Shown: positions 1-64,000 of the stretch, in pieces
Position numbering within the stretch: position 1 is the first letter of the stretch
How the letters are laid out: each line of letters opens with the position of its first letter
NCBI RefSeq assembly: GCF_016801985.1
Contig: NZ_JAEVLS010000005.1
Span: 310,001 to 374,000 of the forward strand
DNA: 64,000 nucleotides
Origin: Steroidobacter gossypii
GTDB lineage: Bacteria; Pseudomonadota; Gammaproteobacteria; Steroidobacterales; Steroidobacteraceae
Reading direction: 5' to 3'
The notes under the pieces: generated by a model
Seen by the model: only the letters and a program-made list of their open reading frames with translations
The model's database searches: none
What the model was told of the DNA's origin: nothing
Program-made: the position numbers and the translations under genes

Positions 1-1165
1 AGTACGGCAGGACGCCATAGAAACAGGTGCGCCGCTCGTCCGTGGGCTCGAGCACCTCGGTGACAAACGGACTTCTGACATGGCTCGCGATCCACAACTC
101 GCGCAGCAGCGCTGATCGAAGCACAGCATCGAGACCGGGACGCGGCTTGGGGAACTTCATGATCACACGACGGTGCTCCCGCCGATCGGTAGCGCGGAAC
201 ACTCGCATGTATGGGCCATCGGCCAGCAATTCGCCGAGCTCATAGTCGTCGATGATCTCGCCCGTGTTCGGAGCGTTTCGCAAAGGCCAGGTCGAATGGG
301 CAATTTCCAGATCGGCGATCTGCGTTTCAGGCAGCGAGAGCACATCGAGCACCAGCGCGGTCGCGTTGTCCGCCCCCGAATTGCTCACTGCCTGTTCGAC
401 CAGCTGAATCGCTGTTTCCTCCGGCGCCGCTCGCATCGCAAGCGTAGCCAATATTTCTGCGTGCGAAAGTCGGCCGTGCACTCCATCACTGCAGATAAGG
501 TAACGATCATGAACTTGCAGGCCGTCGATGGCGTGGTCGGCGCACAACCGATCTTCCACTCCCATCGCGCGAGTCAGTACGCTGCTGGTGCCTGGCGCGC
601 CGAGCGTGTGATCGGTAGTGAGCAAGGACAGCTCACGATCGCGCAGGCGGTAAATTCGCGAGTCCCCAAGATGGAGCAGATGAGCGCGGCGGCCGCACAG
701 AACCAGTGCGCTCAACGTGCACGCCATGCCGTTGAGATTCGGATCCGAGCGGCCCATCGAGTGAATCCAACGATTCACTGCGTCCGCCGATCGGGCACTG
801 ATGCGCGGCACGCCCACGGTGATCGGCTGCCCGACGCAACCTTCTATGAAGCCGCGAACGGCGATCTCCGCCGCGGTTCGCCCGCCTTTGGCGCCGCCCA
901 TGCCGTCCGCTAGCGCCGCAACCACACCAAGCGCTGGCTGCCGCGTCTGCTCTGCGATGTAACAAGCGGCGAAATCTTCGTTCCGCGCCCGTCCGCCTTG
1001 GTGCGTGCAACTGCCGATGCCGACGCGGAGGCCCACATCTGGTGCAGCTGATCGTTGCGGCGGCGGCGGCAGGCCCGTCGCGCTTGGGTGCTGCTCCGGG
1101 CCCGAGACTTGCACTGCCGGTACGGCTTCATTCACCGACGATGTTCCAGGGTATTGAGGGGGCAT
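1..1165 (-). CDS. PP2C phosphatase / Ser-Thr protein kinase fusion (3' end outside window)
   Basis: An open frame of 388 codons enters from the left edge with no stop. Residues 1-45 are a Pro/Ser-rich leader. A PP2C domain follows, with RNEDF at 61-65 and DGMGG at 87-91 (metal-binding Asp), then GDSR, then a conserved SDG and a GADNAT motif. After about residue 295 a protein kinase N-lobe begins (YELGELL, then VIMKF as the candidate ATP-binding Lys, then RELW as helix C); the rest is off the edge. Phosphatase-kinase fusions of this kind sit beside nirBD and the nitrate transporter in Pseudomonas assimilatory nitrate clusters, and the next gene here is that transporter. Inference: a reversible phosphorylation module tied to nitrate assimilation. 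The ATG at 1163-1165 has no clear ribosome site; a GTG at 1135 is an alternative. Confidence 0.85.
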   Translation of the reverse strand, partial: MPPQYPGTSSVNEAVPAVQVSGPEQHPSATGLPPPPQRSAAPDVGLRVGIGSCTHQGGRARNEDFAACYIAEQTRQPALGVVAALADGMGGAKGGRTAAEIAVRGFIEGCVGQPITVGVPRISARSADAVNRWIHSMGRSDPNLNGMACTLSALVLCGRRAHLLHLGDSRIYRLRDRELSLLTTDHTLGAPGTSSVLTRAMGVEDRLCADHAIDGLQVHDRYLICSDGVHGRLSHAEILATLAMRAAPEETAIQLVEQAVSNSGADNATALVLDVLSLPETQIADLEIAHSTWPLRNAPNTGEIIDDYELGELLADGPYMRVFRATDRREHRRVIMKFPKPRPGLDAVLRSALLRELWIASHVRSPFVTEVLEPTDERRTCFYGVLPY

Positions 1166-1166
1166 T

Positions 1167-2381
1167 TTGATCAGCCGCGATTTTTTCAAGGCGGGGCATT
1201 TTCCCACGCTGCTGGCCGCGTTCTTCTACTTTGACATGAGCTTCATGGTCTGGGTGCTGCTTGGCGCGCTGGCCGTGCAAATGTCGGCGGAAATCGGCCT
1301 GAACGCCGCGCAGAAAGGCTTCATGGTGGCGTTGCCTGTGCTCGCCGGCGCGCTGCTCAGAGTCGTGTTCGGTGTGCTGGTCGATCGATTGAAGCCCCGG
1401 CGCGCTGGCCTGATCGGACAACTCATCGTGATCGGCGGGCTGACTCTGGCCTGGCTCATCGGAGTCGATAGTTATATGGGCACGCTGGCTGTCGGCCTGG
1501 TGCTGGGCGTGGCCGGAGCATCTTTCGCAGTGGCGCTGCCGCTCGCGTCTCGATGGTATCCACCGCAGTATCAAGGCACCGCCTTGGGCATCGCGGGCGC
1601 GGGCAATTCGGGGACTGTGTTCGCGTCGCTGTTTGCTCCTGGCCTGGCTGCCATGGTCGGCTGGAACAATGTGCTCGGCCTCGCCGTGCTGCCGCTGGCC
1701 GTCGCGTTCGCGTTTTATTTCTTTGCGGCCAAGGACAGCCCCACTACTCCGCCGCCGAAGCAGTGGTCGGAGTACCTCGCCACGTTCCGCATGAGCGATG
1801 CGTGGTGGTTCATGTTTTTCTATGCCGTCACGTTCGGCGGATTCGTGGGCCTGGCCTCTTCCCTGGCGATCTATTTCAACAGCGAATACGGTCTCGATGC
1901 GGTGACGGCGGGCTTCTTCACGGCCGGCTGCGTCTTCGTCGGCTCGCTCGTGCGCCCGATCGGCGGCGCGCTCGCGGATCGCATCGGCGGCATCAGAACG
2001 TTGACCATCATGTATGCGGTCGCCGCGCTGATGCTGATCGTGGTCAGCTTCCGACCTGACAGTGTTTATACCGCGCTGTCGCTGTTCGTTGCCGGCATGC
2101 TGGCGTTCGGCATGGGCAATGGCTCGGTGTTTCAGCTGGTGCCGCAGCGGTTTCGTCACGAGATCGGCATCATGACCGGCCTGGTCGGGATGACGGGCGG
2201 CATCGGTGGCTTCTTTCTCGCCTCGAGCCTGGGCATTTCTAAACAACTCACCGGCAGCTATCAGGCCGGCCTGCTCGCGTTCGCTTCGCTCGCCATCCTG
2301 GCGCTGGCAGGACTGACCAGCATCAAACACCGCTGGCGCACGACCTGGGGCGCAGTAGGCGTGGCCGGCGCTCGCATCTAG
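1167..2381 (+). CDS. narK: NarK/NasA-type nitrate/nitrite MFS transporter
   Basis: 404 residues with about 12 hydrophobic segments. The N-terminus (FKAGHFPTLLAAFFYFDMSF) and the glycine-rich stretches GIAGAGNSGTVF and GLVGMTGGIGGFF are hallmarks of the NarK family, whose members import nitrate or exchange it for nitrite across the inner membrane. The length is typical. The start is TTG at 1167, behind a GAGGGG ribosome site at 1156-1161. That start lies one base from the ATG of the divergent phosphatase/kinase, so the promoter must lie inside the neighbour's coding sequence or one start is wrong. Pairing with a PP2C/kinase points to assimilatory uptake; no nitrate reductase is visible on this side, and it may lie left of the window. 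Confidence 0.88.
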   Translation: MISRDFFKAGHFPTLLAAFFYFDMSFMVWVLLGALAVQMSAEIGLNAAQKGFMVALPVLAGALLRVVFGVLVDRLKPRRAGLIGQLIVIGGLTLAWLIGVDSYMGTLAVGLVLGVAGASFAVALPLASRWYPPQYQGTALGIAGAGNSGTVFASLFAPGLAAMVGWNNVLGLAVLPLAVAFAFYFFAAKDSPTTPPPKQWSEYLATFRMSDAWWFMFFYAVTFGGFVGLASSLAIYFNSEYGLDAVTAGFFTAGCVFVGSLVRPIGGALADRIGGIRTLTIMYAVAALMLIVVSFRPDSVYTALSLFVAGMLAFGMGNGSVFQLVPQRFRHEIGIMTGLVGMTGGIGGFFLASSLGISKQLTGSYQAGLLAFASLAILALAGLTSIKHRWRTTWGAVGVAGARI

Positions 2382-2474
2382 TCACAAGTCCCGCGACCAG
2401 CACTTGGTCGGGGTCGGGCGGAAGCTTGAAACGCTGATTCGTGCGCGTAGACTCCAGCACGGAGGACGATCAGC

Positions 2475-2969
2475 GTGTTGGAGCTGCTCATGGCACTTGC
2501 TATCACCTCACCGGCTTTTGCCGACGGTGGACCGATGGACGCGCGCTACACCTGCGAAGGCGAGGATATCTCACCGGCGCTGGAGTGGACGGGCGAGCCG
2601 GCGGGCACCAGGAGCTTCGCCTTGATCGTCGACGATCCCGACGCGCCCGATCCTAAAGCACCCAAACTGACCTGGGTGCACTGGGTGGCGTACAACATCC
2701 CCGCCGACGTGCACTCGCTCGCGGAAAATGCTGGCAGAGAGGGTGCGCTGGCCGCAGGCAAAGATGGCGCGAACGACTGGAAGCGCGGCGGTTACGGCGG
2801 CCCGTGTCCGCCGATCGGCACCCATCGCTACTTTTTCAAGCTCTACGCACTCGATACCGTGCTGCCCGATCTCGGTCGCCCTACCAAGACGCAATTGCTC
2901 GATGCGATGAAAGGCCACGTGCTTGCGGAGGCGCAGCTCATCGGGACGTATAAGAAAAAGAATCCCTGA
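2475..2969 (+). CDS. YbhB/YbcL family (PEBP-like) protein
   Basis: 164 residues from a GTG start, chosen because GGAGGA at 2461-2466 is 8 bases upstream. The phosphatidylethanolamine-binding fold is shown by the ligand-pocket motif DDPDAP near residue 55, the WVHWVAYNIP segment and the second pocket motif GGYGGPCPPIGTHRYFF near residues 98-114. Bacterial members (YbhB, YbcL) resemble Raf kinase inhibitor protein, but their ligand and role are unknown. The length matches the cytoplasmic type, and no convincing signal peptide is present. It appears monocistronic. Confidence 0.85.
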   Translation: MLELLMALAITSPAFADGGPMDARYTCEGEDISPALEWTGEPAGTRSFALIVDDPDAPDPKAPKLTWVHWVAYNIPADVHSLAENAGREGALAAGKDGANDWKRGGYGGPCPPIGTHRYFFKLYALDTVLPDLGRPTKTQLLDAMKGHVLAEAQLIGTYKKKNP

Positions 2970-3035
2970 TCAACATCGACGGCTGCCGTGCTCCGCTGAT
3001 GCCCCGTCGCGCGCCGGGCGCGCTATTCTTATGCA

Positions 3036-3896
3036 ATGATGCTTTCACATGTACGTTTACTCTGCGGCTTCATCCTTTGCTGCTTGCTCCTCCGAGCGGA
3101 AGCCGACACCCCTCAAAGCGGCGTCATCACAGTCGCGAGCTACAACATCCGCTACAACAATCCTCAGGATGGCGCTAACGCCTGGCCGAATCGCCGTGAA
3201 GCCGTCAAAGCCTTGATCCGCTACCACGACTTCGACGTGTTCGGCACGCAGGAAGGACTGGCGGACCAGATCGCGGATCTGGCGCAGATGAGCGAGTACG
3301 CGCATGTCGGTGCCGGTCGGGACGACGGCAAGAGCGCGGGCGAACATTCGGCGATTTTTTTCAGGACCAGCCGTTTCTCGGCAGTCCAGCACGGGGACTT
3401 CTGGCTGAGCGAAACTCCCGACCGACCGTCCTTGGGCTGGGACGCGAAATGTTGCAACCGAGTGACATCGTGGGTGCAGTTACGAGACAAATACAGCGGT
3501 AAATCGTTCTTCGTCTTCTCCGCCCACTTCGATCATGAAGGCATCGTCGCGCGTCGCGAGTCCGCGAAGTTGCTGACCGAAAAGATCAAGGCCATCGCCG
3601 GTGAGAGCGCCGTGATCTGTGTGGGCGATTTCAATGCCGCCCCGGCATCCGAGCCCATTGCCACCATGCGAAGCGTACTGCGCGATGCCCACGACGCCAG
3701 CATCGCCCCGCCGTACGGCCCAACCGGAACCTACAACGGTTTCCAGCTGAATGCGCCGATGGGCGATCGCATCGACTACATCTTTGTGAGCCGCAGCGTA
3801 AAGGTGCTTCGCTACGCCGTGCTCAGCGATTCCATCGATCGGCAACGCTATCCCTCGGATCACCACCCGGTCGTGGCGAAGATCTCTTTGGATTGA
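3036..3896 (+). CDS. Exported endonuclease/exonuclease/phosphatase-family protein
   Basis: 286 residues. A signal peptide covers about residues 1-24 (hydrophobic LLCGFILCCLLL, ending near EADT). The mature part has the EEP/DNase I-like metallophosphoesterase order: SYNIRYNN, then GTQEG (metal-binding Glu), SAHFDHEG, CVGDFNA (catalytic Asp-Asn) and the C-terminal SDHHPVVA (catalytic Asp-His). Secreted members hydrolyse phosphodiesters in nucleic acids, sphingomyelin or inositides, and the sequence does not decide which. Tandem ATGs at 3036 and 3039 lack a Shine-Dalgarno sequence, and the TATTCTTAT just upstream could be a -10 element of a nearly leaderless transcript. Confidence 0.82.
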   Translation: MMLSHVRLLCGFILCCLLLRAEADTPQSGVITVASYNIRYNNPQDGANAWPNRREAVKALIRYHDFDVFGTQEGLADQIADLAQMSEYAHVGAGRDDGKSAGEHSAIFFRTSRFSAVQHGDFWLSETPDRPSLGWDAKCCNRVTSWVQLRDKYSGKSFFVFSAHFDHEGIVARRESAKLLTEKIKAIAGESAVICVGDFNAAPASEPIATMRSVLRDAHDASIAPPYGPTGTYNGFQLNAPMGDRIDYIFVSRSVKVLRYAVLSDSIDRQRYPSDHHPVVAKISLD

Positions 3897-4003
3897 GCCT
3901 CCGCGCCGGCCGGTTCCGCGGCTACGCCACTCCCTACTTCCAATAGATGCCGGATTCGGCTAGTTAAGGCGAGGGTCGTGGCGACGGATCGAAGTAGAAC
4001 AAG

Positions 4004-7000
4004 ATGGATCACAGATCGCTTGCCTACGCGAGCTACTGGCGCAATAGCCTTGCCGACGCCGAGCTGGGCCGGGGAGCGCTGAAACGGCGGGACGTCACCG
4101 GGTTGACGCGGATCCCGCGTCAGCAACTATTCAAAGGGGTAACGCCTGCAGACCTCGTCCGAGCGTGGTTTGCGGAGGAGCCGGAGCACGTCAAGACAGT
4201 CGAAGTGATGATCCGGCCGCAAGTGCATGTGGCTCGCACCGAGCACGGTCAGCGACCGAACAACGGCGTTCCGGAATATCTCACCCCACTGGTCACACCC
4301 GGTCTGCTCGCGCGTGATGGGCGACTGTATCCGGCCGCCGGCACGACCATCCCGCGAGATCTGCTGGAGCCGCTGGAGCATGGCTCGTTTGCCATTGGCA
4401 ACGTCGACGATCTGGATACATTTCTTACCACCGATGCCGTTCCCGGCATCGAGTGGAACGCCGACGCCAATGAAGCGCTCGATGCGCAAGGCTTCGAAGA
4501 GCGTTGGTTGAACTACCGCAAGGCTTGTCAACGGTTGCTGGAAGCTGTCTGCGCGGGCAGGCTCGTCGACAACCTGCTCCTCGAACTTGTCGACCATGCA
4601 TTCCTGGTCAAGAAAGATTCGGTGCAAGGAGCCGCTCGGCGCATCCTGGCGCTTTACGATCACATGCGCAACCACCGGCGCAGCACGCCATTGTTCGATC
4701 GGTATGCCTCCGAAGCGATCGATCCCATCGAGCCATGTTTGCCTGCGCACGCGCTGTTTTCGACACGGCTCGGCCATGCCAGCGACGCGTTCGCGCTGGC
4801 AGCACTCCAACGCGACGCGTTGAACCATCTCCTGGCGGCGCGCGAAAGCGAGATTCTGGCGATCAATGGCCCACCGGGCACAGGAAAAACCACCCTGCTG
4901 CTGTCCGTTGTGGCCACGCTTTGGGCGCAAGCGGCGCTTGAAAAAGGCGAACCGCCATTCATCGTGGCCGCCTCCACCAACAACCAGGCGGTCACCAATA
5001 TCATCGACGCGTTCGGCAGAGATTTCGCGTCGGGCTCCGGCCCACTGGCCGGACGCTGGCCGTCGCGGATCACGAGCTTCGGCGCCTACTTCCCGTCGCG
5101 CCGGCGCGAACAGAGGGCGGCCAGGCGCTATCAGACGCGAGACTTCTTCCTCGACTTCGAATCCGAGAGCAACCTCCAGCAAGCAGAGCGAGAGTACCTG
5201 CACGCTGCGGCAACTGCCTTCCCTGAGCTTCAGCTGCCAGACCTCGCTGTACTCGCCGAAAAGGAGTGGGCGTCGTTCTGCGAACAGCACCGACATACGG
5301 CCGCATCGCCGTCGCGGAACACGTTCGACGAGCGCTTTAGAGAAACAATGATCCGTCCGCTGATCCAACGAGTCGTGGACCGGCTTCACGCTCAGCTCAG
5401 CGCCGAGATCGAGAAACTCCGCACGATAGAGTCGGCTTGGAAGGATGTGGTACAGGCACGTGAATCGGTGCTTGCTGAATTGGGCGAGGATCCCGCCGCT
5501 GCCAGGGCGGCGCGACTGCACGAATCGGAGCGGCTCGAGGCTCTGATGCGCGATTTCGATGTGCTTCGCGGACGATGGGAAGAATACTGCGCGCGCGAAT
5601 CGATCTTCTATGCGCTGTTCGCGTGGCTACCGCCGGTGGCCAGGAAACGATTGCGCGTGGCACGCCTGTTTCTCAAGGACGCGTGGCCGGCGGGTTTCGC
5701 GCAGCAACCATGGACCCGGTTCGAGCAGATCGAACCGGCGATCGAGGAGATTGGCGCTGGATTGCGTGCAGATCTCGTTCGACAGCAGCAAATGGTTTGG
5801 AGGGCGGAGTCGTTGCTCGACGAGCTACGTCAATGCGAGCAGCGATGGGACCGCGCCGTCGAGCCGCTCCTGACCGCCCCACTCACTGCGCCTCTCGATC
5901 TGGCGCAAGCGGATGCGCTTGCCGATCAGCGGATTCGGTTTCAGATCTTTTTGCTCGCCACGCACTACTGGGAAGGTCGATGGCTGCTCGAGATGGGATC
6001 GCTGCTGAATCAGCTCGAGGAGGAAAGGAAAAAGACCGGAGCGAGCGCTCGAACCAGGCGCTGGCGTCGCTGGATGAAACTCACGCCGTGCATCGTCTCG
6101 ACCTTCCACATGCTGCCCAGTTTGCTGGAGGTCTCGCGCTACGAAGGGAACAACACATACGTCGATGACTACATGTACAACTTCGCGGACCTGCTGATCG
6201 TCGACGAGGCAGGTCAGGTGTTGCCCGAGGTCGCGGGCGCTTCTTTCGCGCTGGCGAAACGAGCCCTGGTGATCGGCGACACCTTGCAGATCGAGCCCAT
6301 GTGGTCGCAGCCACGCCAGGTGGATATCGGCAATCTGTTGCGCGAGAAATTGCTCCCGGACAATGCTTCTTACGAGCCATTCCAGCGACTGTGCGAAATC
6401 GGCAAGACGGCATCCGCCGGCAGCGTCATGCGTATCGCTCAGTGCGCCACACGGTATCACCAGGTGCCGGAGCTGCCTCGCGGCCTGTTCCTGTTCGAAC
6501 ACCGGCGCTGCTTCAACGAGATCATTCGTTATTGCAACGAGCTTTGTTATCGAGGGAAGTTGGTTCCAGTGCGCGGCACCAAGGCCGACGCGCTGCAGGA
6601 AGACGGCGCCTGCTGCGACCGATTGCCTGCGATGAGTTATCTGCACATCGACGGCATCTGCCAGTCTCGCGGCGGAGGCAGTCGATTCAACCAGCTCGAG
6701 GCCGAAGTGATCGCCACCTGGCTGGCGCAACACAAAGTCGAGCTGGAAGCGATATACCGAAAACCACTCGGCGATATCGTCGGCGTGGTCACACCGTTCA
6801 TCTCGCAAGTGCAGGCGATCGCGCGCGCATGCCGCAAGCTGGGACTTCAGGTCGGCTCCGACGAAGGCGAGCTGACCGTCGGCACTGTGCATTCACTGCA
6901 GGGCGCAGAACGACTCGTGATGATCTTCTCACCCGTCTACACCAAACACTCGGACGGCCAGTTCATCGACAAGAGCGCGAGCATGCTGAACGTTGCCGTA

Positions 7001-7660
7001 TCGCGCGCCAAGAATACTTTCCTCGTGTTTGGCGACATGGATGTGTTCGAGCTGGTGTCGAGCTCGAGCCCACGCGGCAAGCTTGCGGCATCGTTATTCC
7101 GCGACGATGCGCAGGAACTGCAGTTCCACCGGCCAGTGCGCCGCGACCTGCAATCGGCACAGGCCAGCATCGCTCAACTGAGAGACGCCCGGGAGCACGA
7201 TGATTTCCTGCGTGATGTGCTCACCGTCGCCGCACGCGAAGTCCACATCGTCAGCCCCTGGATCAGACTCGACTGCATCCGCCAAACCGGCGCTCTCACC
7301 GCCATGTCGGATGCAGTACGGCGCGGAGTCGATGTTCGCATCTATACGGACGTGGGATCCAACACCTGGGACCGCGACCGGTCCGTTGAGCAAAGAAAGG
7401 TTCGCGACCTGCAAGACACCGTGGCCGCGCTCGGCGCAGAAAAGATTCGCGCCGTTCTGGTTCGCAAGGTGCATAGCAAAGTCGTGATCGGCGACGAGAA
7501 CATCTACTGCGTGGGATCGTTCAACTGGTTCAGCGCCCGGCGCGACACGAACGGCGCACGCCACGAGACCTCACTCGTCTACCGGGGCCCGCACTTGAAA
7601 GAAGAGATCACCGTGATGAAGCTAAGCCTGCAAAATCGAGCCGCGAAATTTGGGCGATAG
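4004..7660 (+). CDS. SF1 (DNA2/Upf1-like) helicase fused to PLD-family nuclease; Mokosh type II-like candidate
   Basis: 1218 residues. An N-terminal region of about 280 residues has no recognised domain. Walker A GPPGTGKTT lies near residue 288, followed by a long alpha-helical insertion. Walker B LLIVDEAGQ is near 730, and the C-terminal helicase motifs VGTVHSLQGAE and LNVAVSRAKN are near 959 and 996. The last 130 residues form a phospholipase D/nuclease domain with one complete HxKxxxxD motif (HSKVVIGD) followed by GSFNW. One protein joining a COG1112-type helicase to a PLD nuclease is the described architecture of the Mokosh type II anti-phage system; assignment to it is inference. No defence genes flank it and no partner is needed in that type. 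The start has only a weak ribosome site. It could instead be a DNA or RNA repair enzyme. Confidence 0.8.
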   Translation: MDHRSLAYASYWRNSLADAELGRGALKRRDVTGLTRIPRQQLFKGVTPADLVRAWFAEEPEHVKTVEVMIRPQVHVARTEHGQRPNNGVPEYLTPLVTPGLLARDGRLYPAAGTTIPRDLLEPLEHGSFAIGNVDDLDTFLTTDAVPGIEWNADANEALDAQGFEERWLNYRKACQRLLEAVCAGRLVDNLLLELVDHAFLVKKDSVQGAARRILALYDHMRNHRRSTPLFDRYASEAIDPIEPCLPAHALFSTRLGHASDAFALAALQRDALNHLLAARESEILAINGPPGTGKTTLLLSVVATLWAQAALEKGEPPFIVAASTNNQAVTNIIDAFGRDFASGSGPLAGRWPSRITSFGAYFPSRRREQRAARRYQTRDFFLDFESESNLQQAEREYLHAAATAFPELQLPDLAVLAEKEWASFCEQHRHTAASPSRNTFDERFRETMIRPLIQRVVDRLHAQLSAEIEKLRTIESAWKDVVQARESVLAELGEDPAAARAARLHESERLEALMRDFDVLRGRWEEYCARESIFYALFAWLPPVARKRLRVARLFLKDAWPAGFAQQPWTRFEQIEPAIEEIGAGLRADLVRQQQMVWRAESLLDELRQCEQRWDRAVEPLLTAPLTAPLDLAQADALADQRIRFQIFLLATHYWEGRWLLEMGSLLNQLEEERKKTGASARTRRWRRWMKLTPCIVSTFHMLPSLLEVSRYEGNNTYVDDYMYNFADLLIVDEAGQVLPEVAGASFALAKRALVIGDTLQIEPMWSQPRQVDIGNLLREKLLPDNASYEPFQRLCEIGKTASAGSVMRIAQCATRYHQVPELPRGLFLFEHRRCFNEIIRYCNELCYRGKLVPVRGTKADALQEDGACCDRLPAMSYLHIDGICQSRGGGSRFNQLEAEVIATWLAQHKVELEAIYRKPLGDIVGVVTPFISQVQAIARACRKLGLQVGSDEGELTVGTVHSLQGAERLVMIFSPVYTKHSDGQFIDKSASMLNVAVSRAKNTFLVFGDMDVFELVSSSSPRGKLAASLFRDDAQELQFHRPVRRDLQSAQASIAQLRDAREHDDFLRDVLTVAAREVHIVSPWIRLDCIRQTGALTAMSDAVRRGVDVRIYTDVGSNTWDRDRSVEQRKVRDLQDTVAALGAEKIRAVLVRKVHSKVVIGDENIYCVGSFNWFSARRDTNGARHETSLVYRGPHLKEEITVMKLSLQNRAAKFGR

Positions 7661-7731
7661 ACGACAGCGTCGCGCGATTTCAATTTGACATAAATTCAAT
7701 GTTTTGGTTCGCCGATTTCATACAACCGAGC

Positions 7732-7758
7732 TGGTTATAACCAAGTCGTTCATATACT
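7732..7758 (+). promoter_or_regulatory. 12-bp palindrome next to a TATACT -10-like element
   Basis: TGGTTATAACCA at 7732-7743 is a perfect palindrome. It is followed 9 bases later by TATACT (7753-7758), a good -10 hexamer, 34 bases before the lipoprotein ATG at 7792. A dimeric regulator could bind over the -35 region. This rests on sequence pattern only. Confidence 0.4.
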
Positions 7759-7791
7759 GTGCTGGAAGAACCATCGGGGAGGAAAGCACAG

Positions 7792-10467
7792 ATGGAAACT
7801 GCGACTGGAATAAGACGCGCGCTGGTGTTGCTAACGGCCTTGTTGCTTGGGGCCTGCGGCGGGGGCGGGGGCGGCGGCGACTCGTCCGGTACTACACCAC
7901 CTCCCCAGGGAGCCACTTTCAGAGCGACCGGCGGCGTCGCGGAAAAAGGTCCGCTGATCCGGGGCAGCACCGTCACCGCGCAAGAGCTGGACGCCGCTCT
8001 GTCCCCTACCGGCCGGCAGTTTTCATATCAAGTGACGACCGATCTGGGCACGTTCGAGCCCACCTCGACCTTCAACAGCCAATACATCGGCGTCAACGCC
8101 ACCGGCTATTATTTCGATGAGGTGCTGGGCGCGGTGTCCTCCGGCACCGTGACGCTCAACAGTTACAACGATCTCTCGACCAACGGCCAATTGAACGTCA
8201 ACATCCTGACGACGCTGGCCTACCAGCGCATCCGGCATCTGGTCGTGAACTCCAATCTATCGTTCGCCGCGGCCCGAACCCAGGCGGAGAACGAAGTGCT
8301 CGCGGCGTTGAACATTCCGGCTGGCAACTACGGCATGTTCAGCACATTCGATCTTGCCGGAGACAGCGACGGCGATCACCTGCTCGCCGCGATTTCGAGC
8401 CTGTTCGTGGATGGCAACCAGGCTGGGGCGCTCAGCGCCCTGATGAGCGCTTTTCAGAGCGATATCGCCACTGACGGACAACTGTCCGACGTGACGACCC
8501 GGATGGCCCTGGCGCAAGCGGCGCAACGTCTCAACGCGAGCACCGTTGCGGCCAATCTCACTCAGCAATATGCATCGCTCGGCGTCAGTCTCACCGCCGC
8601 CGATATCTCCAACTGGCTCGATCAAGACGGCGACGGTCTCGTCGGCAAAGCCGAGTTCGAGGTACACACTGCGGATCCCTCATCAGTCTTCACCCTCCCC
8701 TCCGAGATCGTCGCCCCATTGGTTGGGAAGACGATAACCGCGGACGGCGGCCAACTGTCGGTGAACGGCTCGCCAGTGAGCTCCGCCACCGTGCAGGCGA
8801 ACGACGCCGTCGCCTTGTCGCCTGCCACTTCGGGCCCGTTCCCGAGCGGAGTGCTTCGTGTTTATCTGCTTGCAGACAACCAGCGAGTGGCGCGCGTCTC
8901 GTTCATCTCCGGGGTGATCTCCCTGTCCATCGACCCGTCGGCGCCCGGGGCCGCCGTTAGCCTGAAGCGTCAACTGACTGCGACGGGTCATCTCAGCGAC
9001 GGCGGCACCGTGAACCTGAGCAACAGCGTCCAATGGACATCCAGCCCCTCCAGCATCGCTACCATAACGCCGACTGGCCTGGTGGAGACGCACGCGCCCG
9101 GCTCGGCGACGATCACTGCAACGCTGGGAAGGCTTTTCACCACCGCAACCTTCACAGTGACTTCGGCAGTCGTGGAATCGCTGGTGCTTACGCCCGATCC
9201 ATTGCGCACCGGCGTGGGTTTGACGGTGCGGCCCAAGGTCACCGGGCACTTTTCCGACGGAACCACCGACGATGTCACAAGCCTGGTCACGTGGAACTCG
9301 AGCGCACCGGGTGTCGCGACGGTGGATCTCACGGGACTCGTGACAGGCGTGTCGCTCGGCACTACGAATATCTCGGCAACCATCGGCTCGGTGACCGGCA
9401 GCACGGCTTTGTCGGTCATCACCGGCCTGTGGACTCCCACCCAAAGCATGGCGACCCTTCGGGGTCAGGTCACGGCAACTATGATGCCGAACGGTAAAGT
9501 GCTCGTGACCGGCAGCCAGAACGGTGCCGGCAGCGGGAGCACAGCCACCGAGATCTTCGATCCCGTGACGCAAACCTGGTCGCCGGGAGCATCGCTCGCA
9601 AGTGGCCGATTTGGCGCTGCTGCGGTTCTGCTGGGTGACGGCCGCGTGCTCGTTGCGGGTGGCGGCGATTCCGTCAATTCCGTGTCGAACAGTGCCGAAG
9701 TCTACGATCCGGTGACGGATACCTGGTCTAGCGCCGGCACTTTCTCCGACGCGCGCAAGTTCCCGACGATGAATCTCTTGTCGAATGGCAAGGTACTGAT
9801 CGTCGGCGGTCAATCGAATTCGGGAGTGCTGGCCAGTGCCGCGCTCTACGACCCCGCAACCAACACCTGGTCCGCAGCAGACAGTTTGGCGACCGCTCGC
9901 GCGTGGCATACTGCAACTGTCTTGCAAGATGGCCGCGTGCTGATCGTTGGCGGAGCGTCTGGCACATCGCAGTCCGACTCGCCGATCGCCACAGCGGAGC
10001 TCTACGATCCTGCAACCGACAGCTGGTCGGCTGCGGCGAGCATCCCCCAAGCGCGAGGCTCACATACGGCGACTCGGTTGCTCGATGGCCGAGTGCTGGT
10101 GGCTGGCGGACGTGACATCACAGATCCCTGGGCACTAACCAGCCTCAATGTAGAAATCTACGATCCGGTGAGCGACACCTGGACCGCCACCGGAGGCACC
10201 CTCGCCCTCACCGAGCACACAGCAACGTTGCGGTCGGATGGCAGGGTGTTGCTGACGGGCGGACGGTGGACGCCAAACAACGTTTATTCTTTCCAATCTT
10301 TGGTGTACGACCCCGGCACCAACGGCATTTCCGCGCACGGCAATTTGGCCAACGGGAATCGCCTGTACGCACACACCGCTGTGCTACTTCCGAATGATGT
10401 GGTGCTGCTGATCGGAGGGCACTACGTCAACCTGCAGCCTCAGCCTTGGGCGCAGTGGTATTGGTGA
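7792..10467 (+). CDS. Kelch-propeller lipoprotein with Ig-like (BIG_2) domains
   Basis: 891 residues from ATG 7792, preceded by GGGGAGG; this start fits better than the in-frame GTG at 7759. A lipoprotein signal ends in LLGAC, followed by a poly-glycine linker. Residues 45-280 are uncharacterised and end in an EF-hand-like calcium loop (DQDGDGLVGKAEF, near 276). Two bacterial Ig-like BIG_2 repeats follow (about 390-550, each with a conserved W-S-S core). Six kelch repeats come last (consensus L.DGRVL..GG....S.ELYDP.T.TWS), which should close a beta-propeller. Such proteins sit on the cell surface and bind glycans or proteins; the ligand is unknown. A 12-bp hairpin follows the stop. Confidence 0.82.
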   Translation: METATGIRRALVLLTALLLGACGGGGGGGDSSGTTPPPQGATFRATGGVAEKGPLIRGSTVTAQELDAALSPTGRQFSYQVTTDLGTFEPTSTFNSQYIGVNATGYYFDEVLGAVSSGTVTLNSYNDLSTNGQLNVNILTTLAYQRIRHLVVNSNLSFAAARTQAENEVLAALNIPAGNYGMFSTFDLAGDSDGDHLLAAISSLFVDGNQAGALSALMSAFQSDIATDGQLSDVTTRMALAQAAQRLNASTVAANLTQQYASLGVSLTAADISNWLDQDGDGLVGKAEFEVHTADPSSVFTLPSEIVAPLVGKTITADGGQLSVNGSPVSSATVQANDAVALSPATSGPFPSGVLRVYLLADNQRVARVSFISGVISLSIDPSAPGAAVSLKRQLTATGHLSDGGTVNLSNSVQWTSSPSSIATITPTGLVETHAPGSATITATLGRLFTTATFTVTSAVVESLVLTPDPLRTGVGLTVRPKVTGHFSDGTTDDVTSLVTWNSSAPGVATVDLTGLVTGVSLGTTNISATIGSVTGSTALSVITGLWTPTQSMATLRGQVTATMMPNGKVLVTGSQNGAGSGSTATEIFDPVTQTWSPGASLASGRFGAAAVLLGDGRVLVAGGGDSVNSVSNSAEVYDPVTDTWSSAGTFSDARKFPTMNLLSNGKVLIVGGQSNSGVLASAALYDPATNTWSAADSLATARAWHTATVLQDGRVLIVGGASGTSQSDSPIATAELYDPATDSWSAAASIPQARGSHTATRLLDGRVLVAGGRDITDPWALTSLNVEIYDPVSDTWTATGGTLALTEHTATLRSDGRVLLTGGRWTPNNVYSFQSLVYDPGTNGISAHGNLANGNRLYAHTAVLLPNDVVLLIGGHYVNLQPQPWAQWYW

Positions 10468-10486
10468 CCTCTCGTTGAGGGCACTT

Positions 10487-10515
10487 CGGCCAGTTCGATC
10501 GATTCGAACTGGCCG
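10487..10515 (+). terminator. Strong hairpin after the kelch lipoprotein gene
   Basis: CGGCCAGTTCGA (10487-10498) and TCGAACTGGCCG (10504-10515) form a perfect 12-bp stem with a 5-base loop, 20 bases after the stop. No T-tract follows, so this may be an RNA-stabilising hairpin rather than a full intrinsic terminator. Confidence 0.5.
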
Positions 10516-10699
10516 GAACCCCACGAAGCGGCACGAAAGCCTCGGCGCCGCGAACTGTTCTCCATAGACGTTAGCGATCGGCCGCCATTGGACAATCGAT
10601 TGGCTACGCCGGCGGTCGCCCCCTAGTCTGCCCTCCCATCGAACGGCGGCGCCTTTTGCGCCGCGCGTTCTCCAAACCACTTCGGGTAAGGGGCGACTG

Positions 10700-11047
10700 A
10701 TGAAATCACGTTTACTTTCCATATCGATGTTTGTGGCGGCGGCCGCAATCGCCAGCGGTCCTGCGGCCGCAACCACCACTTCCACTCGGTCACCGGACGC
10801 GCAGGCGCAGGCCTCTGCTTTGCTAAGCGGGGTGCGAACGTCGTCAAGCGCGGGTACGCAGATGCGATCGAACTCATCGCCAACTGCAGGCGACGCGCAC
10901 CAGCATGCGGCTGCCCTGCTCAGCGGTGCGCTGACGACAGGTGCAAGCAGCGCCAATCCATCCTCATCCTCGAAATCGGCGCATGAGGATGCGCACGCCC
11001 ATGCCGCTCGCCTGCTCATGCATGGAGCAACGAGAGCGGGCAGATGA
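10700..11047 (+). CDS. Small exported protein with three Ala/His-rich repeats
   Basis: 115 residues, with AAGGGG upstream of the ATG. A signal peptide covers about residues 1-25 (ending SGPAAA). The mature part contains three copies of one unit, roughly (D/E)A-x-A-x-A-x-A-L-L-x-G: DAQAQASALLSG, DAHQHAAALLSG and DAHAHAARLLMHG, joined by Ser/Thr-rich linkers. I do not recognise a family. The His residues in units two and three could bind metal. It stands between two hairpin- or palindrome-bearing intergenic stretches and has no operon partner. Confidence 0.7.
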   Translation: MKSRLLSISMFVAAAAIASGPAAATTTSTRSPDAQAQASALLSGVRTSSSAGTQMRSNSSPTAGDAHQHAAALLSGALTTGASSANPSSSSKSAHEDAHAHAARLLMHGATRAGR

Positions 11048-11154
11048 GCTATCGAATGTGACCTCTACTGGTCGGATAAGAACAGAGCCGGCCTGATCCG
11101 TGCGGACGGATGCAGGCCGCGCAGAAAATTTTGTGATCTTCCAGTCCGGGTAGT

Positions 11155-11167
11155 TGCAAATTTTGCA
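11155..11167 (+). promoter_or_regulatory. Candidate operator upstream of the lipoprotein gene
   Basis: TGCAAA-T-TTTGCA is a perfect 6-1-6 inverted repeat, about 110 bases before the ATG at 11278. It is AT-rich in a GC-rich background. The regulator is unknown. Confidence 0.3.
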
Positions 11168-11277
11168 TGATGTGCGCGAGACTGTATCTGTCGATGCCGG
11201 GCGCCAACGATTAAGACAAGCGCGGCAGATATCACAAGACATAAGCAGATTGTCCCGTAACACTGGGAGGTGTTCGC

Positions 11278-11988
11278 ATGGCTCGCGTTTTTCGGGTTCT
11301 GGCTTTCCTGGCGTCCGCATTGCTGTTGTCAGCGTGCCAAACCTTTCAGACCACTGCTTATAACAAGGCCGAAAGCAACGTTAAGTCGGTCAGTCTCGCG
11401 CCCATGGGCATCCCCGAGAAGCCTGCCGTGCGCATCCTTGCCTCCGTCGGCGCGAATTTCGGCTTGATCGGCGCGGCCATCGAAGAGAGCCGCGCGGCCG
11501 CCGCCAGCAAGGAGCTGCAGGAGATCTTCGCCCAGTCCAACTACGACTATCGCAAGGACCTGCAGGATTCGCTGGCCCTGTCGTTCTCGGAAATCTCGCT
11601 GCCCATCAACGCCGCCTCCGGCGAGCGGCCCGAGAAGGAGCAGCTGAAGTTCCTGACCAGCTGCCCGGCGGCGACGCCGGATGCCGATGCTTGCCTTGAC
11701 GTGTTCTTGACGTACTTCGGGTACATGTCGGCCGGGGCGACCACCGATTACGTCCCGACGATCCATATGACGGCGAAACTGGTGCGCCTCAGCGACCGTG
11801 CGACGCTGTTCCAGGATCAGGTGCATTACAACGCCCTGGCGGGCTCCAAGGCGATCGTCGTACAGCCGGCAGAAGAGTATCGATTCAAGGATCGAGACGC
11901 GATGAAGGCTGACCCGCAGCGGGTGACCGCGGGAATCCAGCAGGCAGTGCGGGCGGTGACCAACGAACTGGCCAAGCAGTTCCAGTAA
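11278..11988 (+). CDS. Conserved hypothetical lipoprotein
   Basis: 236 residues. GGGAGG just before the ATG supports the start. The lipobox LLSAC places the lipidated Cys at about residue 20. The mature part is mixed alpha/beta and contains one short Cys-bounded segment (SCPAATPDADAC) around residue 125. No family is recognised. It is followed after 19 bases by the next exported protein gene and is probably co-transcribed with it. Confidence 0.72.
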   Translation: MARVFRVLAFLASALLLSACQTFQTTAYNKAESNVKSVSLAPMGIPEKPAVRILASVGANFGLIGAAIEESRAAAASKELQEIFAQSNYDYRKDLQDSLALSFSEISLPINAASGERPEKEQLKFLTSCPAATPDADACLDVFLTYFGYMSAGATTDYVPTIHMTAKLVRLSDRATLFQDQVHYNALAGSKAIVVQPAEEYRFKDRDAMKADPQRVTAGIQQAVRAVTNELAKQFQ

Positions 11989-12007
11989 CGTTTCGGGGGG
12001 CATCACC

Positions 12008-12640
12008 GTGGCTGCATTGGAACGCTCCCTGGTTCGCACTGTCGCTCTGGCGGTAGCTGCATGTCTGGCGAGTCATGCCTCGCATGCTGGCAAGAAGGAA
12101 GAGCCGCGCGTATGCGCGGCCAGCACCGCCGAACTGAAGGTCGTCTCGCTCGAAGAACACGTCAAGAAAAAGAAAGGCAAGTTCGTCCTCGGCAAAAAGA
12201 GCGAATGCCTGGTCACCAGCGACGGCATCAATCTGCCGGCCGTTCTGGTCGAGCTGCCGCCGTTCGTCGAGCCTTACGTGGTGAACATTCAGAGCCTGCT
12301 CGGCGGAACTGTATTGGCGCCGCGCGTAGACGCGCTCGATGCCGCGAAGGCGCATCGTCGCAGCCTTGGGCTTGCCGACGTCAAGAGCCGCGGCGACTCG
12401 TTGTCCATCGATGTTTTCATGAACCAGGAGAATGCCGAAGAGCGTTATCTGGTGCTGTATCCCGATCCCGAGGCGCTCGGGCGCGGCGAGTCGCGCAGCT
12501 CGATGGGCATGCAGACAACGTATATCGCCACCGGTTACTGGATGTCGGGAACCGAGTCCAAGCAGCTGGTGAACTATGTGGATGCCGGCACCCTGATCGT
12601 GACCCTGAAAGGATCACAGTGGGATAAGAAAAAGAAGTAG
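12008..12640 (+). CDS. Exported MalM-like hypothetical protein
   Basis: 210 residues from a GTG preceded by a GGGGGG run. A signal peptide ends near ASHASHA. The middle has a beta-rich segment (PPFVEPYVVNIQSLLGGTV, then LAPRVDALDA), then ERYLVLYPDPEALGRGE. Its layout resembles the periplasmic MalM family, whose exact role in maltose uptake is unresolved. The likeness is from reading only and there are no maltose genes nearby. A Lys-rich C-terminus (DKKKK) is unusual. Likely in an operon with the lipoprotein gene upstream. Confidence 0.7.
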   Translation: MAALERSLVRTVALAVAACLASHASHAGKKEEPRVCAASTAELKVVSLEEHVKKKKGKFVLGKKSECLVTSDGINLPAVLVELPPFVEPYVVNIQSLLGGTVLAPRVDALDAAKAHRRSLGLADVKSRGDSLSIDVFMNQENAEERYLVLYPDPEALGRGESRSSMGMQTTYIATGYWMSGTESKQLVNYVDAGTLIVTLKGSQWDKKKK

Positions 12641-12648
12641 CGCGCTCC

Positions 12649-13119
12649 TCACGTCCGGCTGCGTTTGGAATGTCGTTTGCCGCGCAGCTGATCGAAATCG
12701 GCGAGCGCGTCGCTTGCGGTCACCTCCTGTAGCAGCGCCTGCGCCTCGCTCGACGTGTCGAAGAAACCGACTCTGATGCTGGTTGAGGAGACATAGCGCA
12801 AGTACGTCACCTGCCCGGCGACGGTTTCCACCTTCTGCCGCACATGCGGCGCATTGCCGATATCGATACCCACGACATTGGCGCCGGGTCGGACGTTCAC
12901 CAGCACCCAAGGCTGCTTCTTCACAAGCTTGCCTGCCACCGTACCGTTCACGACCACCTTGAACCCGCCGAACGCGGGCATCTTGCCCGCGTTATAAACG
13001 CAAACGCTCGCGCTCTCGGCCGAGGCTACGGGCGGCGTACAGGGCGCATCGCTCGCCCGTGCCGAAGATGCGAGCAAAAGACCGAGGATGCTGACCCCAG
13101 CGGCGATGAGTTTCGACAT
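12649..13119 (-). CDS. DUF2846-type exported protein
   Basis: 156 residues. A signal peptide ends near SARASDA. The mature part follows the DUF2846 pattern: a short first strand (ASVCVYNAG), a substrate-like strand (FKVVVNGTVAGKL), a Pro-Gly turn in VNVRPGANVVGI, and a terminal strand pair (VTYLRYVSST). The function of the family is unknown; members are small lipoproteins or periplasmic proteins. AGGGACA precedes the ATG. It is convergent with the MalM-like gene, with 8 bases between stops. Confidence 0.72.
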   Translation of the reverse strand: MSKLIAAGVSILGLLLASSARASDAPCTPPVASAESASVCVYNAGKMPAFGGFKVVVNGTVAGKLVKKQPWVLVNVRPGANVVGIDIGNAPHVRQKVETVAGQVTYLRYVSSTSIRVGFFDTSSEAQALLQEVTASDALADFDQLRGKRHSKRSRT

Positions 13120-13207
13120 CTTGTCCCTGCCTTGCCGTGCTGCCGGCGGCTTGTCGTTCTCTATGCGCTTACTCTAAATGTATCGAGCGAGAAAGTCCCC
13201 CTGCCTT

Positions 13208-13228
13208 CGGGCTCCGAACTCGAGCCCG
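13208..13228 (-). terminator. Hairpin downstream of gdhA
   Basis: CGGGCTC (13208-13214) and GAGCCCG (13222-13228) can pair as a 7-bp stem with a 7-base loop, 22 bases past the gdhA stop. It lacks a T-tract on the minus strand, so terminator function is uncertain. Confidence 0.35.
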
Positions 13229-13249
13229 ATGACTCTGGTTTGCACTACT

Positions 13250-14593
<1,344 letters not shown>

Positions 14594-14712
14594 TCACTCC
14601 ACGTTCGCTCGCGACGTTGCGAGAGCCGCCCTCTCGCCGTTGAAAGGGGCGGCGAACATATCAAACCCGGCGCGGAAATAGAAATAGGACCCGGATGCTG
14701 CCAGCCTGCGGA

Positions 14713-15276
14713 CTACAGGCCGACGGTGACCATGAAGGCAGTGGCGCGGGATTGGCCGAACCTGTAGTCCCCCTGTTTGTAGCTGATGCCTAGCGCCACG
14801 GCTTCAGAGATGCGCCGAGACACGCTTGCTTCCCAGTAGTAGTCGTATCCTCTGACCACCTCGCTTGCTTCCGGTCCGGGATTGAGGAACAGACCTTCTT
14901 CGCTTTCCAGCCGCCAACGTGTGCGACCGACCATGGGCACGAAGCGCCAGCCGTTCCCCAACTCGAACTGATAACCGACCGCGACGAATTGCTGATCGAA
15001 GCTATACGAGTCGAAGGCGCCGAACAGATCGAACTCGGCGCCGCCGTCGGCGCCGATCGCGGCGACGATTCCTACGGGTGTGAGATAGCCGATGCCGCAG
15101 CCGATGCCCGCCAGGTCGGCATCGGTGCGACTGCCATTCACGCCGGTGTACGGTCGCTTGATATCCAAGTCGCCGGAAAAACCTCGCGGCGTAATCTGCC
15201 ATTCATCTTCGCCCGCCCTGGCAGTTTCCAGACCGAACGCGGACAACAAAGTCACAGCGATAAGCGTGGTGCGCAT
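14713..15276 (-). CDS. Small outer-membrane beta-barrel protein
   Basis: 187 residues, with AAAGGAG 5 bases before the ATG. A signal peptide ends near ETARAGE. The mature part alternates hydrophobic residues typical of barrel strands (SYSFDQQFVAVGYQFELG, then WRFVPMVGRTRWRL, then YYWEASVSRRISEAVALGISY) and ends in a hydrophobic strand (ATAFMVTVGL), giving about eight strands. This resembles OmpA/OmpW-like small barrels, but no specific family is recognised. Confidence 0.7.
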   Translation of the reverse strand: MRTTLIAVTLLSAFGLETARAGEDEWQITPRGFSGDLDIKRPYTGVNGSRTDADLAGIGCGIGYLTPVGIVAAIGADGGAEFDLFGAFDSYSFDQQFVAVGYQFELGNGWRFVPMVGRTRWRLESEEGLFLNPGPEASEVVRGYDYYWEASVSRRISEAVALGISYKQGDYRFGQSRATAFMVTVGL

Positions 15277-15674
15277 TGGACTCCTTTCAGTATGCGTCTG
15301 ACCTGCTGCAAACGTTAGGTGCCCTCACTGTGGTCGGGCAACCGCACGCCGCGAAGTGTCAGATCCCACTACTCGAAGGCTCGGATTGTGCAACCGGAAG
15401 TCAGTCAGCGTCGCGGTCCGGCGCGAGACTCTCGGCCAAGTTCCAGCCCTAGCGATCAAAGTGGACATTCGAAGTCTGGTTTTCTATTTCAGCGACTTTA
15501 TTTTTATTTTCGCGTGCGTCGTATTGCACCCTCACACTGCCGCCGATACTGTATTTCCATCCAGTGACCAGCGAGCGAGCGGATGGTGCTCGCCGCCCTC
15601 TGGAAGAGGCGAATGTTTATTTCCAACGCACGCGGCGGCCTTCCCCGTCCACGGCGATTTGCAAAGGAGTAGTC
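15277..15674. other. Intergenic region, about 400 bp, no gene seen
   Basis: Lies between two divergent genes. Contains an AT-rich patch (15481-15515). TTGCAC near 15525 with TACTGT 17 bases further is a weak promoter-like pair on the plus strand. AAAGGAGT at 15663-15670 is the ribosome site of the next gene. The short open frames here look random. Confidence 0.5.
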
Positions 15675-17681
15675 ATGTCATTGTTCAACCCGACCAAGTG
15701 GGTCGACGGATCTGCAACCGGCACCGGCGATGGATCGCAGACGAACCCGTGGACCATGGCGCAAGCCCTGGCCAGCGCCAATCCAGGCGATGTCATCCAG
15801 CTCAATGCTGGCACCATTGTGGGCGCCGCTACCGGCAATCGTATGGATGCAAGTTTCCAGATCAATCGCCCTGGCACGCCGTGCGCGCCCATCCTCTGGG
15901 TCGCCGAAAACTATGCAGCGGTGAACAGCACGAATCGCACGACATTCACGCATCCCGGCACCGTGCCAGGCAATCCGGTCATCGGCTTGTATGCCCCGTA
16001 CAACTATCTTTACGGCATTCATGTCTACGAGCCGGACGCCGTGCCCGGTGAAGACAGCGGCGCGATCATCATCAGCCAGCCGCATGTGAAGCTGTGCTAC
16101 TGCCATCTGGATCGCGGCCAGGCGCAATGGTCCGAGTACACCAATCCGACGCGCCCGAACGCCGCGGTCCCGACCAACATGGCGGGCGTGTTCATCGAAC
16201 CCGGCCAGGCAGATGACCTGTTCGACGTCCAGATCGCGGACAATCTGTTCACGAACTACACCGCTCCGAGCGACGTAGGTTACGGCTGCAAAGCCATCAA
16301 CCTGTTCTCCAATCCAACGCGCTTTTGCCACAACATCACTTTCGAGAACAACACGTTCGACAACGTCAACGTCGCCGTGTACATCAAGGGTTCGAACCCG
16401 CTGCGGCCGGTGAAAGGTGGATTGATCTTCCGTCGCAACCTGAGCCGCGTGAGCGCGATCGGCCAGAGCCCGGATCTGTTTCATTACAACCTTTCGGATA
16501 CCGCGGAGACGTACGGGCCCAACGTGTTCGTGCAGAACCTCGCCTACGGCGGTCACTCGTTCGTTCGCACCACTCACACCGGAATTGGTCCGGTGAAAGG
16601 CGTCTATCTCGTCAACAACACGGCGCTGAATATCGTCTCCGAAACCAACGAAGATGGTTTTCTTTACGCCTATGCCTCGGGCAATCTGGACGTCGCGACC
16701 TGGCGCATTCACAACAACATCCTGCACACAGGACCGAAGTTCTATGTGTTCCCGTACTCCGGCGGCGATCGTTCCGTGCAGTCTCGCGATCACAACACTG
16801 CGTATCAACTCGACGTGTCGTACTCCGACGTGGGCGACGCGACGCCCACCATCGGGCGGGAAACCTTGAGCGAGCTGCAGGAGCGCACCGGCCGGGACCT
16901 GAGCTCGGCCATTCGCGATCCGCTGCTCGTGTCCACGACCTGGGGCAGTCCGGATTTCGGCAAGCTGCAGATCACCTCCAACGAGCGCAACGCCGGCATC
17001 GACGTGCTGGATTTGCAGAACGGTGGCACGGAGGCTTCCATCAACCGGGGTTGTTTCATCACCGCCGACATGTCGGATCAGATTGGCGTTCGAGCGTTGC
17101 CCACCGGCGTGCAAACGAGCCAGGCCGCGGGACTCTTCGAAACGATCTCTGTCCCACACGTCGCTGTTGGAGCGAATCGGCACGTGCTGATCGGCGTGAA
17201 GAATGATGGCACCGTGCCGGCGTCCATCACCTACGGCTCTCAGACGCCGACGCTGCTGCGAAGTGAAGGCTCGCTACATTTGTACAGCCTGTTGAACCCG
17301 CCCACCGGCCAACAGACGGTCTCGGTGACGAGCGCGACCGGCATCGTCAACCAGGCGCTGCTGGTGGTTTCCCGCCCTGGGGTCGTCGGCGTCGGCACCG
17401 CTGTCAGCGGCAACAGTAACGAGCAAACCACGGTCAGCGTGAATGTTCCGTCCGCAATCGGCGAGTTGGTCGTCGACTTCGCCATGATGATCAACACCGA
17501 AATCCAACCGGCCACGGGACAAACCGTGCGCATTCTCATGAGCGACTACGACGTCATGGGTTTTGTGGCGGTCGGCATTTCAGAGCGGCCGGGCGCTTCT
17601 TCGGTGACGATGCAATGGCAAGCCGCCGAAACATTCGGCGACAACGCGATCATTGCCGTGCCGCTGATCCTTGCACCGTAA
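15675..17681 (+). CDS. Right-handed parallel beta-helix protein without signal peptide
   Basis: 668 residues from ATG 15675, fixed by AAAGGAGT 4-5 bases upstream; the frame is open for 37 codons above but without a ribosome site. Residues 10-40 (GSATGTGDGSQTNPWTMAQA, then a PGDVIQLNAGT strand) are the typical opening of pectate-lyase-like beta-helices (DUF1565 type). Coiled repeats rich in Asn ladders follow to about residue 450 (ITFENNTFDNVNVAVYIKG, LVNNTALNIVSETNEDGF). Residues 475-668 form a separate beta-sandwich-like domain. No signal peptide or export tag is visible, which is odd for a fold normally found on surfaces or in phage tail spikes. A decayed paralogue of its 5' end lies 2.9 kb downstream. 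Confidence 0.75.
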   Translation: MSLFNPTKWVDGSATGTGDGSQTNPWTMAQALASANPGDVIQLNAGTIVGAATGNRMDASFQINRPGTPCAPILWVAENYAAVNSTNRTTFTHPGTVPGNPVIGLYAPYNYLYGIHVYEPDAVPGEDSGAIIISQPHVKLCYCHLDRGQAQWSEYTNPTRPNAAVPTNMAGVFIEPGQADDLFDVQIADNLFTNYTAPSDVGYGCKAINLFSNPTRFCHNITFENNTFDNVNVAVYIKGSNPLRPVKGGLIFRRNLSRVSAIGQSPDLFHYNLSDTAETYGPNVFVQNLAYGGHSFVRTTHTGIGPVKGVYLVNNTALNIVSETNEDGFLYAYASGNLDVATWRIHNNILHTGPKFYVFPYSGGDRSVQSRDHNTAYQLDVSYSDVGDATPTIGRETLSELQERTGRDLSSAIRDPLLVSTTWGSPDFGKLQITSNERNAGIDVLDLQNGGTEASINRGCFITADMSDQIGVRALPTGVQTSQAAGLFETISVPHVAVGANRHVLIGVKNDGTVPASITYGSQTPTLLRSEGSLHLYSLLNPPTGQQTVSVTSATGIVNQALLVVSRPGVVGVGTAVSGNSNEQTTVSVNVPSAIGELVVDFAMMINTEIQPATGQTVRILMSDYDVMGFVAVGISERPGASSVTMQWQAAETFGDNAIIAVPLILAP

Positions 17682-18031
17682 TGGGATGACGACGGTGTGA
17701 GTCTTTGACGTTACGGCGGCGCGGAGTCGGACAGGGACGTCTGCTCCGCACCGCCGTGGCTTCGTACAGCTTGGCCACGGCGCTGTCTCTTGAAGCTCTC
17801 GACCGTATAACGCGCGCGCCGCAATCGACAGCGGTGAATGTTCCTGTCCATCAAACACCGCGCGGGCTGTACAATCGATGAAGCGTCGAGGAGGTGTCCA
17901 GCACTGTCCTGTCGAACGCTTCGGTGGCCGTAACAGTCGGCCGCCGGCGCACGCGACGCGCAGTCCGATGCCGCCGCCCGTGCGCCCGACAAATTCGATT
18001 GACTTCTCATCCAGCACAAAGGAGACCCGGC
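17682..18031. other. Intergenic region, about 350 bp
   Basis: Holds one copy of a palindromic repeat (17722-17749) and the ribosome site of the next gene (AAAGGAGA, about 18018-18025). No supported gene was seen. Confidence 0.5.
17722..17749. repeat. Palindromic 28-bp repeat, copy 1
   Basis: Matches 18677-18704 at 26 of 28 positions (differences at base 13 and base 17). Together with the preceding G, the ends GCGGAG and CTCCGC are inverted complements, so it can fold as an imperfect hairpin. It resembles a REP or small MITE-like intergenic unit. Confidence 0.6.
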
Positions 18032-18517
18032 TTGGCGCAAGAACTGACGGCGGCCGACAAAAAGGCCATCAAGGACGCGCTCGTTCGCGAGCTCGAAAAG
18101 AAGATCGACACAATCGCGTCGCAGGTTGCTCAAGTAGGACCGACGCTAACCACATCGAATCGGCGCGTCTATGAAGAATCCATGAACAAGAGCATTCAAG
18201 ATTTGCGAGATCAGCTGCATCACGTTCAGGCGGAAGAGTTCCGCCCGCTCGGCCCGCAAGAACCCATCTCCGAGGGCGCCCTGGTCAAAGCACGCTTTGA
18301 ACCTGCAGGACTCCCGTCCACCGAAACCTGGATCCTGATCGTCACTGGCGTCCCGCAGACCCGGCTCACTTACAAGGGACATGAAATACATATCGGCGCG
18401 GGAAACTTCGGATACGGCGGATCTTTGCTCGGCCTCCGAGCCGGCGAATCGAGCCATGTCTTCGGCGATGGCCGAAGCATCCCGGATTACCGCGCTGAAG
18501 TCCTCAACGTTCTCTGA
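18032..18517 (+). CDS. GreA/GreB-like protein (possible transcript-cleavage-factor relative)
   Basis: 161 residues from a TTG at 18032, chosen because AAAGGAGA lies 6-7 bases upstream and homology-like sequence begins there. Residues 1-75 are charged and helical, able to form a coiled coil (KDALVRELEKKIDTIASQV, later SIQDLRDQLHHVQAEEF). Residues 85-161 show a Gre C-terminal-like order: a first strand (EGALVKARFEP), a strand WILIVTG, then GSLLGLRAGESSHV and a last strand EVLNVL. Gre factors bind the RNA polymerase secondary channel. The acidic tip residues of true Gre coiled coils are not obvious, so this may be a divergent regulator. No operon partner. Confidence 0.6.
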   Translation: MAQELTAADKKAIKDALVRELEKKIDTIASQVAQVGPTLTTSNRRVYEESMNKSIQDLRDQLHHVQAEEFRPLGPQEPISEGALVKARFEPAGLPSTETWILIVTGVPQTRLTYKGHEIHIGAGNFGYGGSLLGLRAGESSHVFGDGRSIPDYRAEVLNVL

Positions 18518-18539
18518 CAGGTACCAGTGGCAGAAGCGA

Positions 18540-18654
18540 ATGCTGTTGGCACGCGCGAACAAATTGGTGAACGGTTTCGCCACTGGAACGGGCGACGGTT
18601 CGCAGATCAGGCCCCTGGACGATGGCTCAAGCGGTCGCGAACGCCAATCCGTAA
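18540..18654 (+). pseudogene. Decayed 5' fragment of a beta-helix paralogue
   Basis: ATG at 18540 begins MLLARANKLVNGFATGTGDG, matching residues 8-20 of the beta-helix protein at 15675 (TKWVDGSATGTGDG). Shifting one base near 18610 restores WTMAQAVANANP against WTMAQALASANP of the intact gene, then a TAA stops it at 18652. Only about 37 of 668 codons remain. The nucleotides differ at many third positions, so it was a separate paralogue before it decayed. Confidence 0.75.
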
Positions 18655-18676
18655 TGAGTTAAGAAAGCCGGTGGCC

Positions 18677-18704
18677 CGGAGTCGGACACGGATGTCTGCT
18701 CCGC
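18677..18704. repeat. Palindromic 28-bp repeat, copy 2
   Basis: Second copy of the unit at 17722-17749, in the same orientation. It lies between the beta-helix remnant and the RHS remnant, at a junction of broken genes. Confidence 0.6.
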
Positions 18705-18779
18705 GTCGCCGGGCGAGTCCGATCCGAAATGTGGCGCCGATTGACGTGAGATACACGGACCCAGCAGGGGACCCTCCGG

Positions 18780-19040
18780 ACGGCTGATCGTGTTGATCGT
18801 CACGACCCAGGGTTGCAGCTCCGTCCCCGTACCGGGGTGTACGAGGGACGGTTGCCCATTCGTCCAATCTGTCGCCCTGCAGATACTTTCCCGCCTGCGG
18901 ATCGTAGTCCCTGAGGGGTACTTGTAGTGCAGCCCCGTTTCCGCATCGTAGTACTGCCCCGGATATCTCAGGTCGTAGGAGAACGCAACGGCGTCGCTGG
19001 CGGGCTCTTGTGATTTCAGCAACGGCTCACACACGCAAAT
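18780..19040 (-). pseudogene. Decayed RHS-repeat core fragment
   Basis: Read on the minus strand, one frame gives FSYDLRYPGQYYDAETGLHY and a second frame, shifted at about 18925, continues RDYDPQAGKYLQGDR. The two together match the RHS repeat-associated core (PGQYYDxETGLxYNxxRDYDPxxGRY). No start, no upstream YD repeats and no intact toxin end remain. RHS proteins are large polymorphic toxins or wall-associated proteins; this is a frameshifted leftover. Confidence 0.72.
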
Positions 19041-19231
19041 TTGTGACACTCTCGTGAACGGACGTTTGCTCCGTCGACCTGCGAGTACGCAAGCAGTACG
19101 ATTCTCATGCGCGAGTTCTACTTTCCATGCGATCGCGTCGATCGCAGTGGTGTACGATTACGCCGCCTGCTTGCCTTTAAACGGCGCCCTTACGCCGCCC
19201 ATCGATGCCGCCCCTACGGCGCGACCACTGC

Positions 19232-19963
19232 ATGTCCGCTTCCGCCGCCCGCCTCACACCCGAGCCTACCCGCATCCTGCTCATCGAAGACGATGTGCAG
19301 CTCGCGTCGCTGATCGTCGACTACCTTCGGGAGCATGAATTCCAGGCGCATGTCGAGCATCGCGGTGACACCGGGCTCGAACGCATTTTGCGTGACGCAC
19401 CGGATCTGGTCGTGCTGGACGTGCTGCTGCCCGGTTTGAACGGCATGGAGGTGTGCCGTCATGTGCGAGGCCGGTATGCCGGGCCGATTCTCATGCTCAC
19501 GGCCCGTGACGATGAGGTGGACGAGATCATCAGTCTCGAGTTGGGCGCCGACGACTACGTCACAAAGCCCGTCGAGCCACGCCTGCTGCTCGCGCGCATT
19601 CGCGCGCTGCTCCGGCGCGCCGGTCACAGTTCCGTCACACTCGGCACGGAGCCGAGATGCTTGTCGTTCGGCGCGTTCAGCATCGACCAGGCGGCGCGCC
19701 GCGTGACGCTGAGCGGCGAGTCCATCGATCTCACTACAGGCGAGTTCGACCTGCTTTGGCTGCTCGCCAGCGCCGCCGGCGCCGTGCTCAGTCGCGACGT
19801 GATTCTCGCGAGCCTGCGTGGCATCGACTACGATGGGCTCGACCGCTCGATCGATATCGGCATCTCACGGCTGCGCGCCAAGCTGCGCGACACGACGACG
19901 CCGCCGACGCGGATCAAGACCGTGCGCGGCAAAGGCTACCTGTTCGTGCCGGACGCCTGGTAG
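19232..19963 (+). CDS. rstA: OmpR-family response regulator (RstA-like)
   Basis: 243 residues from ATG 19232; an in-frame ATG at 19205 is possible and neither has a ribosome site. The receiver domain has the acidic pair in LLIEDD, phospho-acceptor Asp63 in VVLDVLLPG, and the conserved Thr (LMLTA) and Lys (VTKP). The C-terminal winged helix shows LTTGEFDLLWLLAS, SRDVIL, then DRSIDIGISRLRAKLRD and TVRGKGYLF. The partner kinase two genes downstream resembles E. coli RstB, so RstA is the closest named relative. It likely controls the receptor gene behind it through the site at 19973. Confidence 0.85.
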   Translation: MSASAARLTPEPTRILLIEDDVQLASLIVDYLREHEFQAHVEHRGDTGLERILRDAPDLVVLDVLLPGLNGMEVCRHVRGRYAGPILMLTARDDEVDEIISLELGADDYVTKPVEPRLLLARIRALLRRAGHSSVTLGTEPRCLSFGAFSIDQAARRVTLSGESIDLTTGEFDLLWLLASAAGAVLSRDVILASLRGIDYDGLDRSIDIGISRLRAKLRDTTTPPTRIKTVRGKGYLFVPDAW

Positions 19964-19972
19964 CCGTTTCGT

Positions 19973-19986
19973 TACAAACCGTTACA
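19973..19986 (+). promoter_or_regulatory. RstA-box-like site (GTTACA direct repeat)
   Basis: TACAAACCGTTACA fits the E. coli RstA box TACATNTNGTTACA at 10 of 12 defined bases. GTTACA recurs at 19971 and 19981, a 10-base spacing suited to OmpR-family dimers. It lies 10 bases after the regulator stop and about 90 bases before the receptor ATG. Confidence 0.55.
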
Positions 19987-20076
19987 GACAGATACGCAGA
20001 GCTCACTGAGCCGGGCCCGATCCTGACCTACGCTGATCACATTCGCCGCACGTGCGGCTATTGATCGAGGATGAAG

Positions 20077-22107
20077 ATGCGTCAGGTCGGCCTAGCAAGA
20101 CCCGTGATTGCGAGTGTATGGGCATTCGGAACAGCAACCTCTGCAACGTACGCCGGGCCACAAGAGGAGATGCTCGAGGAAGTCATGGTGACTTCAAAGC
20201 GCATCACTCGCACCAGCGAGCCCACCGAACAAACGATGAAGCTTCTCAAAGTGCCCGGCGGGTTCGGCGACCCGCTGCAGGCCATCTACAGCCTGCCGGG
20301 CGTGGTCGCCACGGACGAGGCAGGCGGCGCTCCCGCGGTTCGTGGCTCGGGCCCACAAGACAATGCGTTCATCGTCGACTTCCTGCCGGCGAGCTACATA
20401 TTCCACGATTTCGGCCACAGCATCTTCAACGAGAACCTGATCCGGGATTTCGGGCTGAAGGCCGCGGGATTCGGCTCGCGCTACGGTCGTGCCACGGGCG
20501 CTGTGTTCGACGTCAGCTTGCGCGACCCGCGCATTCAGCCGCTCAGGACGACGATCGATGCCAGCATCCTTCGAGCCGGCGCGATGATCGAGGGGGGCGT
20601 AGGCAAGAATCAGTCGTTCTACGTTGCCGCGCGCAGCAGCGTGATCGACAAGCTGCTCGATGCCTCGGACTACGAGCCCGACGAGGAGGACGACCTGTCT
20701 TTCGACCAGTTTCCGAAGGATCACGATTATCAGATGAAGTATCTGTGGCGCCTGGGCTCCCGGCATCGCCTCGAAGCGTCCGCGATCGGCGCGCGCGACG
20801 AGGCGGCAGCGACGTTCGGCGCCCGCTCGGACGATGCGTTGCTCGACCCGGGAACCGTCGGCCGCGCGTCGATCGATCGCGAATTTAGCAGCCAGGCGGT
20901 GCGCTGGATTTTCGACGGCGGCGCGCATCGCCTGCAGACGGCGCTGGGCCATCTCGGCGAGTCTCGGCTGAACAAGCAAGGCAACGGCGCCGAGTTTCTC
21001 GACATCGACACCGACGAGTGGACGTTCCGGTCGCAGTACGACTATCGCTTGTCCAGCGCGCACACGCTGAGTGCGGGCGTGGAGTACCGCCGCTCCACCC
21101 ATGACTACGGACTGCGGCTGCGCTATCGCAGCTGCACCAGCTTCTCTCCGGAGTGCGAGACCGACAAGGGTGAGATGACCGAGCTCGACGATGAGCAGGA
21201 GATTGAAACCGCGGACGCGTATGTCGAAGACATTTGGACCCTCGCACCCGGAGTCACGCTCACGAGCGGCGTCCACTTCGCGCGCAACGAGTACCTCGAC
21301 GAGTCGCACGCGGAGCCACGCATCGCCGCTCGCTGGCAACTCAGTCCGGCGCTGGAGCTGCACGCCTCCTGGGGCAGATATCACCAGCTGCCGGAAATCG
21401 AGCAGATCGTGCCGGTCTTCGGCAATCCCACGCTGGCATCGCCCGAGGCCATGCACTATGTGTTCGGCGGCACGATCCGGCCCGACGAGCTGTGGTCGAT
21501 CACCGCCGATGTCTACTACAAGGATCTGCGCAACGTCGTGGTGGACGTTCCGGAGCCCACGATGTATGTGAATGCGGCGACGGGCAAGGCGTATGGCGCC
21601 GAGCTGCTGGTGAATCGCGATGCGGGCGAGCGCTGGTACGGCTGGCTGTCGGTCAGCGCATCCAAGACCGAGCGGCGCAACGAGCTCACGGGAGAATCGA
21701 TTCCGTTCGATTACGACGTGCCCGTCGTCGCGAACCTGGTGCTGAACTATCGCATCAGCTCGCGCTGGGAAGCAGGCCTGCGCTGGAACCTGCGCAGTGG
21801 CATGCCGTACTCGCCGATCATCGGCAACAAGCCGAATCCCGACTACCCCGGCTATTACCTGCCGGTCTACGGAGAGCTCAACAGCGAACGAGCCAAGCCC
21901 TATCACCGCCTCGACCTGCGCATCGAGCACACATTTGACTACGGCCGCGTCGAAGGCAGCTACTATCTGGACATCATCAACGCCTATGCTCGCAAGAACG
22001 GCGGTGCCGTGAGATACGAAGCGACCGAGGGTTCATCCAACTACCGCCTGGAAGAGGAAGAAGGTTTGCCGTTCTTTCCCTCGTTCGGCGTGAAGATCAC
22101 GTTTTGA
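20077..22107 (+). CDS. TonB-dependent outer-membrane receptor inside a two-component operon
   Basis: 676 residues. ATG 20077 is preferred over 20071 because GAGG (20067-20070) then has normal spacing. A signal peptide ends near SATYAGP. A TonB-box-like LEEVMVTSKR is followed by a plug domain (SLPGVVATDEAGGAPAVRGSG, then NENLIRDFGLKAAGFGSRYG) and a 22-strand-type barrel with acidic turns (YEPDEEDDLSFDQ). The C-terminal strand ends FGVKITF, as expected for BAM targeting. The ligand is unknown. It sits between the response regulator and the kinase, and its TGA overlaps the kinase ATG by one base, so the three are probably one unit. Confidence 0.88.
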   Translation: MRQVGLARPVIASVWAFGTATSATYAGPQEEMLEEVMVTSKRITRTSEPTEQTMKLLKVPGGFGDPLQAIYSLPGVVATDEAGGAPAVRGSGPQDNAFIVDFLPASYIFHDFGHSIFNENLIRDFGLKAAGFGSRYGRATGAVFDVSLRDPRIQPLRTTIDASILRAGAMIEGGVGKNQSFYVAARSSVIDKLLDASDYEPDEEDDLSFDQFPKDHDYQMKYLWRLGSRHRLEASAIGARDEAAATFGARSDDALLDPGTVGRASIDREFSSQAVRWIFDGGAHRLQTALGHLGESRLNKQGNGAEFLDIDTDEWTFRSQYDYRLSSAHTLSAGVEYRRSTHDYGLRLRYRSCTSFSPECETDKGEMTELDDEQEIETADAYVEDIWTLAPGVTLTSGVHFARNEYLDESHAEPRIAARWQLSPALELHASWGRYHQLPEIEQIVPVFGNPTLASPEAMHYVFGGTIRPDELWSITADVYYKDLRNVVVDVPEPTMYVNAATGKAYGAELLVNRDAGERWYGWLSVSASKTERRNELTGESIPFDYDVPVVANLVLNYRISSRWEAGLRWNLRSGMPYSPIIGNKPNPDYPGYYLPVYGELNSERAKPYHRLDLRIEHTFDYGRVEGSYYLDIINAYARKNGGAVRYEATEGSSNYRLEEEEGLPFFPSFGVKITF

Positions 22108-23708
22108 TGCGCCGATTGCTGCTGTCGCTGTATGTCGTGATCGTCGCCGTACCCGTCGCGTCGGCGCTGAGCTTCGCCTGGTTGTGGGATCACGGCCTGC
22201 GGACCGAGCTGGTCCGCAGCGCCGAGCAGACGGCGCTCGGCGCGCAGTTCATGCTCGAGCTCGAGCTGCGTGGCGTGCCCGTCACCGAATGGCCGGAGCG
22301 TATCGAGGAGGTGCGCAGACATTTCGGCTACGAAGTCACGCTGTTGAGGCTGGCTGAGATTGCGGGGTCTGATCGCAACCTGCAACGTCTGCGCCAAGGC
22401 CTGCCCGCGCTGGATGAAGGAGCCGAGATCAAGTACATGCTGTTGCCGCTGCGTGGCTCGGATTACGTCGTTCGCGTCTACATCGTCCAGCAGGAGGATG
22501 AAGACGCCGCGCGCAGCATTCAGGGCTTCTACTACTTGCTCGAGCGGCAGCTTGCGGACGCGTCGCCGCAGCAGCGCATCGATTGGCTGCAAGCCGTCGA
22601 ACAGCAGTTCGAGTACCCGATCCGCAGCGTGCCGCTGAGCGACATTCCGGAAGAGACCGATCGCAACCGGGTGCGCGCGGGCGAAATCATTGCGGTTGAC
22701 TTCGATCTTCCGGAAGAGCGCTTCTACAAGTTGCTGCCTGGAGAGGATCGGGCGCTGCAGATCGGCCCGTTTCCACGCTACTTTCTAGAGCGGAACCTCG
22801 AATACGGGATGTTGCTCGCCTTTGCCCTCGCCGTGGGTTTCGCCCTGTACCTCTGGGTGCGGCCGCTGTGGCGAGACATGCTGGCATTGGAGCGAGGCGC
22901 GCAGGCCATCGGACAAGGCAAGCTCGATACGCGAGTGGAGGTCGCTACGCGCTCGGCGATCCGTGGTGTGGCCGAGACGTTCAACGGCATGGCGCAGCGC
23001 GTGCAGGAGCTGCTCAGGGCCCAGAAGGAGATGACCGATGCGGTCTCGCACGAACTGCGGACGCCGATTTCACGCATGCGCTTCGGCGTGGAAATGCTCG
23101 AACGCACGACGGTCCCCGGCGACCGCGAGCGTTATCTGCAAGCGATGCACAATTCGCTCGATGAACTCGAAGCGCTCGTTGATGAGTCGCTCACTTATTC
23201 CCGTTTGACCGGCGCGGCACGGCGGCTGTCGCCGCAGACGATCGATCTCGCCCGCTGGCTGGCGGAGATCATCGACGATGCCCATCCGTTCGCCGGCGAG
23301 GTTCGCTTGAGCAGCGAAGTGCATCCCGGAGACGCAAGGGCTCATATGGATGCGAAACTCGTCGCGCGCGCGCTCAAGAACATCGTGCGCAATGCCTTGC
23401 GTCATGCGCGCACCACGGTCAAGGTCGTGATCCGCCAGGACGCCCTGCACACGACATTCACGGTGGAGGACGACGGACCGGGCATCCCCGCCGAGCAGCG
23501 CGCGGCCATCTTCGAGCCGTTCTATCGCATCGACAACAGCCGCCAGCGCGGATCCGGCGGTCACGGGCTGGGGCTCGCGATCGTGCAACGGATCTGCGAA
23601 TGGACGAACGCGGAAATCAGTGTCGCGGATTCTTTTCTGGGCGGCGCGCTGTTCAGGTTGCGCTGGATCACAAGGGACATCGCACCGGTGTCTGACGGGG
23701 TGCAGTAG
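22107..23708 (+). CDS. rstB: RstB-like sensor histidine kinase
   Basis: 533 residues starting at the ATG that overlaps the receptor stop (TGATG). TM1 is about residues 4-24. A periplasmic sensor of about 200 residues follows, longer than in E. coli RstB, with an acidic stretch (QQEDEDAARS). TM2 lies near 232-250, and a HAMP follows with PLWRDMLALERGAQAIGQG, as in RstB. The H-box AVSHELRTPISRMRFG has the phospho-His near residue 314, then come N-box NIVRNALRHA and G-boxes EDDGPGIP and GGHGLGLAIV. It should phosphorylate the regulator at 19232. The adjacent receptor may supply or respond to the signal. Confidence 0.88.
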   Translation: MRRLLLSLYVVIVAVPVASALSFAWLWDHGLRTELVRSAEQTALGAQFMLELELRGVPVTEWPERIEEVRRHFGYEVTLLRLAEIAGSDRNLQRLRQGLPALDEGAEIKYMLLPLRGSDYVVRVYIVQQEDEDAARSIQGFYYLLERQLADASPQQRIDWLQAVEQQFEYPIRSVPLSDIPEETDRNRVRAGEIIAVDFDLPEERFYKLLPGEDRALQIGPFPRYFLERNLEYGMLLAFALAVGFALYLWVRPLWRDMLALERGAQAIGQGKLDTRVEVATRSAIRGVAETFNGMAQRVQELLRAQKEMTDAVSHELRTPISRMRFGVEMLERTTVPGDRERYLQAMHNSLDELEALVDESLTYSRLTGAARRLSPQTIDLARWLAEIIDDAHPFAGEVRLSSEVHPGDARAHMDAKLVARALKNIVRNALRHARTTVKVVIRQDALHTTFTVEDDGPGIPAEQRAAIFEPFYRIDNSRQRGSGGHGLGLAIVQRICEWTNAEISVADSFLGGALFRLRWITRDIAPVSDGVQ

Positions 23709-23913
23709 CACCGGGCTCGGCCCGATCCCGCTTCGATTTCGAAAGCCCTGACTCGCAGAATGATGTGCAGCCCTTCTATCGGTCACGCATCGGTTCAGAC
23801 GGGACACGTCAAGGCGCTTCTGGAGGGGGGCGCCCTGACGTTTTTGCATCGCCGGCCAAGGAAACCACCTCAGTCGACTTCCAGTCGAGCACCCAGTCGT
23901 CACCACCTAGTCG

Positions 23914-24278
23914 TACATCAACATGACCGATTACGTGTACGACGTGCTGCTACGTCGCTCCAGAATGAAGATGCACCCTCGATGAGTCTTCACGAACTGG
24001 AAGCGTGACAAGCACCGCAACTTCGATACTACGTACCTTCACAGCGTGCTCCACAGCATGGGCATCCACACACCCTGCACCACATCCGCCATGGGTTCGC
24101 CACGAAGCTGTTGAAGAACGGAATGACGCTGAAGGCTCTCAAGGAATTGCTCAGCCACAACGACATCAAGACGATGATGCGCTACGGCCATCTTGAAGCG
24201 TCGGACGTGTCACCGGAAGCGGTACGAATCTTCAACGAGCAGAACGCTGCTCGCCGGAAGGTGAAGAAGGCGGCCTAG
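23914..24278 (+). pseudogene. Broken tyrosine recombinase (phage-type integrase), C-terminal half
   Basis: One frame from 23914 reads like an integrase core (MTDYVYDVLLRRSRMK, then VFTNWKRDKHRNFD), interrupted by TGA at 23983-23985. From 24075 a second frame carries the catalytic box LHHIRHGFATKLLKNG, then LKELLSHNDIKTMMRYGHLE with the active-site Tyr, and ends in a Lys-rich tail at TAG 24276-24278. The HxxR and the His/Tyr pair are present, but a nonsense codon and a frameshift break it, and no N-terminal domain is seen. It marks old mobile DNA between rstB and the TauE gene. Confidence 0.78.
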
Positions 24279-24361
24279 TTACATAGCAGCGGAGCACATC
24301 GCGACCGGCCCAACAGATACAGCGTGCTACCCTAGTGGGGGATGATCGGCGTTTCCCATTG

Positions 24362-25168
24362 ATGAACACAAGCGACTTAGATGCAGCCCCTCGCGGCCTC
24401 GTATCCGCATTGCTCGCTGGGGCAGCCATCGGCGTACTAGGTGGCTTGATTGGCCTCGGCGGCGCAGAGTTCCGCCTGCCTGTTCTAATCGGGTTGTTCG
24501 GCTTCGTCGCGCTGGAGGCCGTAATCATCAATAAGGCGACTAGCTTGGTTGTCGTGGTCGCCGCGCTAATTTTCCGCATCCGAGCTGTTCCTATTGACGC
24601 GGTCCTGAACCACATCTCAGCGGTGGCAACCTTGCTGACAGGAAGTCTTATTGGTGCATGGTTCGGAGCCGACTTAGCAACACGCCTACACAGTAGAACA
24701 CTGTACAACGTCATCGCCGCCATGCTGGTCGGGATCGCCTTCGTCCTACTGGTCGCTCACGATCATCCATCGAACGCCGCCAGCTTTGCGCCTACAACTC
24801 AAATAATGCTTGGAGTGATTGCAGGGTTTGTTATTGGCGTAGTCGCATCTTTTCTCGGGGTCGCCGGCGGCGAGCTAATCATCCCAACTCTCGTTCTGCT
24901 ATTTGGTCTTGACCTCAAAGTCGCAGGCAGTCTTTCGTTAGCTGTCAGCTTACCGACGATGCTGGTTGGATTTTCACGTTACAGCAAAGATCAGAGCTTC
25001 AAGGCACTCGCAAAGTATCCACGGTTCGTTCTTGCGATGGCCGTAGGCTCCATATTCGGTGCATTCGTGGGCGGCCTGCTGCTTGGTATCGTTCCAAGCA
25101 ATGTCCTTTTGCCTTTGCTCTCCGCCATTCTGCTCATTTCGGCTTTCAAAGTCTGGCGCCATAAATGA
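24362..25168 (+). CDS. TauE/SafE-family membrane transporter
   Basis: 268 residues from ATG 24362 (a GTG at 24335 is in frame; neither has a clear ribosome site). Eight or nine hydrophobic segments form two similar halves: the first has GGLIGLGGAEFRLPVLIGLFG and the second VASFLGVAGGELIIPTLVLL. This repeated G-x-G-G-G/A-E-P signature defines the TauE/SafE family, which exports sulfite, sulfoacetate or related organic anions. The substrate cannot be told here. It uses more A/T-ending codons (cta, att, tta) than its neighbours and follows the broken integrase, so it was probably acquired. Confidence 0.83.
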   Translation: MNTSDLDAAPRGLVSALLAGAAIGVLGGLIGLGGAEFRLPVLIGLFGFVALEAVIINKATSLVVVVAALIFRIRAVPIDAVLNHISAVATLLTGSLIGAWFGADLATRLHSRTLYNVIAAMLVGIAFVLLVAHDHPSNAASFAPTTQIMLGVIAGFVIGVVASFLGVAGGELIIPTLVLLFGLDLKVAGSLSLAVSLPTMLVGFSRYSKDQSFKALAKYPRFVLAMAVGSIFGAFVGGLLLGIVPSNVLLPLLSAILLISAFKVWRHK

Positions 25169-25220
25169 GCGAACACGACCAACGCTTTCCGCGGGATACT
25201 ATCCCGCAGCCGAAACCCAG

Positions 25221-25238
25221 GGTAGGAAATCAGTCGGG
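25221..25238 (+). repeat. GGTAGG...CAGTCGG repeat, copy 1
   Basis: GGTAGGAAATCAGTCGGG. Near-identical units occur at 25448-25465 and 26181-26198 in the same orientation, flanking the orphan gene at 25523. Confidence 0.6.
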
Positions 25239-25293
25239 TTGCACACCGAAACCACCGTGGTTTTATCGCACAAATCCGCAGCTCAAATGATCA

Positions 25294-25400
25294 CTACGCT
25301 CCTTCCGGAATTTCAAAGGAAACCCCGCACCCTCCAATGCCGCAATAGCCTTGAGGATTTTTGGCGAGGTATTGCTGGTGAGAGTCGGCGCGAGCCTTGG
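25294..25400 (-). pseudogene. 3' remnant of a second msrA gene
   Basis: On the minus strand this reads [19 protein letters not shown], then [10 protein letters not shown] and a TAG stop, matching the C-terminus of MsrA encoded at 26269-26901. Across 68 aligned bases (25319-25386 against 26280-26347) 12 differ, and 11 of these are synonymous third-codon positions. The twelfth changes Tyr to Ser. The fragment therefore diverged while still under selection as a gene and was truncated later. Everything upstream of about 25400, including the GCFWG active site, is absent. Confidence 0.8.
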
Positions 25401-25447
25401 AACCTCTGCGGAAATACGATGGAGAACGCCGCTTCTTAGGATCAGCC

Positions 25448-25465
25448 GGTAGGATTTCAGTCGGG
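25448..25465 (+). repeat. GGTAGG...CAGTCGG repeat, copy 2
   Basis: GGTAGGATTTCAGTCGGG, two differences from copy 1. It lies just downstream of the orphan gene at 25523-26104 (minus strand). Confidence 0.55.
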
Positions 25466-25522
25466 GCGCCGCAGGGTCAATCGGTCGGGACTCGATCGCC
25501 GTGCCTCAGATCACTCGTTCGC

Positions 25523-26104
25523 TCAGGCGCACAAATTGCCGTTGTCGTAGCTGAAGCGATAAACCCTGTCGTTCCAATCTATTGCTTCGACGTATTCCGG
25601 ATGCAAAGAGAATCTACCGGTGAAGATATCTTCACCTGAGACGGACCACATCAGGTTGCCATCACTGGAGAATCGACTGATCTCCAGCTCCCCATGTGAA
25701 ATGAGCGCGCGATGCCGCTCGTCGAAATGGACGCCGAAACACGTAGCCGAATCTGTCTGCAGCATCCACTTGAAGGAGAAAGGCTTGGGGTCAATGCAAA
25801 CCACGCAATCGCCGACCGCCAAGTACAGCAAGCCTTCGACATAGACAAGAGAACGTTCGTGTACGCCGGAAGCGCCGCCGCCTCGACCGAAGACCGCAAT
25901 CGGAGATCCATCGAGAATGAGACCGTGAATAGATGACGGCCTCGACTCGTCCGCGAGATTCCTGGCGAAGCTGTAGGAGCGAGCGTTATCTGTGGAGCCG
26001 AAGCGATACGTGGGCTCGTTCAAGACTTCAACCAGGCCAGCGCTCGTTTCAATTCGCATGCGGGTAACACCATCTGTTTCGGGAATCGTCAATCGACAGC
26101 CCAT
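25523..26104 (-). CDS. Orphan hypothetical protein between msrA-derived repeats
   Basis: 193 residues if started at ATG 26104 (MGCRLTIPETDG); ATG 26059 is an alternative, and neither has a good ribosome site. No signal peptide or membrane segment. The sequence is beta-rich with many Gly-Asn/Asp turns (ILDGSPIAVFGRGGGASG, LLYLAVGDCVVCIDP, WNDRVYRFSYDNG), resembling a single-sheet or half-propeller protein. I do not recognise a family; an immunity-like or phage-derived role is only a guess. It is bounded by imperfect direct repeats of the msrA 3' region, so it looks inserted. Confidence 0.6.
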   Translation of the reverse strand: MGCRLTIPETDGVTRMRIETSAGLVEVLNEPTYRFGSTDNARSYSFARNLADESRPSSIHGLILDGSPIAVFGRGGGASGVHERSLVYVEGLLYLAVGDCVVCIDPKPFSFKWMLQTDSATCFGVHFDERHRALISHGELEISRFSSDGNLMWSVSGEDIFTGRFSLHPEYVEAIDWNDRVYRFSYDNGNLCA

Positions 26105-26180
26105 GCGTTGGTCTTTGAGCGCCCCTGCGGTTGATTCGGCGTGATTGCTTCGCCGGATACTACCCGCGAGCCGAAAAGCC

Positions 26181-26198
26181 AGTAGGAATTCGGTCGGT
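26181..26198 (+). repeat. GGTAGG...CGGTCGG repeat, copy 3
   Basis: AGTAGGAATTCGGTCGGT, in the stretch between the orphan gene and the msrA stop. The surrounding 26150-26268 resembles 25186-25293. Confidence 0.55.
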
Positions 26199-26268
26199 TC
26201 AGCCACGGTTTTTGCAGACTGATGCCGCACAAACCTGCAGAAATCCGCAGCACGCGCTTCCGCGCGTA

Positions 26269-26901
26269 TTATCCGAAGGAAACCCCGCAGCCTCCAATCC
26301 CGCAGTATCCCTGTGGATTCTTCGCCAGATACTGCTGGTGATAGTCCTCCGCGTAATAAAACTCCGGCGCATCCAAAATCTCCGTCGTGATCTCGCCATA
26401 GCCGGCCTTCGTCAAGCGCTCCTGATAAGCAGCCAGGCTCTTCTCAGCGGCAGCGCGCTGCTCGGCGTCGTGGACATAGATGCCGGAGCGGTACTGAGTG
26501 CCGACGTCGTTGCCCTGACGCATGCCCTGGGTCGGGTCGTGGTTTTCCCAGAAGGTTTTCAGCAAGGTCTCGTAGCTGACCTGGGTGGGGTCGTACACGA
26601 CGCGGACGACCTCGTTGTGGCCGGTGTAGCCGGAGCACACTTCTTCATAGGTGGGGTTGGGAGTGGTGCCGGCGGCGTAGCCGACGGAGGTGCTGTAGAC
26701 GCCGGGCAGTTGCCAGAACTTGCGCTCGGCGCCCCAGAAGCAACCCAGGCCGAATAGCGCCAGCCGGGTGCCGGCCGGGAACGGCGGGACGATGCGGTTG
26801 CCGTTCACGAAGTGCTTTTCGGGGACGGTCAGGGGAGTGGCGCGGCCCGGGAGGATGTCGGCGGGGTCGGGCATCACGGCCTTTTTACGGAAGGAATACA
26901 T
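26269..26901 (-). CDS. msrA: Peptide-methionine (S)-S-oxide reductase MsrA
   Basis: 210 residues from ATG 26901 (GAGGTG upstream). It reduces S-methionine sulfoxide in proteins, using thioredoxin. The active site GCFWGAE is near residue 55. [28 protein letters not shown] and the [15 protein letters not shown] substrate loop are classic, and the C-terminal GYCGIGGCG supplies the resolving cysteines. The N-terminal 45 residues ([15 protein letters not shown]) match the E. coli-type long form. Its 3' end is duplicated as a diverged remnant 0.9 kb downstream. Confidence 0.95.
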
Positions 26902-27091
26902 AAGCACCTCGGCAATGGCTGGACGCTATGTTGCATCGGACGGGAGGAGCCGTATAGATGCGGCCAGGGCGCCCCGAAACAAGGCCATGCCGAACTTCAC
27001 TCGCGCGGCGTATGCGCCACTGCTATGTTGGCGGCGTGACAGCGCCGGCCACCGGCGGCAGTAAACAATAATCGGCTCGAGCGGGAACGCC

Positions 27092-29533
27092 ATGTTGAAC
27101 AGGAACTGCGCCAGGGTGGCGCTCGGAATGCTGTTGGCATTTGAAACAGCGAGCGCCGACATGAATGTCTGGACGCGCGTGGGTCCCGACGGAGGCTCGA
27201 TACACAGCCTCGAGTATCTCGGCAGCAGCGACAGCGTGGTTCTCGCAGCCACCGGGCGAGGCATCTATCGCAGCGAAGACAATGCACAGAGCTGGCGGCG
27301 CGTATTTGCGTATCCGCACACGCACAACGGCGTCGCTCCGATAGCGATCGCCGTCAACCCGGCGAATCCGCAGCAGGTGCTGATGATCTCGTCGAACATC
27401 TTTCGCAGCTCGGACGGCGGCAACACTTGGGATTTCGCGCCCACTCGCAGTCCGCCGCGAGGCACGCCGACCAGTATCGCGTTTTCACGTGATGGCGGCG
27501 TTGCATGGTTAGGCACCGATGCGGGCGAAATCTTTCGCAGCACCGATGCAGGCGGTAGCTGGGAAGCGCGTAACAATGGCTTGCGCACGATGCCAGTGAA
27601 TCGGGTCTCGGGTATCCAAGTCGATGCCGCGGATCCGAACGTGGCCTACGCCACGTTCACCGATCGGGTGTCGTATCGAACGACCGATGGCGGCGCGACC
27701 TGGGCGCCACTCCCGGGAACGTATTGGGAACTCACCGCATCCCCGGTGACGCCAGGAGCGTTGCTGGCGACGAGTGTGGAATATCCGTTCAAGTCGGCCG
27801 ATTACGGTGACACGTGGCGGCAAATCGGCCTGCCGCGCTTCTATGAAATTGAGTACTCGCCCGACACGCCGGGTGTCGCGGTGGCGTTGTTCCAAGGCAA
27901 CCACGTGAGCAGGACCTTCGACGGCGGCTTCATGTGGATCAACAGCGGCGGTGGATTGCCGATCCAAAGCGGTTCGGTGATCGCCATTCAGCCCGGCGAT
28001 ACAGCTCGCTTTCTGATCGGCTCCCAGCTAGGCATTCAGGGAACCTTCGACCGCGGCGTCACCTATAGCGAGAGTACCGCGGGCATCAAGGAAGCAACGT
28101 TCCTGAACCTGGTGGTCGCGCAAGACGGCTCCGATCTCATTTACGCACCGGGGTATGACGCGGAGGCGGTGTACCGACGCGATCCAGCGACCGGACAATG
28201 GCTCGGTGTGGCCCGCGCTTCGGCACAAGCGGTCCGCGAGCCGGGGCCGTTGCACTACGCCATCACAGCTGTACCCGGCGATGCGAATGTCGTGTACATG
28301 GCGCGCAACGGACGTATCGGTCGTTCCGACGACGCCGGAGTAACTTGGACTCAGCTCGCCTCGGTCAACGCAGACTCGCTGAGCTTCGATCCACAGGATC
28401 CGCAAATTGGCTACGCGGCCAGCTATTCCTCGGGCATTCACAAGACGACCGACGGTGGCGCGTTCTGGGCGACCATCAACACGGGTTTGACGGCGACTTC
28501 CATCAGCGAGGTGCTGATCGATCCGACGGACTCGAATGTTTTGTACGCCGCCAGCCGCTTTGACTTCATGGGCGTGTTCAAGAGCACCGACGGCGGCGAG
28601 CATTGGGCGCCGGCCAATACCGGCATCGAAACGCAGGCGGTGTTTTCGATGGTGTTCGAGCCGGGCAATCCCGCAGTGCTGTACGCCGCCACTGGCACCG
28701 GCGTCTTCAAGAGCGTGAACGCTGGCGGTTCCTGGGTGAATTCGTACACGGAGCTGGCGGGCGGCGTGGTCGATATCGCGATCGATCCGATCGTACCCAG
28801 CAATGTCCATGCGATCGATGGCGCACAGGGTCGCGTGCTGCGCTCCGTCGATGCAGGAACGACGTGGGAAGTCATCTTTCGTCCGTTGCTCGAAAACGGC
28901 ACTCGCGGCTCTTCGCTGGCGCTGTTGCCAAGTCGCCCTAACGTGATCATCGCGGCCATCATTCCAGACGGTTTGTATGAAACAGAAGTGGCGCCGGATC
29001 TGCGCCTTAGCAGCAGCTTACCGATACTCACCGCGAAGACACAGCAATCAGTCCTGCTGAGCGTGCAAAACGCCGGACCCTATGCGGCTTCGCGCGTGCG
29101 CTTCGTGGCCACACTACCAGCCGCCGATGGCGAGTACTCGGTACAAGCGAGCAAAGGGAGCTGTGCCGTTATGAATCAACAGGCGACGTGCGAACTCGGA
29201 GCTCTGCAAAAAGATTCGGTGGCGGATGTGACAGTGGCATTCACGCCCTCCGCAGCGGGCTCGTCGCTGACTGCGTCGGTGAGCGCGCACGAAACAGATC
29301 CAGCGACAGATAACAACTCTGTTTCCATTCCGACACAGCAGCGAGTCGACCCGCCCGCGCCAGGTCCGGGCGGCGGAGGCAACACCGGCGGCGAAGGTGG
29401 GGGCGGTGGCAGCAGCGGCGGCGGCAGCAATGGCGGCGGTGGCAGCAGCGGCGGCGGCGGCGGAGGGTCAATCGGGTGGCTGCTGCTCGCCGCGCTCGGA
29501 CTCATCAGCCGAAACGCGCGACGCTCGAAGTGA
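27092..29533 (+). CDS. BNR/sortilin-type repeat surface protein with GlyGly-CTERM-like tail
   Basis: 813 residues. A signal peptide ends near TASAD. About 12 repeats of the S-x-D-G/A-G-x-x-W type follow (SSDGGNTWDFAP, STDAGGSWEARN, TTDGGATWAPLP and others), spread to residue 600 and expected to form one or two beta-propellers as in sortilin/BNR proteins. Residues 640-740 resemble a DUF11/CARDB-type adhesion domain (QNAGPYAASRVRF). A Gly/Ser linker leads to a hydrophobic helix (IGWLLLAALGLIS) and a basic end (RNARRSK). This is the layout of GlyGly-CTERM proteins, which rhombosortase processes after type II secretion. No rhombosortase gene lies in the window. The ligand is unknown. Confidence 0.78.
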   Translation: MLNRNCARVALGMLLAFETASADMNVWTRVGPDGGSIHSLEYLGSSDSVVLAATGRGIYRSEDNAQSWRRVFAYPHTHNGVAPIAIAVNPANPQQVLMISSNIFRSSDGGNTWDFAPTRSPPRGTPTSIAFSRDGGVAWLGTDAGEIFRSTDAGGSWEARNNGLRTMPVNRVSGIQVDAADPNVAYATFTDRVSYRTTDGGATWAPLPGTYWELTASPVTPGALLATSVEYPFKSADYGDTWRQIGLPRFYEIEYSPDTPGVAVALFQGNHVSRTFDGGFMWINSGGGLPIQSGSVIAIQPGDTARFLIGSQLGIQGTFDRGVTYSESTAGIKEATFLNLVVAQDGSDLIYAPGYDAEAVYRRDPATGQWLGVARASAQAVREPGPLHYAITAVPGDANVVYMARNGRIGRSDDAGVTWTQLASVNADSLSFDPQDPQIGYAASYSSGIHKTTDGGAFWATINTGLTATSISEVLIDPTDSNVLYAASRFDFMGVFKSTDGGEHWAPANTGIETQAVFSMVFEPGNPAVLYAATGTGVFKSVNAGGSWVNSYTELAGGVVDIAIDPIVPSNVHAIDGAQGRVLRSVDAGTTWEVIFRPLLENGTRGSSLALLPSRPNVIIAAIIPDGLYETEVAPDLRLSSSLPILTAKTQQSVLLSVQNAGPYAASRVRFVATLPAADGEYSVQASKGSCAVMNQQATCELGALQKDSVADVTVAFTPSAAGSSLTASVSAHETDPATDNNSVSIPTQQRVDPPAPGPGGGGNTGGEGGGGGSSGGGSNGGGGSSGGGGGGSIGWLLLAALGLISRNARRSK

Positions 29534-29556
29534 AGCGCGGATACTGACACCGCGCT
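29534..29556. terminator. Hairpin between convergent genes
   Basis: AGCGCGG (29534-29540) and CCGCGCT (29550-29556) form a 7-bp stem with a 9-base loop, just past the stop of the BNR-repeat gene and 13 bases from the stop of the RidA-like gene. No clear T-tract, so weak. Confidence 0.35.
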
Positions 29557-29568
29557 CCTGAATGACGC

Positions 29569-30081
29569 TTACTTCGGCAGACGCGCAATCATCTGCACCT
29601 CGACCACACCACGGCGCGCGAGCAAGGCGGACGTGCCCACGGCCGTCCAGGCTGGATAGGGCGCCTTGATATATTCACCCGCCACTTCGTAGAACGCGTC
29701 CCAGTGTTCATCGACGGTGCCCTTGAAGTTGGCCGTCTCCCAGTCGTGGAAGCTGTTGACCATCACCACGTCGGCGAAGCTCGCGCCGGAGGCTTCCAGG
29801 CTCGCTTTCAGGCGTTCGAAGCCGCGTCGTACCTGGAGTTTGAACGCGGCCACGTCGGTACTCTCGTTCTCGCGGGGACCGATCACGACGCCGGATAGAT
29901 AGAGCATGTTGTCGACGCGACGGACCGCGGCGTAACGGTACTCGTCGTACCCCGACTTCTCGCCCTCTGAGGCAAGAATCACCGCACCGTGGGGCGCCGG
30001 AATCACCACGGGCCACTGGGTTTCGGCGGCCTGGGCCCCGCCCACGGCTAACAAAGTCATTGCGATCGTTGCTCGAACCAT
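29569..30081 (-). CDS. Exported RidA/YjgF-family protein
   Basis: 170 residues from ATG 30081 (GGGAG 7 bases upstream). Residues 1-19 form a signal peptide (MVRATIAMTLLAVGG, then AQAAE). The mature part has the YjgF/RidA fold: MLYLSGVVIG, a central FERLKASLEASGASFADVVMVNSF and the C-terminal AWTAVGTSALLARRGVVEVQMIA. Classic RidA deaminates enamines in the cytoplasm and needs an Arg near the end of the GVxxLxxxxxxVEI strand, seen here as LARRGVVEV. Export is unusual, and periplasmic RidA-like proteins have no settled role. It is divergent from another exported enzyme. Confidence 0.8.
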   Translation of the reverse strand: MVRATIAMTLLAVGGAQAAETQWPVVIPAPHGAVILASEGEKSGYDEYRYAAVRRVDNMLYLSGVVIGPRENESTDVAAFKLQVRRGFERLKASLEASGASFADVVMVNSFHDWETANFKGTVDEHWDAFYEVAGEYIKAPYPAWTAVGTSALLARRGVVEVQMIARLPK

Positions 30082-30226
30082 TGCAAGCTCCCTTTTGTTC
30101 AGTGGATGAAACGGCGCTGGAAAGGACCGGCATGCTATGTCATCCATTGCGGCTTTCCTTGCAGCGTTCGTCGCGCCCGGCGCACGGTTGGTCGCGCACG
30201 CCGGCGAAATCCCGCCGGTTCGCGGT

Positions 30227-30255
30227 CCGAAACGTCTCGTCAATGAAACGTTCGG
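30227..30255. promoter_or_regulatory. Imperfect inverted repeat in divergent promoter region
   Basis: CCGAAACGT (30227-30235) faces ACGTTCGG (30248-30255), an inverted repeat with one base missing in one arm. It lies 37 bases before the oxidoreductase ATG in the region shared with the RidA-like gene. Possible operator. Confidence 0.3.
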
Positions 30256-30291
30256 ATCACTCCGTTTTCGCATCAGGAAACCCACGCCATC

Positions 30292-31302
30292 ATGCAACCC
30301 ACTCTGGTACTCAGCCTTTTGTTTGTTTTGTTCGCGCCACCCGGAGCGCTGGCGTCGTCGCCCACGAAGATGCGTGCGCTGCTCATGACGGACTACGGCG
30401 GCTCGGAAGTGCTGCGTATCGGGGAAGCATCGGTGCCGATGCCATCGAGTGGAGAAGTGCAGATTCGCATTCACGCCGCCGGCGTGAATCCGGTCGACTG
30501 GAAAATTCGGGCAGGAAGGCTGCAACGAACCTCGCCCGTCACCCTGCCCTACATTCCCGGCCGCGATGTGGCCGGAATCATTCGCTCGGTGGGCCCGGGC
30601 GTGACGCGCTGGAAAGTAGGCGACAGCGTGATCGCGGTGCTAGACGGCGGCGGGTTCGCTGAGTACGTGAATGTTCCCGTCGAGAACGTCGCCCCCAAGC
30701 CGGCCAAGCTGAGCTTCGAGGAAGCGGCGGGCATTCCAACCGCGTCGCTCGCGGCCTGGCGCACGTTGATCGTGAACGCCGATATCAAACAGGGTCAGCG
30801 CGTTCTGATTCACGGGGGCGCAGGTGGCGTAGGCAGCACGGCAGTCCAGCTGGCACACTGGCGTGGTGCGCACGTCATCACTACCGCATCGGAACGCAAT
30901 CACGAATATCTCAAAGCGCTCGGCGCCGACGAAGTCATCGACTACCGCACCACTCGGTTCGAGGACGTGGTGAAGAACGTGGACGTGGTGCTCGACACGG
31001 TCGGCGGCGAGACGCTGCAACGGTCGCCGGCGGTGTTGCGACAGGGCGGCACGCTGTTGACCATCGTCGGGCGGCCGCCCGCCGAAGCCTGCAGCGAACG
31101 AAAGCTGCGCTGTCCCAGTCCAAGCACGGCGACGCGTGCACAGCCTGGAGAGGAGCTCGCCGAACTCGGCAAGCTGTTCGACCAGGGCACATTGAAGATG
31201 AACTTGGATGCCAGGTTTCCGCTCGAGCAAGCGACCAAGGCGTTGGAGTTGAGCGAGGGCGGCCACGCTCGCGGCAAGATCATCGTGGTCGTGGTCGATT
31301 GA
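30292..31302 (+). CDS. MDR-superfamily NADPH:quinone-type oxidoreductase with signal peptide
   Basis: 336 residues. Residues 1-22 (LVLSLLFVLF, then GALAS) look like a cleavable signal peptide. The enzyme part has MTDYGGSEVLRIGE, the groES-like domain (AAGVNPVDWKIRAG, PGRDVAGII) and the Rossmann motif HGGAGGVGSTAVQLAHWRGAHVI near 178-200. No catalytic zinc ligands are present, as expected for the quinone reductase branch. These enzymes use cytosolic NADPH, so an export signal is odd; the segment could be a membrane anchor or an annotation trap, since the enzyme domain could start at the internal ATG near 30370. A strong terminator follows. Confidence 0.8.
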   Translation: MQPTLVLSLLFVLFAPPGALASSPTKMRALLMTDYGGSEVLRIGEASVPMPSSGEVQIRIHAAGVNPVDWKIRAGRLQRTSPVTLPYIPGRDVAGIIRSVGPGVTRWKVGDSVIAVLDGGGFAEYVNVPVENVAPKPAKLSFEEAAGIPTASLAAWRTLIVNADIKQGQRVLIHGGAGGVGSTAVQLAHWRGAHVITTASERNHEYLKALGADEVIDYRTTRFEDVVKNVDVVLDTVGGETLQRSPAVLRQGGTLLTIVGRPPAEACSERKLRCPSPSTATRAQPGEELAELGKLFDQGTLKMNLDARFPLEQATKALELSEGGHARGKIIVVVVD

Positions 31303-31322
31303 CGCGAGCAGCGGGCAAAAAA

Positions 31323-31352
31323 AAGCTCCAGCAGGACACCCTGCTGGAGCTT
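31323..31352. terminator. Bidirectional intrinsic terminator
   Basis: AAGCTCCAGCAGG and CCTGCTGGAGCTT form a perfect 13-bp stem with an ACAC loop. An A-run precedes it and a T-run follows, so it can stop transcription from both convergent genes. Confidence 0.9.
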
Positions 31353-31366
31353 TCAAGCTTTTGGGA

Positions 31367-32314
31367 TCACGCGGCGGCCGCTCCTACGCCTCCCATGAAG
31401 GTCAGCGAGTCGGCAGCGCGACGGCACTCGCGCGGAGTCACGCCATGGAAGCGACGTAACGCGCGGAACAGCGTCGAGCGGGAGTCGAAGCCGACCACCT
31501 TCACGATGTCTTCCACCGCCATTTCACTTCCACGCAACAACCGACCGGCGACCGTCGTGCGCTTACGCTGCAGATACTCGTGCGGCGTCACTTCGTGAAT
31601 GTGCTTGAACAATCGCAGGAAGTGATGCCGCGACAGGAACGCGGCGCGAGCCATGTCACCCAGCATCAACGGCTTGTCGAAGTTGGAGTGAATGAAATCG
31701 GTGGCCAGCGACACCCGACGCAGGATCTCGCGACGTGTGGCGGCACGACGCACCGGCACGCCGCGCGCCCGCTGCAAGACATCCCGATGCCGGGCCAGCA
31801 TGCGCTCCAGCAGGAACGCAAACTGTTCCTCGAACCACAACGGGTCGTTCAAGCCCATCTCGCAATGACGGCGGATGAACAGCAGCACAGGCGTGACCCC
31901 CCGGTCGTGGGTCTGCAGATGAGGGATGAAAGGCAGCGCGGCCGAGACCTGCGCTTCCCCCTCGTCCAGCAGACGGTCGTCCGGCGTGATCAATGCGCCG
32001 AGCACTTCTTCCGGCATGCCCCGGCGAAACAGCACCGTCAACACGTTGACCGGCTCGGAACCGCGAATACGGACCGTGGCCGGACCTGCGGGGATCGGTA
32101 ACCAGGTGTCGTCGTCGACTGCAATGCGCCGGTTGTCCAGCGTGACTTCCTGACGCCCGCCCCATGCGCTCAACAGCGCAAAGCGCTCACCGTCCAGCGA
32201 GTAATCGGCGACCTGCGTATGCAGGCTCACCACGGTATTTTCGGTGCTGGGCTGTCGCGCCAACGCCGCACTGAGATCACCACTCACCATCTCATGGGTT
32301 CGACGGAGAATCAT
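31367..32314 (-). CDS. AraC/XylS-family transcriptional regulator
   Basis: 315 residues; GGGGAGGGG precedes the ATG. Residues 1-200 are an uncharacterised sensor region with a cupin-like start. Residues 205-305 carry the two AraC helix-turn-helix motifs: PLMLGDMARAAFLSRHHFLRLFKHI, then TPHEYLQRKR, then MAVEDIVKVVGFDSRSTLFRALRRFHGVTPRE. The order of the F-P-x-x-F type recognition helix is normal. Its target is unknown; the convergent oxidoreductase and the RidA-like gene are nearby candidates. Confidence 0.86.
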   Translation of the reverse strand: MILRRTHEMVSGDLSAALARQPSTENTVVSLHTQVADYSLDGERFALLSAWGGRQEVTLDNRRIAVDDDTWLPIPAGPATVRIRGSEPVNVLTVLFRRGMPEEVLGALITPDDRLLDEGEAQVSAALPFIPHLQTHDRGVTPVLLFIRRHCEMGLNDPLWFEEQFAFLLERMLARHRDVLQRARGVPVRRAATRREILRRVSLATDFIHSNFDKPLMLGDMARAAFLSRHHFLRLFKHIHEVTPHEYLQRKRTTVAGRLLRGSEMAVEDIVKVVGFDSRSTLFRALRRFHGVTPRECRRAADSLTFMGGVGAAAA

Positions 32315-32835
32315 CCCGTTACCCCTCCCCGTTGCTTAGCAGTCAACACCGGCGGCAACACCGGCTTCACCGGAACCGCGACCGAGCCCGATGGGCGCTC
32401 GTCGCGATCCCGCCCTAAAACGTGACACATCCTGGAAATCGGTTGAGTTGTTACCATTTCCGCGCCAAATGGCGTCGTCTACAAGCGGTTTACGATGATC
32501 TGATTGCGGCATGCGGTGAAAGGTTGCAGTTGGCCAGTCACTTCAGTCAGGCGTCGAGTGAATTACGCAATGAATGAGACGGGTCCGCGCATCCAGTCAA
32601 GCCAGTTCACAGCAAGACTTGATGCCGGCAGCGAGCTCAACGTTGCAGCAACGCCACGATCAGATACGCGCGGCGCATTTCTGGCCGCTTCGGGCTAAAG
32701 ACGAGTCAGGGGCCTCGGGAAAGACACCGGCGCGCAAAAAGAATTCAGCCAGCGTCGGTTGCGATAGATGCGGCTAGGCGCAAGCGGCGTCGCGCGGGTA
32801 AAATCGCGCCCGTTTAGAATTTGTCCAGACGCATC
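32315..32835. other. Intergenic region, about 520 bp, no gene supported
   Basis: Short open frames occur on the plus strand (for example from 32571) but they have no ribosome site or recognisable sequence. GGGTAAAAT near 32796-32804 could be a -10 region for the small gene that follows. Nothing else was identified. Confidence 0.45.
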
Positions 32836-33078
32836 ATGCCCATTGCTCACGAACACAACCTTGCGCACCCCGTGCCGCGCGACTGCCAGTTCGGCATCCG
32901 TGTCAAATTGCGCTCCACCGATCCGTTCAAGAACCTGGTCGGCGGCGACTGGACGCGCGAGCATTGGTACGCCACGCGCGAGGAGCGCGATCGCATGCTC
33001 AAGGAAATGAGCGGCCGCTACATCTACTTCCGCCCGGGCGACCGCCCGACGCTGGAATTCGAAAAGATCGACCGCTGA
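32836..33078 (+). CDS. Conserved small protein, about 80 residues
   Basis: 80 residues from ATG 32836 (a TTG at 32821 is in frame). It is a charged, soluble sequence with a compact pattern: an N-terminal His/Pro segment (HEHNLAHPVPRDC), a strand FGIRVKLRS, GGDWTREHWYATREERDRML, then YIYFRPGDRPTLEFEKI. No membrane segment and a single Cys. The even codon use and clear domain-like pattern support a real gene, but I do not recognise its function. It converges on the patatin gene, 8 bases away. Confidence 0.65.
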   Translation: MPIAHEHNLAHPVPRDCQFGIRVKLRSTDPFKNLVGGDWTREHWYATREERDRMLKEMSGRYIYFRPGDRPTLEFEKIDR

Positions 33079-33086
33079 GTCGAGGC

Positions 33087-35336
33087 TTAGAAGGTCCTGC
33101 CGAGGAACAGGTAAAAGGCCTTCTCCCCTTCCTGATCGTAGCCCGTCGCCAGATAGACGGGCCCGAGCGGTGAGTCCACGCCCAGGAACAGGCTGGCGTT
33201 CTTACGCAGGTCGCCGAAGCTGGCGTCGCCGCTGTCGAGCCAGGTATTGCCTGCTTCGAACGACAGCCCCGCATAAGCGGGAAAGTCCAACACTCCTTCG
33301 CCACCGCGGCCGATGCGCCGCTGATAAATGAGCCGGCCGATGCCATAGTGCGGCCCGGCCAGGTAACCCGGCGGCAAGCCGGACAGCCGCAAGAAGCCAC
33401 CCAGCGAGTAAAAATTCTCCGGTCGCGCGAACTCGGCGTCGGCCGTGGTGCCGCCCTCCAGCCACATGATCAACGTGTGGCGATCGAACGAGCGCGCCAC
33501 CAGCCAGGACGTTTCGAACGCATCGAGATTTTCTTCCGAGCCGATGTTGGAGCGCTCGCCCCGCCACTGGAATTCGAACTGCTGACCGTGGCGTGGAAAG
33601 AAAATGCTGTCCAGCTTGTCGTAGGAGAAGCGAGCGAAGTAGCCGCCGCGATCGAACTCGTCCACCGGCAGCGTGGGATCGCCGATCAACACACGAGCGC
33701 GACCGGTGCCACGACGCATGCCGAGCCGCACTTCGCCCCAATTGGAAATCTCGCGCCCGAAGTCCAGGCCGCCTTGCAAGGTACGCACGCGATACTCGGC
33801 GAGCAGGTCGCGCCCTTGCAGTTGGAACACGCTGCGCTCTTCGAAATCGATGCTGGGCGCGATGAAATAACGGCTGGCCAGCGACAGCGGCTGATAGAAC
33901 TCGGTGAACACCTTGGGGTTGTCGCCGATCTGCAAGTCGGTGAGCCATTCGGCGCCGAGGCCGTTCAACTCGGTGGAAATCAAGCGCAGCGCCGCGTTGT
34001 AGCGGCTGGTGCCCTCGAAGTTGTCTTCGAGATTCAAGCCGAACCGCACGTAATTCGGGCCCCAGCTCTTGCGCCGCAGGTCCAGCTCGAGCCCGGCGCG
34101 GCCGTCCTCTTCGATCAGGTTGTAATCGATGGACTCGAAGCGATCCAGCGCATACAGCGACTGCAACTGCTTGCGCACGCGATCAGAATCCATGGCCTTG
34201 CCGATCAGGTTGCTCATGGTCGCCTTGACCAGCGGGTCATATTCCATCGAGCGCGGATCGGCGCGCACGAACTCGACGGTCGGCAGACTGCTGTCCCGTG
34301 GATTGCGGGTCGCGAGGTATCGCAGATAACCCTCTTCGCTGAGCGCCAGCCTTTTCAGCGATGGAATCTCCTCTCTCGCGCCGGCCTCGCCGGCGCGCAC
34401 TGCCTGCATCACCCGCCCGAAGTCCGCTGAGGGAAATCGACCCAGCGGCGGCTCGATGATGATGTCGCTCGGCCCGAGCAGCGCGCGTTGTTGGCGTGTG
34501 CGGCCGCGAATCAGGATGGCGAACGCCTGGTTGGTGATTTCGATGGGCGATTTCAGATCTTCGCTGGCGTACAGCGGGAAACTCACATCGACCACGATCA
34601 GCACGTCGACCTGCATCGAGCGCGCAATTTCTACGGGCAGGTTCTCCACCAGCCCGCCATCCACCAGCAGCCGGCCGTCGCGTTCGGCGGGCGCGAATAC
34701 ACCGGGCGCGGACATGCTGGCGCGCATTGCCGTGACCAGATCGCCGGAATCCATGATCACGGCCTCGCCGGTCTCGAGGTCCGTCGCGACCGCGCGAAAC
34801 GGGATGGGCAAGCGATCGAAATTCGAAATCGCCGCCACCGGCAGCGACGCGCCACGCAGCACCTGCTCCAGCTTCTGCCCCTGAACGAGCCCGCGGGGTA
34901 GCGCAAAGCCCTGGTCGGTCAAGCCCAACGCATAACGCACCAGAAATTCCCTATCGTCCTGCTTGCGACGGTAGCCGAGCTCCTCGCGTGGCGGCCGATC
35001 GCGAAACGCGTCTTCCCAATTCACCGAGCGCAGCAGCTTTTCGATCTCCGCCACCGGCATACCCGAGGCGTACAGCCCGCCGACCACCGCGCCCATGCTG
35101 GTGCCGGCGATGGCGTCGATGGGAATGCGCATCTCATCGAGCACTTTCAACACGCCGACGTGCGCGGCGCCACGCGCGCCTCCTCCACTCAGGACCAGGC
35201 CGACACGGGGGCGAGCCTGTTCAGCGCTAGCAGCCAACGACGCTGATATCGACGACGCGCCGAGGACCAGCGCGATGAACATTGCGGTCAACGACGCAGG
35301 GAAGCGCCGCGCGCGGCATGCGAGTGGGGCCTTCAT
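33087..35336 (-). CDS. PlpD-type (type Vd) patatin phospholipase autotransporter
   Basis: 749 residues from ATG 35336. A signal peptide ends near SASLAASA. The patatin domain has the oxyanion loop GGGARGAAHVG (51-61), nucleophile Ser80 in GTSMG and the catalytic Asp in DGGLVEN near residue 235. A POTRA-like region follows (about 330-400), then a 16-strand-type Omp85 barrel ending YLFLGRTF. This matches PlpD of Pseudomonas, a lipase secreted by its own barrel. It should act on phospholipids outside the cell or at the surface. A PQQ dehydrogenase gene starts divergently 56 bases away. The ribosome site is weak. Confidence 0.87.
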   Translation of the reverse strand: MKAPLACRARRFPASLTAMFIALVLGASSISASLAASAEQARPRVGLVLSGGGARGAAHVGVLKVLDEMRIPIDAIAGTSMGAVVGGLYASGMPVAEIEKLLRSVNWEDAFRDRPPREELGYRRKQDDREFLVRYALGLTDQGFALPRGLVQGQKLEQVLRGASLPVAAISNFDRLPIPFRAVATDLETGEAVIMDSGDLVTAMRASMSAPGVFAPAERDGRLLVDGGLVENLPVEIARSMQVDVLIVVDVSFPLYASEDLKSPIEITNQAFAILIRGRTRQQRALLGPSDIIIEPPLGRFPSADFGRVMQAVRAGEAGAREEIPSLKRLALSEEGYLRYLATRNPRDSSLPTVEFVRADPRSMEYDPLVKATMSNLIGKAMDSDRVRKQLQSLYALDRFESIDYNLIEEDGRAGLELDLRRKSWGPNYVRFGLNLEDNFEGTSRYNAALRLISTELNGLGAEWLTDLQIGDNPKVFTEFYQPLSLASRYFIAPSIDFEERSVFQLQGRDLLAEYRVRTLQGGLDFGREISNWGEVRLGMRRGTGRARVLIGDPTLPVDEFDRGGYFARFSYDKLDSIFFPRHGQQFEFQWRGERSNIGSEENLDAFETSWLVARSFDRHTLIMWLEGGTTADAEFARPENFYSLGGFLRLSGLPPGYLAGPHYGIGRLIYQRRIGRGGEGVLDFPAYAGLSFEAGNTWLDSGDASFGDLRKNASLFLGVDSPLGPVYLATGYDQEGEKAFYLFLGRTF

Positions 35337-35392
35337 CCGGAAAGTATAGGGCAGAGCTTGTGAGGTCGAACCGTGGCCGATAGGCTTTTTGC

Positions 35393-37402
35393 ATGTCGTC
35401 CGCCCGTCGCCCATTTGCAACGCCGCTTTGGCTCGCGCTAGCCATCCCGGTCATTGGCGAGCTGGCGGCGCTCAGCGCCGGCCCGGTACACGCCGATCCG
35501 CCGCGTCGCCGGCTCAACGATGCCAACGCTCAATGGCAGTACTACGGAGGCGATGCCGGCGGCATGCGCCACAGCGCCGCCAAACAGATCACGCGAGCAA
35601 ACGTCGATCAACTGGAAATCGCCTGGACCTATCGCACCGGCGAACTCGGTGTCGGGTTCGTGCGCGCCGACAAATTATCCTTCGAAGCGACGCCGATTCT
35701 GGTGAGCGACACGCTGTATCTCAGCACGCCCACCAACATCGTGATCGCGCTCGCCGCCACCACCGGCAAATTTCGCTGGCGTTACGATCCAAAAATCCCC
35801 CGTCATCTGCACTATGCCGAAGCCACGTCGCGCGGCGTTTCGTGGTGGACCGATGAGCTCGCCACGCCGAACACTCCTTGTTCACAACGCATTTTCATCG
35901 GCACTTTGGATGCAAGATTGATTGCCGTGGATGCGCGCACTGGCGTGCCATGCGCGGACTTTGGGAACGGCGGCAGCGTCGATCTGGCAGCTGCGGCTCG
36001 CCCCACGAAACCTGGCGAATATCTGGTGACATCGCCGCCGGCTGTTTATCGCGATCTGATCATCGTAGGCTCGGCCATCGGTGACAATCGCGCCGTCGAA
36101 CTGGAGCGCGGCATTATCCGCGCGTTCGACGCCCGCACCGGTCTGCAACGCTGGTCATGGGATCCGATTCCAACCAACACTGACGAAGCAAAAGCACGCG
36201 GCTGGACCGAAGAATCCGCGCGCAAAACCGGCGGGGCGAACGCCTGGTCCATGCTTTCCGTCGATGTCGGCCGCGGGCTGCTGTTCATTCCCACGGGCAG
36301 CGCAAGCCCGGACTTTTTCGGCGGCGAACGTCTCGGCGACAACAACTACGCCAACTCTCTCGTCGCCTTGCGAGCCAGCACCGGTGAGCTGGTCTGGCAG
36401 CGCCAGCTGGTCCATCACGATCTGTGGGATTACGACCTGGCCGCGCAGCCCATGCTGATCGACATCGATCGTGAGGGCAAAGCCATTGCCGCGGTGGTGC
36501 AGGCGACCAAGACCGGCATGCTGTTCGTGTTCGATCGCGAGACCGGCGAGCCGGTGTTCGAAATCGTCGAACGTCCGGTGCCAGTGTCGGATGTTGCAGG
36601 CGAGACAGCGTCGCCGACGCAACCGTTCCCCGCCACGCCGCCGCTGCTCTCGCACGCTGCGGTCACGCCCCAGGATGCGTGGGGCCTGACGATGTTCGAT
36701 CGTGCCCGCTGCCGCGATCTCATCGGCAAATATCGCTCGGAAGGGTTGTTCACGCCGCCGAGTCTGCAAGGAACGATTCTGTCGCCGAGCTTCGTCGGCG
36801 GCGTGAACTGGGGCGGTCTGGCGTTCGATCCCGAGCGGCAGCTCGTCCTGGCTCCGGTCAACCACGTCCCCATGGTGGTGACATTGGTGGCGCGCGACGA
36901 GCTCAAACCCATGCGCGACTCCGGCAGTTTCCTTGATTCCGAGTTCGCCAATCAGGCCGGCGCTGCATACGGCATGCGTCGCGAAATGCTGGCCTCGCCG
37001 TTTGGCCTGCCCTGCACGGCGCCGCCCTGGGGAACCCTGGCCGCGGTCGATCTGCGGCGCAATGAGATCCGCTGGCAGGTCACGTTGGGCTCGACGCGCG
37101 ATCGCACGCCCTGGTTCGTGCCGTCGCGGACCATCGGCATGCCCAATATGGGGGGGCCGATCGTCACGGCGGGCGGACTGGTGTTTATCGCCGCGGCCAC
37201 CGACAATTATCTGCGCGCTTTCGATATCGAGACCGGTCGCGAGCTTTGGAAGGGTCGATTACCGGCGGGCGGCCAGGCAACTCCCATGACTTACGAGCTT
37301 GCCGGGCGTCAGTTTGTAGTGATTGCGGCCGGGGGACATGGCGGGCTGAAAACCAAGCAGGGCGACTACGTCATCGCCTTCGCACTGCCGCCGGCCGATT
37401 GA
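35393..37402 (+). CDS. Periplasmic PQQ-dependent dehydrogenase (quinoprotein)
   Basis: 669 residues. A signal peptide ends near GPVHADP. The mature part is an eight-bladed tryptophan-docking propeller: WQYYGGDAGGMRHSAAKQI, WQRQLVHHDLWDYDLAAQP (the signature around the PQQ pocket) and PPWGTLAAVDLRRNEIRWQV. No N-terminal membrane helices as in E. coli Gcd and no C-terminal haem, so electrons must leave through a separate carrier. It is closest to glucose/polyol dehydrogenase-like quinoproteins, with the substrate not decidable. Next to it lies a TonB receptor gene that starts 25 bases after the stop. No pqq biosynthesis genes are in the window. Confidence 0.86.
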   Translation: MSSARRPFATPLWLALAIPVIGELAALSAGPVHADPPRRRLNDANAQWQYYGGDAGGMRHSAAKQITRANVDQLEIAWTYRTGELGVGFVRADKLSFEATPILVSDTLYLSTPTNIVIALAATTGKFRWRYDPKIPRHLHYAEATSRGVSWWTDELATPNTPCSQRIFIGTLDARLIAVDARTGVPCADFGNGGSVDLAAAARPTKPGEYLVTSPPAVYRDLIIVGSAIGDNRAVELERGIIRAFDARTGLQRWSWDPIPTNTDEAKARGWTEESARKTGGANAWSMLSVDVGRGLLFIPTGSASPDFFGGERLGDNNYANSLVALRASTGELVWQRQLVHHDLWDYDLAAQPMLIDIDREGKAIAAVVQATKTGMLFVFDRETGEPVFEIVERPVPVSDVAGETASPTQPFPATPPLLSHAAVTPQDAWGLTMFDRARCRDLIGKYRSEGLFTPPSLQGTILSPSFVGGVNWGGLAFDPERQLVLAPVNHVPMVVTLVARDELKPMRDSGSFLDSEFANQAGAAYGMRREMLASPFGLPCTAPPWGTLAAVDLRRNEIRWQVTLGSTRDRTPWFVPSRTIGMPNMGGPIVTAGGLVFIAAATDNYLRAFDIETGRELWKGRLPAGGQATPMTYELAGRQFVVIAAGGHGGLKTKQGDYVIAFALPPAD

Positions 37403-37427
37403 CGACGCTTCAACAACGGGTTTCATC

Positions 37428-39524
37428 ATGCGTGGATTGCGCTTCGGTTCGACGGCCCTGCTGAGCTGCACGGCGCTGGGTCTGGTCACGGTTCAGGCCG
37501 CAGAGCGAGATCCGGCAAAACGAGTCGAGGAAGTCGTGGTCACGGGCCTGCGCCAGCCGGAACAGCTGCGCGACTTCGCCGGCAGCATCTCGCTGGTCAA
37601 GGCCGAGGACGTGACCCTGGTCGGCTCCACTCATCACAACGAAATCCTGAATCGCGCGCCGGGCGCGATGATCCAGCGCAACAGCGGCCAGGAAAGTCTC
37701 ACGGCGATTCGTTCGCCGGTTTTGAGCGGCCCGGGCTCGTGCGGCGTGTTCCTGTTTCTCGAGAACAGCGTGCCGATCCGCCCTACCGGCTTTTGCAATG
37801 TGAACGAGCTGTTCGAGGTGAACAGCGAACAGGCCGGCTCCATCGAAGTGCTGCGCGGACCCGCCGGTGTGCTCTACGGTTCGGGCGCGATGCATGGCGC
37901 GATCAATATCATCACCGCCGCGCCGGCTGATCTGCCAGCGCGCAGCCTGGCGCTCGAAGGCGGGCCGGACGAGTACTATCGCGGCAAGCTCGGCCTGAGT
38001 CACACGGGCCAGGCGACCGACATCGGCGGCGTCGTGGTTGCGACTCATGACGGCGGCTGGCGCGCCAGCTCGGGAATCGACGAGCAGAAGTTGAATATCG
38101 GCCTCGTGCATCGTCGCGGCGACGCGCTGCTTGGTTTGAACCTGGCGGCCACCAACCTGGAACAGGAAACCGCGGGATTCATCCAGGGCTTCAACGCGTA
38201 TCGCAACGAGACGATCGCCGAATCCAATCCCAATCCGGAGGCCTATCGAGATGCGTATGCGGTGCGGCTCACGGGCAGTTATGAACAACCGTTGAGCGAG
38301 CGAGTGCAGCTGTCCGTGCGTCCCTACGCTCGCTATTCACGCATGGATTTCATACAGCACTTTTTGATCGGCAAGCCGTTCGAAGAGAACGGTCAGGAAT
38401 CGATGGGCGTGTTGACGGCGCTGGACATCACTGCCTTCAACAACACGCGCCTGCTGACCGGTGTCGATGTCGAATTTGCACAAGGCTTCCTGAAAGAAAC
38501 ACAGCCCGGCCCCGCGACCGATGGCGCGCCCGCGGCCAACGCCATCCGTCCGGCGGGCAAGCACTACGATTATCAAGTCGACAGCCGGGTGGCGGCGATG
38601 TACGGACAGATCGAGCAACCGTTCGCGCAGCGGTGGAAAGCCATTGGCGGCGTGCGTTACGAGTATGTCGATTACGACTATGACAATCGGATGATCAGCG
38701 GCAACACCGCCGACAACGGTACGCCCTGCGGCGCTGCTGGCTGTTTGTTCAATCGCCCGGCGGATCGCAGCGACAACTTCGACAATGTGACATCCAAGCT
38801 GGGGCTGAGCTATGAAGTGGCCCCGGATCACACCTTATATCTGACCGCCACGCGCGGTTATCGCGCGCCCGACACGAGCGAGCTGTATCGACTGCAGCGA
38901 CAACAATCGGTGGCGGATCTGGATTCGGAACGTCTGGACAGCTTCGAGCTGGGCGCGCGCGGCGCGTTCGGGCTGTTGAGCTATTCGCTGGCCGGCTTCC
39001 AGATGGACAAGGAGAATGTGATCTTCCGGGACGCGAACGCTTTCAACGTCAGTGACGGCCGCACCGAGCACGAAGGCGTCGAATACGAGTTCGCATGGCA
39101 GCCCATCGAGTCCCTGTCACTGGCGCTGGCAGGCACTTACGCCAAGCACACCTACGACTTCGATCGCGTCGTCGAGCAGGGCGAGACCATCGTTGCCGGT
39201 CGCGATGTGGACACCGCGCCTCGTCATATCAACACGGCGCGACTCAACTGGAGTTTCCTGCCGGCGGCCGCGGCGGAGCTGGAATGGGTTTCGGTCGGCA
39301 GTTACTTCGTCGACGCATCGAATAACAACAAGTACGGCGGCCACGACCTGCTGAACCTGCGCGTGAGTTGGCGCGCCACCGAGAACTGGCGCGCCATCGC
39401 TCGTCTGAACAACGTGACCGACCGCGCCTATGCCGATCGCGCCGACTTCGCCTTCGGCAACTATCGTTACTTCCCCGGCCGCGGCCGCACGCTGTTCGTC
39501 GAACTGCGCTACGAAACGGACTGA
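37428..39524 (+). CDS. TonB-dependent receptor paired with a PQQ dehydrogenase
   Basis: 698 residues. A signal peptide ends near VQAAE. A TonB box (VEEVVVTG) is followed by the plug (SISLVKAEDV, IEVLRGPAGVLYGSGAMHGAINIIT) and a barrel with a C-terminal aromatic strand (LFVELRYETD, without the usual final Phe). The plug contains two cysteines, in SGPGSCGVFLFLE and GFCNVNELFE, that could form a disulfide. Its gene starts 25 bases after the quinoprotein stop and is probably co-transcribed. It may bring in the quinoprotein's substrate or its PQQ cofactor. E. coli PqqU is a TonB receptor for PQQ, but this protein does not obviously resemble it. Confidence 0.87.
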   Translation: MRGLRFGSTALLSCTALGLVTVQAAERDPAKRVEEVVVTGLRQPEQLRDFAGSISLVKAEDVTLVGSTHHNEILNRAPGAMIQRNSGQESLTAIRSPVLSGPGSCGVFLFLENSVPIRPTGFCNVNELFEVNSEQAGSIEVLRGPAGVLYGSGAMHGAINIITAAPADLPARSLALEGGPDEYYRGKLGLSHTGQATDIGGVVVATHDGGWRASSGIDEQKLNIGLVHRRGDALLGLNLAATNLEQETAGFIQGFNAYRNETIAESNPNPEAYRDAYAVRLTGSYEQPLSERVQLSVRPYARYSRMDFIQHFLIGKPFEENGQESMGVLTALDITAFNNTRLLTGVDVEFAQGFLKETQPGPATDGAPAANAIRPAGKHYDYQVDSRVAAMYGQIEQPFAQRWKAIGGVRYEYVDYDYDNRMISGNTADNGTPCGAAGCLFNRPADRSDNFDNVTSKLGLSYEVAPDHTLYLTATRGYRAPDTSELYRLQRQQSVADLDSERLDSFELGARGAFGLLSYSLAGFQMDKENVIFRDANAFNVSDGRTEHEGVEYEFAWQPIESLSLALAGTYAKHTYDFDRVVEQGETIVAGRDVDTAPRHINTARLNWSFLPAAAAELEWVSVGSYFVDASNNNKYGGHDLLNLRVSWRATENWRAIARLNNVTDRAYADRADFAFGNYRYFPGRGRTLFVELRYETD

Positions 39525-40105
39525 TCGCCAAAGCTGAAGAGCTCAGCCAGGTCGACGCTCACGTCCAGCGAGGGCACGACCAACGTTCCCGGCGCTCGCG
39601 TGGACACCTGCTCCACGAATGCTCCGCCATGCGGTGCGCTGTAGCAGTCGAGCTGTGTCACGCCGAGATCCACCAGCCACGCATCCTGCACGCCGTACGC
39701 AGCATACAGTGGCATCTTGACTTCACGATCGTACAGCCAGGTGCTGTCACTCACCTCGATCACCAACAGCACGTCGCGCGCGGTCGGGTGGGCATCCCGA
39801 TAACGTCCGCGCCGCGGCCGCGCCAGAATGAGATCGGGCTGCGGCTCCGTGTGGCGATTCAGCCGAAGGGGATATTGTTCCAGGACCAGCGCACCCTCGC
39901 CCACCACTTTCATCAGCTGATCACGCAGCCATGCGACCGTGGCCGCGTGCCGACATCCCATCGGAGGCATATGGTAGATCTCTCCTTCGATCAGCTCGGT
40001 CCGCGCATCCGGCTCGAGCAAGCCGACCTCGGCCATGCGGTAGTACTGCTCGACCGAAAACCGGTGTGGGCAGTGCACGCTGTCGCTGATTGCGTTGGTA
40101 ACCAT
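39509..40105 (-). CDS. Uma2-family putative nuclease
   Basis: 198 residues, convergent with and overlapping the TonB receptor 3' end by 16 bases. The PD-(D/E)XK-like Uma2 fold shows RTELIEGEIYHMPPMG, then QPDLILARPRRGRY and VLLVIEVSDSTWLYDREVKMPLYAAYGVQDAWLVDL; the Asp, Glu and Lys residues fit the catalytic pattern. Uma2 proteins are very common in cyanobacteria and scattered elsewhere, often near mobile DNA; their role is unknown. No partner gene here. AAGG precedes the ATG. Confidence 0.85.
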   Translation of the reverse strand: MVTNAISDSVHCPHRFSVEQYYRMAEVGLLEPDARTELIEGEIYHMPPMGCRHAATVAWLRDQLMKVVGEGALVLEQYPLRLNRHTEPQPDLILARPRRGRYRDAHPTARDVLLVIEVSDSTWLYDREVKMPLYAAYGVQDAWLVDLGVTQLDCYSAPHGGAFVEQVSTRAPGTLVVPSLDVSVDLAELFSFGDQSVS

Positions 40106-40269
40106 GTGGGAAAGACCTTAGCAGCGGCGCTATGGCGCGAAACGGGCCGATGTTTTGGCGATTCACCTGGAAATGCAACAACTATTCAGCACGGAACAGT
40201 GTAGGAGGCGGATTTCGATCCGCGGCCTTTCCGCGCATCGCTCTCCGCGCGTTGCGCGCGGAAACAAAG

Positions 40270-40290
40270 AGGCCCGGCGAAGCCGGGCCT
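40270..40290 (-). terminator. Intrinsic terminator of the DUF1501 operon
   Basis: AGGCCCGGC and GCCGGGCCT form a perfect 9-bp stem with a GAA loop, 25 bases past the DUF1501 stop. On the minus strand TCTTTG follows. Confidence 0.85.
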
Positions 40291-40314
40291 GACAAATCAA
40301 CAGCGCAAGAAAAA

Positions 40315-41856
40315 TCAAAGAATGCTTTCGAAGGCGATCGAGCCGTCCAGATTCGCGGAGCCGAGCGGCCCGGCGTACGATCCCTTGTCGCCATGCAATG
40401 CCATGTAATTGAGCAGCACGGTCTCCACCAGCAGGTTGACATTGTTGGCCGCAGGGCTGCTGCTGGTGACCACGTCGCCACCCGCAGTGTAATAACCAAG
40501 CTGCTGATGACGCGCGGCTCGTGGGGTACCGGCCTCGAGCAACGTGGCGCGGCCGGTGGGGCTGAACACGAGGAAGAAGGAAGCGGCGGTTTGCTGATTG
40601 TCGCCGGTCCATTCGCCCTTGCCACGGCCGCCCATCGAATCGTCGACTCGACCATTCGATGACACCGAGCCGTCGCTGAAAACGTAGATCATCAAAGGCA
40701 CATCGAGCCGTGCCGCGTACTCCAGGCACGCACCGATGCAACGGCCAGCACGCAGATCGCGCGCTTCACCCGTGGCCCGCTCGCCCGTGTGATAGTCGAA
40801 GCCGCCCATGGTGATGGTGCCGGCGCCGGCATTGCCTCTGACCACCAGTTTCATCACCGACGCGGTCTTCTGAAACTCGCCGTCGCCGCCGAAATTGGCG
40901 CCGAACAACTCGGTGATGATCGTGTCTTCGCGCGGGTCGAGATCGCCGGGGCCGCTGAACTGATCGACGGTGTCGGCGGTCTTGAGATACGCGCAGCGGA
41001 ACAGCCTTTTCACCTCGGCATCCTCGCTCAAGCGGGTATCGACGCGACCGAGCTTGTGCTCGGTGAGTCGATACATGGCCTCGAGCGTACGGACGGTGTC
41101 GTCCTTGCTGAGAATGGTGGCGACATCGCCGGTGTCGACCAGGCCGGTCACGTCGCTGGCGCGATCGATCTTGGTGGGTCGGAACTGCGGGTCGATGTGC
41201 AGGGCCGGCGCCATGGAGTTGCCGCCGGACTCGGAATTCTGCGAGCCGATCAAATTGAGCAACTTGCCTTTGACGCCATACCGGGCCAGGGCGTACATCG
41301 GATTGTGCGGGTTGTTGCCGGTGTCGTTCTCCGAACGGGCGGCGATCACCGCGCCGTTGACCCGATCGCGCGTGGTCTGGGTGGTCATCTCGATCATGCC
41401 GCGCAGGAACGCGCTGTCGGTGTGAAACGCCAGGCCGAACTGCGTGTCGATGAAATTGGTTTGCGAGTTGTTCGGCAACATGTTGCCGGGCAGGCCTTGC
41501 TTCGCATAACCCTGCGTGCTCAGAAAGTCGAGCTGTCCGCCCTGCTGTCCCACCAGCACGTTCGAGCCGGCGATGTTCGCGCCGCCCGCCAGGTCGAAAC
41601 AGATGAACGGAATCTTCTGATCGCCGAGGCCGGTCAAACCGCACTCCACGGCGTCGGGGTCCAGATTGGGATCGAGCTCCGCCCTGGCCCGGCGGGGCAA
41701 CAGGCCCAGCGCCGACGGCACGACCACCGTCGCGGCGCCGGTCGTGAAGCCCTGCGCCAGAAAGTCGCGACGAGTTACCGGACGCTTGTGCGCACCGTGC
41801 TTCAACGGCTCGTTCAGGCCCAGAGCACGTTTGCGTCGTGATTTGATGATGAACAT
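40315..41856 (-). CDS. DUF1501 Tat-exported protein
   Basis: 513 residues from ATG 41856 (GAGG upstream). A Tat signal is clear: RPVTRRDFLAQGFTTGAAT, with the twin Arg at the start of a hydrophobic run. The mature part has the DUF1501 alkaline-phosphatase-like pattern: FICFDLAGGANIAG with a metal-binding Asp, GGFDYHTGERATG and DVPLMIYVFSDGSVSSNG. DUF1501 proteins belong to the sulfatase/phosphatase superfamily, and in Planctomycetes and some Proteobacteria they are paired with haem and DUF1549/1553 proteins; their substrate is unknown. It is third in the operon after two haem proteins, with an 11-base gap. Confidence 0.85.
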   Translation of the reverse strand: MFIIKSRRKRALGLNEPLKHGAHKRPVTRRDFLAQGFTTGAATVVVPSALGLLPRRARAELDPNLDPDAVECGLTGLGDQKIPFICFDLAGGANIAGSNVLVGQQGGQLDFLSTQGYAKQGLPGNMLPNNSQTNFIDTQFGLAFHTDSAFLRGMIEMTTQTTRDRVNGAVIAARSENDTGNNPHNPMYALARYGVKGKLLNLIGSQNSESGGNSMAPALHIDPQFRPTKIDRASDVTGLVDTGDVATILSKDDTVRTLEAMYRLTEHKLGRVDTRLSEDAEVKRLFRCAYLKTADTVDQFSGPGDLDPREDTIITELFGANFGGDGEFQKTASVMKLVVRGNAGAGTITMGGFDYHTGERATGEARDLRAGRCIGACLEYAARLDVPLMIYVFSDGSVSSNGRVDDSMGGRGKGEWTGDNQQTAASFFLVFSPTGRATLLEAGTPRAARHQQLGYYTAGGDVVTSSSPAANNVNLLVETVLLNYMALHGDKGSYAGPLGSANLDGSIAFESIL

Positions 41857-41867
41857 GCAACTGCCTC

Positions 41868-44423
41868 TTACTGAACCAGGGTCGCGGCGCTGCCGAGCGC
41901 GGCGCCGCACGCCGCCTTGATCACATCGGCCGTGCGCGTGTCGCTGCAGGCACTCGAGCTACACAAGGTCATGACCAGACCGCCCACGGCATCGTTGAAT
42001 TCCGCGTCGGTCGGCTGAGCGGTGCCGCTGCCGATCGCCTTTTCGTGCAGCCGCGCGATCAACGCCTCGCCGTTCGCGTTCAGCGACGCGCCGCTGGTGA
42101 GAGCGCCCGAGAAGTTCACGCTTGGCCCGAAGAACGCGTCGCGCAGCGACACGTTGTTCACCATGACGTTGCAATAAGTCAGCGCCAGCTGCGCCACCGC
42201 GGTTTGATGCGACGACAGGTAGCCTTGCACGTCATGCACCGCCGGCAGCGACTGACGCACGTTGTTATATGAGCGCTTCACATCGGCCTGGTTGGGATCC
42301 ACACCCGTGATCGAAGCCATGGTCGCGTTGATCGCGTCGAACAGCTTCACGCCGATGTCGGAGCTCGGAGCTGCCAGCACCGGCGGCTGTCGCGTACCGG
42401 CGGTGTACTTGGTGCATTGGTCCAGCGCCGTGCCCAGCTGATCGAAGCACAGGAAGAACTGGTCGAACTCGGGGCCGCGCTCCAGCGGCACGATGGTGCC
42501 GATCGAGGACAGCAGCTGGCCGGTCTCCGGCGAGTACTGATCGTCGCTGATCACAGTTTCGAGCGGACGATAAGCCTGACCCACCGCCGCTTCCACGCCG
42601 TTGACGCCGATGCGCATGCTACGCAGCGGGATGCTGCCCGGCCTCGCTTGCGCGTCGAGGCTGATGAACTTCGGACTGGTGAACAGATAGCCGAAGCTGT
42701 CGTACTGCGTGGCCTCGAACATGATGTACGCGCGCGGCACGTCGATGAGATGGGACACGCCGAACAGCAGGAAGAACTTCTGCCCGACGCCGGCCTCGAA
42801 ATTCTGCTGGATCTGCTGCAGGTTCAGCGCGCGATTGTGAATCGCCACCAGGCGCACCACGCCCTGCCATTGACGGTCGCCGCTCACCTCGTTGCCGAGC
42901 ACGAAGGCGAAGCTGTTGTCCCACGAGTCGAGAGTGCCGCCACCGGCGCCGTCCATGTCACCCGTGAACTCGCCGTTCACATAGATGCGGCGGCCGTTCA
43001 CCGGATCGAACGTCATGACCACGTGCTGCAACGAAGCCTGCAAGCGCTCGGCGGCGTCGGCGGTGGCCAGCTTGATCTCGCCGTTGCCGTTCGTCTCGCT
43101 GCTGCGATTGAAGAACTCGTAGTTGTACAGGTTCTGGCCGAGGGTGAAGTTGCGCGCCGTGGTGCTGCCGGAATAGCTGATGATGCGAGCGTCTTCCTGC
43201 GTCACGTTACCAGGCACGACCCACGCCTCGAGCGAATATTCGCCGGTCGCGGTGATCAGCTGATGGAATTTGCGGCTGGTGGTGGTCGAGGCCTGCGCCT
43301 TGCCGCCGCGGATGTTGATGCCGTAGCCGCCCACCCAGGTCACGTCGCCGGACAGATTCAGATCGGCGGCGGGCGCGACGCCGCTGGTGTCGTAAGCGAC
43401 CGCGCCCTGGCCGGTCTTGAACTCATACAGCGCGATCAGCGCACTCTCGTAACGGTTGCCACCGCTTGCGAGCGTGCCGTCATACAAAGTGACCGCGTTG
43501 CTCAGCATGCCCGGAGGCGTGTCCTCGGTGTCGATCTGATCGGCCATCGCCCGGATCAGATCCTCGAGCTCGCGCGCGTCGGCTGCGCAATCGTTGAAGC
43601 AGTTGTGCTGCTCGTTGCGCAGACGAATCACGAAGCGCGACGCCGCCGGATTCTCCAGATTGATCTTGGGAATGGAGGCGAGATACGCCTCTTTGAACGC
43701 ATCCGAGTTGTTGTTCGCATCGGTCGGGGCCGTGCCCTGGGCGAAGTAAGGCGTCTGCGCGGTGGCCGAGTTCGCCTGATGGCAACCCGAGCACCACTGG
43801 TCGAGCTTGGCGTACACCGGCCCGAACAACGCGGGCACGTTGACATTCGGATCGTCCGGCGCGGGGAAGCGCTTGCTACCGCCCGGCGTGACGACCGGCG
43901 GCTCTTCCAACTGGATCTGTCGACCACCGGTGCCGCTCGCACCGACCCAGTCGCCGATCCAGCGCGTCAGAATGGCGGCGCACGCGCCCGGATCCGGCAG
44001 CCAGCAGTTGTGACCGCCAGCGACCTTGGTGACGAGGGGCGACTGCGCCGGCATCTCGCGATTGACCACGCCGCTGGCCTGTTGATAAGCCTGATTCACA
44101 TCGTCCGAGCGCGCGAACGTCGGCGCCTGGCCGCCGGCGTTGTGACAGCTGCCGCAACGATCGCCGGCCCGCACGTTTTCCCAGAACGCGACGCGGAATG
44201 CCTGAATGTCCGAAGTGGCGGGCGGCGGACCGTTATAGGTCGGGCCTGCACTGGGACCATCGGTGATCGGATTGGTGGCCGTGCCCGAGCCGCCACCGCA
44301 ACCCGCCAGAGCAACCATGCCTAACGTCGCCAGCGCGGCGAACCGGGTCAGCCTGTGACGCATGCCGAGAGTCCCGCTGAATGAGTGAGCGCGCATTTGT
44401 TTCTTGATGCTCATGTAATCCAT
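41868..44423 (-). CDS. LamG-domain lipoprotein with two haem-binding motifs
   Basis: 851 residues; the ATG at 44423 shares one base with the upstream stop (TAATG). The lipobox VALAGC puts the lipid Cys at 42. Two CxxCH motifs follow, CGSCH at 90-94 and CSGCH near 209-213, so it should be a c-type cytochrome. A concanavalin-like LamG domain (YSLEAWVVPGN, MTFDPVNGRRIYVNGEFTGDM, FVLGNEV, VAIHNRALNLQQIQQNF) occupies about 430-590. The C-terminal 260 residues are unrecognised. LamG domains bind carbohydrate or other ligands. Haem plus LamG plus DUF1501 suggests surface redox chemistry on a bulky substrate. Confidence 0.82.
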   Translation of the reverse strand: MDYMSIKKQMRAHSFSGTLGMRHRLTRFAALATLGMVALAGCGGGSGTATNPITDGPSAGPTYNGPPPATSDIQAFRVAFWENVRAGDRCGSCHNAGGQAPTFARSDDVNQAYQQASGVVNREMPAQSPLVTKVAGGHNCWLPDPGACAAILTRWIGDWVGASGTGGRQIQLEEPPVVTPGGSKRFPAPDDPNVNVPALFGPVYAKLDQWCSGCHQANSATAQTPYFAQGTAPTDANNNSDAFKEAYLASIPKINLENPAASRFVIRLRNEQHNCFNDCAADARELEDLIRAMADQIDTEDTPPGMLSNAVTLYDGTLASGGNRYESALIALYEFKTGQGAVAYDTSGVAPAADLNLSGDVTWVGGYGINIRGGKAQASTTTSRKFHQLITATGEYSLEAWVVPGNVTQEDARIISYSGSTTARNFTLGQNLYNYEFFNRSSETNGNGEIKLATADAAERLQASLQHVVMTFDPVNGRRIYVNGEFTGDMDGAGGGTLDSWDNSFAFVLGNEVSGDRQWQGVVRLVAIHNRALNLQQIQQNFEAGVGQKFFLLFGVSHLIDVPRAYIMFEATQYDSFGYLFTSPKFISLDAQARPGSIPLRSMRIGVNGVEAAVGQAYRPLETVISDDQYSPETGQLLSSIGTIVPLERGPEFDQFFLCFDQLGTALDQCTKYTAGTRQPPVLAAPSSDIGVKLFDAINATMASITGVDPNQADVKRSYNNVRQSLPAVHDVQGYLSSHQTAVAQLALTYCNVMVNNVSLRDAFFGPSVNFSGALTSGASLNANGEALIARLHEKAIGSGTAQPTDAEFNDAVGGLVMTLCSSSACSDTRTADVIKAACGAALGSAATLVQ

Positions 44424-45631
44424 TAGGGCTGCGGGCTCGCGCAGAACGCGGCCGTCTCGGCGAAGACAGTGCGCAGACTGCCGCCGCCGTTGGTGAAGCG
44501 CTCGGCGATGTCCTCGACCGCCGTGGCTTCCTGTGTGCTCGCTGGCGAGCGGAAGCAGACCTTGCGGAACACTTTCTCCGCCTGGCACTGAGCGAACGCG
44601 CCGCTATAGGCGAGCTCCTGTCCCATGCTCTTGGCGCCGTTGCCGCTGCCCGGCAGATCGGCCCACCCGAGCACGTTCACGTCGTTGCGACCGGGCAGGC
44701 GCATGCGGTTCTCCCAGGCGTCGTTCGGCGTGACGTAGCCGGGCTTGAAGTTGTCCTGATTGATCAGGTACTTCGGCTGCACCTGTCCAGGCGTGTACAC
44801 CAGCCGCCCGAGCGTCTCGTCGAAGTCGTAGTACGCGAATGCCTGCGCCATGGAGTCCATGACCGAGTGGCAGCCGATGCAATTGTTGTTGAACACGCTG
44901 CTGTCGCCGCCCGGGCTGCGAGTCACGTCCTGGCGGATGCGATCGGGTGGCTTGGTGATATCCGCGATCTGTTCCATGTCGCGGCACAGGTGGTTCAGCA
45001 TGGTGAAGCGAAACATCGCGCGGTTGGTGCCGTCGATGAAGAACGCCTCGGCGCCGGCGCGCGATGTGATCACGCCGGCGGTCGCGCTGGAGGGCAGGCC
45101 GTTCAGCGAAGACTGCGCGGTACGTTGCAGGGTGCGCAGGTCGACGTTGTTACTTTCCAGCGCTTCGTAATGAGCATTGCTGGTGGGTGAATACGGCGTC
45201 ACGCCAGTGCCGATATACACCACGTCGTCGAACAACACCTGGCGGAAGTCGGCGTCGTCCTTGACCAGGCCGATCACCGTGGCGGTGTAATCATTGAGCG
45301 GCGCGAACACGCTTTGATCGCGATTGGTCCACGGCGCGGCGAAGTTCTTCAGCGTGACGCTGTAGAAGTTCCGCGAATGCAGCTGCCCCGGGTCGATGAT
45401 GAAATGGGCAGTGGCCGTGAGGCCGCTGTCCTCGATCATGTCTTCCAGCTGAGTGAGCAGCCCCTCGGACGGCGGCGTACCGGTGAGCCGCTCGTACATG
45501 CGCCGCGCCTGGGCGCGTTCGGTTGGACCGGCGAGCGCCTGTTGTCCCCACGCCAAGCTCGTCACCGCCGCAGCCAATGCGACTGCTCGAGCGAGCGGCG
45601 AGGTTCCGTTGCTTCGTTTCATGTTGCTCAT
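44423..45631 (-). CDS. Planctomycete-type (DUF1549/DUF1592-like) haem protein
   Basis: 402 residues from ATG 45631; other ATGs at 45640 and 45622 are possible. A signal peptide ends near QQALAGP. The start of the mature protein (ARRMYERLTGTPPSEGLL) resembles the R-x-Y-x-x-LTG-x-PP opening of DUF1549 proteins. One haem site CIGCH lies near residue 249, with GPTERAQ and FKPGYVTPNDAWENRMRLPG around. The family match is by pattern only. It is the first gene of the leftward operon, reading away from the rightward haem/outer-membrane operon. Its stop overlaps the next start, so translation is coupled. Confidence 0.75.
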   Translation of the reverse strand: MSNMKRSNGTSPLARAVALAAAVTSLAWGQQALAGPTERAQARRMYERLTGTPPSEGLLTQLEDMIEDSGLTATAHFIIDPGQLHSRNFYSVTLKNFAAPWTNRDQSVFAPLNDYTATVIGLVKDDADFRQVLFDDVVYIGTGVTPYSPTSNAHYEALESNNVDLRTLQRTAQSSLNGLPSSATAGVITSRAGAEAFFIDGTNRAMFRFTMLNHLCRDMEQIADITKPPDRIRQDVTRSPGGDSSVFNNNCIGCHSVMDSMAQAFAYYDFDETLGRLVYTPGQVQPKYLINQDNFKPGYVTPNDAWENRMRLPGRNDVNVLGWADLPGSGNGAKSMGQELAYSGAFAQCQAEKVFRKVCFRSPASTQEATAVEDIAERFTNGGGSLRTVFAETAAFCASPQP

Positions 45632-46111
45632 GCAGCTCATCCGGGGCAGGAGATCTACTCTCGGCATCGCCCACGATTACTGAAATTGGATTGCCTGGAG
45701 ACCGCCCGCCGTATGCCTTCAAAGTCAGCGGTCCTCTGACAGTGGTGGCGGACTATACGGTCGCCTTTTCAGGCGGTTAACTGTCTCAATCGCCATACGT
45801 CGCGCGGCGGAGACACTGCCGCGCGCTTCGCGCGCGCGTGTAGTCTCGCCGCCACGATGCGCAGTCCGTCGGCCACCGTTCGTCCAGGGCGCCATTGATA
45901 TCGACTCGATCACAGCGGGAATGTGAGGCGCTTCACGCAATGCCGCGATGCTCTGCCAATGTGTCAGCAGAATCAGGGAATATCGCGCTCGCTTGTGACT
46001 CGCTTAACGGATCGCGAAATATGTCGCGTCGAAGATGGCGCCCGCCGACCGCAGCGCATCGCCTGCAATCATTTTTGTCGATCGATGCGACCAATCCGGA
46101 GTAACGCTTCA
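45632..46111. other. Shared divergent promoter region of the envelope redox cluster, about 480 bp
   Basis: Holds a GC-rich inverted repeat near 45820-45840 and the CRP/Vfr-like site at 45922-45937. It also holds the ribosome site for the HzsA-like gene (GGAG, 46098-46101). No gene seen. Confidence 0.55.
45922..45937 (+). promoter_or_regulatory. CRP/Vfr-like site
   Basis: TGTGAGGCGCTTCACG matches TGTGA-N6-TCACA in 9 of 10 defined bases. It sits between the divergent haem/outer-membrane operons, 175 bases before the rightward ATG. Confidence 0.45.
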
Positions 46112-48898
46112 ATGAGTCATCAGGCGCAAGACGCGTCGAATCGAGCCACCGTGCGCAACGGCGCCGCGGTGCTCCTCATGAGCGCCATTGCGGCTTTGCT
46201 GAGCGGCTGCGACAGCGGCAGCGGCGGCACCGATGTGACCATCGGCAGTGGCCAGAACATGGATCCCGTGACACTGGATTTCCCGGTGTTCTATGTGAAG
46301 CGGCCGGTGCCCGATCCTGAAGACGACGAACTGGCGAACGCCGACGCGCGCGAGCTGCTGCGCTTCGAGATCGGCGCCGATCTGTTCATGCGCGATCGTG
46401 CTTCCACTTCCGCGCCGGAAGTGAACCTGACGGGCGAGCTCACCGAGGGCCTGGGCGACATCCGCGACGTCGACGTGAATTACGACGGCACCAAGGTGGT
46501 GTTCTCGATGCGCGCGCAGTTCATCGAAAACGCCGACGAGGAAGATCAACCCACCTGGAACATCTGGGAATACGACGTGCCCAGCCGCCAGCTGCGCCGG
46601 ATCATCCAGTCCGATATCGTGGAGGAAGAAGGCCACGACATCATGCCGCACTACCTGCCCGACGGCAGGATCGTGTTCAGCTCCACCCGTCAGCAGCGCT
46701 CGCGCGCCATCCTGCTCGATGAGAACAAGCCGCAGTTCGCGGCGCAGGACGAGAACGACAACGAGCCCGCGTTCGTGCTGCACGTGATGGACGAGGACGG
46801 CACCAACATTCAGCAGATCTCGTTCAACCAGAGCCACGACCTGGATCCGGCGGTGCTCGCCGACGGCAGGATCGTGTTCACGCGCTGGGAACATCACATC
46901 GACGACAACCAGTTCGATCTGTACACCGTCAATCCCGACGGCTCGGATCTGCAGCTGCTGTACGGCGCCAACAGTCATCAGACCGGCTCTCCCACGCCGC
47001 CGCCAAACAGCACGCCAAGCGTCATTCAGTTTCTGAGTCCACGCCCGCTGCAGGACGGCCGGACGCTGGCGCTGATCCGCCCGTTTCAAGGCACGGGTGA
47101 AGGCGGCGATCTGGTGTTGATCGACACCAATACCTACGTCGACAACACGCGCGCCGCCACAGCCGCCAACATCGGAATGACCGGCCCGGCGCAGACACGC
47201 GCACTGCCTACCGATGTGCGCACGATTCCAGGACCTTCGCCTGGCGGCCGGTATCGCACGGCTCAGCCATTGTTCGATGGCACCGGACGGCTGCTGGTCA
47301 GCTGGTCGCAATGCCGCCTGATCGAAGACAACCGCATCGTTCCCTGCACCAGCGAACGCTTGCAGAACCCCAACGCCGTCGAAGCGCCGCCGCTGTATGG
47401 CATCTACGTGTACGACACGCGCGAAAACACTCAACGGCCCATCGTCGTACCGCAGGAAGGCTTTATCTACACCGAAGTGGTCTCCGGCTCGCAACGCACG
47501 CTGCCACCGGTCATCCTCGACCGCGTGGCCGGCGTGGACTATCCGCAGCAACTGGAGGATGAAGGCGTCGGCGTGCTGAACATTCGCAGCGTCTATGACA
47601 TCGATGGCGTGGACACCGCCCCCGGTGGCATTCAGACAGTGCGTGATCCGCTGAACCCGGGCTATGCCACGCGGCCTGCGCGTTTCCTGCGGGTCGAGAA
47701 AGTGGTTTCGATTCCAGACAACGACACGCGCAACTTCTCAGCGACGGCCTTCGGTCCGAACCGCTCGCTCGGCATGCGCGAGATCCTGGGTTATGCGCCC
47801 ATCGAGCCGGACGGCTCGGTGAAGGTCAAAGTCCCCGCCGATGTAGCGTTTTCGATCAGCGTGCTGGATGCGGCTGGCCGTCGTCTTGGCGGCGCGCTGG
47901 GCGGACGTCACACCAACTGGCTGCAACTGAAGTCGGGTGAGCAAGTGACTTGCAACGGCTGCCACAACGGCAACCCGACGCCGCCAGTGGCGCATGGTCG
48001 CAAAGGCATGACGGATTCGGTGAACCCCGGCGCGCCCACCACCGGCAGCCCTTTCCCGAACACCAATCCGGCCCTGTTCGCCGACGCCGGCGAAACGATG
48101 GCCGAAACACGCGCCCGCGTCATGTGCGGCGGCGCCTGCTCGCTCAGCGTCGACCTCGCCTTCAGGGATTACTGGCTGGCGGCCCCGCCGGCGAACAATG
48201 AAGTGGATGCGTGTTATGCGTCCGGGCCGAACAACGTACTGATCAACCCGGCGGACACCACGGCGCGCTTCACTTGCGCTAACACATTGCCAACCGGCGC
48301 AGCCGCTCCGGTCAATCTGGCCTGCCGCGCCAATCTCACCAGCCTGTGCCGCATCACCATCCACTATGAACAGCACATTCATCCGCTGTGGGGAGTGGAC
48401 CGGTTCGTCGATCGCGATGGTGTCGCCGGACCGGATCTGGACCCGGTGACCAACCAGCCCATCAACAACAAGTGCAACAGCTGTCATGCGCCGGTAACCA
48501 CGGCTGGCATGGTGGCCCCGGCGGCGGGCCAGTTGAATCTCGCCGACGGTCCGTCCGAAGCGCAGCCGCTGCATTTCAATTCCTATCGTCAGCTGCTGTT
48601 CGCGCACCGCGCGCAGCGAGCGAACGACGCCAATACGGCGCTCGAGGACATCTGCGATCAGTTCCAGGTGGATCCGGTGACCATGGTGGAAACCTGCGTC
48701 GCCTTCCGTCAGGTGCCGCCGACCATGAGCGCCGGCGGCGCGCGTGCGTCCTCACGCTTCTTCGACAAGATGCAAAGCACCGGTGGCACGATCGACCATA
48801 GCGACTTTATGTCACCAAGTGAGTTACGCTTGCTGTCCGAATGGTTGGACATCGGCGCGCAGTATTTCAACGACCCGTTCACCGCCCCGGAGAATTGA
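46112..48898 (+). CDS. HzsA-like haem propeller lipoprotein
   Basis: 928 residues from ATG 46112 (GGAG 10 bases upstream). The lipobox LLSGC gives lipid Cys near 33. Residues 100-400 are WD40-like/PD40 blades (HDIMPHYLPDGRIVFSSTRQ, DLDPAVLADGRIVFTRWEHH, LYTVNPDGSDLQLLYG). CNGCH at about 613-617 follows the segment GGRHTNWLQLKSGEQ, and CNSCH lies near 788-792, so at least two c-type haems are expected. The domain order resembles the alpha subunit of hydrazine synthase (HzsA) and its relatives outside anammox bacteria, whose reactions are unknown. It is the first gene of a seven-gene operon; its stop overlaps the next start. Confidence 0.82.
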   Translation: MSHQAQDASNRATVRNGAAVLLMSAIAALLSGCDSGSGGTDVTIGSGQNMDPVTLDFPVFYVKRPVPDPEDDELANADARELLRFEIGADLFMRDRASTSAPEVNLTGELTEGLGDIRDVDVNYDGTKVVFSMRAQFIENADEEDQPTWNIWEYDVPSRQLRRIIQSDIVEEEGHDIMPHYLPDGRIVFSSTRQQRSRAILLDENKPQFAAQDENDNEPAFVLHVMDEDGTNIQQISFNQSHDLDPAVLADGRIVFTRWEHHIDDNQFDLYTVNPDGSDLQLLYGANSHQTGSPTPPPNSTPSVIQFLSPRPLQDGRTLALIRPFQGTGEGGDLVLIDTNTYVDNTRAATAANIGMTGPAQTRALPTDVRTIPGPSPGGRYRTAQPLFDGTGRLLVSWSQCRLIEDNRIVPCTSERLQNPNAVEAPPLYGIYVYDTRENTQRPIVVPQEGFIYTEVVSGSQRTLPPVILDRVAGVDYPQQLEDEGVGVLNIRSVYDIDGVDTAPGGIQTVRDPLNPGYATRPARFLRVEKVVSIPDNDTRNFSATAFGPNRSLGMREILGYAPIEPDGSVKVKVPADVAFSISVLDAAGRRLGGALGGRHTNWLQLKSGEQVTCNGCHNGNPTPPVAHGRKGMTDSVNPGAPTTGSPFPNTNPALFADAGETMAETRARVMCGGACSLSVDLAFRDYWLAAPPANNEVDACYASGPNNVLINPADTTARFTCANTLPTGAAAPVNLACRANLTSLCRITIHYEQHIHPLWGVDRFVDRDGVAGPDLDPVTNQPINNKCNSCHAPVTTAGMVAPAAGQLNLADGPSEAQPLHFNSYRQLLFAHRAQRANDANTALEDICDQFQVDPVTMVETCVAFRQVPPTMSAGGARASSRFFDKMQSTGGTIDHSDFMSPSELRLLSEWLDIGAQYFNDPFTAPEN

Positions 48899-49683
48899 TG
48901 TCTCGGTCGCTCACGCCGCTTACGTGCCTATGGATTCTGTTGCTGTTCGCGGCGGGGGCCCACGCGGATGACCAGAGCAAGGACTCGACCGACGATCGGT
49001 TCGAGCCCGATGCGCACAAGATCCTGATCGCCGACCCGTTCATCGAGCTGCACACCGGTCCGGGTCGCGGCTATCCGGTGTTTCATGTCGTAGAGCGCGG
49101 CCGCGAAGTGCAACTGGTGAAGCGCCGCACCGACTGGTTTCAGCTGCGCACCGATCAGGGCGTCGAAGGCTGGGCGCCGCGCGAGCAGATGATCGCGACC
49201 CTCGAGCCCACCGGCGAGCCGCTCGATCTGCAGGAACCGGCGCGCGAGAACTATATGAGCCGCCGCTGGCAAGGCGGCATCATGGGCGGCGATTTCGACG
49301 GCGCGAGCGAGGTGGCCCTGTTCGGCGGTTACGCGTTCAGCGACAACCTGTCGATCGAGCTCACCCTCACGCACATTCTCGGCGAGTTCTCCAACGGCTA
49401 CAGCGCCACCCTCGGGCTGATGCATCTGTTCGCGCCGGAGTGGCGGCTGTCGCCTTACTTCACGCTCGGCACGGGCATTCTGTACACCGAGCCGAAGTCG
49501 AACCTGGTGCAGTCCATCGATCGCGACGACCAGATCGGCTACGTCGGCGGCGGCCTGCAGTTTTATTTGACGCGTCGTTTCATGTTGCGCTCGGAATATC
49601 GCCACAACATCGTGTTCACGAGCCGCAACGATAACGAGGAAGTGGACGAATGGAAGTATCTCGGTTTCGCGTTCTTTTTCTGA
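48898..49683 (+). CDS. SH3-domain outer-membrane beta-barrel protein
   Basis: 261 residues; the ATG at 48898 overlaps the preceding TGA by one base. A signal peptide ends near AGAHADD. Residues 40-105 form an SH3-like domain (VVERGREVQLVKRRTDWFQL, RTDQGVEGWAPREQM). Residues 130-261 form an eight-strand-type barrel (SEVALFGGYAFSDNLSIELT, YVGGGLQFYLTRRFMLRSEY) ending KYLGFAFFF, an ideal BAM signal. It resembles the outer-membrane beta-barrel family seen in myxobacteria. The SH3 part could hold peptidoglycan or a partner protein. It overlaps the next gene by 34 bases. Confidence 0.82.
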   Translation: MSRSLTPLTCLWILLLFAAGAHADDQSKDSTDDRFEPDAHKILIADPFIELHTGPGRGYPVFHVVERGREVQLVKRRTDWFQLRTDQGVEGWAPREQMIATLEPTGEPLDLQEPARENYMSRRWQGGIMGGDFDGASEVALFGGYAFSDNLSIELTLTHILGEFSNGYSATLGLMHLFAPEWRLSPYFTLGTGILYTEPKSNLVQSIDRDDQIGYVGGGLQFYLTRRFMLRSEYRHNIVFTSRNDNEEVDEWKYLGFAFFF

Positions 49684-50357
49684 GCCTGCTGGCCGTCACG
49701 GTACTGCCAGGGTGCTCCATGATGGGTGGTCGCGATGATGACCGCCCCGAAGCCGTTGCGCCCGCCGCGAATGCCCAGCCGGTCACCGGCGAGCCGGATC
49801 AGCGGCCCATCATCGATCCACAAGTGGAGCGTCGTGAGATCCGACGCGCGCGCATCGATACGGAAGATTTCGAGCTCGGCGCCTACGTCGGCGTGCTGAG
49901 CATCGAAGATTTCGAAAGCAACGTGGTCTACGGCGCGCGGCTCGCGTATCACCTCACCGAAGATTTCTTTCTGGAAGGTACGCTCGGCCAATCGCGGGCC
50001 GGACGCACCAGCTACGAGAATCTGTCCGGCTCGGCCGATCTGCTCGACGACGACGATCGCGACTACACCTACTACGCGCTGTCGATGGGCTGGAACGCCC
50101 TGCCCGGCGAAATCTTCGTCGGCAAGAACCGCGCGTACAACAGTGCGTTTTATCTGATCGCCGGCATCGGCAGCACCACGTTCGCCGGCGACGATCGCTT
50201 CACCGTGAACGGCGGCTTCGGCTACCGCGTGCTGCCGGCGGACTGGATAGCGGTGCACTTCGACGTGCGCGACCACATCTACGACATCGACATCCTGGGC
50301 GAAAAAAAGATCGTCAATAATCTAGAAGCGCATCTCGGTTTGTCGATTTTCTTCTGA
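49650..50357 (+). CDS. Outer-membrane beta-barrel lipoprotein
   Basis: 235 residues. The lipobox VLPGC puts a lipid Cys near 22. An acidic linker follows. The barrel (GAYVGVLSIEDFESNVVYGARLAYHLTEDFFLEG to AHLGLSIFF) is homologous in pattern to the previous protein's barrel, so the two may be diverged paralogues. The C-terminal FF fits BAM recognition. The ATG overlaps the previous gene by 34 bases, which implies coupled translation. The function of the barrel pair is unknown. Confidence 0.8.
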   Translation: MEVSRFRVLFLSLLAVTVLPGCSMMGGRDDDRPEAVAPAANAQPVTGEPDQRPIIDPQVERREIRRARIDTEDFELGAYVGVLSIEDFESNVVYGARLAYHLTEDFFLEGTLGQSRAGRTSYENLSGSADLLDDDDRDYTYYALSMGWNALPGEIFVGKNRAYNSAFYLIAGIGSTTFAGDDRFTVNGGFGYRVLPADWIAVHFDVRDHIYDIDILGEKKIVNNLEAHLGLSIFF

Positions 50358-50414
50358 GCGACGATATCTCCTGGGACATTGTTTTGTCACAGCTGTCATA
50401 GAGGATCGTCACTG

Positions 50415-50909
50415 ATGTCGATGGGCAAATGGATTCGCGCGGCGGCGCTGTGCGGCGCGCTGGTCGCGTCTTCGCTGGTGAGCGCCAGCTCCAGCGTCGC
50501 TCCCAACTTCACCCTGCCGTCGCGAGCTGGCGACAATGTGTCGCTGGAACAGCTCAAGGGCAAAGTGGTGATGCTGAACTTCTGGGCCAGCTGGTGCGGT
50601 CCGTGCCGCACCGAGATGCCGCTTCTCGAACAGATGCACAAGCGCTACAGTGCGCTCGGCTTCACCCTGGTGGGCGTGAACGTGGAAGCGAACACGGCCG
50701 ACGCTGAACGCTGGTTGCAGGACACGCCGGTGTCCTTCCCGGTGCTGTTCGATCGCGACAGCAAGGTCAGCAAGCTGTACGACGTGAACGCCATGCCGAG
50801 CACGGTGTTCATCGATCGCAAGGGCAACATCCGTTATCTGCACAAGGGCTACAAGCCCGGCGACGAAGGCGAGTATCTGAATCAGATCCGCGCCTTGCTG
50901 AAAGAGTAG
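50415..50909 (+). CDS. TlpA/ResA-like periplasmic thioredoxin
   Basis: 164 residues from ATG 50415 (GAGGA about 10 bases upstream). A signal peptide ends near SASSS. The thioredoxin fold carries WCGPC near residues 58-62, preceded by VVMLNFWAS, with the cis-Pro in AMPSTVFIDR. Such proteins reduce disulfides in apocytochromes or outer-membrane partners; here it could keep CxxCH sites of the four haem motifs reduced before haem attachment or service the DUF4266 cysteines. It lies in the operon 57 bases after the barrel gene. Confidence 0.88.
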   Translation: MSMGKWIRAAALCGALVASSLVSASSSVAPNFTLPSRAGDNVSLEQLKGKVVMLNFWASWCGPCRTEMPLLEQMHKRYSALGFTLVGVNVEANTADAERWLQDTPVSFPVLFDRDSKVSKLYDVNAMPSTVFIDRKGNIRYLHKGYKPGDEGEYLNQIRALLKE

Positions 50910-50921
50910 TAGAGGTCCCCC

Positions 50922-51158
50922 GTGGCAAAAGGAATCGCGGTCAAGTTGGCGCTGGCAATAGCGCTGGTGTCTGGCCTCTCCGCCTGCGGCAACATCGAGC
51001 CGTGGGTGAAGCCCTACGAGCGTCAGCAGCTGGCCGATCCCATCATGGTCGCGAATCCTCATCCCATCTCGTCCGCCTATATCGATCACGTTTGGGAAGC
51101 TCGTGAGGGCGCGCGTGGCGCGCTCGGCGGTGGCGGCGGCGGTTGCGGTTGTAACTGA
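50922..51158 (+). CDS. DUF4266 mini-lipoprotein with a Gly6-Cys-Gly-Cys tail
   Basis: 78 residues from a GTG, 12 bases after the thioredoxin stop. The lipobox LSAC gives a lipid Cys near 22, so the mature protein has about 57 residues. PWVKPYERQQLADPIMV is the DUF4266 core. The protein ends in GALGGGGGGCGCN, a glycine run with two closely spaced cysteines, which looks fit to bind a metal or to be oxidised and reduced by the neighbouring thioredoxin. DUF4266 genes are known to travel with DUF3570 and thioredoxin genes, often with flavinylating ApbE, which is absent here. Confidence 0.87.
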   Translation: MAKGIAVKLALAIALVSGLSACGNIEPWVKPYERQQLADPIMVANPHPISSAYIDHVWEAREGARGALGGGGGGCGCN

Positions 51159-51166
51159 GACGACGC

Positions 51167-52348
51167 ATGACCTCGCTGTTCGCAAAGTTCTCGATGCGTG
51201 TGCTGAGCGCGGCCGCCGTGTTCGCACTGCCGGTCGGCGCAGTGGCTGCCGTGCTGCCGGACGATCGCGCCGACGCGCTGTATCACCGCTACGAAGGCGG
51301 CGGCGTGACCATTCAAGGTCCGTCGGTGCTGGTGCGCAAGAAGATGGCGGAGAAGTACGCCGTCAGCGCCAACTACTACCAAGACATGATCACCAGCGCC
51401 TCCATCGACGTCGAAGTGAGCGGCGCGAGTGAATATAAGGAAGAGCGCGATCAATACAGCCTGGGCTTCGAGTATCTGCGCGGCAAGACCACATACAACC
51501 TCGGCTACACCAACAGCGAAGAAAACGACTACGAAGCCAACACTGCCAGCTTCGGCCTCAGCCAGGATCTGTTTGGCGATCTGACCACCATCACCATGGG
51601 GTTCTCGCGCGGCTCGGACAAGGTGCGCAACTCCACCGATCCGAGCTTCGAGGAGGACATCGATCGCTGGAGCTATCGGGTCGGCGTGTCGCAGATCCTG
51701 ACCAAATCGCTGATCAGCTCGTTGAACTTCGAAGTGATTACCGACGAAGGGTTCCTGAACAATCCCTATCGCTCGTATCGGTACGTGAACCCGACCGACC
51801 CTCGTTTGTTCGTGCTGGAGCAGGAGATCTATCCGCGCACGCGCACGAGCAACGCGGCCGCGCTCAATGCGCGCTACTTCCTGCCCTATCGCGCGGCGGT
51901 GTATGGCGGCTACCGCTTCTTCACCGACACCTGGGGCATTCGGGCCGACACGTTCGAGCTGGGGTACATCCATCCGATCCAGCCGCAGTGGACTTTGGAA
52001 GCGCGGGTTCGTTACTACCAGCAGGACAACGCGGATTTTTATTCCGACCTGTTCGACCGCGTGAACCAGCAGAACTTCCTGGCGCGCGACAAGGAGCTGT
52101 CGACCTTCAACAGCGTCGCGTTCCGTATCGGCGCGAGCTACGAGTTCGCTCAGAGCGGCTGGCGCTTCGTGAAGAGGGGCTCGTTGAACCTGTTCTACGA
52201 TCGCATCGAGTTCAAATACGACGACTTCCGCGACGCGCGCTTTTCGCGCCTGCCGTCGAGCGATCCCAATTTCCGTCCCGCGGGCAGCGAACCGCTGTAC
52301 GAGTTCGGCGCCAACGTGATCCAGGCGTTCGTGTCGATCTGGTTCTAG
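51167..52348 (+). CDS. DUF3570 outer-membrane protein
   Basis: 393 residues, starting 8 bases after the DUF4266 stop. A signal peptide ends near GAVAAV. DUF3570 is marked by DDRADALYHRYEGGGVTIQGPSVLVRKK, then repeated amphipathic barrel strands (YYQDMITSASIDVEVSGASEY, YNLGYTNSEENDYEANTASFGLSQDL) and a final FVSIWF. It is probably a 16- to 18-strand porin-like barrel that pairs with the DUF4266 lipoprotein. The substrate is unknown. The stop shares a base with the next GTG. Confidence 0.86.
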   Translation: MTSLFAKFSMRVLSAAAVFALPVGAVAAVLPDDRADALYHRYEGGGVTIQGPSVLVRKKMAEKYAVSANYYQDMITSASIDVEVSGASEYKEERDQYSLGFEYLRGKTTYNLGYTNSEENDYEANTASFGLSQDLFGDLTTITMGFSRGSDKVRNSTDPSFEEDIDRWSYRVGVSQILTKSLISSLNFEVITDEGFLNNPYRSYRYVNPTDPRLFVLEQEIYPRTRTSNAAALNARYFLPYRAAVYGGYRFFTDTWGIRADTFELGYIHPIQPQWTLEARVRYYQQDNADFYSDLFDRVNQQNFLARDKELSTFNSVAFRIGASYEFAQSGWRFVKRGSLNLFYDRIEFKYDDFRDARFSRLPSSDPNFRPAGSEPLYEFGANVIQAFVSIWF

Positions 52349-53382
52349 TGCGCCCGAAGTCGCGCCTGTCGGTAGTCACAGCTGTCGCCAGCATCGGCTC
52401 GTTGCTGGGCTCGGCGGCTGTCCTCGCCGCTGACGAGTTCGATATCGGAGAGGTCGCAAACCCGGTGCCGCGCGGGCCGAACGTCGATCCGCCGTTCTCG
52501 GTTCGCGACCAGAATCCACTGCTTGCCGGCTTCGGCCTGCCAGTCGCCATGCCTTCGCGCAGGGGGCGCGAATTCGGCGCGAGCCTGGATATTTCCTGGG
52601 GCAGCACGGCGCTGACGCAGGAAGTCGGCGATGAGGCCGTCCTCCTCGATGCCGAAACGCGCGAAGCGCGCGTGACGCTGCAAGGCCCGCTTTCGGATCG
52701 CTTCGCCTGGCAGCTGCAACTTCCCTATCGATACACTGGCGGCGGCAATCTCGACAGCTTCATCGACAGCTGGCACGACTTCTTCGGACTTGCCGAAGGC
52801 GCTCGCCCGCTGCTGCCGAGAGATCAAACAAACATCGTGTACGCACGCTTGGGCGCGCGGCAGCTCGACATGCGATCGTCGGCGAGCGGCGTGGCGGATA
52901 TTCAGGCGGCGCTTGGTTATTCCGTTCTCGATTCGTCCGACACCCACGTCATGACCTGGCTCGCGGTCGAACTGCCCACCGGCGACGAATACAAGCTCAC
53001 CGGCAACGATGCCACGGATGTTTCGTTGGTGCTGGCGGCCCAACGTCGCCTCGGCCAGCGCTGGGTGGCGTTCGGCCAGGTGGCGGGAAGCTGGCTCGGC
53101 GAGAGCGACCTGCTGCCGATCGAGCAACGCGACGTTGTATGGAGCGCGATGGCCGGCGTGAGCGTGCGGACCTGGGGAGGTTTATCGCTGAAGGCGCAGC
53201 TCGATGCCCATACGGCGGCTTATGACAGCAAGCTGGACATTCTGAATGAGGCCGTGGTGCTGACCGTGGGAGGTCACATCCGGTTTCCCTTTGGCCAGCT
53301 CGATCTGGGCGTCAGCGAGGATCTCGCGGTCGAGCACTCGCCCGATGTCGTGTTCCTGATCGGCCTCAAGCAGGCTTGGTAG
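52348..53382 (+). CDS. DUF3187-family outer-membrane protein
   Basis: 344 residues from GTG 52348, overlapping the previous TAG by one base. A signal peptide ends near AAVLAADE. The DUF3187 pattern is seen in NPLLAGFGLPVA, the aromatic strand WQLQLPYRYTGGGNLDSFIDSWHDFFGL and a later IRFPFGQLDLGV. It should be a barrel of about 16 strands ending GLKQAW. It is the last gene of the rightward operon, followed by a hairpin. Third barrel type in the cluster, of unknown role. Confidence 0.83.
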   Translation: MRPKSRLSVVTAVASIGSLLGSAAVLAADEFDIGEVANPVPRGPNVDPPFSVRDQNPLLAGFGLPVAMPSRRGREFGASLDISWGSTALTQEVGDEAVLLDAETREARVTLQGPLSDRFAWQLQLPYRYTGGGNLDSFIDSWHDFFGLAEGARPLLPRDQTNIVYARLGARQLDMRSSASGVADIQAALGYSVLDSSDTHVMTWLAVELPTGDEYKLTGNDATDVSLVLAAQRRLGQRWVAFGQVAGSWLGESDLLPIEQRDVVWSAMAGVSVRTWGGLSLKAQLDAHTAAYDSKLDILNEAVVLTVGGHIRFPFGQLDLGVSEDLAVEHSPDVVFLIGLKQAW

Positions 53383-53384
53383 GC

Positions 53385-53403
53385 GGAGCGCGCTCAGCGC
53401 TCC
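53385..53403. terminator. Hairpin between convergent genes
   Basis: GGAGCGC (53385-53391) and GCGCTCC (53397-53403) form a 7-bp stem with a 5-base loop, just past the DUF3187 stop and over the stop of pap. No T-run. Confidence 0.35.
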
Positions 53404-54839
53404 AGCGTCTCGCACACCGCTTTCAACACCGTCAGTCGCGCTTGTTTCTTGTCGTCCGCGCCGACAATGGTCCACCTCGCATCGTCCGCGTCGGTGCGCT
53501 GTATCATTTCCGCGGCGGCTGATTGATAGGCGTCGTAATAGCGACGGTTCGTCCAATCCTCGCGATCCACTTTGAAACGTTTCAACGGATCTTCGTCGCG
53601 AGCCTTGAAGCGGCGCAACTGTTCTTCCTTGCTCACGGACAGCCAAAACTTCGCCACGAGCAAACCATGCTCGGTGAGCTGGCGCTCGAACTCGACGATC
53701 TCCGCATAAGCGCGCTGCCAGTCCGCTTCGGGCGTGATACCGCGAACGCGCTCTACCAGCACACGCCCATACCAGGAGCGATCGAAAATGGCGATCGTGC
53801 CCTTGGGAGGAATGTGACGCCAGAAGCGCCACAGATAGGGATATAACAACTCTTCAGGTGTCGGCGCGGACACCGGCACCACTTGATACTGTCGCGCATC
53901 GAGCGCGTGTGTGATGCGTCGAATCGCGCCGCCTTTGCCAGCTGCGTCCATCCCTTCGAATGCCAGCACCAGCCCATGCTTGGCAAACCGCGACTTGCGC
54001 ACCAGTCGCGCCAGGCGCCCTTGCAACGTTTCCCGCTGACGCTCGTACTCGTCGCCATCCAGAGTCTGCTGCGGCTGCGACACCGCAAGCCGATGTACCC
54101 TGGCCGGCTTCGGCGGCTTTTTGGTTTTGTTCGAGCCGTAAGCTTTCAATCCCGCTGCGATCTCGTCACGCAGCAGCTTGCCCACGGTCAGCAACCGATA
54201 TTCCTCATCCGTGCCATCGATTCGATGCCAGCGCGCGGCCGAGTGATCGGTGGCCTTCAGACATTGCTCCGAGACGCGCTTGACGCGATCGAAATGTCGG
54301 GCCTGCCAGCGATCCTCTTTGGTTACACGCCAGCGCGTGAGCTTGTCGGCTTGCAACTGCTCGAGACGTCGCTGCTGAGTCTCTTCGTCGGTATGCAGAT
54401 AGATCTTGATGACGCGCACGCGGTCGCGCACCAGCATCTTCTCCAATTGCAGGATCCGCTCGACCGAGCGCTCGTCGTGACGTTTGGACTTGCGGGCCTG
54501 CTTGATGACGCCGCCCAGATACTCGCCGTACCAGCCGGCGAAAAAGAATGTCATCCGGCCGCGCGCCGGCAACTTCTGCCAATAACGCCAGAGTGCAGGA
54601 AAGCTGCGATCTTCGCTGCCGGGAGCGCCGAGCGCATGCACGCCGATGTGCTTGGGATCGAGCCACTCGAGCAGCTCGTTGACGGTCTCGCTGCGGCCCG
54701 CCGCGGGTGTGCCCGCGATGATGATCGCAACCGCGCAGTCTTTGGACGAGTGCAACTTCAGTTGCAGGTCCAGCAGCTCGTCCCGCAGTCTCGGCAGAGT
54801 TCGAGCGAACGCGGCCTTGCTGACGCGGGGTGCTGCCAT
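53394..54839 (-). CDS. pap: Polyphosphate:AMP phosphotransferase (two PPK2 domains)
   Basis: 481 residues, the usual length of the tandem class II PPK2 enzyme that makes ADP from AMP and polyphosphate. The C-terminal domain has the catalytic Walker A EGMDAAGKGGAIRR and the lid module FDRSWYGRVLVERVRG, with SKEEQLRRFKAR. The N-terminal copy has a degenerate Walker A (GTPAAGRSETVN) without the GK, typical of this fusion, where that domain is thought to be structural. It starts two bases after the aguA stop, with the ribosome site GAGGAAA inside aguA, so it is translated from the same message. Confidence 0.93.
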   Translation of the reverse strand: MAAPRVSKAAFARTLPRLRDELLDLQLKLHSSKDCAVAIIIAGTPAAGRSETVNELLEWLDPKHIGVHALGAPGSEDRSFPALWRYWQKLPARGRMTFFFAGWYGEYLGGVIKQARKSKRHDERSVERILQLEKMLVRDRVRVIKIYLHTDEETQQRRLEQLQADKLTRWRVTKEDRWQARHFDRVKRVSEQCLKATDHSAARWHRIDGTDEEYRLLTVGKLLRDEIAAGLKAYGSNKTKKPPKPARVHRLAVSQPQQTLDGDEYERQRETLQGRLARLVRKSRFAKHGLVLAFEGMDAAGKGGAIRRITHALDARQYQVVPVSAPTPEELLYPYLWRFWRHIPPKGTIAIFDRSWYGRVLVERVRGITPEADWQRAYAEIVEFERQLTEHGLLVAKFWLSVSKEEQLRRFKARDEDPLKRFKVDREDWTNRRYYDAYQSAAAEMIQRTDADDARWTIVGADDKKQARLTVLKAVCETLER

Positions 54840-54841
54840 GT

Positions 54842-55975
54842 TTATTTCCTCGGCCGAGCCTTGCCGCGTGCCGCTGCTTTGCGAGCCGGCACTTGTTGCG
54901 TGATGCAGTGGATGTTTCCGCCGCCGAGCAGAATCTCGCGCGCCTGCACGCCGATGATGCGGCGGTCAGGAAATATCTTCTGCAACGTGCGAGTCGCGGC
55001 GCCATCCTGCTTGGGATCGAGCAGCGGCATCACGATGGTTGAATTGCCCATGTAGAAGTTGACATACGACGCCGCCAGCCGCTCGCCGGTTTTGCGAGTC
55101 GCGCCGCCGCTCTCCGCCACATCGACGTCGAGCGACTCCTGATGCGTGCGCTTGAGCGGCCCCGGCTGGTGCAGCTTGTGCACTTTCAGGCGCCGGCCTT
55201 GCGCATCTCGCGCTTCCATCAAGCGCTCGAAGGCATCCTGCGAGACCTGATATTGCGGGTCGCGTTTGTTGTCGGTCCACGTGAGCACGACCTCGCCCGG
55301 GCGCGCGAAACAACAAAGATTGTCGACGTGGCCGCTGGTCTCGTCGTCGATCACGCCCTTGCCGAGCCAGATGACGCTGGTGACGCCGAGATATTCGTGC
55401 AGCAGGATCTCGATCTGGCCCTTGTCGAGCTGCGGATTGCGGTGTGGGCTGAGCAGGCATTCTTCGGTGGTGATCAAAGTGCCTTCGCCGTCGACGTGGA
55501 TGGCGCCGCCTTCGAGCACCAGTGGCGCGCGATAGCGATCGCAGCCTTCGATCTCCAGCACCTTGCGGGCGACCAGATCGTCCTGATCCCATGGAAAATA
55601 TAAACCGCCTGCGATGCCGCCCCAGGCGTTGAACACCCAGTCCACCCCTCGCAGCTCGCCGCGCTTGTTCACGACGAAGGTCGGGCCGACATCGCGCATC
55701 CAGGCGTCGTCGCTGGAGAGCTCCACCACCCGGATCGCATCGGGCAGCATGGACCGGGCCTGTACGAACTGCGCGCGAGAGGCGCCGACCGTAACGGGCT
55801 CGGCGGTGGCGATTGCAGTGGCAACGGCGGCGAAGGCCTTTTGCGCCGGCTTGGCGCCCAGCCGCCAATTGCTCGGCCGCTCCGGCCACAGCATCCAGCA
55901 GCCGTCGTGAGCCTCGAATTCGGCCGGCATATGGAAGCCGTCGGCCGCCGGCGTGGTGTCCAGAGTTCTTGTCAT
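54842..55975 (-). CDS. aguA: Agmatine deiminase
   Basis: 377 residues. It hydrolyses agmatine to N-carbamoylputrescine and ammonia. The guanidino-modifying fold shows [14 protein letters not shown], the acidic pair in [48 protein letters not shown] (catalytic His region) and [13 protein letters not shown] with the catalytic Cys near 360. A basic tail ([13 protein letters not shown]) extends beyond the usual end. It is first in an operon with pap, which is 2 bases away; no carbamoylputrescine amidohydrolase gene is adjacent. Confidence 0.94.
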
Positions 55976-56156
55976 CCGACCATGGTAACCAATGCGCGCT
56001 TACAAAACCCGGGATCGGGCATCCTGCCACGACCCTCGCGCGAGTCGAAAGGCGTGACTTTTGCCTCTCGCCGCCGCCTGTGGCGGCGGGGTACATCCAT
56101 GTACCCAGGCATTGGATCGCATTGTTGTCATCCGCGGCGTCGCGGCCGGCGAGCTA
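55976..56156. other. Intergenic region before the aguA-pap operon
   Basis: About 180 bp with no gene. It contains GCCGCCTGTGGCGGC at 56075-56089, a possible hairpin (GCCGCC against GGCGGC with a TGT loop). Confidence 0.4.
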
Positions 56157-56357
56157 TCAACGGCTCAAGGTGTACTCGGCCGAGCAGTAGGGGCACTTGG
56201 CCCAGCCGGTCTTTTCGATGGGCAGGAACACCTTGGGATGCGAGTTCCACAGGTGCATGCCGGGCATCGGGCACGACAGGGGCAGGTCGGCCGCGGTCAC
56301 GGTGTACTGGTTCTGGGCGTTGGGCTGGATCAGTTTGGCGGCGGGTTCTGTCGTCAT
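56157..56357 (-). CDS. CHCC zinc-finger domain protein
   Basis: 66 residues from ATG 56357. The domain CPMPGMHLWNSHPKVFLPI, then CPYCSAEYTL, holds the C-x-H...C-x-x-C zinc ligands of the zf-CHCC family (related to mitochondrial NDUFS6). In many gammaproteobacteria this gene accompanies glnE or ilvE. It starts 31 bases after the glnE stop and reads in the same direction, so it is probably the last gene of that unit. Its function is unknown. Confidence 0.86.
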   Translation of the reverse strand: MTTEPAAKLIQPNAQNQYTVTAADLPLSCPMPGMHLWNSHPKVFLPIEKTGWAKCPYCSAEYTLSR

Positions 56358-56388
56358 GGCAAACATCGCAAACACGTCAGAGGGCGGA

Positions 56389-59340
56389 TTATCGCAGATC
56401 GCCCGCCTCGCGCATGACCTCTTGCCAAACTTCCACGACGCCGCGCCGCTCCTCCACGAATTCCGTGTCGCCGACCACGTTTTTGGCGCCGTCCAGGGCC
56501 AGCCGATGCAGCCGCTGGCGGTATTTGCGGTAGGTATCCACCAGGAAGTCCACCCTCGCCTGCGGCACCAGATTGCCCGAGCCCAGGCTTTCCAGCTGCC
56601 GGATGTTATCCGAGAACGTGACGATCTCCGGATAGCGGTCCGCCCATTCCAACATCCAGTACTGCACCAGGAATTCCAGGTCGGCGACGCCGCCGGCGTC
56701 CTGCTTGAGATCGACCTGCCCCGGCCGCGCCTTGGACAGATTGTCCCGCATGCGCTGGCGCATCTTGCGCACTTCGTCCTTCAGGCCTTCGCGCTTGACG
56801 GCCTTGCGCAGCACATCGATACGCGCCTGTTCGAATTGTTCGCAGACACGCCGATCGCCGGCGATCGCTCGAGCACGCAGCAGCGATTGATGCTCCCAGG
56901 TCCAGGCCTCGTGAAATTCATATTCGCGAAATGCAGCGAGCGACTGCACCAGCAAGCCGCGATTCCCGCTGGGTCGCAAGCGCGTGTCGACTTCATACAA
57001 CCGACCCGAGGCGGTGTGCACAGTCAATAGATGCACCAGTCGTTGACCTAGACGCTGGAAGAACACGGTGTTCTCCACCGATTGCGCGCCATCGGTCTTT
57101 TGCGATTCGCCGCTCGAATCGTGCAGGAACACCAGATCCAGATCGGAGCCATAGCCCAGCTCCAGTCCCCCCAGCTTGCCGTATGCGACCACGATCATGC
57201 TGGCCGTGCGGGACTCGCCCTGCTCGTCCACATAACGCGGCACACCGTGTTTGTGCGTGATCTGCGCCCAGGCCAGCGACAACGCCTCTTGAACGATGAG
57301 CTCGGCGATGTCCGTCAACCGATCACTCACCTTCATCAGCGGCAGGCCGGCGGTCAGGTCCGCCACGGCGACTCGGAACGTGGCCGCGCCTTGAAACTGC
57401 CGAAGGATTTCGACCTGTCGTTCCGGGTCCTCCTGCTGCATACGGCCGCGCGAGGCGGCAAGATCGATGGCGAATTGCGCTCGGGACGGCGCTTCTTCCA
57501 CGAAACGCTCGTCGATCAACTCATCGAGCAGCAGCGGTTGAGCCGCGATCTGATCGGCAAGGAACTGGCTTCGAGCACACAACTCCACCAAGCGCCGCAA
57601 GGCCGCGGCATTCTCGGTGAGCAAGGCGAGATAGACGGTGCGCCCGCCGATCATTTCAAAGATGCGCAGGATGCGAGCGAGCGTCGCAGTGGCTACGCCA
57701 GTCGACGACAGCATCGGCAGAATGCGAGCCAGCAGCTCGCGCAGCCGCCGGCGACCCGTTTCATCCAAGCGGCGGTAGTAGGCGCTGGTGCGCAGTTCCT
57801 CGAGCCGCGCATTGATCGCCTCCGACTCTGCTACGCCGCAGCTCTCCAGCATGCGGGCACGCTCGGTCGCGTCAGCGTCCACATCGAATGTTTCCACGGC
57901 ATGACCGAGGCCATCGGTACGCTCGGCGGGACCGAACACCGTCTGGGTGAAATAGCGTTCGACCCGCTGCCGGTGAGCGCCGGTGATCGCAACCAGCTCG
58001 TCCCAGCTGCCAACATTCATCGCGAACGCCAGTCGCTGGCGCGCTTCGGCATCCTCGGGCAGTTGATGGGTCTGTTCATCGTTCCATTGCTGCAACCGAT
58101 TCTCCAGCACGCGCAGATACTCATACGCGGCTTGCAGTTCCTGCACGGCGCCCTCACGCAGCAGTCGCTGGCCCACCAGCTGTGGCAGAATGATTCGGAG
58201 CTCCTTGCCCTGCAGCCGGCGATCGCTGCCGCCGCGAATCAGCTGAAACGCCTGCACGATGAATTCGATCTCGCGTATGCCGCCAGGGCCAAGCTTGATG
58301 TTGTCCTTCAACTCGCGCCGTTCGACTTCACGCGCGATCATCGCCTTCATGTCGCGCAACGACTCGAATACGCTGAAGTCCAGATAGCGCCGGTAGACGA
58401 ACGGTCGCAGCACCTCGTCATATAGCGACGGGAACTGCTCGGTTGATGTGAGGGCGCGCGCTTTGACATACGCGTAACGCTCCCAATCGCGGCCGTGTTG
58501 CTGCAGATAGTGTTCGAACGAGGCGAAGCTCAATGCCAGACGGCCGCTATCGCCGAACGGTCGCAGACGCAGATCGACGCGGTAAACGAAGCCTTCGACG
58601 GTCGGCGTCGCCAGCTGTTGCACGATTTTCTGGCCGAGGCGCAGAAAGAACTCGGCGTTGTCGATGGCGCGGGCGCCGTCGGTCTCGCCGTCCTCCGGAT
58701 ACAGCAGGATCAAGTCGATGTCGGAGGAAAAGTTCAGCTCGCCGCCGCCGAGCTTGCCCATGCCCAGGATCATCATCGGCTGCGCTTCGCCGCTCTCCGC
58801 GCCGCGCGGCGTGCCGTAGCGAGCGACCAGCGCGGCGTACATGCGTCGATACACCAGATCGATACAAACATCCGCCAGCTTCGATAGATCGTGCAACGTC
58901 TCATCGAGGGTGGCCCAGCCGGCGATGTCTCGCCACGCGATCCGAACCATGTTTCGTCTGCGGAAGCGGCGCAGGAACTCCATCAGGTCGGCTTCCGAAT
59001 CGCTACCGAGCTCGGCGCCAACGCGAGCTTCGATTTCTTGCGCGAGCCAATCGGCGGGCGCGCGCTCGAACAGTTGTCCATTCGCGATCAGATCCGACAG
59101 CAGCGCCGGCGAGCGAATGCAACTCGTCGCGACAAACTCGCTGCAAGTCCACACGCGCGGCAATGATTCGACCACGCGCTTGTCTTCGAGAATGGGACCC
59201 CAGATCTCGGGATTGTCCTCACGCGCGGCGGCCAGACGTGCTTCGGTCCTGGCGAGAAGCTGCTGGGCCGTGTCGGATATCGCTGTTGTCATGGCGGCAA
59301 GTGTACGGAACTTTTCGGGATTGCTGTCATTCGCCGACAC
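56389..59340 (-). CDS. glnE: Glutamine synthetase adenylyltransferase/deadenylase
   Basis: 983 residues, full length for GlnE. Two nucleotidyltransferase domains are evident: the N-terminal deadenylase (GMGKLGGGELNFSSDIDLILLY) and the C-terminal adenylylase (AYGKLGGLELGYGSDLDLVFLHD), each with the GS-x-D-x-D metal pair. They are separated by the regulatory region carrying the PII-responsive helices. GlnE tunes glutamine synthetase to nitrogen status. GTG 59340 has GGAGGG close upstream and is preferred, although ATG 59292 would remove 16 residues. With gdhA and narK it makes nitrogen assimilation a theme of the window. Confidence 0.95.
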   Translation of the reverse strand: MSANDSNPEKFRTLAAMTTAISDTAQQLLARTEARLAAAREDNPEIWGPILEDKRVVESLPRVWTCSEFVATSCIRSPALLSDLIANGQLFERAPADWLAQEIEARVGAELGSDSEADLMEFLRRFRRRNMVRIAWRDIAGWATLDETLHDLSKLADVCIDLVYRRMYAALVARYGTPRGAESGEAQPMMILGMGKLGGGELNFSSDIDLILLYPEDGETDGARAIDNAEFFLRLGQKIVQQLATPTVEGFVYRVDLRLRPFGDSGRLALSFASFEHYLQQHGRDWERYAYVKARALTSTEQFPSLYDEVLRPFVYRRYLDFSVFESLRDMKAMIAREVERRELKDNIKLGPGGIREIEFIVQAFQLIRGGSDRRLQGKELRIILPQLVGQRLLREGAVQELQAAYEYLRVLENRLQQWNDEQTHQLPEDAEARQRLAFAMNVGSWDELVAITGAHRQRVERYFTQTVFGPAERTDGLGHAVETFDVDADATERARMLESCGVAESEAINARLEELRTSAYYRRLDETGRRRLRELLARILPMLSSTGVATATLARILRIFEMIGGRTVYLALLTENAAALRRLVELCARSQFLADQIAAQPLLLDELIDERFVEEAPSRAQFAIDLAASRGRMQQEDPERQVEILRQFQGAATFRVAVADLTAGLPLMKVSDRLTDIAELIVQEALSLAWAQITHKHGVPRYVDEQGESRTASMIVVAYGKLGGLELGYGSDLDLVFLHDSSGESQKTDGAQSVENTVFFQRLGQRLVHLLTVHTASGRLYEVDTRLRPSGNRGLLVQSLAAFREYEFHEAWTWEHQSLLRARAIAGDRRVCEQFEQARIDVLRKAVKREGLKDEVRKMRQRMRDNLSKARPGQVDLKQDAGGVADLEFLVQYWMLEWADRYPEIVTFSDNIRQLESLGSGNLVPQARVDFLVDTYRKYRQRLHRLALDGAKNVVGDTEFVEERRGVVEVWQEVMREAGDLR

Positions 59341-59431
59341 TCCCTCCGCATTTGGACATGAACCCTCCCGTCATTCCGCACGTTTATATGTAAGTGAAGC
59401 AGGTCATGCCTGTGTAGAAGTGGAGGTAAGA

Positions 59432-60052
59432 ATGTACGCACCAGGTACTGCGAGCAAGGACGGCATTCTGTCTCGAAGCGGCCCGGCGCTGGCCGTGATC
59501 GGTATTCACATCCTGATCATTTACGGCCTCGCTGCCACCATGGGCGTAGTGAAGGTTCCTCAGTTCGCCGCGCCGATCGAAGCGGTGTTCATTCCGGAAC
59601 AGACCGAGAGCGAACCGGAACCGCCGGTGCCGGTGAAGCCGGAAATCGATCAGGTGGTGCCGACCGAGCAGCCGATGCCGGAGATCCAGTTCGATGAACC
59701 TGTGGCGCCGCCGACGGAAACGCCGATGCCAGCTTCCGAGAATGCGATCGCCGCGACGGCGGCGACCGGTGCAGTGGCGCAGGACCTCAAGACCAGCAAT
59801 CGAGTCGAGCCGACCTATCCTTCGTCTTCGCGACGCGCGGGCGAGGAAGGTACGGTGCGCTTAAAGGTGCTGGTGGACGAGAAGGGTCGTCCGCGTGACG
59901 TGGCGGTCGCCACCAGCAGCGGCTTCGCTCGGCTCGACCAGGCCGCAATGGAAGCCGTGCGGAAGTGGCGCTTCGTTGCCGCGACCGATGGCACCAATCC
60001 GATCAGCGCCTGGACGCACGTCGCCATTACCTTCCGTCTGACGACGGGCTGA
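59432..60052 (+). CDS. tonB: TonB energy transducer
   Basis: 206 residues from ATG 59432, with GGAGG 6-7 bases upstream. One N-terminal membrane segment (ALAVIGIHILIIYGLAAT, with the conserved His of TonB) is followed by a periplasmic Pro/Glu-rich spacer (EPEPPVPVKPEID) and the C-terminal TonB domain (NRVEPTYPSSSRRAGEEGTVRLKVLVDEKGRPRDVAV, then MEAVRKWRFVAAT). It couples ExbBD to outer-membrane receptors such as the two in this window. It stands alone, with exbBD not in sight. A strong terminator follows. Confidence 0.92.
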   Translation: MYAPGTASKDGILSRSGPALAVIGIHILIIYGLAATMGVVKVPQFAAPIEAVFIPEQTESEPEPPVPVKPEIDQVVPTEQPMPEIQFDEPVAPPTETPMPASENAIAATAATGAVAQDLKTSNRVEPTYPSSSRRAGEEGTVRLKVLVDEKGRPRDVAVATSSGFARLDQAAMEAVRKWRFVAATDGTNPISAWTHVAITFRLTTG

Positions 60053-60079
60053 GCGCGAAGTCGGTTCAGTAACAGCATC

Positions 60080-60104
60080 GCAGGCCGGCGCCATGCCGGC
60101 CTGC
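60080..60104 (+). terminator. Intrinsic terminator after tonB
   Basis: GCAGGCCGGC and GCCGGCCTGC form a perfect 10-bp stem with a 5-base loop, followed by TTCTT. Confidence 0.88.
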
Positions 60105-60360
60105 TTCTTATTGGGCGCGAGTTTCGAAACCTGAATCTCGGACCTTCGGACTCGCGGCATTTTCCTACGCGAATATTTGAGCCTCGTCACACCGGCCGCG
60201 AACTCATCTGCCTAGTCTCGGTCGCAAGGAGAGCGGGTCGACAAGCTTTCCAAGTCCGCAGACAGCGGACAGGCCCTGGCGATTGAAGCTTCAGGCTTCG
60301 CCCTAAAGCCTATCCCGCCCGGGCATGCGACCTTCTCAAGCATCGAAGTCGAGGGTGACC

Positions 60361-61293
60361 ATGCGCGTGCAAACTGCCTCTTTGCCTGCTGCCAGCAACT
60401 TCCCTAAGAGCGCTCTCAAGCTGGCGCTGCTGGCGGGCGCAATGTCGGCGGCGGCACTGATCGGCAGTCAACGCGCCGAGGCCGACTCGGCCCTGTGCGG
60501 CACCGGCGCCAAATGCGGCCCGCATCTTTCCTCGCCCGCGTCGGATCAGCACTTCTTCCGCTTCTCCATAGCGCACGACCAGGCCGCTCAACACGAAATG
60601 TCGTTGCGTCGGACTGAAGTGTCGCCCAAGGACTATCCTTCGTTCAGCGGCGTCGGCGTGATCTCCTGTAACGTCGGCGGCAAGCAGCGCACCTCGACCG
60701 CGTTCCTGGTCGGCGCTTTCGATCTCGGTGTCACGGTGGCCCACACCTTCCAACGGACCTCCAGCGGCGAGGAGCCCACCGACTGCACCTACAACAGTCT
60801 CGACTCGCTCGGCCAGGTGCGTGAGCGCATCCCGGTGTCGTATGTGAAATCGCAGTGGGATGAAGCGGGCGCGGCCGGTCAGCTCAGCAAGGACCTGGCC
60901 GTGGTGCGTCTGAGCAAGCCTTCGCGATACGCGCAGCGGACGCTGCCACTGGGCCGCTTCTCGGGCGCCGCTGTGTCGGCCATGCTGGTCGGTTACAAGA
61001 GCGACATCGACTCCGACAGCGTCAAACGGAAGGCGCGCGGCATGGTGTATGAGCGAGATGCGAACGGCATCGTCAGCGCCAGCGCAGGCGGCTTCACTCA
61101 CGACATGGACTCGCGAGACATCGCGCCTGGCGCCCCGGTAATCGACGAGTCCACCGGTGTGATCATCGGCATTCACGCGCACTCGGCGCGCAACACCATG
61201 ATCACCATGAACGACTGGCTGGAGTCGACTCTGCGCAGCGAAATGAAACAGCCGAGCGAGCCTGAACAGCAGCGAGAAGCGCGCGCAAACTAA
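60361..61293 (+). CDS. Trypsin-fold exported protein lacking the catalytic Ser
   Basis: 310 residues from ATG 60361. A signal peptide of about 40 residues ends near SQRAEADS. The S1 fold shows the His motif (TAFLVG, then VTVAHTF) and the Asp motif SKDLAVVRLSKP. Where GDSGGP is expected the chain reads DIAPGAPVIDESTGVIIGIHAH, with the serine and glycine missing, so proteolysis is unlikely. Four Cys, two near the N-terminus (LCGTGAKCG) and two later, may make disulfides. Pseudo-proteases often act as ligand-binding or regulatory proteins. The gene has its own terminator. Confidence 0.8.
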   Translation: MRVQTASLPAASNFPKSALKLALLAGAMSAAALIGSQRAEADSALCGTGAKCGPHLSSPASDQHFFRFSIAHDQAAQHEMSLRRTEVSPKDYPSFSGVGVISCNVGGKQRTSTAFLVGAFDLGVTVAHTFQRTSSGEEPTDCTYNSLDSLGQVRERIPVSYVKSQWDEAGAAGQLSKDLAVVRLSKPSRYAQRTLPLGRFSGAAVSAMLVGYKSDIDSDSVKRKARGMVYERDANGIVSASAGGFTHDMDSRDIAPGAPVIDESTGVIIGIHAHSARNTMITMNDWLESTLRSEMKQPSEPEQQREARAN

Positions 61294-61314
61294 TCACCGC
61301 TTCAACCTTTTGCC

Positions 61315-61345
61315 GGGGCGCCGCGCGAATTCTCGTGGGCGCCCC
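61315..61345 (+). terminator. Intrinsic terminator
   Basis: GGGGCGCC (61315-61322) and GGCGCCCC (61338-61345) form an 8-bp stem, followed by TTTTT. It ends the protease-fold gene. Confidence 0.85.
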
Positions 61346-61479
61346 TTTTTATTTCCGGCAGCGCCGCAGGATCGGAAGTGACGCCGGATGGCGACGGGAA
61401 CCGACCGTGTAGTCCTTTCGTTTAAGCTTTGTCCTACACACTGCGCGTGATTGTCGGCGCAGAACGACAGGAGAGATCA

Positions 61480-62013
61480 ATGAACAAATCGTTGGTGACA
61501 GGTCTGGTCATCGGCGCGGCGGTCGTAACGACCGGTGCGGCAGTTGCCAATCTGGATATCTTCGATCGCAGCCCGAAGTTTGCCGAAGTGCTCAAAGTGG
61601 ACGCCGTGAAAGAAACGTTTCGCACTCCGCGGGAGGTTTGCAGCGATCACGTCGTCACGCATACCGCGCCGGTCAAGGACGAGAAGCGCATTGCTGGCAC
61701 CGTCATCGGTGCGGTAGTCGGCGGCGTGCTCGGCAATCAGGTCGGCGATGGCAGCGGGCGGAAGATCGCGACCGCCGCTGGCGCCGCAGCGGGCGGCTAT
61801 GCCGGAAACAAGGTCCAGCAGCGTATGCAGAACGGGAACACGTACACCACCACCGAAAAACGTTGTGAGACTGTGTACGACAGCAACGAAAAGATTGTCG
61901 GCTACGATGTGCGCTATCGCTTAGGCGATCGGGAAGACACCATCCGTATGGACCGCGACCCGGGACCGCGTATCCCGGTGGAAAACGGACAGTTGCAACT
62001 GGCGGCGAACTAA
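61480..62013 (+). CDS. Glycine-zipper 2TM-domain envelope protein
   Basis: 177 residues from ATG 61480, with GGAGA 7 bases upstream. A signal peptide or anchor covers residues 1-24 (VTGLVIGAAVVTTGAAVA). A glycine zipper (IAGTVIGAVVGGVLGNQVGDGSGRKIATAAGAAAGGYAGN) lies about 69-108. It is followed by a small domain with KRCETVYDSNEKIVGYDVRYRLG. Rickettsia 17-kDa-antigen-like proteins of this type sit in the envelope; their function is not settled. It appears monocistronic. Confidence 0.83.
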   Translation: MNKSLVTGLVIGAAVVTTGAAVANLDIFDRSPKFAEVLKVDAVKETFRTPREVCSDHVVTHTAPVKDEKRIAGTVIGAVVGGVLGNQVGDGSGRKIATAAGAAAGGYAGNKVQQRMQNGNTYTTTEKRCETVYDSNEKIVGYDVRYRLGDREDTIRMDRDPGPRIPVENGQLQLAAN

Positions 62014-62140
62014 AGCCGTTCCAGGACGTTTATTTATCGGCGTTGGCGGTAGGCGGAACGAATGGCAGGTGAGAGTATAAAGAGGAGATCCTTTCCTCCC
62101 ACCTCTTAACCGGTCGTTCCACCGTCTCACCGCTGACCCC

Positions 62141-62881
62141 ATGACCCAGCTCACCGAGTTGTTTCGCGCCAGCGAGCGCATTCTCGTCTTCAGCGGTGCG
62201 GGCATCAGCACCGAATCCGGCATCCCCGACTTCCGCAGCCCGGGCGGCGTGTGGAGCAAGATGCAACCCATCTATTTCCAGGACTTCGTCGCTTCCGAAT
62301 CGGTGCGACGTGAAGCCTGGCGTCGACGCTTCAGCAATGCCGATGGCTGGGTCGGCGCCAGGCCCAATCGCGGCCACTACGCCGTCGCCGAGCTGATTCG
62401 ATCCGGTCGCGCCCGGGCGGTGGTAACGCAAAATGTCGACAACCTGCATCAAGAGTCTGGCGTGCCCGAAGAGCAAGTCATCGAACTGCACGGCAATTCG
62501 ACGTACGCCAAATGTTTGAAGTGCCAGACTCGCCTTGAGCTGGTCGACATCGAACGCGAGTTTCAGGAGTCCGGCACGGTGGGGCCGTGCAAGCATTGCG
62601 GCGGCATCGTCAAGTCCGCCACCATTTCCTTCGGCCAGCAGATGCCCGAGCTGCCCATGCGGCGCGCGCACGCGGAAACCCAGGCGTGCGATTTGTTCCT
62701 TGTGCTGGGCTCCTCGCTGTCCGTCTTCCCGGCCGCCGACTTCCCGGTCCGCGCCAAACAACGGGGCGCCACTCTCGTCATCATCAACCGCGACCCCACG
62801 CCGCTGGACGGCATCGCCGACCTCGTCATCCACGACGGGATCGGCGACACCATGGAAGCCGCCCTGGCGGACCTGCGCTGA
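62141..62881 (+). CDS. Sir2-family NAD-dependent protein deacylase
   Basis: 246 residues, the typical bacterial length. NAD binding: FSGAGISTESGIPDFRS and TQNVDNLHQ, with the catalytic His in ELHGNS. The zinc module has two CxxC pairs (CLKC, then CKHC). LGSSLSVFPAADFP completes the Rossmann side. It removes acetyl, or longer acyl, groups from Lys, giving nicotinamide and O-acyl-ADP-ribose. No Tyr-x-x-Arg desuccinylase pair is evident. There is no Shine-Dalgarno before the ATG. It is convergent with the amidohydrolase gene with no spacer. Confidence 0.93.
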   Translation: MTQLTELFRASERILVFSGAGISTESGIPDFRSPGGVWSKMQPIYFQDFVASESVRREAWRRRFSNADGWVGARPNRGHYAVAELIRSGRARAVVTQNVDNLHQESGVPEEQVIELHGNSTYAKCLKCQTRLELVDIEREFQESGTVGPCKHCGGIVKSATISFGQQMPELPMRRAHAETQACDLFLVLGSSLSVFPAADFPVRAKQRGATLVIINRDPTPLDGIADLVIHDGIGDTMEAALADLR

Positions 62882-64000
62882 CTACTTCGCGCCCTGCAGA
62901 TAATCCACCGCGACTGACGCCAGGGCGCGGGTGGCGAAGCTGAGGCTGGGCTCGTCGATGTAGAACAACGGCGAGTGGTTGCTGGGAGCGGCTAGGGCGT
63001 CCTGGCCGGGAGGGGTGACGCCGACGTAGAAGAACACGCTGGGAATCATGTCGGCGTAATAAGCGAAATCTTCCGAGCCGGTGATCAACGGCAGCACCAC
63101 CACGCGGTCGTCGCCAGCAACGCGCTTCAGCGACGGCAGCACGCGCTGCGTGAGCTGCGGGTTGTTCATCACCACCGGATTGTTGCCGGGGCTGAACGCA
63201 ACCTTGGCCTGCGCGCCGCTGGAAGCAGCCACGCTGGTCGCGGTGTGCTCGATGCGCTTCATGATGTCGGCGCGCATGTCCTTGTCGAACGTGCGCAACG
63301 TGCCCAGCATCTCGACCTTATCGGGAATGATGTTGTGACGAACGCCGCCATCGAACTTGCCGATGGTCACCACCGCCGGCAGCTCCGTGATATCGATCTG
63401 ACGGCTGACGATGGTCTGCAACCCCATCACGATCTGCGAAGCCGCGACGATGGGATCCACTCCGGACCACGGCCGCGAACCGTGCGATTGCCGGCCGAGC
63501 ACCTCGATGCGGAACGAATCGGAGGCTGCCATGAAGGGCCCCGAGCGATAGCCCAGCACCCCGCTATTGAGCGTCGAAGTCACATGCAGGCCGAACACTG
63601 CCTCAGGCTTGACCTGGTCGAACACGCCTTCCTTGATCATCAGCGATGCGCCGCCCTGCTCGCCTTCCGGCGCGCCCTCTTCCGCCGGCTGGAAAATGAA
63701 CAGCACCGTGCCCGGCAGATCCTGTTTCATGCCGACCAGCATCTCGGCCACGCCCATCAAGTTGGCGACGTGCGCGTCGTGGCCGCAGGCATGCATGACG
63801 CCAACTTTCTTGCCCAGGAATTCAGTCGTCACGGTCGACTTGAACGGCACGTCCACCTGCTCGGTCACCGGCAGCGCATCCATGTCGGCGCGCAAGGCGA
63901 TCACCGGGCCCGGCTTGCCGCCCTTGAGAACGGCAGTCACACCCGTATGCGCGATGCCGGTGCGCACCGGCAGTCCCAGTTTCTTGAGGTGATCGGCCAC
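62882..64000 (-). CDS. M20-family amidohydrolase (5' end outside window)
   Basis: 372 codons are visible; the frame enters from the right edge, so the N-terminus is missing. The metal site MHACGHDAH and the catalytic pair EEGAPEGEQGG are in place, as are the lid-domain segments GRQSHGSRPWSGVDPI and VRHNIIPDKVEMLGTLRTFD. The C-terminal GSEDFAYYADMIP matches hippurate/IAA-amino-acid hydrolases. It should hydrolyse N-acyl or N-aryl amino acids. The GTG at the edge codes for an internal Val. Its stop is directly next to that of the Sir2 gene. Confidence 0.9.
   Translation of the reverse strand: MADHLKKLGLPVRTGIAHTGVTAVLKGGKPGPVIALRADMDALPVTEQVDVPFKSTVTTEFLGKKVGVMHACGHDAHVANLMGVAEMLVGMKQDLPGTVLFIFQPAEEGAPEGEQGGASLMIKEGVFDQVKPEAVFGLHVTSTLNSGVLGYRSGPFMAASDSFRIEVLGRQSHGSRPWSGVDPIVAASQIVMGLQTIVSRQIDITELPAVVTIGKFDGGVRHNIIPDKVEMLGTLRTFDKDMRADIMKRIEHTATSVAASSGAQAKVAFSPGNNPVVMNNPQLTQRVLPSLKRVAGDDRVVVLPLITGSEDFAYYADMIPSVFFYVGVTPPGQDALAAPSNHSPLFYIDEPSLSFATRALASVAVDYLQGAK

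What the first reader, a model, noticed from the sequence alone, without database searches (positions are those of the whole stretch)
4004..7660. Single-gene helicase-PLD protein resembling Mokosh type II defence
A DNA2/Upf1-like helicase with complete Walker A and B motifs carries a C-terminal PLD domain with an intact HxKxxxxD. This is the described shape of Mokosh type II. It stands without a defence island, and its first 280 residues are unassigned.
Basis: partly seen in the sequence, partly recalled or inferred. Interest (0 to 1): 0.62.

Follow-up and report, generated by a model that had tools for sequence, protein, structure and literature searches.

The report
A solitary Mokosh type II gene
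This is an intact single-gene helicase-nuclease of the known bacterial anti-phage family Mokosh type II, sitting alone in a variable stretch of chromosome; it is a good example of a known kind rather than something new.

Summary
Observation and interpretation both hold. ORF 4004-7660 (+, 1218 aa) is intact and matches PADLOC's MkoC model end to end (1300.9 bits; next MkoA, 103). No housekeeping model comes near its cut-off. It is accessory: detected at E <= 1e-60 in 1 of 217 genomes of its family, its own. It lies in a 10.9-kb segment (2382-13249) at a junction where two congeners have about 0.8 kb. In a tree it pairs with Frateuria MkoC. The 'unassigned' N-terminus is shared by the family; in a confident model (pLDDT 92.8) it falls where Upf1/IGHMBP2-type helicases carry stalk and 1B. 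Residues 388-676 are a long helical insert, probably a coiled coil. The PLD motif is intact, one per chain, so an active site probably needs two chains. No antiviral activity was or could be tested. A by-product may matter more: 32 of 86 relatives in the tree keep helicase and N-region but lack the PLD, and the three tested still score 899-1079 bits with the MkoC model.

The parts
4004..7660 (+). MkoC, Mokosh type II helicase-PLD protein, 1218 aa
4004..4768 (+). N-terminal region, residues 1-255: helix, beta strands, long helices; read (by position) as the stalk and 1B region of a Upf1-like SF1B helicase, elaborated
   Evidence: model pLDDT 89 for residues 1-272 alone; full model mean 92.8; VIA alignments to IGHMBP2, Upf1, Sen1 start at model residue 1-2, to UvrD only at 253-256; aligned along its length in A1
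4868..4891 (+). Walker A, GPPGTGKT, residues 289-296
   Evidence: translation, invariant in A2 of 70 sequences
5165..6031 (+). Insert, residues 388-676, mostly long helices (438-493, 573-622, 633-676); coiled coil inferred from helix lengths, geometry not examined
   Evidence: DSSP of the model; median identity 27% in 54 PLD-bearing relatives
6203..6217 (+). Walker B-type motif DEAGQ, residues 734-738
   Evidence: translation; D734, E735, G737 invariant in A2
6497..7039 (+). Second RecA-like helicase lobe (AAA_12), residues 832-1012
7145..7603 (+). C-terminal PLD domain, residues about 1048-1200
   Evidence: Pfam PLDc_2 1071-1177; MkoB model matches 1033-1196
7472..7525 (+). Catalytic motif HxK(x4)D(x6)GSxN, residues 1157-1174
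   Evidence: translation; H in 56, K in 56, D in 54 of 58 PLD-bearing relatives
2382..13249 (.). Variable segment that holds MkoC: PEBP (2475-2969), EEP family (3036-3896), MkoC, kelch/Big_2 protein (7759-10467), small genes; flanked by conserved MFS/kinase and GDH genes
   Evidence: nucleotide match to two congeners stops at 2381 and resumes at 13247/13250; Pfam names

Best explanation
The gene is a complete MkoC, the single-protein form (type II) of the Mokosh defence system, gained horizontally and held alone in a variable chromosomal segment. Most likely mechanism: the N-terminal stalk/1B region, the two RecA lobes and a long helical arm form a Upf1/IGHMBP2-like SF1B motor that loads on single-stranded nucleic acid (RNA or an RNA:DNA intermediate of an invader) and moves along it with ATP. 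The C-terminal PLD domains of two chains pair into one Nuc/NucT/Zucchini-type active site that cuts the strand the motor feeds to it. Shown here: the sequence anatomy, the intact motifs, family membership, sporadic distribution. Predicted: the fold. Inferred: motor activity and polarity, PLD dimer, RNA-type substrate, and the anti-phage outcome.
For: Full-length MkoC match, 1300.9 bits. 37 plasmid records hold a relative over at least 80% of the query at 38.7-45.1% identity, 36 of them reaching residue 1212 or beyond. Tree: sister of Frateuria defendens MkoC (66% over 637 columns), inside sets of 15 and 36 rows all with PLD (98-99% SH-aLRT). Model of residues 1-1199: pLDDT 92.8, pTM 0.84; best VIA matches IGHMBP2-RNA Z 23.0, rmsd 5.2, 489 aligned; Upf1-RNA Z 22.4, rmsd 6.0, 481 aligned; Sen1 Z 21.6, rmsd 5.2, 545 aligned. 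PLD signature as in PMC5714352, whose passages say that PLD-family proteins form dimers with the active site at the interface. Sporadic: detected in 1 of 217 family genomes. Defence-type neighbours round relatives exceed a control: 221 PADLOC models hit among 109 neighbours of PLD-bearing relatives, type I specificity models in 6 of them, against 31 models among 110 control ORFs.
Against: No activity was tested. The locus itself has no other defence gene. Z of about 20-23 is shared by RNA and DNA helicases (Dna2 Z 20.1), so the fold does not settle the substrate. The dimer was not modelled. The PLD match is modest (33.6 bits). One of the 37 plasmid relatives stops matching at residue 1046, before the PLD (H37), and three of 58 PLD-bearing relatives have G or E at the PLD aspartate. 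GC and GC3 are those of the host, so a recent gain is not visible. The family search scored only the best few candidates per genome, so diverged copies may be missed. The neighbour counts are of redundant models, with hand-picked subsets and a control from one genus.
Confidence: 0.78

Rival explanations
1. It is a nucleic-acid surveillance or anti-plasmid/anti-transposon helicase-nuclease rather than an anti-phage one: same motor and nuclease, but the target is plasmid, transposon or aberrant host RNA/DNA. (This overlaps with the best explanation in mechanism.)
For: Fold matches are RNA-surveillance and repair helicases (Upf1, Sen1, IGHMBP2, Dna2). Relatives are carried on plasmids, near partition and relaxase genes in L035 and, in a PLD-less form, near a TraI-like relaxase gene in L042, which fits competition between mobile elements.
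Against: The family is filed in a defence database as anti-phage; nothing found here favours one invader over another.
Confidence: 0.2
2. It is a housekeeping Upf1/Dna2-like helicase with an accessory PLD.
For: Fold of the motor.
Against: Detected over its length in 1 of 217 family genomes; no housekeeping model reaches its cut-off.
Confidence: 0.02
3. It is an inactive leftover or a domesticated gene.
For: It stands alone, and its GC and GC3 are ordinary for the host (0.614 and 0.73), so acquisition need not be recent.
Against: Open over 1218 codons with the helicase and PLD motifs intact.
Confidence: 0.05

Closest known systems
Mokosh type II (MkoC; PADLOC PDLC03924)
   Same: Same order of parts, full-length profile match, single gene, PLD at the C-terminus
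   Different: 1218 aa against a 1136-position model; about 40 residues of the insert are gaps in five of six plasmid relatives. Solitary among genes without a defence match.
Mokosh type I (MkoA + MkoB)
   Same: SF1 helicase and PLD modules; 103 bits to MkoA, 58.7 bits to MkoB over the PLD
   Different: Type I is two genes with a kinase domain (as told in PMC11672841, passage); here one gene, and no kinase family among the Pfam matches of the protein
Upf1 / IGHMBP2 / Sen1 SF1B helicases
   Same: Motor fold and, by position, the N-terminal stalk and 1B region
   Different: Long helical insert at 388-676 and a C-terminal PLD; no equivalence of function shown
Nuc / NucT / Zucchini PLD nucleases
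   Same: HxK(x4)D(x6)GSxN signature (PMC5714352, passages); one copy per chain here
   Different: Fused to a helicase
PLD-less MkoC-like helicases (32 rows)
   Same: N-region, motor and insert; three tested match model positions 2-963, 5-963 and 5-963
   Different: End right after the second RecA lobe; no PLD found in the DNA held for the locus

Membership tests
Mokosh type II (MkoC) | Full-length match to the MkoC model as best hit | tested here: met
   1-1212 to 1-1135/1136, 1300.9 bits, next 103
Mokosh type II (MkoC) | COG1112-type SF1 helicase with intact Walker A and B, N-terminal to the PLD | tested here: met
   AAA_11/AAA_12; motifs invariant in 70 sequences. The COG number itself was not tested.
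Mokosh type II (MkoC) | C-terminal PLD with intact HKD | tested here: met
   PLDc_2 above cut-off; motif read in the translation and conserved
Mokosh type II (MkoC) | Single gene, no separate MkoA/MkoB partner | tested here: met
   Nine of ten neighbours had no PADLOC match at 1e-5; the tenth is a PP2C-kinase whose kinase domain matches generic models, MkoA 7-276 among them at 86 bits, but it lies on the conserved flank and is present in G001 and G002 too
Mokosh type II (MkoC) | Protects against phage | not testable with these tools
   needs a plaque assay
Mokosh type I | Two genes, helicase with kinase domain plus separate PLD | tested here: not met
   one gene, no kinase family among its Pfam matches
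Housekeeping IGHMBP2-type helicase (TIGR00376) | Score above the curated cut-off | tested here: not met
   48.4 against 348.9
PLD nuclease superfamily | HxK(x4)D(x6)GSxN and a dimeric active site | tested here: inconclusive
   motif met; dimer not modelled

The most novel reading that the evidence does not exclude
MkoC is one branch of a wider family whose constant part is the helicase with its N-region and helical arm, not the nuclease. PLD-less members (in the sample mostly Bacteroidota and Bacillota, with some Proteobacteria and others) have defence-type neighbours and would be a helicase-only defence system that the MkoC profile accepts. The PLD was gained or lost more than once (6 changes on the tree, at least 2 forced by starred branches), so the motor, not the cut, may be the antiviral act.
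Probability: 0.3. Interest if true: 0.5.

Novelty: new member of a known kind. Interest (0 to 1): 0.27.

Why it matters
It adds an intact, solitary MkoC in a bacterial family where no other was detected, with a confident full-length model that gives its unassigned N-terminus a likely identity. The wider lesson is practical: the MkoC profile also accepts proteins without the nuclease, so counts of Mokosh type II from profiles alone may mix two kinds of protein. PMC11811056 (passages) reports Mokosh in 93.8% of Bacillus cereus group genomes, most of it type II found by PADLOC, of which DefenseFinder detected none but one; PLD-less members are a possible cause that I did not test.

Tried and rejected
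Tried without result. The search for related loci with the single protein in genome contigs found no relative; the alignment A1 did. Foldseek with the N-region alone gave nothing at E <= 0.001 and VIA at best Z 5.2 over 46 residues, too weak to use; the reading as stalk/1B rests on its place in the full-length alignments. No direct repeat was seen that would mark the segment's ends. Among the near neighbours of 33 PLD-less relatives the largest cluster of similar proteins had 3 members, so no common partner was seen. Near DNA matches of the segment in plasmids: none. No paper on how Mokosh works was among the listings of eight searches of an open-licence library; the founding paper, whose DOI I recalled, is not held. 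Presence of PLD-less forms in their own genera could not be asked; in the family of G319 only two genomes are held, one with a match. A first script on the genus hits printed nothing and was run again with other settings.

Considered and rejected: a housekeeping helicase; Mokosh type I; that the other SF1 hits in the genus are MkoC. L132 is a PD-(D/E)XK/RNase H-type nuclease-helicase and L130 an AAA_11/12-PLD-zinc-ribbon protein; neither matches MkoC over its length.

Caveats on counts. Of 97 family rows 10 were dropped from the tree as fragments or outliers (L034, L041, L048, L065, L067, L073, L082, L127, L128, L129). In L065 and L067 the PLD is in a second ORF. The PLD search saw only the DNA held for each locus (up to about 6 kb either side, less in short contigs). 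The neighbour scans used 109 of 169 (A4) and 108 of 115 (A5) ORFs, after ORFs under 100 or over 1200 aa had been left out; the rest were cut from the listing or dropped by hand before the scan, so selection cannot be excluded. The control used 110 of 127 ORFs drawn at random; it comes from one genus and holds helicase loci fetched on purpose, hence its MkoA/MkoC hits. These are counts of models, which are redundant, not of genes; each output showed 25 of them.

Full report
1. What is there. The frame 4004-7660 on the + strand is open for 1218 codons from ATG, and the genome search reads it as one open frame. Pfam finds the two helicase halves AAA_11 and AAA_12 and a C-terminal PLDc_2 domain, all above cut-off.

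2. Which family. PADLOC's MkoC model matches from end to end with 1300.9 bits; MkoA follows with 103, and MkoB has 58.7 over the PLD. NCBIfam gives no family above its cut-off. Of 581 plasmid records with a match, 37 hold a relative over at least 80% of the query, at 38.7-45.1% identity; 36 of these reach residue 1212 or beyond and one stops at 1046. In an alignment with six plasmid relatives (one of them, Nitratidesulfovibrio, with 74% of the query covered) the helicase motifs and H1157/K1159 are invariant and the N-terminal 260 residues align along their length. The PLD aspartate is glycine in the Yoonia copy; in the wider set D is kept in 54 of 58.

3. How it is spread. In the genus (14 genomes) only the own genome has it over its length; six others have partial, weak matches, five in the helicase and one in the insert. 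In the family it was detected in 1 of 217 at E <= 1e-60, and in an even draw of the class in 3 of 369, its own and two partial ones: one in a short contig with the PLD, one a 992-aa form without it. In a tree of 87 rows the window protein pairs with Frateuria defendens (98% SH-aLRT, 66% identity over 637 columns) inside a proteobacterial set of 36 rows that all have the PLD. Such a pattern is that of a horizontally moved accessory gene.

4. Where it sits. Nucleotide similarity to two congeners (about 80%) ends at 2381, the last base of an MFS gene, and resumes (87%) at 13247/13250 with a glutamate dehydrogenase gene. Between these genes the congeners have 779 and 785 bases with one 218-aa gene, OmpA-like in the one I tested; the window has 10,868 bases with MkoC, a PEBP, an EEP-family protein, a kelch/Big_2 protein and small genes. 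A PEBP copy and another block of the segment lie on the far side of the dehydrogenase in one congener each, so the neighbourhood is shuffled locally. In two further genomes whose dehydrogenase region I took, G003 and G012, no MFS match lies in the 20-kb stretch. Insertion is likelier than loss because no other family genome gave a match, but the polarity is inferred. No defence island was seen. This is not odd for the family: the Stutzerimonas copy too stands among genes that look ordinary by eye, while some others have type I restriction-type genes among their nearest neighbours.

5. The N-terminus and the fold. The N-region alone (residues 1-272) folds with pLDDT 89 and has no clear match on its own. 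For the model of residues 1-1199 (pLDDT 92.8, pTM 0.84) the best-scoring solved chains are IGHMBP2, Upf1, Sen1 and senataxin (Z 21-23), with SARS-CoV-2 nsp13, Aquarius and Dna2 close behind (Z about 20). Those alignments start at model residue 1-3 (IGHMBP2 residue 3, human Upf1 residue 295-296); alignments to UvrD start only at 253-256. From established knowledge of Upf1-like helicases (recalled), the stretch before the first RecA lobe is the stalk and the 1B barrel, and the order helix, strands, long helices in the model fits. I therefore read residues 1-255 as an elaborated stalk/1B region; this is an inference from position. Residues 388-676 are a long helical insert, the least conserved part along with the N-region.

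6. How it probably works. A Upf1-like motor that moves on a single strand and a PLD that needs two chains for one active site (PMC5714352, passages) suggest a dimer that feeds a strand into a shared cutter. Passages in two papers by others say that Mokosh degrades viral transcripts (PMC11291487) or recognises phage RNA (PMC10013915), and one says phage genetic material in general (PMC11672841); I saw no primary data. The substrate stays open: Dna2 scores nearly as well as Upf1.

7. What the family shows. Of 96 related loci, 58 have the PLD in the main ORF and 38 do not. After removing fragments, split genes and outliers, 32 PLD-less rows are in the tree. In the DNA held, a PLD elsewhere in the locus was found for only two of the 38, both split genes. 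PADLOC's MkoC model gives three PLD-less proteins that I tested 899-1079 bits, stopping at model position 963. The neighbours of such loci also match defence models (138 models among 108 neighbours, among them type IV and type I restriction, AbiA, AbiE and LmuB), against 31 in a control that is small and partly biased. No common partner was seen. This suggests a helicase-only branch, and warns that a profile hit alone does not show a complete type II system. The window gene passes that check.

8. Verdict. An intact, solitary MkoC: a new member of a known kind. Interest is modest for the gene and higher for the PLD-less branch.

Noticed in passing
L042, L126 and 30 loci between L076 and L117 (the PLD-less rows): MkoC-like proteins of 877-1035 aa that end after the helicase and have no PLD in the DNA held; neighbours match many defence models; three tested are strong hits of the MkoC profile.
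   Followed up: partly
L130:3816-7295 (-) and L131:4404-7886 (+), two genomes of the same genus: A different helicase-PLD design: L130 has AAA_11/AAA_12, PLDc_2 and a topoisomerase-type zinc ribbon; best PADLOC match MkoA, 198.7 bits, partial. L131 was seen only as a similar weak hit.
   Followed up: partly
window 2-1207 (-), whole in L040:13349-15208: PP2C-kinase protein beside the MFS gene, conserved in G001 and G002; matches PADLOC PD-T4-6 and other kinase models, which looks like an over-call on a generic kinase domain.
   Followed up: partly
L042:246-1187 (-): 314-aa ORF without a Pfam match, just downstream of a PLD-less MkoC-like gene and near a TraI-like relaxase gene.
   Followed up: no
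L043:4019-5986: In Frateuria defendens the MkoC ORF starts at about residue 60 of the window protein, next to ORFs that look like an IS66-type element, so that copy may be cut short at its N-terminus (element named by eye).
   Followed up: no
window 24001-26000: GC drops to 0.554 against about 0.62 around it; holds a TauE-like exporter and ORFs without a Pfam match.
   Followed up: partly
window 2382-13249, with L144 and L145: The junction between the MFS and glutamate dehydrogenase genes seems to be a variable site in the genus.
   Followed up: partly
plasmid record CP136011.1 (hit H37): A relative on a Pseudomonas sp. plasmid whose match stops at residue 1046, before the PLD; not examined.
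   Followed up: no
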